A DNA stretch of 64,000 nt, from assembly GCA_013399305.1 (NCBI GenBank), contig VXAI01000199.1, forward strand, positions 102,830 to 166,829. Reading direction: 5' to 3'. The stretch is from Rostratula benghalensis (Eukaryota > Chordata > Aves > Charadriiformes > Rostratulidae). Below are positions 1 to 64,000 of this stretch, one piece after another. Both the position numbers and the translations under genes were made by a program. The notes beneath the pieces are model-generated. The model did no database searches. It saw only the letters and a program-made list of their open reading frames with translations, and was not told the DNA's origin. Numbering within the stretch: position 1 is the first letter of the stretch; each line of letters starts with the position of its first letter.

Positions 1-2234
1 AATAAAGAAACATGGTGTTTCTATGCTTGGGTGAGTCAAATACAGAGTTGGCAAAACAGAAGGTGTGAAAAACCCAGATATCACCTCTTACCAGTATTTA
101 ATGGAAGCAAGTAGACTGCAGTCCATCTTGCGCGAGAGCTGATGGGAAAGTGGGTGAAGTGACATGAGGAAATAGTATAAGGAGTAGTATTCTATAAAAA
201 CACCTGAAAAATTACAAAATGCAATAACCACCTTTACTAGAACCAGCTCTGCTTTAAAGATTCAAACCCTTGTATCACTGCCTGTGTCACAAGCTCACTT
301 CCAGTTCCCCAAGCCACAGCCGAGCAGGGCTGGCTGTTCACCACCCTCCTTACTTCCTCCTCCTGCTTGTTAGTAAGTCTGAGGACGATGTGATAACAGC
401 TTGTTTCAGCCCTTTGACAACTGTTTCTGTTTCAAACACAGTGAGGGTTTAAGAGTGGATAGAAGTGCCTAAGTGGAGAAGTGGCCAGAGGAAATGCATT
501 GCCTCCTGACGGCCGGGATACCCTGCCTGGAGGTACACAGCAGCTTGGACAGCAGAACTAGCAGCCAACAGCAACGGAATGCCAGCAACAGACATCATTC
601 ACAAGTCACTAGTCCCACCTTACCTACTTACAGAAATTCCACATGTACCCTGTCTTCAAACCCTGTAACTTCCAAAAAAATAATTTTCCAGCCTCAACCA
701 TAGTCTTATCATTAAGGAACTTAGTACCTGTGAATAAATGCATGGTGTTGGGCAGGAAGGCAGTATACAAACAACCCCTCTGGTCTGTGGCTCATGGTAA
801 GAGGGCTTTGCTGGAGCAAACACAGGCATCACTGGGACAAACCTTTCTCCTCAGGCAGGAAAGCAAGTCATACCCAAGGGGAATCCCATGTACGTGCAGA
901 GAGGATCAGTGAAGTACCCACGGGGTCGGTCAAGTCTTTTTGGTGTTCAAACCAGAACGACAGAACATGTAGAAGAAGCAGAAGTTTTAAAAGAACATTT
1001 TACATACTGTTCTTCAAAGCACAAACGGCTACGATTTCTGTTACTTTTTATTTGTTTGTTTTGTTGTTCTTCTATTCACAAAGATTTCAACAATTGACAA
1101 ATAATCATCATGTGGACAAAGCTCTTTCTTTGTACTCTAGCCACAAAAGAGGCTCTTTACTCTGGAATAGCACAGATCACACGGTCTAAGATCCTGTGCT
1201 GCACAACCAATCTATATTCAGGCGGCTAACTGAGAGGACAGGAAGGTTGGAGACAGATTTGTAACAGTGAAGTCATTTGCCAAACTCCTTTTTTCTGGCA
1301 TTTTTACTTGTCACAACTTCAGTCTTCATTTAGAAATTGTTTTCTCCAAAGTTCCTAAAAACACTTCCTCTACTTCTTCAGTTGCCCCTGTCTCTGTACA
1401 ATGACAGAAAGGGCACACAGACTGGTAATTGCTCTTGGTGGGCATATTGATCACTTGGGTATTTCTTCTGTTAGGTCTTCCACCTGAATGAGTCTCAGTT
1501 ACCATCATGAACAGGACTAAATTAATCTCTCCTACAAGCCGCTTGCCTGCAGGGTGTTTCTTTTGAAGCTAAGGACAGCTTGATAGTAATCGCAGTTGAT
1601 TACTCCTGAATTTGTACAGTGATGTTTGCAGGACACAGATAATGCTCCCATCTGCAAATGCAATCCCTTATCACTGATGACAAAGGTATTTTATCAGCTA
1701 AGTGGGAAATTGCACTGCAGAAGGCACCTGCTGGCAGTGTTAGATCCAGGTAGATAACACAGAACATGCAGGTGTGTGACTGATGTGCTTAAATGAACCA
1801 TATTCCATATACCATCACTTCTATGTGCTTTTGCCTCTTGTAACAATAAAATTAAAGTCCTTCTGTGGTTGTCTTAGTTGCATCTTCTCTCGTTAAATGG
1901 ATATCAAATGTGCCACTTTTGGCACAGATGTCATGCAGCATGAATGAGCACACACTAACACTATCTCCAGCATAAAATTTTGCAGGCAATTTATCAAGAG
2001 ATGTGTTAGTTCTCTGCTATGAGCTACAATGTTGTTACATATAGTAGATATTTCACATACATAATCTTATACACTAACAGATCTATTTAAGTGGGACAAC
2101 AAATATATCTGTCCTTTTTTTTTAATTTATTTTAACAAAACTGCCAAGTTCAAGTGTCACTAGATTTTCTTCCTTTTGACAATTAGAAAAACTGGCCTTG
2201 CTGTTTCACAGTTTTCTGGTTCATTTGTGTTTAG

Positions 2235-2252
2235 AAAAAAAAAAAAAAAAAA
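2235..2252 (+). repeat. poly(A) tract, 18 bp
   Basis: This is an uninterrupted run of 18 A in otherwise AT-rich intron. It could be an old retroelement tail or a simple repeat. It lies left of the gap and is unrelated to the 49-bp A8 comb. Confidence 0.8.
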
Positions 2253-2787
2253 GTAATAGCCCAAATCAAAACTCAATAAAAGTAATTAGTTCAGTACTAA
2301 GTCCCTAGTCCCTAGTCCAGTACTATTGAAAGTATGAAAATATATATTTTTACTTAGGTAAAATAGTTTTCCAGAAACTTGTTTCAAGTAGTGTCTTTAC
2401 AATTGCCTTCTGATGCCAGTTAAGACCACTGGATTAAGTGTTACACAAAGGAAATTATATTTTTTGAAAAATTATCCAAAATCTCAAGTTGTTTTGACTT
2501 GTAGGACACCTCAAGTTCTGTTGCTGTTGTGGCTTATTTTTTTAAGCAGTCTTTTATTTGTGATGGTTTACAACACTCAAATTGCGTTGCTTCCTTGTTT
2601 CAGTCTACTAAGGGCAGCCGAGCTACGTTAGTCAGAGAAGCATGGGATATACTTTAACTGGGAAGATGATACCCTGTTGAGGAGGATGAAGAATCATTCT
2701 CTACACAGTACTAGGAGCAGTTGAGATGCTAATGCAGATGGGGCAAAAGCATTTCCAAAAGCACTATAGGTCCCACAGCAGAGGATC

Positions 2788-2870
2788 TCAGAATCACAGA
2801 ATATAGGGATTGGAAGTGACCTTGAAAGATCCTCTAGTCCAATCCCCCTGCTGGAGCAGGAACACCTAGA
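2788..2870 (-). repeat. CR1 LINE 3' end fragment
   Basis: The sequence opens with an AATCACAGAAT tail motif. It continues with the 'GGGATTGGAAGTGACC...GATC...CTAGTCCAATCCCCCTGC' pattern typical of a CR1 3' end read from the minus strand. It is short and 5' truncated, and fades into unrecognised sequence after about 2870. Confidence 0.8.
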
Positions 2871-3074
2871 TCTCAGTGCTGGAGAAAAGCTTTTCCCAGA
2901 CTCTGCTCACTGTTGATGTGCATCCACACCAAGAACAGATGATCACTGAGAACACCTTCACCAACTGGTGTAACTAGTGTAAATGGACTCATACAAGCTA
3001 GAGAGGTAAAAGCCTATTTCATTAAACCATGAACTGTTTGGCCAGTTACGACAAAAGGTGATGGGATAAACTTG

Positions 3075-3314
3075 AACATAAGAAGTTTCACCTACACATG
3101 AGGAGGAACTTCTTCACTTGGAGGGTGGCAGAGCAGTGGAATGGGCTGCCCAGATAGATGGTAGAGTCTCCATCTCTGGAGACATTCAAAACCTGCCTGG
3201 ACATGTTCCTGTGCAACCTACTCTGGGTGGACCTGCTCTGACAGGGGGTTGGCGTAGGTGATCTCCAGAGGTCCGTTTCAGTCCCATACCATTCTGTGAT
3301 TCTGTGATATTGTC
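3075..3314 (+). repeat. CR1 LINE 3' end fragment
   Basis: This is the plus-strand 3' region of a CR1 element. It carries the 'GAGGAGGAACTTCTTCACT', 'TGGAATGGGCTGCCCAG' and 'GGAGACATTCAAAACCTGCC' landmarks and ends in the ATTCTGTGATTCTGTGAT octamer tail. It is 5' truncated, as most CR1 copies are, and lies in opposite orientation to the fragment about 200 bp to its left. The open frame on the other strand here is only an antisense reading of the repeat. Confidence 0.92.
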
Positions 3315-6300
3315 CAGGTTTTTTCCTCTCTGGGGCATAACTTGCAACTCTCAAGTCACATCGGCTACAAACTACTAGACCATGTAGAGTAATTTATCAG
3401 TTTTTGGTCACTATGGAGCAATTTTGGCTCTGATTCATCTCAGAGTTTAAACACAGGGCAAGCCCAGGTATAGGCAGCTCACTTGTCACTAGAGTGGAAG
3501 AAGTACTTATGTATCCATTATAAGGCAAATATTTTCAAATTTCTTTTTTTGTATCACACCTGATCTGGAATTCCCTTCTCATTTCTTTTTTTTGTGGGTT
3601 TGCAACCACACTCACCTTTTTTCTCCTTGTTGCTGTAACTAAGCCACCTGCCCTGAAGATATACTGTGCCAGCACAGAGTAACACTCTATTATGTGGGTT
3701 AACTCATCAGAAGCTAATAATGAATTAAATAATTCTGGAAACAATTTTTTATGTATCACATCTTTGCATACAGCAGACTCACAGGAGTTCACTGGGAAAA
3801 AAAAAAAAAAGAAAGGACGATGTGTAAAAGTCTCAGATGGATGTTATTTTGCAGTTAGCTTCTGTTCTTTCTATGTTTTGCAAAATTGAGGACATTTTGA
3901 GGAATAAGCTTCTTCAAAAGTTTCTTGTTCTCACTTTATTCTGGACTGTTCAGTATAACTCTTTTTGTATTAATGATCTCTTTGAGGTGCAAATGTGGAG
4001 GTGTTTATTACAAACTGTGAGATGAGGATTAATTTGGAGAAGCCCTATTTATTCAGCAGGCTATAATTTGCACTCATTAGCTAAACTTTAAAACAGGAGT
4101 TATGTGGTGTGCTCCTCACCAGCAACAGACACCTGCACTTACGCATCCACAAATGAGAGATAACTCTGTCAACACATGAGGTGGCACCGCAGTTAATCCA
4201 AGGCACCAAAAAGAACCACTCCCCAACCCCTGGGATGTCGATGACACACAGAAAAATGTCAGTTGGAAAGTCCTTCTGTCCTCCTGTTCTCAACAGCGTG
4301 TGACTGGGTTCAGGGCAAGGAAAGCAGCTGATGTGATGAAAATAGGCATTAAAAACATGCACGCCAGAAATTATTTACTCAGAAATCCTGGCACTGCGCT
4401 GCATCTTATGACTCTGCTTTATTTGAGCTACTTTGCAGCAATGTCAAGCCCTCAAGTTCTCATTCCTCCCCTAGTTTCTTGCAGGGAAACGGAGGAGATG
4501 GAAAAGATGTCATTTATTTACCTACCACCGGTTTCTTCTTCAGTTGGAGATCAGATCCATTTGTTGAGGAATTCTCCTCATTCATACAACCTAAAAGAAA
4601 TCCTGTTGGATAGTAACACCTTACTTTGTTGAAGTGGAAAAAATGAAAGAAATTGTGTCTAACTTTAAAGTTGGCTCAACAAGCATTTTTCTAGTTTTGG
4701 ATAATACCCAAGCATGGAGAGATGTTACTCTATCACTTTGTCATGAGTAACAGAATTTAAAGCAACTGTGAGCAATAACATTGTAGGAAAACTAAATTGT
4801 TTGGTCAATTATTATTGTGAATTGTACTTGTGAACACTGAATTTTGAATAGTTTTAGAACAGCATAAAGAGAGCCACTGACCACACAAACACACACTTTG
4901 GCAAACAGCCTCTGATGCAGTTATCTGTCCACATGCACCTATTGGGCATTGGTTCTGCACCAACTGGCACAAGTAGCTCTGGAGCAGTTTTTTGCAAAGC
5001 ACATGGTAAAAAAGTGAATTTTGTACTAAGAGAGGCTGACAGTCAATTCCATCTAGCAGAGGGAATGGTGTACAGTTTTGTAGGAGGACAGACAAAAGCA
5101 CGTCAGAAGAGAGGGAAAGTTTGGTGCCAGCTTCTGCAGAAGGAGCTGTTTGAATTGGGCTTGCTGGGTCTTATCAGGGTGGCAGGGAGTTGCACTCCCT
5201 CTGATGTATCAGTGGCAAGGCATGAGGAAAACAGAAATAAAAGCTTTCCATACAGAACCTTCACTGCTAGATTTTTGGGTCAGAATCTGTTAATGGAAGA
5301 TTAGTAAGAGAATGATCAGTTATCATTCCGTAGCATTAGCAGCATCTATGACTCTGAACAAGATTAAAACTTTCATGTTCCCTGCCTAAAGCCTAAGCCT
5401 TCCAGACAACACATGGAACTCACTGGGAAGCACAGGAGGTTAAAAAGGCAGAGATATCTTTACAATACTGTGTTAACATTATTGTTGCCTTGCTTCTTTT
5501 AAGTGCTATGATACAGGAGCTATCACAAAGATCTGCAGGGCTGTACTTTGAAGGCAATGAGCAGCAATATAAAAATAGAAATAGGTAGCTATAAACGATA
5601 GTGATAACAAGAACACAGTGACTTTAATGAAATTAGTTCTCCTCTACTTTTGATCTCAAACTTTCCTCTGCTGACTGGCAAATAATTTAGACTTCACAGT
5701 CTATTGAATTATGGGTACCATCACTGCTCCCATGAAGATTATAAAAGGACATATGGAGAAAATGAACTGTTTCATCTGAGCATACTCTTGACAAAAAACA
5801 AGTATTTTGCCCTATTCTGTTGATCCTGCAACTGCTGAATTTTCCACTGTGAGCACTGGATGGGGCTAGTGCCAGGCAGGCTACGTCTACGGTGCCTCTA
5901 CTATGTCTGTGGCATTTCTGGCAAAGACTTTTCTGATGAATAAACATTTTCTGTGGTATAGAGAAAGATGCAGCAAAGCTGCTAATTATTTTGTGAAAAG
6001 ATGTGGTAAATTGGATGTGTAACAGCATCTGCTTGGGCCTCATGAGCAGTAGGGACAGAGCTGGAAGACAGGTATTGATGCTGTGCTGCAGATCTGGCAA
6101 AGCAAAAAACACAAAAATGTCTTCAGTTGTCACCTGAGCTTCATCTGCCTACACTACTTTTAATTAGTTCATCCTGAAACAGGCAGGATGCTTAGAGACA
6201 CTCCAGAGAAAGCAGAGACTTCTTGATTTGGTCCCCTGAATTTTTGGTGAACTCCTGAACAGTTGGCAGGACTAACTGCTGCAAGGCCAAACTCCCACAG

Positions 6301-9079
6301 GAAGGCAGGGACACTCACTCTGCCGGCATACAGGGAAGGACCACACCTTTGGCTGTGGTTGTGCCATCAGAAGAGCAGCTACTGGAAAAGCCACAGTCGC
6401 ACAATCACATTTCCTCTGGCTCCACCTGTTTTGTAGGAGTATCAGGCTGTACTGCTCAGGAAAGTGTCCTGGCAAGCGGTCCATCTCTTCATAGAGTTAG
6501 TCACTAGGAGCCCCTGGGAAGCTGCCATCATAGACAAGGGAGCAGAACAGAGCTGGTGGATCTTTAAGGACATGTTCCACAGACCGTGAGAGCATGTAAG
6601 AAATGAGGAAAGGAGGGCAAGAGACTGGCATGGCTGAGCTGAGACCTGCTGGTCAAAATAAAGGGCACTAAGTTTTCATAGGACGGGACTTATAAAAAAA
6701 AAGGAAGAAGAGAAAAAAAAAAGACTTTTGGAGAATGAGCAAAGAATCTGGCTTATATTATATTCTGTAAGAGAACACTGCAATGGTCAAATGAAATGTA
6801 CAAAAATGGCATGGTATCTCTGGCAAACAGGTTTGTGCATTTGACCATTCCTGGTAGTTGTGAGAGAAGTAAATGTGCTCAAACCACATGAATAATCAGT
6901 TCCTTTTTGGCAGGGTCCTCCTGGTACATCACTTCCCACTGCTCATTGGCACCATTGGAATGCTTGACCTGCCCACAGTTCCGTAGCAGGGTGGCCACAG
7001 GGAGGTGAAATATGCTTGGGTTTGCCACCCAGCTTTTTTATTAGAACATGACTTACAGAGTACCTATTGAATGCATAAGCCCTGCAGACACTCTTGGGCC
7101 CTCTGTGACCTTGCACAGAGAGACTAAATAGCTTTCTTTTTTTTTTTTCCCTATCTCTCTACTTCAGAGATATGATTCAAGGTTATGTTAATGCGTAATG
7201 CTCAACAGTGAGAAAAAGAGTGAGGTCCAAACCTCCCACAAGTTTTTAAAAAAATAAATGCATCTTGGGAACATTTTTTCTTCAAGTGAATTACACCATG
7301 CTCAGACCTCCAAATTTAACACTGAAATCTCACCAGGTTTTCAGGCGTTTGTTGCTTTTTTCTTAACTCTGACAAACACAAGCCACACTGAAAAATCAGG
7401 CAGATTTAAAGTGCACAGATTTAGAAATCCAAACAAGATACTGCAATACAGACAGTCAAGGCTGCAAAGTTGGGAGCAGGTGGCTGCTTCACCAACCGAC
7501 TATCACCTGACAAAATGCTTTGCAGAGATCCAGTTGCAAATCTCTATGGCTTCTGAATCAGAAGGATCCTGCTTCAATGAGGGACAATTGTAGCTGCTCC
7601 TCTGCCTCTGTCTCTCTGATAGGCAAATTCCTTCCAGGGAGGGGATAAACCAACCACTTCTTTGTTTAATGCCTCTCTGGCATTAACTTTATTGCTTTTC
7701 AGAAGGTTTTAGGGTTGTTTTTTTCCCTCCACCCTTTCTGGAGATCCTCTACCTAGTGCTGCACTGGCCCTTAGGTTTCATGACAGGATCTGTGCCTGCT
7801 CCAGCTGAGCTTGGGGTGCAGCAGCGAATAAGCTCTGCAGTCACCAGGCCAAACCAAGCATGTCAAGGTGGTCACCAGCTACTGCTAAACAAGACGCTCC
7901 ACCCCCTCACACTGAGGAATGGAAGAATTCTTTCTCTTTGAAACAGTGTTATTTATGCCACAGACCTTCTTCTGTGACCTGATGCTGCCACTAGAAGACA
8001 CTTTCAAAGGATAGGTTCTGCCAGGGAGTACCTGCTCTTCTGTAGCAGTAATTTACTACCACTGGTTAGCCTTCCTCTTCTGAGGTGGGAGTAAGGGAAA
8101 GTGATGCATATCAGAAAAGGTACTCTCCTCTCTTGAATGGAAAACCAGATTTATGATGATAGATGCCATGTGGAGCTGAAGAAATCAAAAACTAGTTGGA
8201 AGGGTTTATCTTGCCCTGCATACAACAGCCTGTAGTCCTTAAAAGTGAAAAAAGCTGATGACTGACCTGTCCCACCAAAATATATTAAAAACAGGTCTCA
8301 GTTTTTTTCTTAATTCAAAAGAGTTACAACTTTTACTAACAGACTAATTAATAGACTGCTAGTTTCATGGGACATCTACTGAGCTAGAAAACACGATGGT
8401 GTGGTGCTTGTGCGCTTTCCGTTTTCACCACTGGACTCCTAAAGCAACAGCAAAGCAAATCAGCAAACGCCAAGTCAAGGAACACGGGAAGTTGTGGTCT
8501 TCCCATTCCGTGTGTATGTCAGCTTGCTGACAAAGCTGGGAAGTTGAACTAGGAGCAAGCTCTGCTCTTTTACAACTCTTATTTTGTGACATCAGAGTAC
8601 TTTGCAAACACTGTTGAATTCAGGCTCACAATACTTGCATGAAATGCTAAATACTTTTATATTCCCCACGGGAAAGTTCATGAAGAGAGCTATAACCCAG
8701 AGAGAAGCAAGAAACCCACAACAAAACTGGAAGTGGAAAGCAAGGCTTTAACCAACAGATTGCACATGACAGGCTTTGCAGAAGATACTTCATGCTGGGC
8801 AGAACTGGCAGAGTTTTGGTAGGAGGGGGCTACAGGGGTGGCGACTTGCATTGGGAGGTCAGAAACTGCCCTGGGCCAGTCACAGATAGTTCCAGATATC
8901 CTGGAAACTGCTGCAAATAACCCACCATGTGCCAAAACTTCACCCAGTCAGAGAAGCACGTGGTGTTTCTGCTCATAGGTATTTAAGAAAGCAGCAGCTG
9001 CTGAGAGAAGAGGATACATGGCTGGTGGCACTGTTAGGGATATGGCTGGAGACAGACTCTTGGAAGAAAGCAGCCTGTG

Positions 9080-9166
9080 CCAGAGCAGGCACACCCCTGA
9101 AGGGACTGTGGGTCATGGGCAACCCACTCCAGAGCAGGGACACCACGAAGGGACTGTGTCCCATGG
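9080..9166. repeat. Degenerate tandem duplication, about 49-bp unit
   Basis: Two related blocks begin with CCAGAGCAGG at 9080 and 9129. Both continue through GAAGGGACTGTG to CATGG, with a few substitutions and a small length difference. No clear third copy follows. The source family was not recognised. The spacing equals the period of the artefact right of the gap, but here the sequence is complex and diverged, so I take the match as coincidence. Confidence 0.65.
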
Positions 9167-11511
9167 TAAACATATGCCGGAGTAGAGGAAAACAAGAAGC
9201 AGTACCCACACACCCGGACTCCCGCATTGCCCCCCTCTTCTCCAAAGCGATTAGGAGTAGCTGGCTGTAATATGTAGCAAAACCAAGGTGAGTTGAGACC
9301 TGGAAGAGGGGAAGAGAAGTTTTTTGCTGAGTTACAGCCTGGGGGAAAAAAAAAAGTGTTTCTTCACAAACCGTTTTGTTTAACTGTTTGGGTTTTTCTC
9401 ATCAGTGCTCAGATCTGTAACCATAAGTTCTTTTAACGGGTAATAAATTAAATAAAATTCCCCAAACCAAGATTGTTTTGCTCATAATGTGCTTATAAAG
9501 TACTCTGGCATATTTCTTATGTTCTACGTACTATGAAATACATTGCTTGAGAAAAAGGATCACAGGAAGAAATTAGAGGAGCATTACTTGCTGTAGTTGG
9601 GCTGCCAATTAAACAGTAAATTACTGTGCTGAGGCAGCTGCATTAAGATCCTCACTAAAAAGCACTTTTAGTATTTAAAAGCACCCTACACAACACCTAC
9701 ACAGGGTGAGGATGGGGTGGAGGTAATAGGCACCACTCCACTAGACAGTTTTGGCCATGGGAAGAGGCTCAGAAGTGAATTAAGATGAATTACTGACAGT
9801 GAAAAATAAAGCAGGTCACATAGGCAGCCTGCACAAAGAAGATACCACATCTTAAAATTCAAACCTTAGTTTATTTGCTAATAGCCCACATGGAGGCATG
9901 CCTTAAAGGTCTTCTGAGAGCTCTCATGGTGCAGACTGCCTTGTTTGCCTGCTAGCTGCATAAAAGGGCAGATATGCTTTCAGACTTCTTTTTCCCCAAA
10001 TTAACAAATTGGATGTGCGGGTTTTTTTTTTCTTCAGGATCACCTGTGGGGTCAGTGACTGTGCCAACTTCCTTTATTGTTCCCACATCAAACTGCTCTA
10101 TGAAAGACTGTGGAATCTGTCAAATTAACATAGTGATGCGGATGGAAATAAGATAAGCAGCATTTTAAACTATAGCCATCTCTTTGACTGCAGAAAGGAC
10201 AAGTTACACAACTCCCAAACAGGAGAGGGAACCCTATCTGACTCACTTGCTTAATTTGATTTTATAACTGCTGCACTGAGTTGTAAAAGGCTGATAAAAT
10301 CTATTTTAAACAAAGAGCATAAGTCCTGCAAGCTAATATTACAACTCATCTACTGCCTGCTTCCCCAATTATTTTCCCTTCTCAAAGTGATGTTGATAAA
10401 TCAACTGCCTTCCTGTTTATTAAAGCATGTGGCAGTCTGTTTATTTAATCAGCTCTTCACCCATTTTCTAATTAAGGGAGATAATGTGGGCTCATTTCCT
10501 GCCATGGTGAACCTGGCAAGGCACAGGTCGTCTTCAAATACTGCGTTAAAATTCAAGATTTGTAATGTCTGCTTTTCTTTGGCAACTCCTTCCCACCTCA
10601 CTGCCCAGCTGAAGACAAAAAATACAGATGTATGGTTGTTGGGGGGGTTTTTTTGGCTTTTTTTTTGCATTTCCACATTGCTGACACACATCCAAGTTAA
10701 GGACAGAAAGATGGAAGCAGGTTGAGCTTTGTCTGTTTGCTGACATGGTGTCTCCTCAGTGCAGGTGAAACAGTTTTCTGTGAGACCCTGCATCCCAGCA
10801 AAGTTAATAATACTGCATCATAAGGATCATAAGGGTAATTTTGTAAAGGGACAGAATGCTGGAATGCAAGGGGAAAGCACGCACCAGTTGGAGCAAGTTC
10901 TAGCTTGCTCTGCTGCTGGACCTGGGCCACCTCCTGCTCCACTCTGGCCCCAATCCTTTGTCTGCTTAGTGCAGGAATATCGCTAACCATCAGCTGCAGC
11001 ATTAAATCATGTTTGTGCTCTTTGTATTCCAAAGCAAGCAAGGATCTTGTAACAGCCTTAAGACAGATTCTCTCTGAGATATCCTGCCTTGTATTTTGCG
11101 TGTGACATGTTCTCAACAATTAACAGCTACAGCTAACTTAGGATCACTAGTCTGGGAGCAAAGTTTTGTTTTGCAGGACATCCTTCTATCCCCTTAGGAT
11201 AAATTTAGAGCGCATATTAATTTTTTTTATCTAAAAACATACTACAGACACATTGCAAGTTCTCCATGTGTGCCATACACAGTCTTACAGAAGGTCTTAT
11301 GAACTGTCAAAAACAAGATCATCCATTTTGTCTCTCTTTACAGGTTCTTCCTCAATCAACATAGGCATATACATGTACCACACCTGTAACAGCTCCAGCT
11401 CCTGTAGAAATGTGGGCTGCCACACTTCACTTTGCCCCACTTTCAGAAGCATTTCATACCAACTAAGCTATACACCTCCTTGCAATGTGCCTTTATGTGG
11501 AACAACTGAAA

Positions 11512-11622
11512 ACTTGATGTGGTCCTGGGCAGTCCTGTCTAGGTGACACTGCCTCGTGCATTTGGACTACATGATATCCATAGTTGCCAGCCAACATCAG
11601 CCATTCTGTAATTCTGTGGAAA
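11512..11622 (+). repeat. Old CR1 LINE tail fragment
   Basis: This is a diverged plus-strand CR1 3' end. Landmarks are GTCCTGGGCAGTCCTGTCTAG, TTGGACTACATGAT and the terminal CATTCTGTAATTCTGTGG. Several substitutions from the usual CR1 tail suggest an old insertion. Confidence 0.7.
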
Positions 11623-12451
11623 AAAAATATCCCAGTGGTTCTATCACTTCATCAATAATCTGTAAAACACAGTATTTTCCAAACTCTGACCCACAAACAA
11701 ATGTCGCCATGATCTCTTTTAAAACTGGCTAAATGCCCACAGTGAAGGTTTGCGCATAAACTGAATTATACCTTTTTTTTCCTTCTCCACTTACACTTTT
11801 ATTTTATTTGTATTGGCAAGCAACAGCAAAAGCATTTCTATTTCTGGAGCTTTACTTTTGGAAACAATGAATTAAATTTTGATATATTTCAGTCCAAAAA
11901 GAAGCGTCTGATTTTGTTATGCTGCTAATTGTCCGAACCTCTGTCTCACCTCCTCCTTTTCACTTAGATCCAGTGTGCTCTGGATCTAACACACTCAATA
12001 CCTTCATGAACACCTACTTAACCATTGAAAATAATCCCCCAAACAATTAATGTTTATATAGACCACTGTTTCTTTCACATGCATTGAAGTCATTGCTATG
12101 AGTACCATGCTGCTACTGGCCAGTGAAAAAAGCCAGAATAAAATTATATATAAAATGTATACTGCAGTAAGAAGCAGAAGACAACCAAACCTCTATTTTC
12201 AAATGGCTGTATTTCCCACTTTATATTTTTCCATACAAAATACATTGCACTTTTCTCTTTCTACTGAGCATCTCACAAATACTGCAGATGGAATGGGTCT
12301 CTGGACAGAGGCAAGACTTCATCCCTTTAAATTGTCTGTTTTCACTAACAAACTATTTCCAGAGGAAACACACTGCAACAAGTGTGAGAAAAGTTTAGTG
12401 AAGGGAGGAGGAAAATTTCCTAGAGCTCTCCCCTGGGCCCCCCACACTTAC

Positions 12452-12654
12452 CAAAGGCTCTAGCTCTTTGCGGTCTATGAGGTTGAGCTCTGTCACGAAG
12501 TAATAGAAATGCTTGTAACAGGTATTGACGTGGGCCTCAGCCCCCATAAGGAGGATACGGTCAAAGTGATGGATGTAGACGTGAACAAACACCCGAAAAA
12601 GCCGGCAGAGTATCTTCTTGCAGATCTGAAGGAAGTTCTTTGGAAAGGGGACAC
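12452..12654 (-). CDS. MOB3B: MOB3B second coding exon (codons 140-207)
   Basis: This internal exon of 203 bp encodes residues 140-207 of a MOB-family protein. It begins after a TTCACAG acceptor and ends at a TTTG|GTAAGT donor. The first base completes Gly140, whose first base comes from the exon at 41138-41573, and the exon ends on a codon boundary. It carries the VPFPKNFLQ motif and the [11 protein letters not shown] helix. That helix holds His164 and His169, which match the two zinc-binding histidines of the MOB1 fold, and [11 protein letters not shown] follows. MOB3 proteins are small globular adaptors of the MOB1/phocein fold. MOB3A/B/C are reported to bind MST1 (STK4) and act around Hippo signalling, unlike MOB1, which activates LATS/NDR. 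The final nine codons are not in this exon. The residues '[10 protein letters not shown]' favour MOB3B over MOB3A. Flanking sequence drops at once to non-coding, as expected of a real exon. Confidence 0.95.
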
Positions 12655-14894
12655 CTGTGAATAGAGAAGGCAGGATTGTCATAACCATTCTATCATCTTT
12701 CCAAGACAACAGCTTTGGAGCAAAGTGTGAGTTTGTAAATGCAAACCAAGACCCACAGGTGCTGGTCTTTTTTCCTTGAATAATTTAATCGAGGAACACC
12801 CATAATTGTAAGTTTCAGAAATGTGATTTTCACATTTTTACATCCTGAGATGTCTCTTCCATACGCTGGTACAGAAGTTGTTCTAGAAGTGACAGACACA
12901 CTCCAGCGCATCTTATTCAACAGTGGCACTTCACAGCACCCCATTTAATAACAAATTTGAAATACTTGACTGAAGGACAGACCCCTTTGCTTTCACCTTC
13001 CTCCCAGTTGTGTGTACCAATCTAATTGCTCTTTTAATAGAAAAATTCTTGAAAGACACAGAAACAGATCTTCCAAAATACCTTATAAGTTACATCACTT
13101 TGCAGCTGGAGACTCCAATGCAGCAGCAAAAGCAACACTTGCAAGTAAACAGCCAGACATTCACAATGTGGCACCAATAATTCTGTCAAGACCACCTTCA
13201 TTAAAGACTGATCTTGCACAGTATTGTGTATCACTGAGCTGCACCAAAGAGCCACATTTCCTTCTGTGATTGTGCCTCAGACATGATGACTTCAGTGCCA
13301 TGCTCAAAACTGTACTGCTGCTGTGCTTCATTGCTCATCCTCTTTATTTTCTAGTTCATGTTTTAGTCAGATTTGAACTACATAACCGTAGTTACTGCAT
13401 CTTTAAAAATAAACAATGACACTCACATCTATACCCATTCCATACTCCATAAAAGCCCAGCTCATGCTCTTAACAATAATAATAAAAAAAAATTGGCAGA
13501 AAGAAGATGGACATATTAAATTAACACTGTTGCAAGGTTTCTAGTCTTTATATTTTAGTTTCCTGATAAATACTGCTTGCATTCATAAGAGAAGTGAATT
13601 AATGGACAAATTTCCCAGTTTCATTGAGGGGGAAATGAGGACATACAGTGAAAATTTCCACAGTAAAAGCAAATTTTTTATTACAGATTGCATAAATGAT
13701 CAGCTGTGGCTGTAACCAGTCTGGGTGCCATCAAGAAAAACATGGGCCTTGTTTTTGATTCCTCGGCCAGGGAAGAACCAGGGTATATCCACTAGGGATG
13801 TAACACTGCTATGTCTGTGAGCACGATGTGGGGAAGCACACCAGCATTTACAAGTGTCCTGCTCAGAGTATCCCCAAGCTGCCTCTACATTTGCCATTGT
13901 TGAGGTACAGATAATGTGGGAAAGCGTCTTGAGGGTTTTTTTTTGGCTTGTAAAAGATTCAGAGGAGGCAAATTTTTTTGGATACAATTTCAAGCAGCAT
14001 TAGAAACTCAGTGCAGTTTGATGTACAAACCAGGGACCAGAAAAATAGCTACATTTATCAAAGCACAACTACTTTATTTCCTTAAAAAATGTTTGCTTTT
14101 GGTTGTCATATCCATTCATCTCAATGCTATGGCTAATATTGAAGGTCACGGAGAAGGAGGCCTAAATGCTCAAGCTATGAACTGAGACAACACTAAGCTA
14201 CAGAAATGATAATATCTACAGATGTCTTGGCAGTATTTGAGTCAAAACTCCACACGATTATCCAAACACCTGGATTATAACAAACAATTGTTATTTCCAA
14301 GGGCAAATTAATACAATCTATCAAAAAATATACCAAAAGCCTCAGTTAGTTGCTTGTTAATCAAGGGAATCACAATTTCACTGTCAGAGCATGGCTCAAT
14401 TCAGGAATAATTACAGCAGCAGACTGCTTTTCATTTTTGTAAATGCTACCCAAACCAGAATTTTAAAAATACACCAACAAAATGTTAAGTCTGAAAAATG
14501 GGGAAGGGCAATAGCTGGTACTTATCACTGCAGACTCATTCACTGAACTGAGAGATGAATTCTTGAAGGCACTGTATTTTCTGATTCAGAACGGACAAGT
14601 CCCAAAATGGAGAATTAGTTTTATCTTCCATGGGATGACTTACAATTGTTACTGAAAAATGTTGCCATAATGAAGAAACTCATACTTCTATATTAACTGA
14701 CGGAAATAAGCTGAATAATACAAGCTGACAAATCCTTTAACTCCTCTGCAGCCCATGTTCCCACCCACTTAGCAGTTACAGGTAGTAAGCGCAAAGGCCA
14801 TAAAGCACTGTTTCTGCTGTGAGTGAGGACTTTCAGCTAACAGCTTATTAGATGTGTTAGGCAGTCAATTTGCACACATGTAAGCACCCATGGG

Positions 14895-14912
14895 AAAAAA
14901 AAAAAAAAAAAA
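14895..14912 (+). repeat. poly(A) tract, 18 bp
   Basis: Simple A-run in the intron with no retroelement body that I recognise upstream. Confidence 0.8.
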
Positions 14913-17900
14913 GCCAGTGCAGAACAGCCTAGGGTGCATAATAAACTTGCAGTGTTCCCATTGCTCCTCAAATGCCGTAAATTTGCAGGCAGTTTTTTAG
15001 TGTCATTTGCCATTCTGGAACTTTTCCAATTTTGTACAGCTACCTCTGCTTCCTTGGCTTTTAAATAACCATTGAAATATTGTTGTTATCATAGGCTTGT
15101 CACCTGGATCCAGCAGAATCCATAATGGCTCTCTGACTTCTATCCCCTATCTGCAAAACTGGTTTACAAACTGACACTGTCTCCTAACTGGTTAAAAAGT
15201 GCCTCCTTGTACCACTGGAAGCAAATGGTAGCTGTGCAAAGAGGTCGACTCCTCAGCCTTGGAGAGCCTGCCAGGCAGTCTGTCCCTGCAGAACGGATGG
15301 GGCTCACAGCCTGGTCAGCTTCAAGGTACAGATAATCATACAGACACTGCGGCACTATACGTTCAAAATTAGAAAAAAGGACGCAAAAAATGCAGTCTCA
15401 GGGGAGAAAACAATCTAATACAGCAGAACAGATTCTGATTTCATTTACAGTAGAATGAATTCAAAGTAATGTCATCAAAATTTAATAAAAAATAGAGTGA
15501 AGTGATTCTAGAATTATATTCTGAGGTCAGAATTTGGCCTAATGCTTTGTTTCTGCTGCAACTGCTATAGTTAAAAAATCAACCAGAGAACGCAATCATT
15601 ATGAGTGGTGGCTCTTGGGAACAGAATAGGACCTTGACTTGTTAAGATCTGCTCTCCATCCTTCGGTTCAGCCACACTAGCCTTTGCTTTCTTCTCTTCA
15701 AGCCCTCATGTACCATGGAGTCCAGGTTTAATAATTCCTTTCTTAGAACTCTGTAGGTCAAAAAGGAGAGGAAGAGGAAGGGGCGGGGGTGGGGAAACCC
15801 AACAACCACCAAAAAATGCAAACCCACCAAAAGTCAAGGATTTTATTTAAACTTCGGATGCTTTTCAACAGTGAAAAGTATTTCCAAGAAGAAATGACCC
15901 TCTTACTATCTGCAAGCTGATAGTGTAAAGAGACACAATGTAAACCCATGAAATTAGATTGCTAAGTTATGGTTATTAAAGGCAAAAAAATACAAAGATG
16001 ACATTGAAATTTTTGAGCTAGCTGCTACTTGCTGAAAAAAGTATTTCTGGATGCGTGAACTGGCACCCTTTATTCATCTGTAGGCTGAGCACCAGTGCTG
16101 CTGTATCAGAAGTAACAGAAAGGTTTATTTTGTTAAGTTGGCGTTCAAAACCCTGGAGCTCTCCATTATGTCCCAAGGATGTGCAAGCAGCTTTCAACTT
16201 TCAAACGATCACAGTCACACAGCAGAAGTTCATTTAACTCGGGATTATACACCCAACTGGGAAACAATTCAGTGGAAGGTAGATGGGCATGGTATAACCA
16301 GTAATAAACATGGCAAGACTGTACCCGCACCTCTTTGGAGTGTGTGCTGCACTTTCCAGGGCCTTACTGATGGATGGCTCCTCCTGCAGAGAAGATGCAC
16401 CCGTATGCCCTGGTGTCAGATACGCCACAGCAGTACAGGTCAACAATCACATTGTTTCCCCAGCATTTCAACCTCCTCATATTCCCTTGACTTTTTTGTT
16501 TCTGTTGATTTGCTAGAAAAAGCTATTCCTAACACAAGCAGAACTTTCTACTGCTTCCAAAATTCAACTTGCCTCATCCATTTATCAAGTTCTTTTCCAC
16601 TGGAAACTGAAGGGATTTTCCCCTTCTTTTTAGAAACAGCTTTATTCCCACAGCTCTCTGTACGCTATCAACTTCATTCTTCATACGTTCTTAATTTGCT
16701 ATCAGGTGATTTGCTCCTGTGACAGAGTGAGCATCCATATCTAATCTATCCATCACCAAACAGACATACAGCACAGTCCTAGAAAGACATGTGACTGATC
16801 TGTTGTGTTATTTCTTGGAATATCCCACACACATGACAATTGCATGGCCCTCCTCTCATGGCACTCCTTCTCCAAAGTCAGTATTACAACTGCTATCTGC
16901 TCAAAAGACCAGTCCCAATAACATGGAAAAGTATGCTGACCATCTTATGCAGTGATTACCAGTAAGTTCATGATCTGTTGGTTTAAAACACAGCTTTAAT
17001 ACAATGATGAAGGTCTTTATTTAAACCCTCTTGATACAAAACCTGGTCTTTGTACAACACAAAAAAATGGTAAGGTAAGACAGAAAGACTAAAATTAAAG
17101 AAACTAAATTAGGTGATGATAAAGGAGGGTAACTAAAGCTCTGGGATGAATAAGACATGCCAAAAGTCTGTCTTGTTTGAAATACAACAATCTTGAGTGT
17201 TCTTACTCCAATATATATCCCCTGAAGTAGGCCAGTTGTAGGTTAGAGATGAAATGGAAGAAAAATCATGATAAAGTTGGCCTTTTTTGCTTGATTCATT
17301 ATCTCTAGGCAAGAGTCAGAACATAAATAGTGCCAGAAAGTCCATATTGAGGAACTAGAGAGAATAACCCAGACTTTTTGCCTATCCTTGACTGCGGTTT
17401 TCAGCTGGCGTACACTCCCGCCTGTAACATACAATGAAAATGACTGCCCAGTTAAATCTTCTGTGATGCCAGATATATGAGCATCTTTGATCTTCTACAT
17501 TTTTGTGGTTTTAAGTCTTGCTTTGCTCAAGGGAAGCTGGTAAGCCCTTTGGCAATTGCACAGAAATTTTGCTGCACATTTGAAGATCCTTGTACAGGCC
17601 ACAGTCATAATTCATTCCTTTTTAAAAACACACGTGTTGGAGAAGAGTGACTCCCTTCTCCATTGGCAAGAAGATTCACACTGTATTATTGCAAACATAG
17701 CTTAAAAACATACCAAACTGGGAATAATTTTTTTTTCCCCAGTTTTATAATAAGGAACATGGAAACAGTGTTATTAGAAACTGACAATTTGGAGAAGACA
17801 CCTGAAGCAAACCCTTCATACCCTCCTCTCTCCATGTTTTCCTTCTCCTTTTCCTGCCCCAAATACAAAAAATTTGCAAAAGATTACCTTAGCTGTTGCT

Positions 17901-20077
17901 GGAAGCTTTGCTGCAAAACCACCTATCCTAATCCAAACAGATGTTTAATGTTATCTCAGCATCTTAGTCAAGGAAGTGTCTGTCTCAAGGGCGAATGAAA
18001 ACAATGTCAGTTTTTCTGGACTTTGTTCCTTAGATAAATAAGCAGGCAGCTGCAAAATATTATGGATAAACCAGACTACCATGTGCCTACATCCTTCTGA
18101 TACTCCCCTCCTTGTTGGTTTTATATCAGAGGGCAGAAGAAAGGAAAACACTTCTGAGACTATAGAGCTTTCTAAGCAAACCCGTGTCCTTTTCTCTTTT
18201 TAAGCAGGACTGCCTCCCTCTAACAGTGTTACTCTTGAGTGAATAAATCATCAGGCAGACTGACTGTCAGATCTTCAACAAAGGTACTCCAGTGCTGTCC
18301 TGGAAAGAACTCTAAATGGAACAGGGTACAGATCAGAAAATTGCTTGACACTTCATACTACTTGAATACCCCCAAGAGCTCTCCCGGCTAGCGTATAGCA
18401 AGAAATGTGTGATGACACTAAATTTTGACATTTAATTAACAACTTCACCAGAAGAGTTGTCTTACAATGCAAATACTGCAAAACACCTTAGTATACAAAG
18501 TACCTGAATGGAGTCTCCTGAGATCAGAAGACAGAGAAACCTGAATTCTTGCACTCCATACACTAGATTCCTTGGATTTAAAGCAAATTTACAAAGGCTG
18601 CTCCTGACTACAACCTAACCGCCTTCCTGTCACTTATGCTTCTGCTGCTGCAGAGGAGCAGAGGAGAAACACTGCAATTCCAGAGAGCAGAATACTCTTG
18701 CTGCCTCCACCAAGCAATGTTTGTTTTATGCCAGACAATAATCAGAATGATAAACCCATTAGAATAGATCTGTAGATCTTGGAGGCAGTGAGAAAACTGA
18801 ATGTCACAAAGAGCTGCAGAGCTGTGGTTGTATGACAGTGTAATTCATCAAGCATATTTGTCTGCCCTCGAAAATCCATCTTTGCCATAGTAACAAAATG
18901 AGATTTGTTGGACCATTGCATTTTAACAACTCCATATAGCATTAGTATATATACAGTCTATAAATAGGCTTGGAGATCCATTAGAATAATTTAAAACTCT
19001 CCCTGCCTTAGCAGAAAACATAGTAGAGGTGAACAAAACACATCCTCTCCTGGGACAGAAAATACAGCAGCCATTTAGCAGTATAACAGCTTGGGATGGG
19101 AAAAAGAGAGTTTCTTAACCTGGTGAGTGAATGTAAGAAAAAACATGTATGAACACTAGAGTCTGACCAAGATATCAATCTAAAAACTTTCCTCCCCACC
19201 TGCCAAGGGTTTAATTGTTTTTCTCCTGCAGTACTTGCCAAGGCCTAACAATTTTTGGGTAGTAACATGGTTTTGGCTTTCCATGCTGAGCATATTACTG
19301 GCCAGCATAGCTTCTATTTTTGTAACTAACTTCCGTTGTCTTCAGAAAACTACCATTATGGTTGCTCATTAATTTCACATGGACACTGCAAGAAACATAC
19401 TGTTCTAAGGGCCCCTCTCAAGCTTACCAATGCAGCAATATGAAACATAATCAGATGCAGCAAGAGATGAGATGCACTCAGAATCAGACAAGACAGCCTC
19501 CTGTCCTCCCAGAGAGAGATGTTCCAGCAGTTAATTGAAAAACAGAGGCCTCACTTCTGCCAAAACTCATGGCATGACATTAAAAGTAACTGTAGTTGAA
19601 AGGCTAATATCACAAAAGAAATGTTCGTTCTTCAGGAGATTACTGTGCTAAATTCCTTTTCACTAGGCCATTAGAAGGAACACTCAGGCAGTTCTAACTC
19701 CTCAGATCACAGGCCTTGTGTCTCCTAATTCAAGTCATTTGCTGACTCTTTGATATTGGTGTTGATGCAGGAATCCTGTATATGTATGAGAATATCCTCA
19801 GTGCATATCAATAGTTCTATAAAGAAGCAATTTAGAAGTTTTAAATAAGTTATTTTCCCCGCTAGTAAAATGTAGTTCTTTCAAGAGACAGAGAAAGCCA
19901 ATGATACAGCAGCATGGAACGGAAGCTTAGTGGAAGATTGGAAGTTCTGATACAGAAAACCAAGAGCAACAACAACAACAAATGAGAACAGAATGCTGAT
20001 CCTCAGATTTGCTTGAGTTAATCCTGATTGACAACAGCACAGCCTGGAATAAAGTCCAGAGTCCTGGGAGGGAATTC

Positions 20078-20668
20078 TGTGAGCTGACAAGGAAAAGCCA
20101 GATGGGATTTTTAAACCTTGCTAGTAGCCAGTGTGGGGCTAAGCTTTGGGTGCAGGATGAGAGTGGTGTTGATGGGGCACTGATGTTACTGGTTGCTGCT
20201 AAACAGTCAAGGCCTTTATGTCCTTCACACCACGCCACCAGCATGCAGGCTGGGGGTGCACAGGAAGCTGGGAAGGGACATAGACAGGAGAGTTGAGCCC
20301 AGCTGACCAAGGGGATAGTCCGTACCATATGGCATCATGCTGAGTATATAAAGCTGGAAGAAAGAAGATGAAAAGGGGGTGACATTTGGAATGATGGTGT
20401 TTGTCTGCCCAAGAAACTATTATGTGTGATGGAGCCTTGTTTTCCTGGAGATGTCTGAACACCTGCCTGCCAATGGGAAGTAGTGATTGAATTCCTTGTT
20501 TTACTATGCTTGTGTGCATAGCTTCTGCTTTACCTTTTAAACTGTCTTTATCTCAATCCACGAGTTTTTTATCACTTTTACTCTTCTGATTCTCTGCCCC
20601 ATCCCAGCTGGGGAAAGTGAGCAAGCAGCTGCACAGCCCTAGTTACTGGCTGAGGTCAAACCATGACA
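20078..20668 (+). mobile_element. ERVL-type solo LTR (avian), diverged
   Basis: The sequence follows the layout of a widespread avian ERVL-class LTR that I know from bird genomes. It contains a CTAGTAGCC...GGGGCTAAGCTTTGG segment, then AGTCAAGGCCTTT, CACACCACGCCACCAGC and GCTGGGGGTGCACAGGAAGCTG. A TATATAAA promoter box sits at 20345-20352. TGGAGCCTTGTTTTCCTGGA, AAACTGTCTTTATCTCAA and a terminal TCAAACCATGACA ending in CA at 20668 follow. The 5' end is uncertain; TGTGAGCTG at 20078 is the best candidate. I see no convincing target duplication and no internal retroviral genes next to it, so it is probably an old solo LTR. It lies antisense to MOB3B. Confidence 0.8.
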
Positions 20669-21558
20669 ATTTTGCATGGACAATTTAACTGAATGTGGGA
20701 TTTACAGGGATTTTTTTCTGTTTTTATCACAGCTTTAGAAATCTACAGTTTGACTAAGTGCACTTAAACTAGCAAGGGTGATTGCTCCACTTCAGTAATA
20801 GAGTTAAACATGTACTTTGAAGTTTTCTGATGAAGAGACTGATTTATCTGTGTGTTTAACATTAATCATCTGAGAAGCAAACATTCCTTTATCTTCACAT
20901 TTAACATTTTAATGTCTATATGTTTTTATCTATAGGTTTAACTTAAGTTTACATGATCTCTGCCGCTACTCATATAGTGTATAACATTAATCACCTTTTA
21001 AGTTTATGGGCATGTATAGGGTCACACTGTAAGTAACACAGCCTGAAAGTTAAGACACTGAAGACAGATAAAACTTGTGTGTAAAATCTGACAGAGAGCC
21101 GGCAGCTTGATGTATCCGGATGCTTAAAATTTTCTATCTGTAAAGCAGGATGATGGGTGAATGTGGTCTTGACTCAGCAATTATCCTTAGGCATCGTTAA
21201 AAAGTGGCAGAGGTGCTAGCTGCTGATTCTTGTGCTCACGGGTTTTGAGTCTGAGAGTTTAGGCTCTGAGCACCAGCGAACTGTGGAAGATACGGAGCAC
21301 ATACATTTCAGATATTGCTGCCAACAACAAACTAACTAGTAGCACCTGGAGTGAAATCAGCTGTACACTACTGAAAAAAGGACTATCAAGAACTGAAGGG
21401 CTTCAAACTACCACAGACCCACTTCTCTCATACATGATTACTAGCAGAGTTCTGATAGGTCACTATGTTGGCAGGCAAGGACCGATTTTCAAGGGAGTTT
21501 CACTTGTGCATTTTGAAAATATCTGTAGGTACTGGGCTCAATTTGTCTCTTCCACAGG

Positions 21559-21580
21559 AAAAAAAAAAAAAAAAAAAAAA
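21559..21580 (+). repeat. poly(A) tract, 22 bp
   Basis: The longest A-run left of the gap, followed by CAAACC and a second A-run. It may be a retroelement tail, but no element body is recognisable before it. Confidence 0.8.
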
Positions 21581-24500
21581 CAAACCAAAAAAAAACCCAG
21601 CCCACGAATAAATCACAGAGAAAACAGATTTTCTATTTCGTCCTGCTTACTCAGAATAGACCAGTTTATATTTTTGATTTCTAAAATCCTATGGACAGCA
21701 TCAATGTTAGCCTCCTAAATCCTCCTTTCACCCTCAGCTTTGCCAGTTCAGTGTGACTGAAAAAGTTAGATCTTCATAAGACTGACCGGGCCAGCCTGCC
21801 AACTTACCCTTTAATGATGGTTCCAGGAAGCTGAAAGTTATGGAAATAATGCCTAATGGAGGGCAATGTGTTATGGGTATACTGGAGAACTTCACCTATG
21901 GCAGAAGGTACAAAGAGGCCCTGGAGTTCACATGTTCAAGGCACTGTGCCTTTTTCTTTCCTCCTATCTCAAAGATAAATGCAGCAGCAGTTGTGATTTT
22001 GCTGACAGCAGCCATCATGATCATGGATGCGGGACTGTTCAAAGAACAGCAATAAACGCAAACGTTTTCACAGCAATGAGTTCATTGATAGTAACTTTAA
22101 TGAGATAAAATTGAGGTTCTGCAAAGACCACATACTTGTTTTTCTCTGCTTGGATCACATAGTTCTCTAAGGAGAGGATCAAAACACTGAGCAAAAAAAT
22201 TAATTTTTAACAATAGCACAGTATGCACTGTTGGTGCACTGCAAGAAACTGCTGCATGAGAGGTGGAAGCATGAGAAGGGATCTAGTGATGTGTTGTTAC
22301 ATGTCTACAGTTTCAATACAGCACCTTTATCTACAAATACATTCAGGCTTGCTGAACCTCAAAAGCAGACCTCTACAAACACTAACTACATGATAGTGAA
22401 ATTAGAGAATATATTCTTTAGATAAGCAGTTATTTGTGCATGCCCCGAGATCCAGCAGGTTCATCTATCGCATTTAAGAATTAACACATGACTCTGAGGA
22501 AAAGCCAAAGTACTGAGGAGGGTCTGTGGCCCACCCCTCAGATGCAGCATAGACCTGTGCTAGAAAATAAAATGACATTCAAAGAAAAGTAATTACAGAC
22601 TGTCTTCAAAAAACACCTGCAAGAAACATTCTATATTGAGGGTAAAAACCTAGGCAGAACAGAAGTGGTAAGAAGAAAGAGATGGCCGTTATATTCCCTT
22701 TGGCTGTAACAGGCTGACACAACACTGTAGTGTTGTTCAATATGCAGAGCACAGAACTTCACATATTAATTTCTGCGTCAGGTTGTATGTACATTCTGGC
22801 TATACCATGGTTAGGAATGCACTTGTTTCCTAGAAATGTCACCTCTTGTGTTAAAAAAAATAATAGAGTAAATATGAAAAAATGTTCAACAGCAGCACTG
22901 CATCAGTATGGATTGTCCATTATTGTACATTCTAATGCAGTTTCTAAATTTCTTTGTATGTTAAGTTAAACTTAGTTAAGTTTACCCTGAACCCAATGGA
23001 TAGAACTGCATTGCTCTCCACAGACCTGTGATCATTGCAAGTCTATTTAATTTTTCCCCTGAAAGCATCACCATGGTTAGAGTATTCCACTCCTGCTCCG
23101 TTAACCGCACAGATGTTTTCAGGATGCACTACTTTTTCTGTAGTGAAACATTTCCACTGGGACTATTCCCAGGACAACATGCATACCAGTCTCGGGGCAT
23201 GGTCACCGTATTCCAAACATTTGAAGGCTGTAAGACATTCAAAAAGGATGTCGTGCCCAGACCTCCAAGGATTCAGGAGATCATGATGCCTTAGGGACTA
23301 TGAGGATCTCTTATGGCATCATCACAAATGTTCCTACATGAACATATTTTCTTGCAGCACTTTAGCTCCTGGAATCATTTGGCTATGTGAAAAACTAGGC
23401 AGGTTTTATGTACATATATACATAAAATTTTTAATATCTATCCCACAATTAAATGAAAGGTTTGAGCCTTCTTGATTCTGTAGAAAACGTTTGAAACATG
23501 AAGACTAAGGACAGAATTCAGAAGACTAAGCAAAATAAATTAATCTAAAAATCTGCTACTTTCAGTTGTTAAAATAGACTGAGGGTTCAGTGAAAAGATG
23601 CCTTTTAAGTTCTGTTTAAGTTTGCAGAGATAATGACTGAAGAGCTCACAGAGACATCACATTGACCCTGTTGTGCGATCCTTCATTCAAAATTTGCTAT
23701 GGACAAAAAACTGCTACAGTTTTAGAGCTCCTCAAGATTGTCACTGAGTCACAGTAAGTCCCAACAGAAGCATTGCTGCCACTGTGCAGAATATTAGTAA
23801 CCAGGGAAATGGAAGAAAAGAGTTAATTGTCCCATTCCCTGCAGTGACATTGGAAGAACAGACACATTTTAGTTGCCACTGAAGTTGGAGTACAATCTAC
23901 TCTGTCTATCAGGTTTTGCTCCTTATTCTGTTAATAATAATTCTAATAAGCCCTTGGCCTGCTTGATTTTCTCAAGCAATTAATCACAGACAGTCAACCA
24001 TGGCAGTGTAACCATTTTCCGCTACTCTTAGTGCACAGGTGTCTGGCATCACCGAAAACTATCTGGTGCCCTTTTGTAGAGGAGGGCAAACAACTTTTGT
24101 AAAGAGTTTTGTAAACATCTCCTCCCACTTTCCAGGCCACAGAAAATTCTTGCAAACTTTCCTACTGCTCTTGACTATACAGGCAGTAAAGTTTTACCAC
24201 ACTGCTGGAAGCTAATGGTAAGTATGGCCAGTCTCTGAATCTAAACTTAGAGACTGTCCATTGCCCTGAATTACATGCTGAGTCTTATACATTCTGAGCA
24301 CCCAAAAAGCAAGGTTTCTTCAAAGAATCTCTCATTTCTGGCATTCACACGCTGGCATGCTCAACTCATGAATAATTTCTGAGAATTTAGAAGCTACTCC
24401 AAGCTCTTATTTTTCCTTTGAGACCACCAAATCTAAAAGTAACATTCAGAGTTTTGCACTTCTGCTTCAAACAAATTTTTAAATAAAAAAAACTATTCAA

Positions 24501-24677
24501 AATGCGGATGTTCAAAAAGTTATGTTCAGAACCAACTGAAATACAAATTAGAAGCTTTGTCTCTCTTAGGAAAATCACATTAGTAACATGGTACTGTGTA
24601 TAGTTCAAATGTGGCATGCAGGTGGAAAGTTTAATAGGTATCTTTAAGTACATTAGATGATTTTATAGCTTGCCACA

Positions 24678-25200
24678 AAATCATAGAATGGTTAGAGTTG
24701 GAAGGGACCTTAAAGATCATCAAGTTCCAACCCCTCTTGACACCTCCCAATAGACCAGGTTGCTCAAAGCCCCATCCAGCCTGGCCTTAAACACTGACAG
24801 GGATGGGGAATCCACAACTTCCCTGGGCAACCTGTTCCAGTGCTACTCCAGCCTCACAGTAAAGGATTTCTTTCTGGTATCTAATCTAAACCTAACCTTC
24901 TTTCATTTTAAAGCTATTGCTTCTTGTCCTGTCACTACACTGCCTGACAAAAAGTCCCTCTCCAGCTCTCCCTTCAGATACTGGAAGGCTGCTATAAGGT
25001 CCCCCCAGAGCCTTCTATTCTCCAGGCTGAACAAGCCCAGCTCCCTCAGCCGGTCTTCAAAGGAGAGGTGCTCCATTCTTCTGATCATCTTTGTGGCCCT
25101 TTACTGGACCTGTTCCAACACTTCCATGTCCTTTCTATGTTGAGGACTCCAGAGCTGGACACAGTACTCCAGGTGGAGCACTCCAGGTGTTGTCCTGGAC
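24678..25200 (-). repeat. CR1 LINE 3' fragment, about 520 bp
   Basis: This is a well preserved CR1 copy on the minus strand. It begins with the AATCATAGAATGGTTAGAG tail and the GGAAGGGACCTTAAAGATCAT motif. It runs through CCAGGTTGCTCAAAGCCCC, CTTCTTGTCCTGTCACTAC and CAGCTCCCTCAGCCGGTCTTC to the 'ACAGTACTCCAGGTGGAGC' region. The element is 5' truncated. It is useful as an internal reference: aligned to the corrupted CR1 copy at 45524-46090, it shows that the A8 blocks there replace bases and do not add them. The 127-codon plus-strand frame here is an antisense reading of the repeat. Confidence 0.95.
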
Positions 25201-26299
25201 AACAATGGGGCAGTGGGCCATTAAAGACATTCTGCTAAGAAGGAACTATCTGCCAAAGCCAGTAGAGGCTGGCAGGTGGAAACAGCAGCTGGACTTTGCA
25301 GCTGGGAGTCCTCCCAGTCATTTCTTTGTCTCAGTCACCAGGAGTTAACAACACAAATTTTAAAACAGAAAGCAGTGTCCATTTTGCCCAGCAAAGGGTA
25401 CTGGAAGGACACAGACAAACTACTTGCCTTTTGGGTTATAAATCAAAACACCACTTTCAGGGGAACAGGATTGGTGGTAAAAGTTCATAGCTTTGAATTC
25501 CTACCTGGTGACTAAATCTAGACAAGATGAATGTAGACATCATAGAGAGAAATGATGGAGACATGTAGCAGGCAGAGACAAAATATAAAGATGTGGTTCA
25601 CTGCCATTGCATTCAAGAAGAAAATATTATGAAAATGAAAATACAGTTTTGTAGGAATTTTCATTATAATTACTGAAGGAAAAAAAAAAGTCAATTTAAT
25701 CTATATCTAGTAATCCTGATCTTCAATAGCCTATACTTTTTGTAATCGGCCACTCTACTGTGAAGGCAACTTTCAGTTTCAGATCACTGAAACTTTATCT
25801 ATGATTTGATTCATAGTCTATGTTTCTTTTTCTCGTTGCCTACAAGACACTGGTCTATCATCCAAGAAATATTTTCTGAACAAGTAAGGTTGTATAGCTA
25901 CATTCTGGGAGGTTTTATAGAAACTGTTTCTCTTTGCCCTGTTACCTCTCCCAACAGAGTCACCTGCCTATGTCGCTCAGCACTGTTCCTGTCACTTCTG
26001 AACTGCTGTCAGCTACACCATCCCAAGAAGTTTTGAAAGTGGCAGGCTGCTATCCACCAGTTACAGCAAGGAATATTTTGGCAGGGTCTGTTTCAGGCTA
26101 GTTTGCCATCCATGATTATACCACAAAATTGCATGTAAAAGGTAGTTATAAGCACATCACAAATCGTAAAACTTATTCTAAGTGACCATATTATAAACAT
26201 TGATGGATATAACTGGAGAGACATGGATTTTTATGGAGGAAGGGGCAGGGAAGGTAAAGAAGGGAGAGACTTGCTATGTGAGAGCATTAGGAACACAAA

Positions 26300-28050
26300 G
26301 GGCTCTGCTTCAGGCAAGTCAGTAGCCAGTCGAGAGCTTCTGTATCAAGTTTACCAGGCAGATCAACATGGACACCGTTGAGATGGGTATCTGCTATAGA
26401 TTGCCTGCTCAGGAAAAAGTAGATAGGGTCTTCTGCAAATGAATGGAAGAAGTTTAACAGTCACAGCTTCTGGTTCTTACACGGAACTATAAACCCCCTG
26501 ATATCTGCTGGAAGGACAGAAGAACAGGGCTCAAGCCTGCTTGAGTGCATTGTTGCATCCTGGCACAGGGAGTAGAGAAGCCAACAAAGAAAGGTGCTCT
26601 GCTGGACCTGATACTTAATGAAGAAAGGGGATGTGAAAGCCAGAGGCAGCCTTGGCTGCAGTGACCATGGGGTGGTAGAAGTAAGATCCTAAAAAGACAG
26701 AGAAGGGCAAAAATCAAGACCACAACCTTGTATTACATGAAAGCTCATTTCAGAGATCTATCTGCTTGGAAGAATCCCATGGGATACCATCCTGTGGAGA
26801 AGAAGGGTCCAGTAAGACTGGCTGACAATCAGGGATCGCGTCCTCTGAGGTCAAGAAAGACCCATCTTGACAAATAGGGAATCAAGTGAATGTTGCAGGA
26901 GGCCTGCATGGATGAGTAAATTGCTCCTAAGTAGAGCTGAATTTGGCAAAATGTGTGAACAGCAACAAGAAGAGATTTTACAAGTACATAAACAGAAAAA
27001 GGTAAACTAAGGAAAACATGAATCTGCTGCTAAAATAGAGCACAAGAAACAGTTACAAATGATAACAGAAATACAGAAAAGGACAAGGTACTCCATGCCT
27101 TCTTGGGCTCAGTCTTTACTGATAAGATCAGCCTTCAGAAATCCAAGGCCCCCAAGACGAGAGGGATAGTATGGAAAAAGAATTACCATCAGTGAAGGCA
27201 GACTAGGTTCAGGAAAAGTTAAACAAACTGGACATATGTAAGACCATAAGGCCTAAAGGAATGCACCCACAAGAGTGGAGTGAACTGTCTGCCACTGCAA
27301 GATCACTTGATTGCGTTGAAAGGTGTAGGTGACTGAGGAATGTTCCTGGAAACTGGGAGAAAGCAAAATATCAATCACGTCTTCAAGAAGGGCATATGAG
27401 AAGAGGTAAGGAACTGCAGGCCAGTCAATCCCTGGGAAGATGTTGGGAGAAAATCCTCCTGGAGGGCATACATGAGGGACAAGAAGCTGATTGGAAGTAG
27501 TCAGCATGGATTTACAAGGGAAAACCACACTTGCTCAACCTGATATTTTTACAATGAGGTCACTAGCTAGGCAGATAATGGGGATAGCAGTTGACATTCT
27601 TTACCTTGGCTATAGTGAAGCTACTTTATGCAATAACGTCATCATAGACAAGCTGACAAAGTACAGCTTAGGTAAGTGGATGATAATGTAGATCAAACCC
27701 AGACTGAACCATTGGGCCCAGAGGGTTGTTATCAGTGGCATGAAGGAGGCAAGTCACTAGCTGTGTACCTCAGGGCTGAATACTGGGGCCAACACTATTC
27801 ACTATTTTCATTAATGATCTGAATAACAGGTCAGAATGCACCCTCAGGAAGTTTGCAGATGATATAAAGGCTAGGAGGACGGTCTCCTTCTAGGATGGTT
27901 GTCCTCCTAGGCACCTTCTAGGATGCGTGTCCTGCTGTTCAGAGAACCTTCTATAGGCTAGTAAAATAGGCAGAGAGGAATCTGATTAAGTTCAACAAGG
28001 GTAAATGCGAAGTCCTGCCCCTGAGGAAGACTAGCTTTCAAAGATGGGTT
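26300..28050 (+). pseudogene. Decayed CR1 LINE ORF2 (endonuclease to reverse transcriptase)
   Basis: This is a broken coding remnant of a CR1 retrotransposon polyprotein, read on the plus strand across several frames with stops. Near 26.38 kb it reads GICYRLP..Q, resembling the AP-endonuclease domain. Near 26.5 kb PPDICWKD matches the block after the endonuclease GDFN motif. KGALLDLIL follows near 26.6 kb, then a GCSDHE-like segment near 26.65 kb. Near 27.7-27.8 kb the 'PQG..LGP..F.IFINDL' fingers and palm region of the RT is visible. At 27852-27863 the catalytic FADD motif is intact. The remnant stops near 28.05 kb with no CR1 tail. Short 3' pieces are the usual form of CR1, so an internal piece without a 3' end is less common. 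Boundaries are approximate. Confidence 0.8.
27886..27941 (+). repeat. 28-bp tandem duplication within the CR1 remnant
   Basis: CCTTCTAGGATG begins at 27886 and again at 27914, each followed by a similar GTGTCCT/TTGTCCT segment. It lies just after the FADD motif of the decayed RT and contributes to its frame breaks. Confidence 0.6.
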
Positions 28051-29198
28051 TCATTTTTTGCAGGAACACTGCCACAGAATTCTTTCCAAAGCAGAAATCC
28101 AGCTTTGTTGTCCCCTGTTAAATCTGGGTTAGGTGGATTACAATGGTACTGATGTATGTCTGAAGATCCCACCTGTTAAAGAAATTTTCCCAGACTCTTC
28201 AGACAGCTTTAGCTAGGAAGTGAATACAGACTGTAGCTGGTAAAAAGAACTGGGCTTTTTTCTCTGTTCCTCTGTTTTGGCCTACAGGCTCTGAACTAAG
28301 TCCAGTGACAGAAATCATTAGCTTAATGCTCCCAGTTATGTTATATAGAATCAGTCTGTCTCAGAAAAGTAAACATTCAGGTTTTAGATTCAGAAATGCT
28401 ACTGGAACGCAATGGCATTCATTAGAGCCTGACTCTGCTCCCTCCATATTTGCAAAACTCAACCTGACAATAAAACACGTCAGGGGAAATTGCACCACCA
28501 ACAAAACAAGATTCCGACACAACAAATTTAACTTCTGTAAATTAGCCCTATAAAACCTCACATAAACAAAAGCATGCTCAAAATATCAAGGAAGGTATTG
28601 TCACCAGCATTTACTCTGAAAATCAGAAAATTTTTAAATTTTAAAGAGAAACTGTTAAGACTATTTTAAATGGAATGAAAAGAAGTTTTGTGTTTGCTTT
28701 AACAGCTGAGTCCTTATTATAGGAGACATGCTAGAATAAGCTTGGACATATGACAGGAGAGATAACAAGGAAATCCTTCATTTTAGCTGGAGCTACATTC
28801 CGTATAATATTTTTTTCATCTTGAATATTTACATCATTATTTGCTTTACTGTAAATCTTCTTAGCTCACATGCAAGCAGCTGCAGCTTCAAATCAAAGTC
28901 CTCAGTGTCCTGTAGCCCAATTGTCTGCAGGAGGCATAGACTATGGAACACTAAAACTTTATCACAGCTCCAGTGGCAATTGACCACATGAGCAAATAAC
29001 CCAAATTTCTTTGTGGGAAGAAACTTAATCTGTTGGGGTTTTTTTTTCTCTCTTTTGCTGCTACAGGTTTCTCCAAAAGCAATTGAATTGCTGTACCCTT
29101 TTTCTTTTTGAGTTTCTTGACACCTGTTGCTGTGCCTTGGGACAGTTACAGATGTTTGTGATCTCTGCAGCAAAAATATATACTGTTAGTTCACTGGT

Positions 29199-29215
29199 AA
29201 AAAAAAAAAAAAAAA
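29199..29215 (+). repeat. poly(A) tract, 17 bp
   Basis: A-run immediately before a CR1 3' tail fragment, followed by an A/C-rich stretch. Confidence 0.75.
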
Positions 29216-29239
29216 CCAACCCAAAAAACCAAACCTGCT

Positions 29240-29320
29240 CTAAGAGGACCTGCTTTGGCGGGGGGCTGGACTACATGATCTACAGAGGTCCCTTCCAGCC
29301 CTGTATCATTCTGTGATGAT
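29240..29320 (+). repeat. CR1 LINE 3' tail fragment
   Basis: This is a plus-strand CR1 end with GGGGGGCTGGACTACATGAT, CTACAGAGGTCCCTTCCAG and the ATTCTGTGATGATG tail. It is only about 80 bp long. Confidence 0.85.
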
Positions 29321-32300
29321 GCGTCTTTTTTGCCAGAATCTTCTGTGTCAAAGTATGTTCTAACACCTATGAGACAAATGACAAACTCTGCAAACTCTGC
29401 CACGTGGATTGCTGGAAGCTGAGAAACAGCACCTTCCCCCCTTCCCCTTTTCATATACACTTCTCCCGTGGACATCCTCCATTGGGCTGGATGAAACCTT
29501 GCTTTGAACTTCACAGCCTGTCTTCTGCAAATCATGTGCTCAAAACCCATGGAACCAAATATTCAAAAGACTGCCCTGACTAAACAAGACACCTATGGCA
29601 AAATGTGTTTGATCTGCAATTATAACTCTTTCAGAATCTGTCAAGCATTCTCCTGGAGGGCTAGAAATGCCTGAGACTGGAGCTTTTCTAAACCCTTTCA
29701 GTTTTCATTTCCTTTACTCTATATGAATAGACAAAGTTAGGAGTTTAGGAATGGATCAAGAGTATTCTTGGAATCACTGCCACTTCCTGTTTCTGGATCC
29801 ACCAACGAAACACTTTGAAATCCAAGAACTATAACTTCTCAAAATTTCCTATTTGAATAGCTCCTCATATGTTACATAGACTACTTTGATTACCTGAGCT
29901 TTGGTCTCTTATTTGGCAAATGAACTAGTAACATTTGCCTTGCTTTATTAGGGCTCCTTAACAATTAAGTCTTTTAAAAGTAAATAGCAAAAACAAGCCC
30001 TACAACTCCAAAAGAAAGGCAGCCGTGGTATGCAACTAATTTTAAAGCATGTTAAGTTCTAAACAGATGCATTGGTTTAATGGCCAAATAGTCACTGGCA
30101 CTTTTCTAAAAGGTCTGATGTCATCTAGCATGTGGTTTGGAAGTGTCTCCATTGCTGAGTACTAAAGCTTCAAGCTTTAGGAATTTGTCTATTAGAGGGC
30201 TGAGTTCTTGTTATTAAGGCTGACTAGCACTGATGCTGTACAAACAACAATTACTATTGTTTCACCACGCTAATGTTGACAGCATACATTTATTGGTAAA
30301 CTATGATGCTTCTGTTTCAGCTGATGTCTGCTTTTTACTAGAAAAGGTACACCTTTCCACTTCCAGATGAGAGTTTTCTCTTTCAAAGACAAGCTATTTC
30401 TTGTCCTTCCTTTCCCCTTCCAACTATTAACAGACTTTGATGATTGCCTTCTCGAACAGTTCTGATTCCAGATGTCTCGGCAACCTTCTTTTTGTTTCTC
30501 ATGAGTCAAAGCACCACTAATTCATGTTTGAGAAAGAAATACAAGTTTCCACTGTATATTTTCAAGCATATGAAAAAGCACAACCCCTTGGTGTTCCTCA
30601 GATGAATGACTCACTGTGAGATGGAAAGAAGCAAAAAATCCCATGTGTCAGCACTGTCAGTAGAGCTTGTTTCCTCCATACTGTGTTGCTGAGATCCTCT
30701 GAGCGTTTGGCAGGTCCTTGCTCATCATTGACTCTGTTTAAGTGGGGTTTTCTGCTCAGTCATACAAAACAGTCACACATCAGGTACCACAGCCTGCATT
30801 TACCGCCTATTGCAAGGACACTAAGCATGGCTCAGAGGATTTTCCAATTAAACAAAACCTTTGAACAGGGAGACTCATGAAACACTACAGACATCTGCAT
30901 TTTAGGAAATTCCTGTATCTGTTTGCATGTGGAGGCACTAACTACTATGGTGCGTCATCTGTTGGAGAGCGTTCTATGTCAGCCTTCAGGGAAAATGGAA
31001 TAATTTAGACTTTGGCTTTCTGGTTTTCCCTACTTGAAAACAACTTTTTGAGGTTAGATGTGTAACCACAAGACTGGGTCTCATGCAGTGTCAAACACTG
31101 AAAATTATTTGATATTTCCACAGTCCCTGTGCTGCACATGTAACTTTTGTGGCACGTGGATTACTATAATCAAAATTTTTTACTGTAAGAGTTGTTCATC
31201 CCCGTGAACCAGAGCTTAAAACTCAGCCTCAGAATGACTGTTAGGCTGCAGAGCCTTTCCCTGGGGACTCTGTTGTTAATGTGATTTACACCTTACCAGC
31301 AGTTGTCTGGCATCTCACCACGTGCTGCTTTACCACAGGGAGGCTACATGAACCATCAGTATATGAGAAGGAAAGTTGTTTTTTTTTTAATGAAGACAAC
31401 TTATGCAGTTCTGTCCACATGGATCATAGAAGGTAAGAGTGAAGATAACTATTTCACATTACTTCTGTGACTAATCATATCTCATTGAAGGACAAGTGCT
31501 TGTCCTATCACAGCTCCATTAACAAAAATGGCCCTCATCTTTTGGCTTCAAACACCACAAGGTGTATGCAGGATGCACATTTTGCTTCCTGTTGCACTGT
31601 GCACATTCTTGCACTGTGTTGGCTGATGGATTGCAGTCAAAATTGCCCAGCTTATGTGGAAAAAAAGACAAAATGTTAAGAGGAGAAAGAAAGAGACCAT
31701 CAATGAAATTCTAGGTTCTGTTTTACATTTGTGCAATTCCAACAGTCAAACAGTGAGTAGATTTTTGCAGGGGTGACACTGCTGTGTAGAGGTATCTTCA
31801 GGGCAGATGGGAGACTTGACGGAGTTTTACAGTGCATAAAACCCATGAACATGTAAAATTGTGCATATCACATGTACAGCCACGGAATAGTTGTTTGAGG
31901 AGCAAGCAAGTAAATCACATAGAAAGACAAGTTTGCATGCACCAGTGGACTGAAAAACACAGTTCCAATTATCAAGGAAAAAAGTCCTTCACTCACCACC
32001 TCCAAACATGCCTTGTATTGGTCATATTTATAAAGGTGTTTGGATTGCAGCTGTGGAAAGCTGGCAGCCAGTATTCAATGATTTCTGCTTGGATTTCTCC
32101 AGGACATTAACACAGATATACGAAAGCATTTTATCCCTGCTTGGACAGAACCATAGAAGAACACAGAGGAACAACGTACCAAAGCTCTTTTTTGTGTGGT
32201 TGGTTTTTTGTTAAGTTTTCCTCAAGTAAGGCAGTCACCCAGCATGGAACAGCTGGGAGTGTTAAAAACAGAGCACACAGACTCCATTGAAGTATGGAGC

Positions 32301-32610
32301 ATACGCTGACAGGTATCCATTTTTGTTGTGTTGTTCAGGTGTTTTCAGTTACTTTATTTTCTACCACTCAGTGTGGATCTATACATACACAAACACCTCA
32401 AAAAGTTATCTCCTGCTTACTTTTTGAAGTTTCCATTAGCAAGGAGACTTCAGAAAACATAGTTTGGGAATATTACAGCACATTTGGCTAATACAGACAA
32501 TTCTATGGTCAAAACTCATTTTTGACAGGAAAACAACTATCCATTTAAAAATGGATTCATGGCTCATTATAGAAATATAAAATGAAGAAAAACATTTCAC
32601 TTTCCTTCAA

Positions 32611-32694
32611 AAAATATCTAAAAGAGACAGAAAGACCTAATTTAAAAGAAATAAAATATCTAAAAGAGACAGAAAGACCTAATTTAAAAGAAAT
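32611..32694. repeat. Perfect tandem duplication, 42-bp unit, 2 copies
   Basis: The 42 bp at 32611-32652 are repeated without mismatch at 32653-32694 (the unit begins AAAATATCTAAAAGAGACAG). A possible third copy fails after three bases. Perfect identity suggests a recent slippage duplication or an assembly duplication. Confidence 0.95.
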
Positions 32695-34160
32695 AAATGA
32701 GTTTTTCCCTTGCTAAGGTTTCTAACTTTGATCTATTTATATACTCTATGCAAATCTAGAAAGCCAAAATTCTCTTTGAAAGAAGGTGGCCAAAGCTAAA
32801 GTGAGTATTGGTGCATATACCTCTGGCTGAAGCAAAGACTTTGCACTGGTTTTAGACTTTCTAGAAGTTCGAACTATTCCACCGTAACACTCCAGCCGTT
32901 CCACAGTGAAGTTAAACTTTGATTGTATTTCCAACAAGTCTACACCATTTTATTTTCATACCTCTTTGACCACATGTTATTATGATGACTGTTACCGTAT
33001 GTCTAGGGCAGCTGAAGACCCCACAGCCATATGCCTCTTTCCTCGGCTAGATTCTGTGTAAAACATACCCTAAAAGCACCAGCATTGTCCTCAAAAGTTT
33101 GACCTTATGGATGAAAATACTCTGTGGAAATAGAGAGTAACATGAATTTTGTACAATATTTATGAGCTTAAGTCACAACTTAAATTAGGTAAAATAAACA
33201 TAGGCCAAAACTAGCCACTGAGAACGTTGATACTTGAGAATCTTATTTCATTTGGGTTGAAAAAAAAAAATAACAAGCATAGTAATTATGATATGTAAAT
33301 GCTACTCCTACACATATTCTGCTTTGCAGTATATCAAAGTCTTTCCTATAAAGTTTCCGATGAGGAGATGTTCTCTACGTTCATCAGGGACAGGAATGCA
33401 CACAACTGTGGATTGCAGACTACTTGGTTCACACAAAGCCACTTTCCAAGGCGAAGCATGTTTAAGGTATCGCATTTCCCACCCTTTTGAGTTGGGCATA
33501 AGCTCAGCCCCAGGATGCCATAAAAATAACACACTATAATCATCAGCTGTGCTTTGAGGGTACTAAAGAGAAGAGGTCATAGGTTCAGTTAGAGTAGAAG
33601 GTGTCGTAGATAAGCAAAAGTTCTTTTTAGCCTTTAATGATTGCTATCACACAGAAAACCTAGCATATGAGGCATCAAACTTCTAATATGCTTTCTCTAG
33701 CTGAGGCAGCATTCCTTCATACCATCAGTGCCAAACCCCTTCTCATGGAAAAGCATATTATGCTAAAGAGTTTGCACTTAATTTCTACTGTGCACATTTT
33801 CTATTGTTATCAGAACCAGACTGAAGAATGGGTTATTTTACATGTCTGAGCTGAAAGCAGACTTGAATGTTCCTCAGCACATGGCACATCTAGCATCACA
33901 TCAGGAGGGTACACTGGAGACAAGAGCTGGAGAGTATAGCTTTGGAAGCAGCCACCTGTCAGACAACAATGCCTGGGCTTGAGGATTGTCTAGACTTCCA
34001 TTATGCTTGAGTCCCTGTTCTTGTGTAAGCAGAATGCCTAGACGAATCAAGCCCCTCTAGACACGAGAAAAAAAAAGGGAATCAAATTGCTCCAAAGTAT
34101 AATCATTCAGTAAAAAAGTAATGCAATGCTAGGAAGGCCAGATAGATAGCTATATAGTTA

Positions 34161-34166
34161 ACTGCA
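34161..34166 (+). repeat. Target-site duplication, left copy (ACTGCA)
   Basis: Six bases directly before the TG of the solo LTR, matching the six bases after its CA end. Confidence 0.85.
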
Positions 34167-34579
34167 TGTAGGAGTCTGGGCCGCGTTAGAAGGCCTGCAG
34201 CAGAAAGTAGGACACGGCAAGGACAGCAGAATGAAGGTATCAGTGGAATGTAGATATCGGAGGAACAGCTGTGGACAGCAAGGATGTGGGAAGAACAGCA
34301 AGAATATGCAGACAGAAAGAATATAACCAAAGCAGGATGCTGAAGGAGAACAATGTTACAAGTAGCAGCTTGTAATGTGTAAATACATATAACCAATAGC
34401 AAGTAGTTAAAGGGGCACGTGAACAGGGAATGCAGCCCATTAGGAGTTAGATGGGCGCGTATAACAGAGCTTGCTATCGAATAAATGTAACCCATTTAGA
34501 GCAATAAATCAAACAACCCGACCATCGTTTTGGTATGTGTGTGGTTCCTCATCCTGCAGGAAGGTACCGGACCCTGGCA
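34167..34579 (+). mobile_element. Solo retroviral LTR, 413 bp, with 6-bp TSD
   Basis: The element starts TGTAGGAGTCTGGGC and ends GGTACCGGACCCTGGCA, so it has the canonical TG...CA ends. It is flanked by perfect ACTGCA duplications at 34161-34166 and 34580-34585. Two AATAAA signals lie at 34480-34485 and 34503-34508, followed by the GTGTGTGGTTCCTCATCCTGCAGGAAGG segment that I know from the 3' part of avian endogenous retrovirus LTRs. The order U3, poly(A) signal, U5 gives plus orientation, antisense to MOB3B. No gag/pol/env sequence adjoins it, so the provirus was reduced to one LTR by recombination. A 6-bp duplication fits alpharetrovirus-like or other class II elements. The intact duplication suggests a moderately young insertion. 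Confidence 0.92.
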
Positions 34580-34585
34580 ACTGCA
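34580..34585 (+). repeat. Target-site duplication, right copy (ACTGCA)
   Basis: Six bases directly after the CA end of the solo LTR, identical to 34161-34166. Confidence 0.85.
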
Positions 34586-36157
34586 TCACTCCCATACAGA
34601 TGACGTCAACACAATATTTTACCATTCTTCTTTGATGGCACCCTTCAAGCATACTAGGTTTGTGGACTGATTTCTCAACCTGCTTAATTTACATTGAAGC
34701 ACCTGCTAAATCTTCAAACATAGGAATAGGAAAAAGGGGAGAGGAGGAAGAAAGCTCTGACATATGATCTAGTTGTAAAATATTTACCTGATATTTTTCA
34801 GGCATACATACTTCAAGACACCAAACTTACTAAGACCATAGCTGTGCCTCTGTTCTAACTTTGCTGTAACGTACATTTGTACACACAATTCACAAAGTTT
34901 AATGACTAGGGGAAAGCTACAACCATGTAATAGTCTATTTTTTGCAGAAATTTATTTTATTTGCACAAGAGATTAACTCAAAGTGCTTGGCAAGCACATC
35001 CATGCTGAGGGAGAGACAAAAAAAGGGCATCAACAGTGAAAAGATAAGCTTCATAAAACAACTTAGCCCAAACCCAGCATTGGTGTGACAGGAATGAAGA
35101 TCAAGCAAAAAGGATTGTTTGGAATTTACAACAGTCTTCAGCTGGTAGTCTACATCTATTGGCATCCACCACAGGGTGACTGAATGATCAGTTAACAGCC
35201 AGCAATCTGACCCCTGCTTTCAGTCCCTGGCAAAGCTTTGTCTTAAAATGAAGGAGACAAACCAGTTGAAGAGATTGAATATTTTTTATGGCAAGGCAGG
35301 TGTGCATGAAGCAATGGCAATTCCTAGATGATGCAATTGCAATGACTATAAAGAATGAAGAAAAAAATATATGCAGCAAATGTCAGCAAATGCCACTTTG
35401 CCCACACCATGGGCACCCCCTCATACTTTAGAAGAGTAGTAAGACAATAAGAGTTGTAAGACAAAGTCAGTGATGTCAAACACTCTCTCCACATTTCTAC
35501 AGACTGTATGGTGAAGAAGCCTTTTACTCACTAAAAGTATTTGAGAAGTCCCTATTCACACCCACCAATCATCTGCTTCCCTGCCCCTGCAGAAATGTGC
35601 CCCAAGTGGTAACTATTGTTACTGGCCAGAGAACCAGAACAATTCTACCAAAAATATTAGGAAGAAACAATTGAAAAAGTTTAATTCTGGATTTAGTGAC
35701 TGTTTTAAATCACATCCACAAGAGCCCTCCAGAGTCTTGGTTTGCTTTTGCAAATGCATTGCAGTGACATATTGGGCTTCTCTTTTGGAAGTAGCATCAC
35801 ACACATACTTTGTGCAAAAAACTCTGAAGCTGCCAGCCACCAAGGTTTCCTAGTTAAGCATGGATCATGCAGTGTATTTCTAAACATACATTGATTTTTC
35901 AGTTGAAGTTGTAAACTTTAAACACTTTAAAAATATGTTGCCATTTTGATAGGCCCCAACTAGTTTACTCAATTACAGTAACTTAATAACCTTTGAAACC
36001 CTCCTCTACAAAAACTCTCATAAGCTTAAAAGTGATTTTTACTTCCACTAAATGCTAGATTGTAGCTTCTTAAACTGCTTAATCAATGTCTAATCAATTT
36101 AGCTCTTGTTCCTGAAGCAGTGTGTGAATGCTGAAATTAGAATTAGGAATAGCAGGG

Positions 36158-36420
36158 TAATTCAGGCTGGCACAGATTTTGGGAGGTCTGCCTCCTAGCT
36201 TTCTCTTCATATACCCATCCGATCAGGTTGCTCAGGGCTTTATCCAGCCTGGTCTTGAAAAACCTGGAGGATGGAGACATTACAATCTCTCCTGGCCCCC
36301 TTTCAACTGCTTTATTGTCTTCTTTGGGAAAAGTTTTTAATTATGTCTGCTCAGAAAAGAAGTTTGTGTTCTTGTTTGTTTCAGCAGAACTCTTTGTCTT
36401 CTCATTTGAAACTATGGACC
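36158..36420 (-). repeat. CR1 LINE fragment, diverged
   Basis: This is a minus-strand CR1 3' region with CAGGTTGCTCAGGGCTTTAT, CCAGCCTGGTCTTGAAAA and GGATGGAGACATTACAA. It is followed by a weaker match through GGAAAAGTTTTTAATTATGTC. It is more diverged than the copies at 24.7 and 37.4 kb. Confidence 0.8.
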
Positions 36421-37379
36421 TGATGAAGAAATCACATGGTGGTTCTCTGGCCTGTGTTATGCTCAAGGTCAGATTAGAATAAATGAAATATTCCCCTGTG
36501 GCCTTAAATATCTGGGTATCTTGCCCAGCGAGTGTTAACAACAGAAAAAAAACATTCCAATCACTGAAAACCCAAACAAGCAAAAATTACTTCCAGTTTA
36601 AGGCTGCAACCAGGAGGAGAAAAAAACCTAAGGCAACTGAATAGGTCTTGTTTGGGAATCAGTGTCTGAAGGGAGCACAGCAGTAGAGAGCTGACTGCTT
36701 TCTTAGCTCCTGTTTTGACACTGCCCAAACAGATATGGTGAAAGCTGACAATTGCAGTTCACCAAAATCTACAGCTGTCCGAAGGATCTGCTGCTTCCTG
36801 TTCCAAATGATCAAAGAAATAAAAAAGTACAGGGTGTGGAGAGTGAAGGTACTTTTGAGGTTATGGACTATTCAAGTTGTCTGGGAAATGTATCATTTGA
36901 AAGGTGTTTACATATTAAGACTACTAGATGCCCGCAAAAGCAACTATTATTTACTGAAGAAAAAGAGTTTACCCTAAAGCCAACTAAAACTCCAGCCCAC
37001 TACAAAAATCCATGCTGGGAACTAATAAGGATAGCTTCACCAGACTGGCCTGAACAGGCATACAGAGTAAATTCTCCTCTGTTCTGCTCCTACATTCTTG
37101 CTCAGTGAGAGAAGAGGCAGGTCACAGTACATCCGAGGCTAACATTCAGAACTTTTTTCCCAGAGCTGTCAGACTTTTACGTGCCTTAAATCCACTTAAA
37201 ATCGATAAAGGAAATTAAGAATAATGGAAATAAATGCAACAAAATTACCATGTCTAAAATCTACAGGCTGTGAGGTCATTTTATAAAGACAATCCTTAAA
37301 GCCTTGCTATACAAAGTCGTCTTAGTGTTCAACACCTGTTTTTGTCACCTGCATGCAACTGTTGACAGCTCTTCCATTC

Positions 37380-37920
37380 CGATATGCCCTGGTGAGACCA
37401 CATCTAGAATCTTGTGTTCAGTTCTGGGCCCCTCAGTTCAAGAAGGACAGAGAAATGCTTTAGAGAGTCCAGGGCAGAGCCACAAAGAAGGCAGTGAAGC
37501 ATCTCCCACATGAGGTAAGGCTGAGGGAGCAGGGTCTCTTTAGTTTGGAGAAGAGGAGACTGAGGGGTGACCTCATTCATGTTTCTAAATATGTAAAGGG
37601 TCAGTGTCAGGAGGATGGAGCCAGGCTCTTCTCAGTGACAGGCAATGATAGGACACGGGGCAATGGGTACAAGTTGGAACATTGGAGGTTGCACTTAAAT
37701 ATGAGTAAAAACTTCTTCATGGTGAGGGTGATGGAACACTGGAATGGGCTGCCCAGACCCAGCAGCCCTGTGGAGTCTCCTTCCCTGGAGATATTCAAAA
37801 CCCGCCTGGACACATTCCTGTGTGACCTGATCTAGGTCTTCCTGCTCTGGCAGGGAGATTGGAATAGATGATCTTTCAAGGTCCCTTCAAGTTCCTGAGA
37901 TTCTGTGATTCTGTGATATT
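37380..37920 (+). repeat. CR1 LINE 3' fragment, about 540 bp
   Basis: This is a plus-strand CR1 copy running from CTGGTGAGACCACATCTAGA and CAGTTCTGGGCCCCTCAGTT, through GGAGAAGAGGAGACTGAGGG and TGGAATGGGCTGCCCAGA, to the GATTCTGTGATTCTGTGATA tail. It is 5' truncated. The 113-codon open frame within it is a remnant of the CR1 ORF2 C-terminus and 3' UTR, not a host gene. Confidence 0.95.
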
Positions 37921-40542
37921 GGCTCCCATTTCTCCTGCCAGCAAGTTCAGTATCAGTAGGAAAGTAACTGGAGGAAGCAGGTCTTTACCAGCAAATTAGT
38001 AGACCAGAATGACTTGAAGAAAGTGGAGAGGAAATATCACCAGACCACAGGAAGTTCAGAGACTGGTAAGTGGTCAAGGTCATCATGCCAATGTAAACAT
38101 TGACAGGGTTAAATATAACATGCATAACAATTTATAACTGTGTTCATGGCTTTTTTTAAACCACAGAGAAACAAGCACAAAACCTAAAAAAGAAACAAAC
38201 CACCAAGCCTGACTATCCCTGTATTTGAATTATTTTCTTTAAAAGTCGCTTCTCAATGAAAGCTGCACTTAATCACAGTTCTTGAAATTCCTTTTTAGAT
38301 AGTTCACATGAGATATGTCAAATGGGAGAGGACAAGTTTAATAGAATTAAGATGAGAAAAATGTGTTCACGTTTCTGTGTGCATCTCCTATGAATCCCAC
38401 TCTGGATCTCATCACCAAACTCGTTTGCTAATAGAAAGGTCAGCCCAAATCCCGTCCACTGCACATACATTTTTTCCAGAAGTATTCTCTGCAGACCATA
38501 TGCTACAAACATGCAAAGCAATAAATCATTATTTTTAAGTTAAAGCCACTCAATGCTTTAAAAATATTGTACTATTAGTAAGGACGTACTTAAGACTGCT
38601 GTGTTTTCACATCTGTGTATATCATCGTACAAAATCTATTTCAACTGCTTTGAAGATTGAACAATCATCATTTTTACCAACATTAGTTTCTCTGAATAAA
38701 AATAGAGGTTTGCATTAATGGTAAGCCTATGGTGCATCTGGCCAAAGGCTGTAGCAGGACAAGTAGGAACAAGCAGTATCCAACACAGCAAGAACCACAA
38801 AGGTTCTTGCTCTGATCCTATTGTGAACAGCAAAACATGTAACAATATAGATGGTGAGTGACTGCATTTCATTCAACAGCAGTACTCAGACAAGCTGGCC
38901 GGTATTATCAGCACCATTTTACAGATAGGGGATTGATGTGCAAATGAATCAGAAAGATTCCCCTGAAATAAAAGTGACTTGCCCAGGAACACACCATTTG
39001 AACAGACCCCAGGAAAAAAAATTCCATTTGCTCTGGGTGCCTAAGTAGGGATTTGCTGAGATAAGAGGTACCCAGAATGCAAAATTCAATGCAGTGTGCA
39101 TCTGTTTCTGAATTGTAAGATCTAAGGTCCTCCCAAGCAATTTTATGAACAGTTTCATACAACAAATCAGTGAATCAAAAAGATACTGAGAACTGTGCAG
39201 GTGGCCACTATGGTATCTGCAACAAAAGCTCCAGAGGACAGTAGGGCAGAATATGGATGCAAGTGCTGCTCTGTGGAGTCATGCCCCACAGGGTATTTAT
39301 AAAATCTCTTTATGGGACTGTAATACAGCCACGGCACAGTCCACCACTCCACAAGGGCTTAAGCAGACTCTTCGCCTTCCTTTGAGTCAATCCAGAGTGA
39401 GACGAAGATTTTTCACAGATATCAAGCATTCCTGTTCTAAGTTGTATCAGAGTCCGCTCCTATTCTAGAGACCACAGGTCTTTCCCCTTCCTTGTTTTCT
39501 TCAGAATTGATTTAATACACAACAGCAGAAGCTCCTGGGTGGACCATAACTGTAGATTGAGGGTAGTTATTGATTCAGTTCTTAGGCTTACAATAGGTAA
39601 GCCTTAACACAAGGTGGGAGCATCTAGATTTGAAAGCTTGTGTGTTAGAGATTGTTTCTGCTTAAGTAGAGCTCATCAGCATGCCAGTGTGCTGCCTGCA
39701 CCTCATGCTTGCAGACAGACAACACTTTATCCGTATGCAAGCTGCAAGAGCACAGAGTGTTATTGGAATATTCCAAGATGGGAACTTGATACATAAAAAG
39801 CCTGCAGAAATACCAGTGAAAGCAAAATCACATACTTCACCACACCTTCAACTTTAAAAATCATTCACCTGGACGAATCATAGAACAATCAAACCCATTT
39901 TACATTACACTTTTGTGTATATGATACTGCTGCCTTTGAAATCCTCCTCCTCGATCTGCTGGCAAAGTCAAGGTTAAAGTAAGGTAGTTACTGCCCTCTT
40001 TCTACCTATTAGTGTAGAAAAGAGGTGTGATAGGAACTGTGAAACAAACCGCAAGTTTGTCCAGACAAATTACTGTGAAGGCCAAGGATAAGGTATTTCA
40101 AAGGTCACTGCAAAATACTTGGCTGAAGTTATTTTAACAAATGCGCATTCTTCGTGTTTGTTACTCATCTGAGCCAAGTACTTATACAGAACATCTCAGA
40201 TTTCTAAAAGCAAGCTCCCAGTTTTCCCACTTGCAAGAATTGAATCAGGACTCACACACTAAAACTATTAAAAACAATGTAAGTACTGATATCTCTAAGG
40301 TATAGAAGCCTGTCTTTTTTTTTTATTACTTGCAGCCACAGTTAAAGATTTACGCTGTCTACACTACACAATGCACTCTTCTGCAAAGTCTCCCGCAGCT
40401 ACAGGAAACTAGTCCAAGAAAGATATTTCTTCCTACTGGCAGCTCTGTTCAGGAAAGCTTACTATATTATTATAGAAGGAAAATTGTGCTGCCCTTAACA
40501 GCTGTCTCACCTGGCCTGTTAGTTATAAATAGCTTGTTATAC

Positions 40543-40632
40543 AGTCCTAGAAACTAGGATATAGATAGACTATATATAGACTATCTATCTAGATAAGCTA
40601 TATATAGCTAGCCAGCTATATAGTCCTAGAAA
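40543..40632. repeat. AT-rich palindromic segment with flanking direct repeats
   Basis: AGTCCTAGAAA occurs at 40543-40553 and 40622-40632. Between the copies lies a TATA/CTAT-rich stretch of overlapping short inverted repeats, including the perfect 14-bp palindrome AGCTATATATAGCT at 40596-40609. It resembles a short, hairpin-prone simple-sequence region. No known element was recognised. Confidence 0.6.
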
Positions 40633-41137
40633 TAGTAATTTAGAGAATAATTCATTTCCCTGTTTGTCAGTTTTGGATGGGAAGTCAGAGAGTGGGAGGG
40701 CAGTGTTCACTGCATTCCTATTTCTCCACTGCCTGTACACATTTTGAAGGGAGGATACTACTCTAATTAGGTGTTGCTGTCCATCCACTCTGTATCTGCC
40801 TAAGTAGCCAGGCAAAGTGCAATGCAATACCAACTCGATTAGCTTTCAACAAACTAATCGTGTAATACTGGCCATCTCCCATAATAAACTTGAGAGCCTT
40901 ACCAGGGAAAAATTGCTAGAATGATTACATTTTAGGCTAACAAAGCCCACCATATCCAGTAGCCACAATTAACATCTCATACACTTCACAGTGTTCCTGT
41001 GAGGCATCTACCTCCTCCCTGTTTACTGTTTAAAGTCTTGAATTTCACAATCTCCAAAAATGAGGGTGGGAGGAGAACATGCTTAGTACACAGAATAACA
41101 GGGAGTTTATGCTTTAGTACTTCTTCCTTGCACTTAC

Positions 41138-41555
41138 CTACACTTGTAGGAAATATATTCTCATTGTTGATTTGCACCTCAATCCAGTCCATGAGAAGAT
41201 TCATATATTGGGGTGCTGGCAATGCTGTGGGCTTCTTGTACTTCATGTCGTCCTGCCACCGGTACTCATACTTAGGGCCTCCAGACATCACTGGGCAGGT
41301 CCTCTCTGTGCAGAACTCACAGATAGTTCCATAAATGAGGTTGATCCTATTGAAGAAGTCAACAACATGGACAGCCACCCAGTCATTTTGGTCTTCTCCA
41401 GTGGGCAGCTGCACAGCTGCTTTCAAGTCCACGCCTGAGTTGAGGGAGGCCTGTGCTCGTTTGTGAAGTTCAAACCTCTGGGTTCCAGGTTCAAACTTAC
41501 GTTTTGGGCGGAAAGTCTTATCTTTATTAAAGACTTGCTTGAGTGCTATGGACAT
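41138..41555 (-). CDS. MOB3B: MOB3B first coding exon (codons 1-139 plus one base)
   Basis: The exon encodes the N-terminal two thirds of MOB kinase activator 3B, starting at the ATG complementary to 41553-41555 ([20 protein letters not shown]). An upstream in-frame ATG is not used, because it lies beyond the likely splice acceptor. The protein shows the basic KTFRPKRK segment, the [20 protein letters not shown] helix and [10 protein letters not shown]. Cys82 and Cys87 in that segment match the zinc-binding cysteines of the MOB1 fold and pair with His164 and His169 in the next exon. [14 protein letters not shown] and the [11 protein letters not shown] helix follow. The exon ends at TAG|GTAAGT after the first base of codon 140, in phase with 12452-12654. 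The start residues SIALK and the CEFCTER segment identify MOB3B rather than MOB3A. The product is a small intracellular adaptor linked to MST-family kinases. No frame breaks are seen. Confidence 0.96.
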
Positions 41556-41573
41556 GTCTGCTAATCTTCTGTT
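41556..41573 (-). other. MOB3B: MOB3B 5' UTR part of the first coding exon
   Basis: Eighteen bases lie between a likely acceptor (TTGCTGCAG|AACAG) and the start codon. The upstream sequence is only moderately pyrimidine-rich, so the acceptor is a reasoned choice. The remaining 5' UTR and the promoter must lie upstream, in or beyond the corrupted region. Confidence 0.65.
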
Positions 41574-44500
41574 CTGCAGCAATTTGCAGAAAAGCACACC
41601 TGCGATTTAATGCAGGTATGTGAGAACAGTTGCTCCCTATCACAGGTCCTCCAGGCCCTTTTTTTTTCCTCAGAGAAGCACGTATCAGCTTCAGAGCAGT
41701 TTAACAGTTCTTCCTCTTGAAAGCCTCCTGGAAAGCCTTCATGTGCCTAAGGATATAGAAATAATACACATTAGTGGTAAGCTAAGTATGGCCCTATCAG
41801 TTTGTTACTGTTTTACCATCATTTTCTAGTAATTATGAGCTGAAAAGCAAATATATAACAACCTAGACTTAAAAACTGGAAAACCCCTAACCTTTTGAAC
41901 ATTTAAAGCAAAACAAAAAAAAAAAAAAGTCTACTTTCTTAAAGTATTAAGGAATTAACTTTTGTTCTCTTTCAATATTTACCCAGAGAGAGCTTCTTAA
42001 ATTATCATAAAGATGGGAATTCAATAAATCTTGTCTAATCTTCACATCTTTAGATAATTTTTAAACCAAACTTTTAATTTTGTTGCATTTTTACTGTGAC
42101 TGCATACCATACATAATGCATGTATAAATTTAATAAACAAATGTAGTATAGTATATGACAATGTAGAAGTCTTATGTATCTGCTCCTAAAGGGACTGATG
42201 GTGCCTCTAAGCATTCACCACAGGTTCCGTGCTCTTCTCTGTAGGAAAGAAATCTCCAAACAAGATTTTTCCATATTTGTTCTCTATTTTTAATTAATGA
42301 GGTATTTATTTTTACAAACCTTATAGAACCTAGATTAGAGTGAAACCTACAGTATTGCATAGCACTAATCCATGTTTCCCACAGAAATTCATGGAGATTG
42401 TTATTTTTCTTGATTCACCTTCAGGAATTCAGTAGTGGTCTTAATTATATATTGGACTGTGCAGGGTAAATAGAAAGCAACAGTGAAGCTGCCACTTTAT
42501 AGCTCCATTCATCTTCTCTACAAGGGGACACTTGGCTTTGTCATTTTTACAAAAGGAAAAGCATTGACTTTGTGTTGTTCCATCTAACTTACTCTGGCAA
42601 CAAAGAATGGCTTTGACAGCCCATCTGACAGAAAAAAATTAAGTACTGCATTAGAACTTTGTTCTTTTACATGCAAAAGAGTATTATCATCAGGAAAGGC
42701 AGGCAACTAGTAGGTGATAAGAGTAGCTGGGAGCAACCTCAATTACACATTTGGTTTAGTACTAAAGGTTTTAGGAGCAAAGACAGAAAGTAAACATTTC
42801 ATGCTGTGCATTATTTAAACAAATTAATGAAGTATATTTAAAATTTGCACAGCACTACAAAAAACATTCCCTATCTGTGGTGGATGAATTCTCATCATGA
42901 GATTACATATGATCCACTGTTTCCCTTAACAGAAATCATGTCCAAGAAAATTTTACTAGGTTGTGTGCAGAAAGTGCTACGTTCTTCTAAAGACAATTGC
43001 CCAAAACTTTGCTGAGGGCCAGAAATGAAGAGAAAAAAAGCTTGTTTTTACTTAAGCACCACAAGAAAGCAATATGTATCAAAGCAAAGAAAAATCTGGT
43101 GTACTAGATCTCATCTCCATGCAACAGAATTTAAGTGCTATAGAAAAGTCCTCTCCCAAATAGCTGAAAGATCAGCATCCAGCTAAGTTGCCAGCAACCA
43201 GCAGCTAAACTAAAGCAGCAGAGAAATGCCTGTTTTTCCTTTTGCTGATGGCAAAATGGAGAGATACTCCAGTCATGAGCTTATAAACAGTTATTCTTTC
43301 TGTGCCAGCAAAATACAAAGAGTTCAGTACATGAACTCCAAGGACTCTATTGTCATATCTGACGTGCCCCTTGGAGGGGGGCATGTTCAAAAACAGAGAT
43401 CTTGAATGTTCAAATCCCAAGATCCTTAAACCTGACAAAGGTCAGGGAAAGAAGACTTTAAACAAAACTAGACTGGGAACAATTTAGTTAAGTGTTCTTG
43501 GCAGGAAATGAAGGCACTTTAAAGAAACAACTTTTCCCAACAGTCTGTTGTTTGTTACTAAGACCCATAACCTGCAGCTCTCAAAGGCTCTCTGGCAGTC
43601 AGCTGTTTATGTAAAAGCCTTTCAAAGAATAGGTGAGTAGTAACTGCACAGACCGAGCTTGTGACTGACACACTTTAAGGTGGCACGGAGCCAACGTCCC
43701 AGTTTGCAATAATAAGGATGTTAGCTCCAGAGTTCTACAGCTCAAGTAACTCATTTTTTCTCACTTTAATATACCTGGCACTCTTATGTGGCTACTTTGA
43801 CTCTCTTTCTCCCCTGTAAATATTGTCTAGAACACTGAAGGAGTTTTTATTTAAAACAACAAGCTGAGCACCAAATAAAAAACATCTTCAAAAGTCACAT
43901 TTTGAAGCACAATACTCACAGCTGTTAAACCTTTTCCAAGAAAAATAGAAGACACTGTATTTTATAAGCTATTTTCTACTGAATGGGCAAATATAATTAA
44001 TCACATTAAATACGTAATCTGCCCACTCCTCTCCATACATTCAGTAAGTGTGTATAAAACCAAGTAATGCAGACAAAAAGCAAACAAAACACTCAGCAAA
44101 CAACTCCGTATCTCAAGTCTGTGTACCAGGAGTCACATGTCAAAATGGTCTGTGGAATTACACCTATACCATGGTCAAATACAACTGAAAGACTAATCCA
44201 AAAGAGTATTCTACTATGAAGCCATATGAAACTGTTCTTTAACATACCAAGGCAGAATCAGAACAAACAAGAATTTCCTAGACATTTTGTGTCCGGAGAG
44301 CCTGCTGTTCAGCATCTTGCAATGAAGGGTAAGGCTCTTCCTCTTTCATCTTTCCATCACTTTCCACAATACAAAACTACATGCTATCTTTGCAAAGCTG
44401 GACTGTAGAACCTCACTTAGAGACTAAGCTCTACTAAGAGCTGATTTTTTTCCTTTCTCTTAAAATGTTAGTGAAGGCTGTGTAAAGCGAGGGGATGGAT

Positions 44501-44814
44501 AGACTTGTTTTCTTGTGCATTTTCCTGAATAACAACACAAAATAGGGAAGTGTATGACCTGAATTTCACAGAAATAATGCAGTTAATCAGACCTCTGAAA
44601 TACGTTTTGCTTCCTGCTTCCTGAGGGTATTTACTATCTAATTAACTCATCTCCACTCAAAAGCTAACAGAAATGAATGAAGAAATATACAAGAATTTTG
44701 AGACGTACCTCCTTACCTCTGAAACACATCGCTTTCCTGAAGGTTAAATAGCTGCCCTTAGTCCCCACACACAAGCAACCCGCTCAGTTAGGCTTTTCTA
44801 CACAGTTACAGACA
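41574..44814 (-). other. MOB3B upstream intron, intact part
   Basis: This is ordinary AT-rich sequence upstream of the first coding exon on the minus strand. I see no repeat element, exon or RNA gene. Short A-runs occur, but none follow the 49-bp period found right of the gap. It ends at the assembly gap. Confidence 0.7.
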
Positions 44815-44988
44815 NNNNNNNNNNNNNNNNNNNNNNNNNNNNNNNNNNNNNNNNNNNNNNNNNNNNNNNNNNNNNNNNNNNNNNNNNNNNNNNNNNNNNN
44901 NNNNNNNNNNNNNNNNNNNNNNNNNNNNNNNNNNNNNNNNNNNNNNNNNNNNNNNNNNNNNNNNNNNNNNNNNNNNNNNNNNNNNNNN
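44815..44988. other. Assembly gap, 174 N
   Basis: A run of undetermined bases joining two contigs. Its length is probably an estimate. Sequence to the left is normal; sequence to the right carries the A8 comb from its first row. Confidence 1.
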
Positions 44989-45523
44989 GGAGATTAAACA
45001 CAGACAAAAAAAATTTGGATCCTTCAAAAAAAAAAGCTAATGGGAAAGCTCTAGAAAAAAAATTTGGGCTTTTAAAAAAAAATTACTGCTTAGGCAATAA
45101 AGTAAAAAAAATTAATGGTGAGAAAAAAAAACCTCTGCTTTGGACTGAATCACTAAGCCAGTGCAGGAACTCATTCATCATTAGACTTCCAACATGCTGC
45201 TAAAAAAAATTTGAATCAACAAAAAAAAATGAAAGGTTTGCCATTCCATCAAAAAAAACGTACTGTCAATAAAAAAAACATAGTGTTGTACTTACAAAAA
45301 AAAAAAACTGCTTCAAAATAAAAAAAAATTAGCAAAAAAAAAACCTTAAAAAAAAACCTTAACAATAAAAAAAAAACAAAACCTCTTGATTAGATAGAAA
45401 AAAAATGCCGGATGGCAAAAAAAAAGGGGTTTTGGTTGACAAGTTCAAAAAAAACCATTGACACGTAAAAAAAACTCATAAAGTCAGCTGTATCGAAAAA
45501 AAAATCAAAAGAAACAAAAAAAA

Positions 45524-46090
45524 CAAGTCAAGGGAGGTGATTCTACCACACTCTGGTGAGACACCACCTAGAGTGGAGTCCAACTCCAGGGTCAAAAAAA
45601 AAATAAGGACATGAAAAAAAAGGAGCAGGTCCAGTGGAGGGCAAAAAAAATGATCAGAGGGCAAAAAAAACTCTCCTATGAGGACAGGCTGAAAAAAAAG
45701 AGCTTATTCAGAAAAAAAAAGAGAAGGCTCCACAGAGACCAAAAAAAAGCCTTCCAGTGCAAAAAAAATCCCACAGCAGATGGGGAAGGAAAAAAAAGAT
45801 CAGTGAGTAAAAAAAAACTTCCTGTGATCAATGTATCAAAAAAAAAGGTTTTAGACTGAAAAAAAAGAGATTTAGACTAGATATAGGAAAAAAAACTTCA
45901 CTGTGAGAAAAAAAAGACACTGGAACAGGTTGTCCAAAAAAAAAGTGGCTGCCCTGAAAAAAAAGGTGTTCAAGGCCAGGTTGGAAAAAAAAATGAGCAA
46001 CCTGGAAAAAAAAGAGGTGCTCCTGCCCAGGGCAAAAAAAAAGGAACTACATGAAAAAAAAATCCCTTCCAATCCAAACCATTAAAAAAA
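45524..46090 (+). repeat. CR1 LINE 3' fragment, overwritten by the A8 comb
   Basis: Between A8 blocks the text reads as CR1 on the plus strand: GGAGGTGATTCTACCACA, CTCTGGTGAGACACCACCTA, GGAGCAGGTCCAGTGGAGGGC, CTCTCCTATGAGGACAGGCTG, GAGAAGGCTCCACAGAGACC, GACACTGGAACAGGTTGTCC, GGTGTTCAAGGCCAGGTTGG and TCCCTTCCAATCCAAACCATT. The intact pieces are spaced exactly as in unbroken CR1 copies. The 82-codon open frame here arises from the A blocks. Confidence 0.93.
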
Positions 46091-48075
46091 ATTTAAATCA
46101 TTGAAAAAAAAACTTGGCTTCCTGGCCACCACAAAAAAAACCATGACTATTTAAAAAAAACAAGAATGAGAAACACTCTCAAAAAAAAAGTCCCAGTTGG
46201 TAAAAAAAAAGTTACTTCAGATATGAAACAAAAAAAAAAATGCTGTGGTAAAAAAAAAATTGGATGACAACTCTCATATAAAAAAAATGGTACAGTAGCA
46301 AAAAAAACCTTCCATGTAAAATTGACTAAAAAAAAAAGATATTTTGCAAAAAAAAATTATATCAGTAATGCTAGCCAAACTCCTCTTGACTTAAACCTGT
46401 GTCAAAGGCAAGAGAAATTGGCTTCTAAAAAAAAATGACAGATACCAAAAAAAAAATGGTGTGTAAAGAATGGTGAAAAAAAACCAGGTGTTTTGAAAAA
46501 AAACATACAAAGCAAGTGTTCTGGAAAAAAAACTGTACTAGGTTAAAAAAAAATGTCTTTCTTGGTGTGGGAAAAAAAAAAACTCCTCCCAACAAAAAAA
46601 ATTCTAATCTTTCTTTTCAGAGAAAAAAAATTCTGAAGATGAAAAAAAAATACCAACGGCTTTTCCTGAATAACTATTCCATAGTGTGAGCAATGCAGTT
46701 TGGTGAATTCCCTTGCAGGCAAAAAAAAGCGTAAGGATGGAAAAAAAAGACTCAGAGATGATCTCAAACAAAAAAAACACAAGCTTCATAAAAAAAATCA
46801 GCACCACAGAAATCAATGAAAAAAAAAATCTTATGCAGAAAAAAAAACATATTGAGACAGTAAATCAAAAAAAAATCAGGTACACCAAAAAAAAAGGTTT
46901 GAGGTAAAACAGAAGAAAAAAAAAGTTCAGTAATTTAAAAAAAAATCTGGGCATCTTCTAACTAAAAAAAAAATGAAATTAACAGAAAAAAAAGCAGAAA
47001 CTGCTCACTCTCAGAAAAAAAAAATCAGATTATGAAAAAAAATGGTATGCAGGGAGGCTTTTGCTTATGCTGATTGCTATAACAACTAAGGTCAGGCAAT
47101 CTAGTTATTTGCAAAAAAAAAAGGCTGGAAGAAAAAAAAAGTACAGAGGTCACACCTGTGGAAAAAAAAGGACAGGACAGGAAAAAAAAGCATGACCAAT
47201 GGGGTATTCCAAAAAAAATGTCCCAAGGTCAAAAAAAAAGCTGAGGGATCAAAGGGACAAAAAAAAATCTTCATTGGCCAAAAAAAAAGGAGGATCCTGT
47301 CTGTTCATAAAAAAAAGATCCCGATCTGAAAAAAAACGACTCCAGATCTGGAATTCAAAAAAAAACTGTCACCGCATAAAAAAAAGGACTTTTACCTGTG
47401 CCTGCTAAAAAAAAGACCATCATCCTAAAAAAAAGATATGGTTTTGTATATACTGAAAAAAAAAAAAAAAATATTAAAAAAAAATTTATCAATATTTTCA
47501 ATAAAAAAAAAAAGTTTTTTTCTAAAAAAAAAAATCTCTTTATCTCTTCCTCTAAAAAAAAGGAGAAGGGCAGAAAAAAAAGGGGAAAGCATCTGTCATT
47601 CCAAAAAAAAAACTTGACCAAAAAAAAAAAACCAAGTCAACATATGTAAATAAAAAAAAAGTCTTACCCATAAAAAAAATACTGAAAAAACCACCCACAA
47701 AAAAAAAAACACTATAATCAAAAAAAAATCTGAGTCACTGCTGAGTTAAAAAAAAAATTTATCATTTCAAAAAAAAATTTCTATTAAAATCACAGGTAAA
47801 AAAAAAGTTAAATGACACAAAAAAAATAAACACAGACCTTTCATCAAAAAAAAAAACTAAGCATTATAAAAAAAATAGAGGGTTGCTGAGAAGCTAAAAA
47901 AAAAAATTGCAATTTTAAAAAAAAAGGCACTGAGGATATATGACTAAAAAAAAACCAAACACATAAAAAAAAACTGAAATCCAAGCCTGCATCAAAAAAA
48001 AATTACATTCTTTAAAAAAAAAGTCTCTGTTTTGAGCACCAGCAAAAAAAAATCCAAAGCCAGAAAAAAAATGTA

Positions 48076-48614
48076 GGAAAGCACATTTTTGATCCAATTC
48101 TCATTGAGGTCCAACACTTTGTAGGCTTCTCATGTTTGGCTTCATGCAAGCCAAATTTGTATCAAGTTTGTCCATACAAGGGCCATTTCACTACAGATAC
48201 TACAGCAAATACATTATGTGGAGGCACATACACATACTATGCTCCATTCTGATTGAGCAAATGTACACTTTCTACTTCCAGGCTCAGGACTGAGAGCTAG
48301 TATTATACTATACAATGAACAGGTTCTCTTTTTAACACACTGAAGTATGAAGAATGAGTCAGCATGGAAATGCCTGTCCTGTAATCTGAAAACGCTTTCC
48401 TATTTACAAAGCAAAAATCAGCCAAGTAGGAACGATAACATTTCTTGTATCTATTTACATACTTAAATTTATGCACTTTGGCTAAGTTTTACCTGAAATC
48501 ACAAGGAAAAAAAATATGCAATTATCTGTATTTATAGTGAAAACTTCATGATGCAAGAAGACATTCTTCATGGGGAAAAAAACCTCCCCTTACTTGTACA
48601 CAGAAAGATTAAGA
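48076..48614. other. Eleven consecutive uncorrupted 49-bp rows
   Basis: This 539-bp island inside the corrupted contig has no A8 blocks at the predicted positions. It reads as normal AT-rich intronic DNA with no gene or repeat that I recognise. The natural A-run at 48577-48583 is off the grid. The comb resumes at 48632 in the original phase. Confidence 0.9.
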
Positions 48615-51600
48615 TTTGCCAAAGTTGAAAGAAAAAAAAAAAATGACAAAAAAAAAAAATATGTTTCTTAGAAAATGTCTAAAAAAAACAACATACATGA
48701 AAAAAAAAATCAGGTTCTAAGGGTGACTGAAAAAAAATTCTACATTCCAAAAAAAAATCAGCAATCCTGCAAATTCCAAAAAAAAAAACCTCCCAGAAAA
48801 AAAAAAGTCTGATTATTATTGTTAGACAAAAAAAATAAATATACACAAAAAAAAATCAACAATGTCTCAGGTTCTCAAAAAAAAGCTTGGATAACTAAAA
48901 AAAAGCTTCTACAGTGACAGTTTTCAAAAAAAAATACCACTATTAAAAAAAAAAATATCCTGCCGCAGCATTTGAAAAAAAATTCTGTGTTGCCAAAAAA
49001 AAACCTAGAGTATCTCAATTAATAAAAAAAATAACAACAGTAAAAAAAAAAATCCAGTGAAAGGAGGCTTACAAAAAAAACAGGACAAGAATAAAAAAAA
49101 GTTTATGGTGGTAGAAGTCCTAAAAAAAATAGGAAAAAACAAAAAAAAATATGTCTCAAAGTCCTCCTCAAAAAAAAATTCCTGGGGCTTAAAAAAAATC
49201 TTCCCTTTTCTCTAATGCTAAAAAAAATGCCTTACACTTAAAAAAAAGTGACAACCACAACAACAAACAAAAAAAACAGGGTATTCAGAAAAAAAACACC
49301 GACTGGAAATAAACCTTAAAAAAAACAGAAACATTTTAAAAAAAAAGCAACATCCATTCATTGGACAAAAAAAACCTAGCCTTTGTAAAAAAAATGCAAA
49401 GGGAAAAAAAAAAAGAAAAAAAAGATTCCAACAGAAAAAAAAAACCCACAATTGTAAAAGATATAAAAAAAATCATAAATGGTAAAAAAAAAACCAAAGT
49501 GTCAAGGCTTAACAAAAAAAATATAAATGACCGAAAAAAAATTTCTTATCTTGACTAGTAACAAAAAAAACCCTTTTCTAAGAAAAAAAATAAGGAAAGC
49601 AAAATACGATGAAAAAAAATCTATAAAACTGAAAAAAAAAAAAAAGAACATAGTTATATAAAAAAAAACAAACAATAACTAAAAAAAATCAGCTTCTGCT
49701 ATGCTAATAAAAAAAAAACATTTGACAAAAAAAAAAATATGAAGTTATATGACTTTGCAAAAAAAAAGAGATTTTCACAAAAAAAAAATTGAAAAAATAA
49801 TAAACGGAAAAAAAATAGGGTCAGTCCAAAAAAAATGAAAAAGTAGCAATGGCTCAAAAAAAAATCAGGGAATAAAAAAAAAAATTTGTGGGCCTTTTTA
49901 GACAAAAAAAAAAAATGATATGATCAAAAAAAACATGAGCATATGTCAGAGGTTAAAAAAAATGGAACATTTTAAAAAAAAAATGCTTTACTTACAACTA
50001 CTTAAAAAAAATTTCAACAAATTAAAAAAAAATACAGACTACAAAAAGGAGAAAAAAAAATTTCCCTAGGAAAAAAAAAACAAAACCAATTAGACATTGA
50101 CAAAAAAAACAGTCATTTCTTAAAAAAAAATTAGTTGTTTGACAGCAGCAAAAAAAAATATAACTGCGCAAAAAAAAAGTGTTAAGTGCTGTTTAGTAAA
50201 AAAAAAAAAGCATGTTTTTAAAAAAAAAAACATTTGTGTTTTAACAGAAAAAAAAATTCTCAACTAGTAAAAAAAAAGTGCCTTTTACAAGTGTTAAAAA
50301 AAAAAACACCTCATCAAAAAAAAAAGAAATGTATGGTAATGTCTATAAAAAAAAGAATGTACTGGCAAAAAAAACTTCACTGCAAGTTTATATTGAAAAA
50401 AAATCCATGGCAATCAAAAAAAAAACACAGCCTGTAGCATACAGAAAAAAAAACTGAAATAAGTAAAAAAAAGAACTACAGTAAAGAAACTGCAAAAAAA
50501 ACATAATTTAGATAAAAAAAAAGTTCAACCTCTATTTCTCTCAAAAAAAAGAATTTAAGGTCAAAAAAAACTACAGACTGATAGTCATGCAGACATATGT
50601 ATGGCTACAATATTTTTCTGAAGTCAGTTCTGCCTCACCTAAAAAAAATTCGTGTTCCTGAAAAAAAACCATCTCCCCTATGATACTTGAAAAAAAAGTT
50701 TATACATCCAAAAAAAAGGAGCTGTATGAGACTAAGACAAAAAAAACAATAATTAAACAAAAAAAATTTTTCATCCTAATCAATTTCAAAAAAAACCTGA
50801 TGGGCCGAAAAAAAAAGGGAAGAGGACAGCACAAGGAAAAAAAAGTGTTGAAGGCAAAAAAAAAGACAGATGGAACAGGAAACAGCAGGAGTGCTTTTTC
50901 ACCCACGGCCACTTTAGTGAATCACAGTGTTTGCAAAAAAAAACGATCATTTCGAAAAAAAAAAACCTTTAAAGCACTCCCTTAAAAAAAAGCAACTGCC
51001 AAGAAAAAAAATTGACAGGATCACAATGAAGCAAAAAAAACTGACAGTCTCTAAAAAAAATGTTTTTGTTACACACCCCTGAAAAAAAAGTTCTTTTCCT
51101 GAAAAAAAAGTTTTTACTGGTCTGAGCTGTAAAAAAAACGTGTGCAAGCAAAAAAAAATAACCACATTCTCTGTAAGTAAAAAAAAAGCCACTGCCTTCA
51201 AAAAAAACCCTTGTGACCTGTTACATCCAAAAAAAACTAATAAAACAAAAAAAAAATGAATGCATGTGCCTTGTTTGAAAAAAAATTGTTATAACCAAAA
51301 AAAAAGTAAACAGTTACCGTATTGGTAAAAAAAATGGTTCAGCTTGAAAAAAAAGTAGCAATAAAACCAGCTCACAAAAAAAACTTCTGCCAAAAAAAAA
51401 AAATCTCTGTGGAGTATTCTCAATAAAAAAAAGCTGTTTAACTTAAAAAAAAGCTTATTGCAGCACTTTGCTTAAAAAAAATACCTTAATTAAAAAAAAA
51501 AACAGAGGACAGGTAAAAGGAGAAAAAAAATTGTAATGGCCTAAAAAAAAAGGAGGAAATACAAACTAAATAAAAAAAACATTCTCTCTGAAAAAAAAAA

Positions 51601-52059
51601 TTTGTCTGCTCCAGGGTGTTAAAAAAAAGACTCCCAAATTAAAAAAAAGCTGAGGCCAATGGGATCTCTAAAAAAAACAAAAGACATAAAAAAAAAATTT
51701 TACACTTTGAATACTCCCAAAAAAAAAGAGAGTAAGAGAAAAAAAATGAACTATGGTTCAACTTCACAAAAAAAATTGTTCTGTTCAAAAAAAAACACTC
51801 CTAAATCTACATTCTGAAAAAAAAAAACACTGACACAAAAAAAAAGACAGTAAGAGAGCTAAAGTAAAAAAAATTGCTCTTGCTAAAAAAAAAGAATATC
51901 CACGATTCCCATACAAAAAAAAAAAACTAAGTCCAAAAAAAATTGTTGAAAAAAAGGAGTCAGAAAAAAAAAGTGATAGAGAAAAAAAAAATACACACAC
52001 ACAAAAACATGGAAAAAAAACTCATGTCAGGGAAAAAAAATTCTCATTTGTGTAAAGAT

Positions 52060-52152
52060 CTAAAAAAAAAGGTGGCGTCCCAAAAAAAAGCAGGGGGGCT
52101 GGAACAAGTTAAAAAAAAAGGTCCCTTCCAAAAAAAAACATTCTGTGATCAA
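52060..52152 (+). repeat. CR1 LINE tail, overwritten by the A8 comb
   Basis: GCAGGGGGGCTGGAAC, GGTCCCTTCC and CATTCTGTGATC are visible between A blocks with the spacing of a normal CR1 3' end. Eight bases are replaced between GTCCC and GCAGGGGGG. Confidence 0.85.
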
Positions 52153-55100
52153 ACAGAAGAAAAAAAAAACAAGGCAATAAAAAAAAATATCTGCTCAAAG
52201 GCAACAGTAAAAAAAATATAAGTTCGGGAAAAAAAATTGAAGTGGCCAAACTGAGTTAAAAAAAATGTCTAAATCTTAAAAAAAAAAAACCATGTACGTG
52301 TTCTGCAAAAAAAAAAACAAAAATTCAAAAAAAAACATTCCATCTCAGTGACATTAAAAAAAAAACCACTCAGATAAAAAAAAAAAGCCATGCTGTGCTT
52401 TAATAAAAAAAAGCAGACAGCAAGAAAAAAAAACCATACTGACTGGCTAGCCCAAAAAAAACCATAACACACCAAAAAAAAAGGAGCAATGCACTAGCAA
52501 TAAAAAAAAAAGAACAAAAGGCAAAAAAAACAGCAAAGAAAACTTTTACTTAAAAAAAAATCTGGAAAGTGAAAAAAAATAGTTTTTCAATTAGTCCCTG
52601 AAAAAAAAACTTTATAGGCAAAAAAAAAGTATTTGTTAACTTTTTTGCAGTTTGTGGCAACTCTCATCCACCACTAGCTCCAAGATCAAGTTTTTGTGAA
52701 AAAAAAAACCATTCTGCAAAAAAAAATACTCTGCTTCTAAACATATCAAAAAAAATTACTGTAACAGAAAAAAAAGACCAAGCTCTTAACAGGTATAAAA
52801 AAAAGAAAACTTCCTTAAAAAAAAGCAAAGGAACTGGCTTTTCAAAAAAAAAAGCCCACAGCTGTAAAAAAAAACCCAATACTACAGAAAGAACAAAAAA
52901 AAATTACTTATACAAAAAAAAAAAATGATCATCAGGGAGGGTTAAAAAAAATTGTCTCCTGACAAAAAAAACAAGCAGTTCACTCCGAAGCAAAATAATA
53001 TAGTACATCTTGTGGTCTGTGCAGCCATAGCTGTCAGCAAAAAAAAAAAGCACAGCTGACAAAAAAAAAAAAGTGCCATCCCTGCTTTGAAAAAAAAAGG
53101 TTCCCCCACAAAAAAAAACTGCTCAGTTTAGCCTTAACTAAAAAAAATGTTGCTGATTTAAAAAAAAAATTGACTGTGAAGCCGGCACAAAAAAAAGCAG
53201 GGAATTGTAAAAAAAACTAAGATTCCGCCTACAAAACAAAAAAAAAGAGCATGTTTCAAAAAAAATAATTTCAGTAATTCCCAACCAAAAAAAAACCAAG
53301 AAAAAGAAAAAAAATAGTTTGCTGTTCCTACTTGTAAAAAAAAGTGTAATGCATGAAAAAAAACAAACGGAAGGGCCCTGTCTTAAAAAAAAAACAGAGC
53401 AACAAAAAAAAAAGCTTTTATTTGCTAGTGTAACTCATAAAAGGCAGCTAAGTCCTGTCACTTTTTACTGAGAGACTGTAGAAAAAAAAAAATATTTGTT
53501 GCAAAAAAAACTGCCTTATCAAAGATACATCAAAAAAAACAGGTGGTTACAAAAAAAAAAGCAGCAGAGTATTATCACTTAAAAAAAACATAACCCATAG
53601 AAAAAAAAGATACTTATTCCCTCAAAATAAAAAAAAATAAGACGTCAGAAAAAAAAATTGATTCAGAGTTAATTATAAAAAAAAAAAGGGGGGGAAAAAA
53701 AAAAAAAAAAAAAAAAAAGGCCCACCAAAAAAAAACAATCCAGATCAAAAAAAAAAATAAAAAGCAGCAGGAGGAAAAAAAAAAGAGACAAACAGTAAAA
53801 AAAATGTCTTTTGGGACAAACAGCGAAAAAAAAGTCTTACTCTTTAAAAAAAACACTCCCAGTCCGAGAATCTAAATATAAGGCACTTCATTATCCAATC
53901 ATATTGTGCTGCTGGAAACCTAAAAAAAAAATATTCTCAAGAGAAAAAAAATGCAAGATACAATTTTTGCACAAAAAAAAAGAACGTAACATAAAAAAAA
54001 ATTTGTATATTCATGTTAATTAAAAAAAACTGAATAGAAGCAAAAAAAAAGAATAGCCTCTCAAAACATTAAAAAAAACTTGGTCTTAGAAAAAAAAAAG
54101 CACCTGAAGTTTCTATCCTAAAAAAAATCTCCTCTCCCTAAAAAAAAGTCTTTCAAATGGAAGACATAAAAAAAAACCATTTATATGGAAAAAAAACTAC
54201 ATACCATACCCTCGCTCAAAAAAAAATAGAATCAAGAAAAAAAAATATATTGTTGAATGTCTCCATAAAAAAAATCTGTATCTCTTAAAAAAAACCACTT
54301 CCTACCAGAAGCACAAAAAAAAAGACACCCATACAAAAAAAAAGTTGAGATTTTTTTTCACCATAAAAAAAACACTTCTACTACAAAAAAAACTTATGTT
54401 TATTTTAACATTTAAAAAAAACCACTGGTATTTAAAAAAAACTTTAACAAGACTGAGAATGCAAAAAAAATTCACACAAATTAAAAAAAATGTAACTTAG
54501 TCCTAAATGGGAAAAAAAACACAACAGCCCTAAAAAAAATCTCCTTTAGGATGCTTTCATAAAAAAAATTGCTACATAAAAAAAAAAATAGGAAATTGCA
54601 TTGCTACCTAAAAAAAATTTATCCCATTTAAAAAAAATCTTTTGCCACCTGTGCATTCAAAAAAAAATGGTTTTGATCAAAAAAAAAATTATTTGAGTAA
54701 GCCCAGCAAAAAAAAACACAATATCTGAAAAAAAAGAGGCAGATGCCATCATAACTAAAAAAAAAGCGATTACCACAAAAAAAAAGAGTACTCCCAAATA
54801 CATACAAAAAAAATGTGAAAAGCCTAAAAAAAAGGTGATTAACTGAGAAGACTGAAAAAAAATACTAACACAGCAAAAAAAAAAGACCAAGTTTTCATTA
54901 GAAAAAAAAAACAGGACCCAGGAAAAAAAAAACACGATGAAGTTTCTATGCAAGCAGTTTTTTGAGGGAGTTACTGTCTTGCAGACCACTACTCTGCCTC
55001 CAGCAAGACTTGAAACTTGCACTATAGGTATTTCTTTAGGAACCACCAATAAAAAAAACAGAATACCAAGAAAAAAAACACTGGATATGTATCTGCAGAA

Positions 55101-57154
55101 AAAAAAATTACAACAAATTAAAAAAAAGTTAATAGGCAGCTTCTCCCAAAAAAAAATACATGCTGAAAAAAAAAAACTCAGCAATGCTATAAGAGAAAAA
55201 AAAAATCTGGAAATACTAAAAAAAATTGGTTTTTTCTCTGTAAGGAAAAAAAAATTTTATTCCTCTAAAAAAAAAAATATCCTCTTAATTTTCCTAAAAA
55301 AAATCCTTCTTCCGTAAAAAAAATTGGTGCCTCTCACAGTCACAAAAAAAAATTGCAACAGGCTAAAAAAAAAGTGCCAACTAAACAGCAATTAAAAAAA
55401 ATGACACCACACAAAAAAAAAAAGGCTTCTGGATACATTCCGAAAAAAAACTATTGAGCTTCAAAAAAAACGATCAACTATGGAAAACAATAAAAAAAAT
55501 ATACAAAAATAAAAAAAAACACCTACATTTGCTGCTGCTTAAAAAAAAATGTGCAGACAGAAAAAAAAATTAAATTATTGCATGTGTGTAAAAAAAAATG
55601 CAATTATAGAAAAAAAATTCTTGAGCACTTCCTGTTTTAAAAAAAAGACAATATGCTGAAAAAAAAATAAAATAAAACAATGCAACAAAAAAAAATGCAT
55701 TTAAGTCAAAAAAAAACTGGGAGTTCAAGAGAAATTAAAAAAAACTTCGATTCATTAAAAAAAAGACCTGCTTAAATTGGCATGAAAAAAAAAGTATAAG
55801 TAATAAAAAAAAATAGAGAATCTGATCCATATGCAAAAAAAAGACAAATATAGGAAAAAAAATCAAATACTGAGTACACCAGTAAAAAAAAAAATGGAAT
55901 AATAAAAAAAAGCCAGGACATCAGGATTTTCCAAAAAAAAATAAGCATCATTAAAAAAAAGTCTCTGTCAGCTCCAATTGCAAAAAAAAAAAATAAATAT
56001 GAAAAAAAATACTACATTTTCCACGACGTAAAAAAAAAGAAAAAAAAAAGAAAAAAAAACAAACTCAGGGAAAAAACATAAAAAAAAACTGAAATGTTCA
56101 AAAAAAAGAAAAATAAACAGTTAGTTTGAAAAAAAAGCATACATTTGGAAAAAAAAACATTTTGACCATTTTTGGCCAAAAAAAAGAACAGCCAAATAAA
56201 AAAAAAAATTGTCATGCTGATATATTAAAAAAAAAAATAACAGATAAAAAAAAAAAGTCTATCCAGATATCTCGAAAAAAAAAAGATTTCCTTTAAAAAA
56301 AAAATAATGATAAGACTTGAGAATAAAAAAAAATTCTAAGGGTGAAAAAAAAATTGTATAGGCCCCATGCAAGAAAAAAAAGTCAAAGTCCAAAAAAAAA
56401 AATACACCCATTACATAGATGTAAAAAAAAGCTGTTCTGAACAAAAAAAATACATTTCCTCCAAAGCTTGTAAAAAAAATGTTACCTTCAGAAAAAAAAT
56501 AGACACACCAGTAGAGGCAGAAAAAAAATTCTAATACAAAAAAAAAAATCCAACACCCCTTAAGCCAAAAAAAAAAATACCCTCCAAAAAAAAAAAAAAC
56601 AGTCATCTGTGGTAGGCTAAAAAAAAAAAACTTTTGCTAAAAAAAAGAGGTCTTTGGATATACTGACTCATATTTCACCTGTGTGGCAGAGATACTGTAT
56701 CCAGACTGTGAAACTCAAAAAAAAATACCTGAACTGAAAAAAAAACAAAGAGATTTCAGCATATGAAAAAAAAAGGGTAAGGAGTAAAAAAAAATGCTCG
56801 CTTCTGATCTGTCAAAAAAAAATTTCATCAGGACAAAAAAAATAATTGAATGGTTTATTCCAGAAAAAAAAAGATGTTACAGAAAAAAAAAACTGAAAAA
56901 ACCACAGGAAACAAAAAAAAAAGCATTATGCTAAAAAAAAGCTTCAAACTTCATAATGTTTAAAAAAAAAAGACATTATCAAAAAAAAACAATTAGTCTA
57001 GGTTACAGATAAAAAAAAGCTGTACTACTTAAAAAAAATGCATTCAAAGATGAGGCCAGAAAAAAAATGCTAATTTTGTAAAAAAAATACCTATCATAAG
57101 TGGTAAAAAAAAAAAATGGAGGGCCAACAAAAAAAAGGCTTTTCAACATGAAAA

Positions 57155-57830
57155 ATCAAAAAAAAAATATAGAATCAAAAAAAAACCTAGGTTGGTAGGA
57201 AGATCAAAAAAAAAAACCATCAACCTAAAAAAAAAAAAGCCATCACTAAACCACAAAAAAAAACACTATGTGAACAAAAAAAACAAATACCTCCAGGGAT
57301 GGTGAAAAAAAAACTTCCCTGGGAAAAAAAAACCAATGCTTAATGAACCTTTCAAAAAAAAAAATTTCTTCATAAAAAAAATGAACCTCCCCTGGAGCAA
57401 CTAAAAAAAATTTCCTCTTGTCAAAAAAAACATGACTTGGGAGAAGAGACGAAAAAAAACTCCCTACAACCAAAAAAAAAGAGATGAGGTCTCTCCTCAG
57501 AAAAAAAATCTTTAGGCTGAAAAAAAAATTCTTCCTCAGCCTCTCCTCATAAGACTTGCTCTTCAGACCCCTCACCAGCTTCATTGCCCTTCTCTGCAAA
57601 AAAAAAAGCATCTCAATGAAAAAAAAGTGGTAAGGGGCCCAAAACTGAAAAAAAAACTCAAGGCCTCAAAAAAAACAAGTACAGGGGGACGATCACAAAA
57701 AAAATCCTACTCACTCAAAAAAAACTGATACAGGCCAGGATGCTGAAAAAAAACTTGGCCACCTGAAAAAAAAGCTGGCTCATGTTCGGCTCAGAAAAAA
57801 AACTGCCAGGCAGCAAAAAAAAGCTTTTAG
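57155..57830 (-). repeat. CR1 LINE fragment, about 675 bp, overwritten by the A8 comb
   Basis: This is a minus-strand CR1 copy of a different subfamily from the one at 45.5 kb. Readable pieces are ATAGAATC, CCTAGGTTGG, AATACCTCCAGGGATGGTGA, TTTCCTCTTGTC, ACTTGGGAGAAGAGACG, GATGAGGTCTCTCCTCAG, CCTCACCAGCTTCATTGCCC, GGGGCCCAAAACTGA, GTACAGGGGGACGATCAC and CTGGCTCATGTTCGGCTCAG. One untouched row near 57.53-57.58 kb leaves a longer continuous match. The 121-codon reverse frame is an artefact of the blocks. Confidence 0.92.
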
Positions 57831-60800
57831 TGCATCTGATTTGAAAAAAAATGTGATTGCTATAAAAAAAATTTGAAAATAAATCTTGGCATAAAAAAAA
57901 CCTAAATTAGTTAAAAAAAAGGCTTTCACATAAGATGAAATAAAAAAAACCACTGTACGTTAAAAAAAAAGCTTAGTTTTGATCATTAAAAAAAAAAAGG
58001 ATTGTGCTGAAAAAAAAACCAATGCCTGATAATGTTACTAAAAAAAAATAAAGACATTGAAAAAAAAAAAATTAAACCCCACAATTTAAAAAAAAAAGGG
58101 CAATATGAAAAAAAAAATAATGTAATATCTACCATCTAAAAAAAATGCATAGCTGAGAAAAAAAACACAGCACCTAATGGCCCTGCAAAAAAAATCTAAT
58201 AATTACAAAAAAAAACTTAGCAACTCCACCTTTCTAAAAAAAATGTCAGATTATGAAAAAAAATAAACAATCATACATATGTCGAAAAAAAAGCTGCATT
58301 GGCCAAAAAAAAGGCAACAGATGCTCTCCCCCAAAAAAAAATGCAAGGAGAAAAAAAAAAAAGATAAAGAGAAATATGAGTAAAAAAAAAACTAAATCAC
58401 TTAAAAAAAATAAAAAGGAATTAATGAAACAAAAAAAAAAATATATACAAAAAAAAAAACAAAATCATATCAAGCTCCCAAAAAAAAATCACTGGCAGGC
58501 AAAAAAAAGTCCTAGACTGGACTCAGTGAAAAAAAAAAAGTGGATTCTGAAAAAAAAACACACATATTGGGATTAGAGAAAAAAAAAACAGACAGGGTAA
58601 AAAAAAGATGCCAGCCACCGAAGAAAGAGGCTGACTACTTTGACCTCTCAGCTTTTGTACTGAGCATAGGGCAGATAAAAAAAAATACCACTGCTGAAAA
58701 AAAATGGGTCACCTGTCCTGTCTACAAAAAAAAGCAAGTGGGACCAAAAAAAACTTTTCCACTTCCGACTCTGCAAAAAAAAAAATAATGAAGTAAAAAA
58801 AACTTGTTTGTTATAGCAATAAGAAAAAAAAAAAAAACTCTCTAAAAAAAATTCCTTGGCATCAAGCGGAAAAAAAAAAATTAGCAGTCTGAAAAAAAAA
58901 AGTTTTCTGCATAATACGGTGAAAAAAAAAGAGAGTTCAAAAAAAAAAAGCTACAAAATAAAATTACTGAAAAAAAAATTGGTTCTGTTCAAAAAAAAGC
59001 CAGGACAACATATTGAATCAAAAAAAAGCATGAACAATGAAAAAAAAAAGCAACTCCAGCAACCTTCAAAAAAAAATCAGCAGCTTACAAAAAAAAAAAA
59101 CTAGAGAAGGGGGAATAAAAAAAAAATGCCTCTGGACAAAAAAAATTTAAAATGGACTAAAGTCCAAAAAAAAACAGGGCTGAACAAAAAAAAACTGTAT
59201 GATTTACAGGGACAAAAAAAAAACAGCCAGGGACAAAAAAAAATACTGACCTAGCCTGATCACCAAAAAAAACCAGCACTGATGAAAAAAAATACCCAGG
59301 ACACAGAAACATGAAAAAAAAGTAGTTACGAGTAAAAAAAAGTCCTCATAGAGTTGCTATGTAAAAAAAATCAGAGCACAGAAAAAAAAAAGACCTTCCG
59401 GTCCTTAGGAGAAAAAAAATCCAGCAGCATGAAAAAAAAAATCAACACTCCTCTAATGCAGTACGCCAGTGGCTCTGGCACAGATAAATGCAGAAATCCA
59501 GCAGGAGCAAAAAAAAATGCAACTGCCATAAAAAAAAACATGGCAAAAGTTAAACCTTAAAAAAAAGCAGTATGGGTTAAAAAAAAAGCAAAATACATTA
59601 ACCCAAGAAAAAAAATGCGTCTGGGTAAAAAAAAAGGGTAGTGGTAAGATACAGAGAAAAAAAAGTTAGAACCTTTAAAAAAAAAATCATCTATTCAAAT
59701 GAAGGAAAAAAAATTGTAGATTCTTAAAAAAAAGGTTCTAGTCTGGAGTCCCATAAAAAAAAATGAAGAGAAAGAAAAAAAAACAACACATTTAATCTCA
59801 TCCAAAAAAAATGAAGTACATTCAAAAAAAACAAACTTAAAAATGCTCATCTAAAAAAAATAATAATAAAAGAAAAAAAAGGTAACGAGCCCAGACATGC
59901 AAAAAAAAAAGTGTAAACAGGAAAAAAAAGTTTCCTTCCCTAACATCCCTAAAAAAAATCATCACTAGCAAAAAAAAAGATTATGGGCATGCTCCTTTGA
60001 AAAAAAATCTTCTACTTCTAAAAAAAAGCACAGTAATTGTTATAAGTAAAAAAAAAAATTAATTAATGAAAAAAAAGAAAACACTGTGTGATTCTCTAAA
60101 AAAAAATACTTTTAGAAAAAAAAAATTAGTATGAAAATATTGTATGAAAAAAAAATGACAAACAGTAAAAAAAATCTACTGGATTTTAATACAGCAAAAA
60201 AAAAGTACCTTTAAAAAAAAAAAATATAACTGATTATGAGACCTAAAAAAAATATACACACAACAAAAAAAATATGGGACAATTAAAAAAAAAAAAAAAA
60301 AAAAAAAAAGGGGAAAAAAAAGCCCAAACCAAACCAATAACCAAAAAAAATGACACCTTCTGAAAAAAAACATTGGAGGCCTTATGGTTTTAAAAAAAAT
60401 GCTGGTGTCCTAAAAAAAACCCCACTGAAATGTCAGTTATAAAAAAAAGATTTATTCCTCAAAAAAAAATAGCAATTCCATGGATTCAGAAAAAAAAGAT
60501 ATAAAAATGAAAAAAAACAGAAATGTAAACAAATTAGCAAAAAAAACGACAGAGAGAAAAAAAAAATAGTCTTCATTAACATAACTTAAAAAAAAAAGGT
60601 GTGTAACAAAAAAAACACAATTAAGTGTAAATATGCAAAAAAAAACTTGGTAACAAAAAAAAAAGAACACGGGTAGAAATCTATAAAAAAAAATGGTCCT
60701 GCTGAAAAAAAAAAGATACTAACGTATTTTTCTTAAAAAAAATTGAAAGCTACTAAAAAAAATACCTATCCAAGGCAAATGACAAAAAAAATCAAATTTA

Positions 60801-63800
60801 CCTAAAAAAAATGCATGCCCTCACAAATACAAAAAAAAAACTATCACCTCATAAAAAAAACATTGTATTGAATATGTTGTCAAAAAAAACTAGGCATTAC
60901 AAAAAAAAACTGCAAGCAGTTGAATTCAGAAAAAAAAAACTAAATCCTTTAAAAAAAAAATCACACGCACTCTCCATTAAAAAAAAATGCCTTCTACTAA
61001 AAAAAAAATTAACCCCTTATACCTAACCAAAAAAAATCTTAGAAGACCAAAAAAAATGACCATCTTTTAATCCTAACAAAAAAAAATGTGACAATAGAAA
61101 AAAAACAGACTTTGGAAAATAGAAGCAAAAAAAATCTCTTGGTGATAAAAAAAACAGCTGTGTTTCCAGGCCTTTATTTATATGATAAGTTCTGTTTTGT
61201 TACCATGTTAATTTAAGGTATGATAAAAAAAAAAGTACCTGAGAAAAAAAAAATCAGCTGTTATCCCGAGATCAAAAAAAAAGACTCATCCATAAAAAAA
61301 AGTGGATTCCGCAGCCCATCTTAAAAAAAAGCAGTCAGCTTTAAAAAAAAGAAGATTGGCTCAACAGCAAAAAAAAAAATTTGAGTGGGAGAAAAAAAAT
61401 ACATGGGCTTCTCCAAGTTCAAAAAAAATCCAGTATTACTAAAAAAAAATCATTACTAACACTATAGGCAAAAAAAACTAAAAAAAGGGAAAAAAAACTT
61501 GCATTTGGGTCATTGTATAAAAAAAAGCAGCGCATAGAAAAAAAAAAGATTTTCTAAAGCAAAAAGCAAAAAAAACGTTCTGCTTCCAAAAAAAATATCA
61601 TAAAAGAGAGAAAACTAAAAAAAATATGCAGCCAGGAAAAAAAACAAAATTCCCAAGAATTTTGCAAAAAAAAATTTATTTTTGCAAAAAAAACTGCTCT
61701 CAGGATACTAAAGGAAAAAAAACATGCATCCCCTAAAAAAAATACTACACAAATTAGCGATATTTTTAGCAGCTCATTCTATATTTCTTCTGTCACCAGG
61801 GACAGAAGTTGCAAAAAAAAGAAGTTTTTCAAAAAAAAAATTTTTGTTGCAAGTCAAGGTCTCTCAAGATAGCGTCAAACCAAGATTTTGCTCCAGGATT
61901 ACAGTACAATAAAAAAAATGTTTTACATGCAAAAAAAAACATTTTTGGACTCTTTTGTCAAAAAAAAACTTAATGGAAGAAAAAAAACAGCCACATTTGG
62001 TGACATTAAAAAAAAAAGTAAATTGCTAAAAAAAAACACTAGAAAAAGGTAGGAGGTAAAAAAAATACACCTGCAACAAAAAAAAGCTGTACAATCCAAA
62101 AGGAATAAAAAAAAATTATAATTCTAAAAAAAAAATTAATGCAATCAAGTTGTGTAAAAAAAACATATCAGTACAAAAAAAAAAAAAAGAAATTTATTAT
62201 AAAAAAAAAAAAATCATAATGGTGAAAAAAAAGGTTTTCAAATGGCCTCTCTCAAAAAAAAAAGATACAACACAAAAAAAATACCAAAACCAATCCCACT
62301 GTAAAAAAAATAAAATATCCATAAAAAAAAGTGCTTTGAGAACAGCATACAAAAAAAAAAAACATGACAGCAAAAAAAATTTCCAAGGTCACACATCAGG
62401 AAAAAAAAAAACCAAGGAATAAAAAAAAAGTTGCCTCATTTGGAGTTACAAAAAAAACATTAAGCTGAAAAAAAAAAATATTCTTGAAGCAGATTTTGAA
62501 AAAAAACAAACTCAGCTTAAAAAAAATCAATGAAAAAACATGTCCCAAAAAAAAATGGAAAATGCAGAAAAAAAAATCTAATAGTCACACTGGAAAAAAA
62601 AAAACCCTGGACTTTAAAAAAAAAGAAAAATGAGTAGCACAAACCAAAAAAAATCTTCTCCCTCAAAAAAAAATTTCTCTAACCTGCCGTTAAAAAAAAA
62701 AAGTCATCAAATTAAAAAAAAAATGGTCATAATTATTAAACTAAAAAAAAAAACCTGCAAAGCAAAAAAAAAAATAACAGAAGGAAGGCACCAAAAAAAA
62801 TTACTGGAAAAAAAAAAAAAATGACTCATTATATTTTATGGAAAAAAAAGAAGGGCAGAGAAAAAAAAAGATTTATTTTCCAACTTCATCTCCTGCATGT
62901 ACTCTAGTCCTTCATCTAACTGCTCGATAGTCAAGTTTTAAAAAAAATCTTGCTTCTTAAAAAAAAAAACTGTACCACTTTCCAAAGGAAAAAAAATATT
63001 TTAGACTGAAAAAAAATATAAGGGGTTGCTTAAGGTTAAAAAAAAAAAACTGTAAGTAAAAAAAAAGAAAAATGGTAGCAAGAGGCAAAAAAAATTGATG
63101 AAAGAAAAAAAAAAAGCTCTCGAGCTTCCAAGGCCCAGCATCTTCTCTAACATTCCTGTGCCTCTTTCCAACACAGCACACCTGAAAAAAAATCTGCGAG
63201 TAACAAAAAAAAGTTGCTCATTCACCTTCAGGCAAAAAAAATAAAGGCATTTGAAAAAAAACCCTAGAGTAAAGGTATATGTAAAAAAAAATTCAAGTGA
63301 CTAAAAAAAAGCTCCAATTTATGCATAGTTTAAAAAAAAACCACAGTGAATAAAAAAAAAGCACCAAGTTCTTTGGATTGAAAAAAAAAAAAAAAATGCA
63401 AAAAAAAAAAGCTGTATTTTCACTGTCCCAAAAAAAAAAGATATTTGGCAAAAAAAAGCTAATAACATTTCTGGTGGTAAAAAAAACAACACAATTAAAA
63501 AAAAAATGTTTTAATTCAGGAAATAACAAAAAAAAAGACCCCATTAAAAAAAAAATGCATGCTATACTATAAAGAAAAAAAAAATAAGAACATACAAAAA
63601 AAAAAAGGACATTCCTTATAAGAAAAAAAAAAATCAGAATCAGCTAAAAAAAAGACTTCCTCGGATCAAGATCCAAAAAAAAATGTGAGTATCCAAAAAA
63701 AACTCTCTTTACAGAGATGCAAAGACTTAATCCTTCAGCCCAAATCTGTCCATAAAAGAAGGTCAGTGCTAAAAAAAAAATATTGGGAGTTCAAAAAAAA

Positions 63801-63916
63801 TCTTGCCCCATTGCTGGAAGAAAAAAAAAGCACCATATAATAAAAAAAATCTGGGTAGGCAACAGCTGTTAAAAAAAACCTTCCTGTGGAAAAAAAAAAA
63901 ATTAAGCTGCTGCATA

Positions 63917-63919
<3 letters not shown>

Positions 63920-63947
<28 letters not shown>

Positions 63948-63976
63948 GAAAAGAAGAGAAAAGAAAAGAAAAAAAA
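63920..63976 (+). repeat. poly(A) followed by GAAAA-type simple repeat
   Basis: A 28-bp A-run is followed by A/G-rich GAAAA units. Part of the A-run coincides with two comb blocks, so its natural length is unknown. The last row (63952-64000) appears untouched, because its second block position (63989-63996) holds mixed bases. Confidence 0.7.
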
Positions 63977-64000
63977 GGGGAAAAAAGCCCAAACAAGACA

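Follow-up and report, generated by a model that had tools for sequence, protein, structure and literature searches.

Among described features, those closest to the pattern analysed here are the assembly and file artefacts of draft genomes, the tandem arrays and satellites, and the poly(A) tails that retroposons leave behind. Like a draft-genome artefact, the pattern is confined between runs of N and has ordinary sequence between its elements; however, whereas the familiar artefacts are misjoins, collapsed repeats or errors in homopolymer length, the damage here takes the form of an exact coordinate comb. With tandem arrays and satellites the comb shares a fixed period, but its rows are dissimilar outside the periodic blocks, and while the period of a tandem array drifts through insertions and deletions, the phase of the comb is the same in 10 of 10 successive stretches. 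Tandem Repeats Finder reported only short local arrays in the affected contig (the longest about 106 bases, periods 48 or 51) and no array of period 49. As with retroposon poly(A) tails, the A-runs lie on one strand; in contrast to such tails, the blocks of the grid are exactly 8 long, the neighbouring columns have no excess of A, and the blocks sit inside repeats at fixed coordinates. Among the literature matches listed for artefacts of this kind, no account of a comparable comb was found, and we know of no biological process that yields one.

The window, by which we mean the whole analysed stretch of 64,000 nucleotides from Rostratula benghalensis (assembly GCA_013399305.1, contig VXAI01000199.1), contains this comb in its right-hand 19 kb. 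We conclude that the comb is very probably a data-handling artefact that has overwritten real sequence, with zeroed bytes in 2-bit-packed records of 49 bases as its likely source, and that it is almost certainly not a biological feature. Contig coordinates, not the content of the sequence, fix the pattern, save for a weak influence of row content described below. The type of failure that we propose, a silent loss of byte lanes in sequence software, may quite possibly be one that has so far gone undescribed.

Geometry and extent of the comb

When the 19-kb piece is cut into rows of 49 bases counted from 44989, the first base past a run of N, 353 of its 388 consecutive rows carry AAAAAAAA at the same two positions. 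The letters inside blocks amount to 5,648 of the 19,012 letters of the comb contig (29.7 percent). The features that define the comb are as follows.

44815-44988, no strand: run of 174 N, the left border of the affected contig
44989-64000, plus strand: affected contig of 19012 bases = 388 x 49 (G000:C409:147818-166829), with A8 in columns 18-25 and 38-45
45006-45013, plus strand: first block 1 (row 0, columns 18-25), recurring at +49k
45026-45033, plus strand: first block 2 (row 0, columns 38-45), recurring at +49k
48076-48614, no strand: 11 consecutive block-free rows (63-73), matching only themselves in the assembly
63952-64000, plus strand: last row, in which the columns of block 1 are all A (an A-rich stretch) and those of block 2 are not

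The original prediction had placed the blocks at 45006+49k and 45026+49k and expected two peaks in the start positions of A-runs modulo 49, at 24 and 44; both peaks are present in the comb contig, with 259 starts at phase 24 and 239 at phase 44. From 44989 on, 704 of the 710 runs of at least eight A start at phases 20-24 or 40-44, and the starts at the lower phases fit blocks that were extended leftward by a chance A. Before 44989 there are 19 runs of this length, scattered over 17 phases. An even spread of phases modulo 49, which would have counted against a grid, was looked for and not found. The assertion that the grid never slips also holds, since the best phase is identical in all ten successive stretches of at most 40 rows, and the stretch of 539 bp that had been described as free of blocks proves to span exactly 11 rows.

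The comb ends exactly where the window does, at 64000, and a run of 7304 N starts directly beyond. The 19012 bases between the two N runs make up a whole number of 49-base rows, an outcome with a chance of 1 in 49; should the right-hand run of 7304 N be a withheld stretch instead of an assembly gap, this whole-row length would describe the visible piece alone. No comb was seen in the 44.8 kb of the window to the left of the comb contig, and no row with both blocks was found in 10 kb further left, in the scaffold's initial 10 kb or in 72.7 kb to the right; single-block rows outside the comb contig numbered four, at scattered places in the sequence fetched from beyond the 7304 N. Because a stretch of 1,200 letters fetched separately from the assembly (26 flank bases, the 174 N and 1000 bases of the comb contig) is identical to the window at 1200 of 1200 letters, the comb is present in the assembly itself.

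The row as a unit, and rows that escape the comb

Blocks are kept or lost by pairs: of the 388 rows, 353 have both blocks, 34 have neither, and one, the last, has only the first. When each second block is instead paired with the block that opens the following row, 23 + 23 mixed cases appear among 387 pairings. Given this loss by pairs inside rows, the row border must fall at some point after a second block and before the first block that follows; the row presumably starts at the first base of the contig.

The 35 rows without a full pair comprise the 11 consecutive rows and 24 scattered ones; beyond the 11-row stretch, 23 more rows lack both blocks. Examples of the 24 scattered rows are the following.

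Start 45136: scattered non-combed row
Start 45528: scattered non-combed row
Start 46361: scattered non-combed row
Start 50575: scattered non-combed row

Outside the block columns, the scattered rows are somewhat richer in GC than the combed rows (0.44 vs 0.39; permutation p 0.006, n=24) and poorer in A, and their column composition differs from that of combed rows beyond what shuffles give (p 0.015 by the largest column and 0.013 by the sum). Row content thus weakly influences which rows are combed. Such content dependence is not predicted by a blind loss of bytes, and a rewriting of rows from another source might produce it. As a separate observation, columns 14-17 read TGCA in 4 of the 24 scattered rows.

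Sequence between and beneath the blocks

Between the blocks, the contig resembles its surroundings. Combed rows outside the blocks have the composition A 0.324, C 0.209, G 0.184 and T 0.283, for comparison with A 0.311, C 0.205, G 0.199 and T 0.285 in the flank; the ratio of CpG to expectation is 0.15 outside the blocks and 0.16 in the clean flank; and the column composition of combed rows contains no excess of A in the columns that adjoin the blocks. Adjacent rows agree at 0.262 of positions outside the blocks, and composition alone predicts 0.263. Since the similarity between rows does not exceed what their composition would give, the comb is not a repeat array, as had been proposed from the unrelated appearance of the sequence from row to row.

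Interspersed repeats serve as rulers for the sequence beneath the blocks. For these alignments the blocks were set to N and the comb contig was aligned to repeat copies in clean nearby sequence. The repeat in the comb contig that gives the first two rulers, like its copy in the window, is one which we take to be CR1-like. BLAST of the contig against the window copy at 24755-25193 returned two alignments, the first (E 7.9e-5) with four gap letters near its start and gap-free from contig position 588, the second (E 0.002) gap-free over its whole length. The rulers are listed here.

45576-45758, plus strand: ruler 1, repeat copy aligned to window 24980-25162 (minus strand); 7 of 7 blocks face 8 ordinary bases, gap-free
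45918-46005, plus strand: ruler 2, aligned to window 24755-24842 (minus strand); 3 of 3 blocks face 8 ordinary bases, gap-free
57238-57787, no strand: ruler 3, a repeat with copies on the contig's right-hand side; 18 of 20 blocks face 8 real bases, gapped

In the two gap-free stretches, all ten blocks face eight ordinary bases, A8 in none of them, and agreement outside the blocks is 103 of 127 and 56 of 64 bases. A search of the larger neighbourhood listed seven matches at E <=1e-3; the analysis went on with the four at E <=1e-7, three of which span blocks. In these three gapped alignments, the first two of which set the same stretch of the comb against two repeat copies, 18 of 20, 20 of 21 and 5 of 6 blocks face eight real bases, none of them A8, with agreement outside the blocks at 330 of 388, 335 of 396 and 132 of 165 bases. 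The two long gapped alignments run across twelve row borders apiece.

Because the rulers stay in register, the sequence must continue across rows with only the block letters replaced. Insertion of A8 is ruled out, as the repeat rulers hold register through the blocks, and the same alignments rule out a loss of bases at the row borders. Wherever ruler copies exist, real sequence of equal length lies beneath the blocks and has been locally replaced; we infer that the blocks without a ruler are replacements as well. The earlier view of the comb as a fixed coordinate grid and not a drifting error is borne out by this result, in which blocks replace bases without shifting the register, together with the constancy of the phase.

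Searches for other combs and for a clean copy

The assembly, searched over 1,086,608,298 bases in 1298 contigs, contains 147 pairs of A8 blocks of exact length at the within-row spacing on the forward strand and 61 on the reverse. The comb contig itself supplies 94 of the 147 forward pairs; the remaining 53 and the 61 reverse pairs are as expected of a balanced background, and we therefore exclude a second comb of the same spacing and similar size, combs of few rows or of other spacing lying outside this exclusion. Among the first 100 of the 208 exact-length places, 60 are in the comb contig and 40 are scattered in earlier scaffolds. The plain pattern A8N12A8 is swamped by poly-A genome-wide (22766 forward, 22347 reverse), and A8 pairs at spacing 11 number 26088 forward and 25844 reverse.

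A comb on the reverse strand was considered and rejected: the left flank has no T8 pair at spacing 20 (A8 pairs occur there at two poly-A places), and the 25 T-runs of at least five in the comb contig spread over 18 phases. A clean second copy was sought with the intact 539 bases at 48076-48614, which match only themselves in the assembly. A comb of three rows had 0 matches in viral_contigs; in genome_contigs (prokaryote contigs) it matched 41 stretches, all poly-A or very A-rich, with an A fraction between blocks of at least 0.82 in 39 of the 41 and an A fraction over the whole match of 0.87 and 0.97 in the two that hold N. Rfam at gathering scores gave 0 matches.

Origin of the comb

A data-handling origin could have unfolded as follows. 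The contig would have passed through a program or file that stores consecutive units of 49 bases, and part of each unit would have been lost. If a 49-mer is packed at two bits per base with A = 00, it would form a right-justified number of 98 bits in two 64-bit words, the high word holding 17 bases and the low word 32. For rows counted from the contig start, block 1 would then occupy bits 63-48 of the low word and block 2 bits 23-8, so that the retained bases would correspond to a low-word mask of 0x0000FFFFFF0000FF. Two pairs of whole bytes, once zeroed, would be read back as AAAAAAAA, and the block-free rows would be units that escaped the loss or that were rewritten from another source. With right-justified packing and rows from the contig start, both blocks are whole bytes and block 1 begins at the 64-bit border. 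We favour zeroed packed bytes because, with A coded 00, the missing columns correspond to complete bytes under this packing. That byte lanes of such records were zeroed across one contig and passed as valid bases is a step to which we nevertheless give slightly less than an even chance, because the byte alignment was recognised only in retrospect and several row starts align: over nine row starts tried, alignment occurred in 3 of 9 with right-justified and 2 of 9 with left-justified packing, and byte borders agree with one frame in four. No program was identified whose output would be a contig made of 49-mers set end to end, the papers listed for SOAPdenovo and 49-mers naming none. Two simpler forms of file damage were rejected. 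In a contiguous 2-bit file, 49 bases fill 12.25 bytes, and the blocks would shift against the byte borders; in FASTA text of usual wrap width, newlines would put a grid of bytes out of step with the bases.

The main rival of packed bytes is a textual mask over 49 columns, in which text rows of 49 letters, or a mask that keeps 33 letters and drops 16, had their masked columns output as A, or as N that was later converted to A, without any packing of bits. Such character-level corruption accounts equally well for the fixed columns, the register across row borders and the whole-row length; it does not explain why the columns should coincide with the byte and 64-bit borders of a 49-mer, or why the full pair of blocks is missing from 35 of 388 rows, and we judge it unlikely while still a serious contender. 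A step further removed is editing after assembly, whether deliberate or accidental, for instance a watermark or a test planted in the analysed copy. Restriction to a single contig and the perfect regularity would suit such an intervention, yet the separately fetched stretch equals the window in full, though both may share one source, and 24 scattered non-combed rows with a weak dependence on content would be an odd design; we consider it improbable.

Failure during sequencing is harder still to sustain. Reads of 49 bases, in which two stretches of eight cycles failed and were called as or converted to A, would have to be joined end to end. Reads of about this length did serve a bird genome, in that the goose genome paper describes large-insert libraries with an average read length of 49 bp (PMC4419397). 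Against this, shotgun reads start at random, so that 388 abutting reads in the same phase would not be expected, overlapping reads would presumably fill the failed cycles, and no second contig shows a comb of comparable size with this spacing; the explanation is very improbable. Least credible of all, with a likelihood that we regard as negligible, is real biology in the form of a tandem array or phased A-tracts. A-tracts do occur in genomes and may be phased, but the rows here are unrelated, the blocks replace letters of interspersed repeats while keeping to a fixed register, and the comb ends at N runs on both sides with no drift of phase over 19 kb.

Consequences and neighbouring features

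About 30 percent of the letters of the comb contig are unreliable even as they resemble valid bases, and annotation, studies of homopolymers or A-tracts, the dating of repeats and variant calls would all err within it. The value of the comb lies in the warning that it gives about the affected contig and in the simple check that it exemplifies: scanning the start positions of homopolymers modulo small periods is a cheap way to detect such contigs in any assembly. Between 44989 and 64000 the blocks also create false reading frames, KKK-rich on the plus strand and FFF-rich on the minus strand, which may enter gene predictions.

Away from the comb, the window has two minus-strand frames that match the Pfam family Mob1_phocein, one at 40986-41606 (E 4.1e-44, profile 1-106) and one at 12395-12784 (E 2e-27, profile 101-170). 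These are thus likely two exons of one minus-strand gene for a kinase activator of the MOB family, presumably MOB3-like, and the comb contig lies on the likely upstream side of this gene. The clean part further contains a perfect 42-base tandem duplication at 32611-32697 (2.1 copies, 100 percent).
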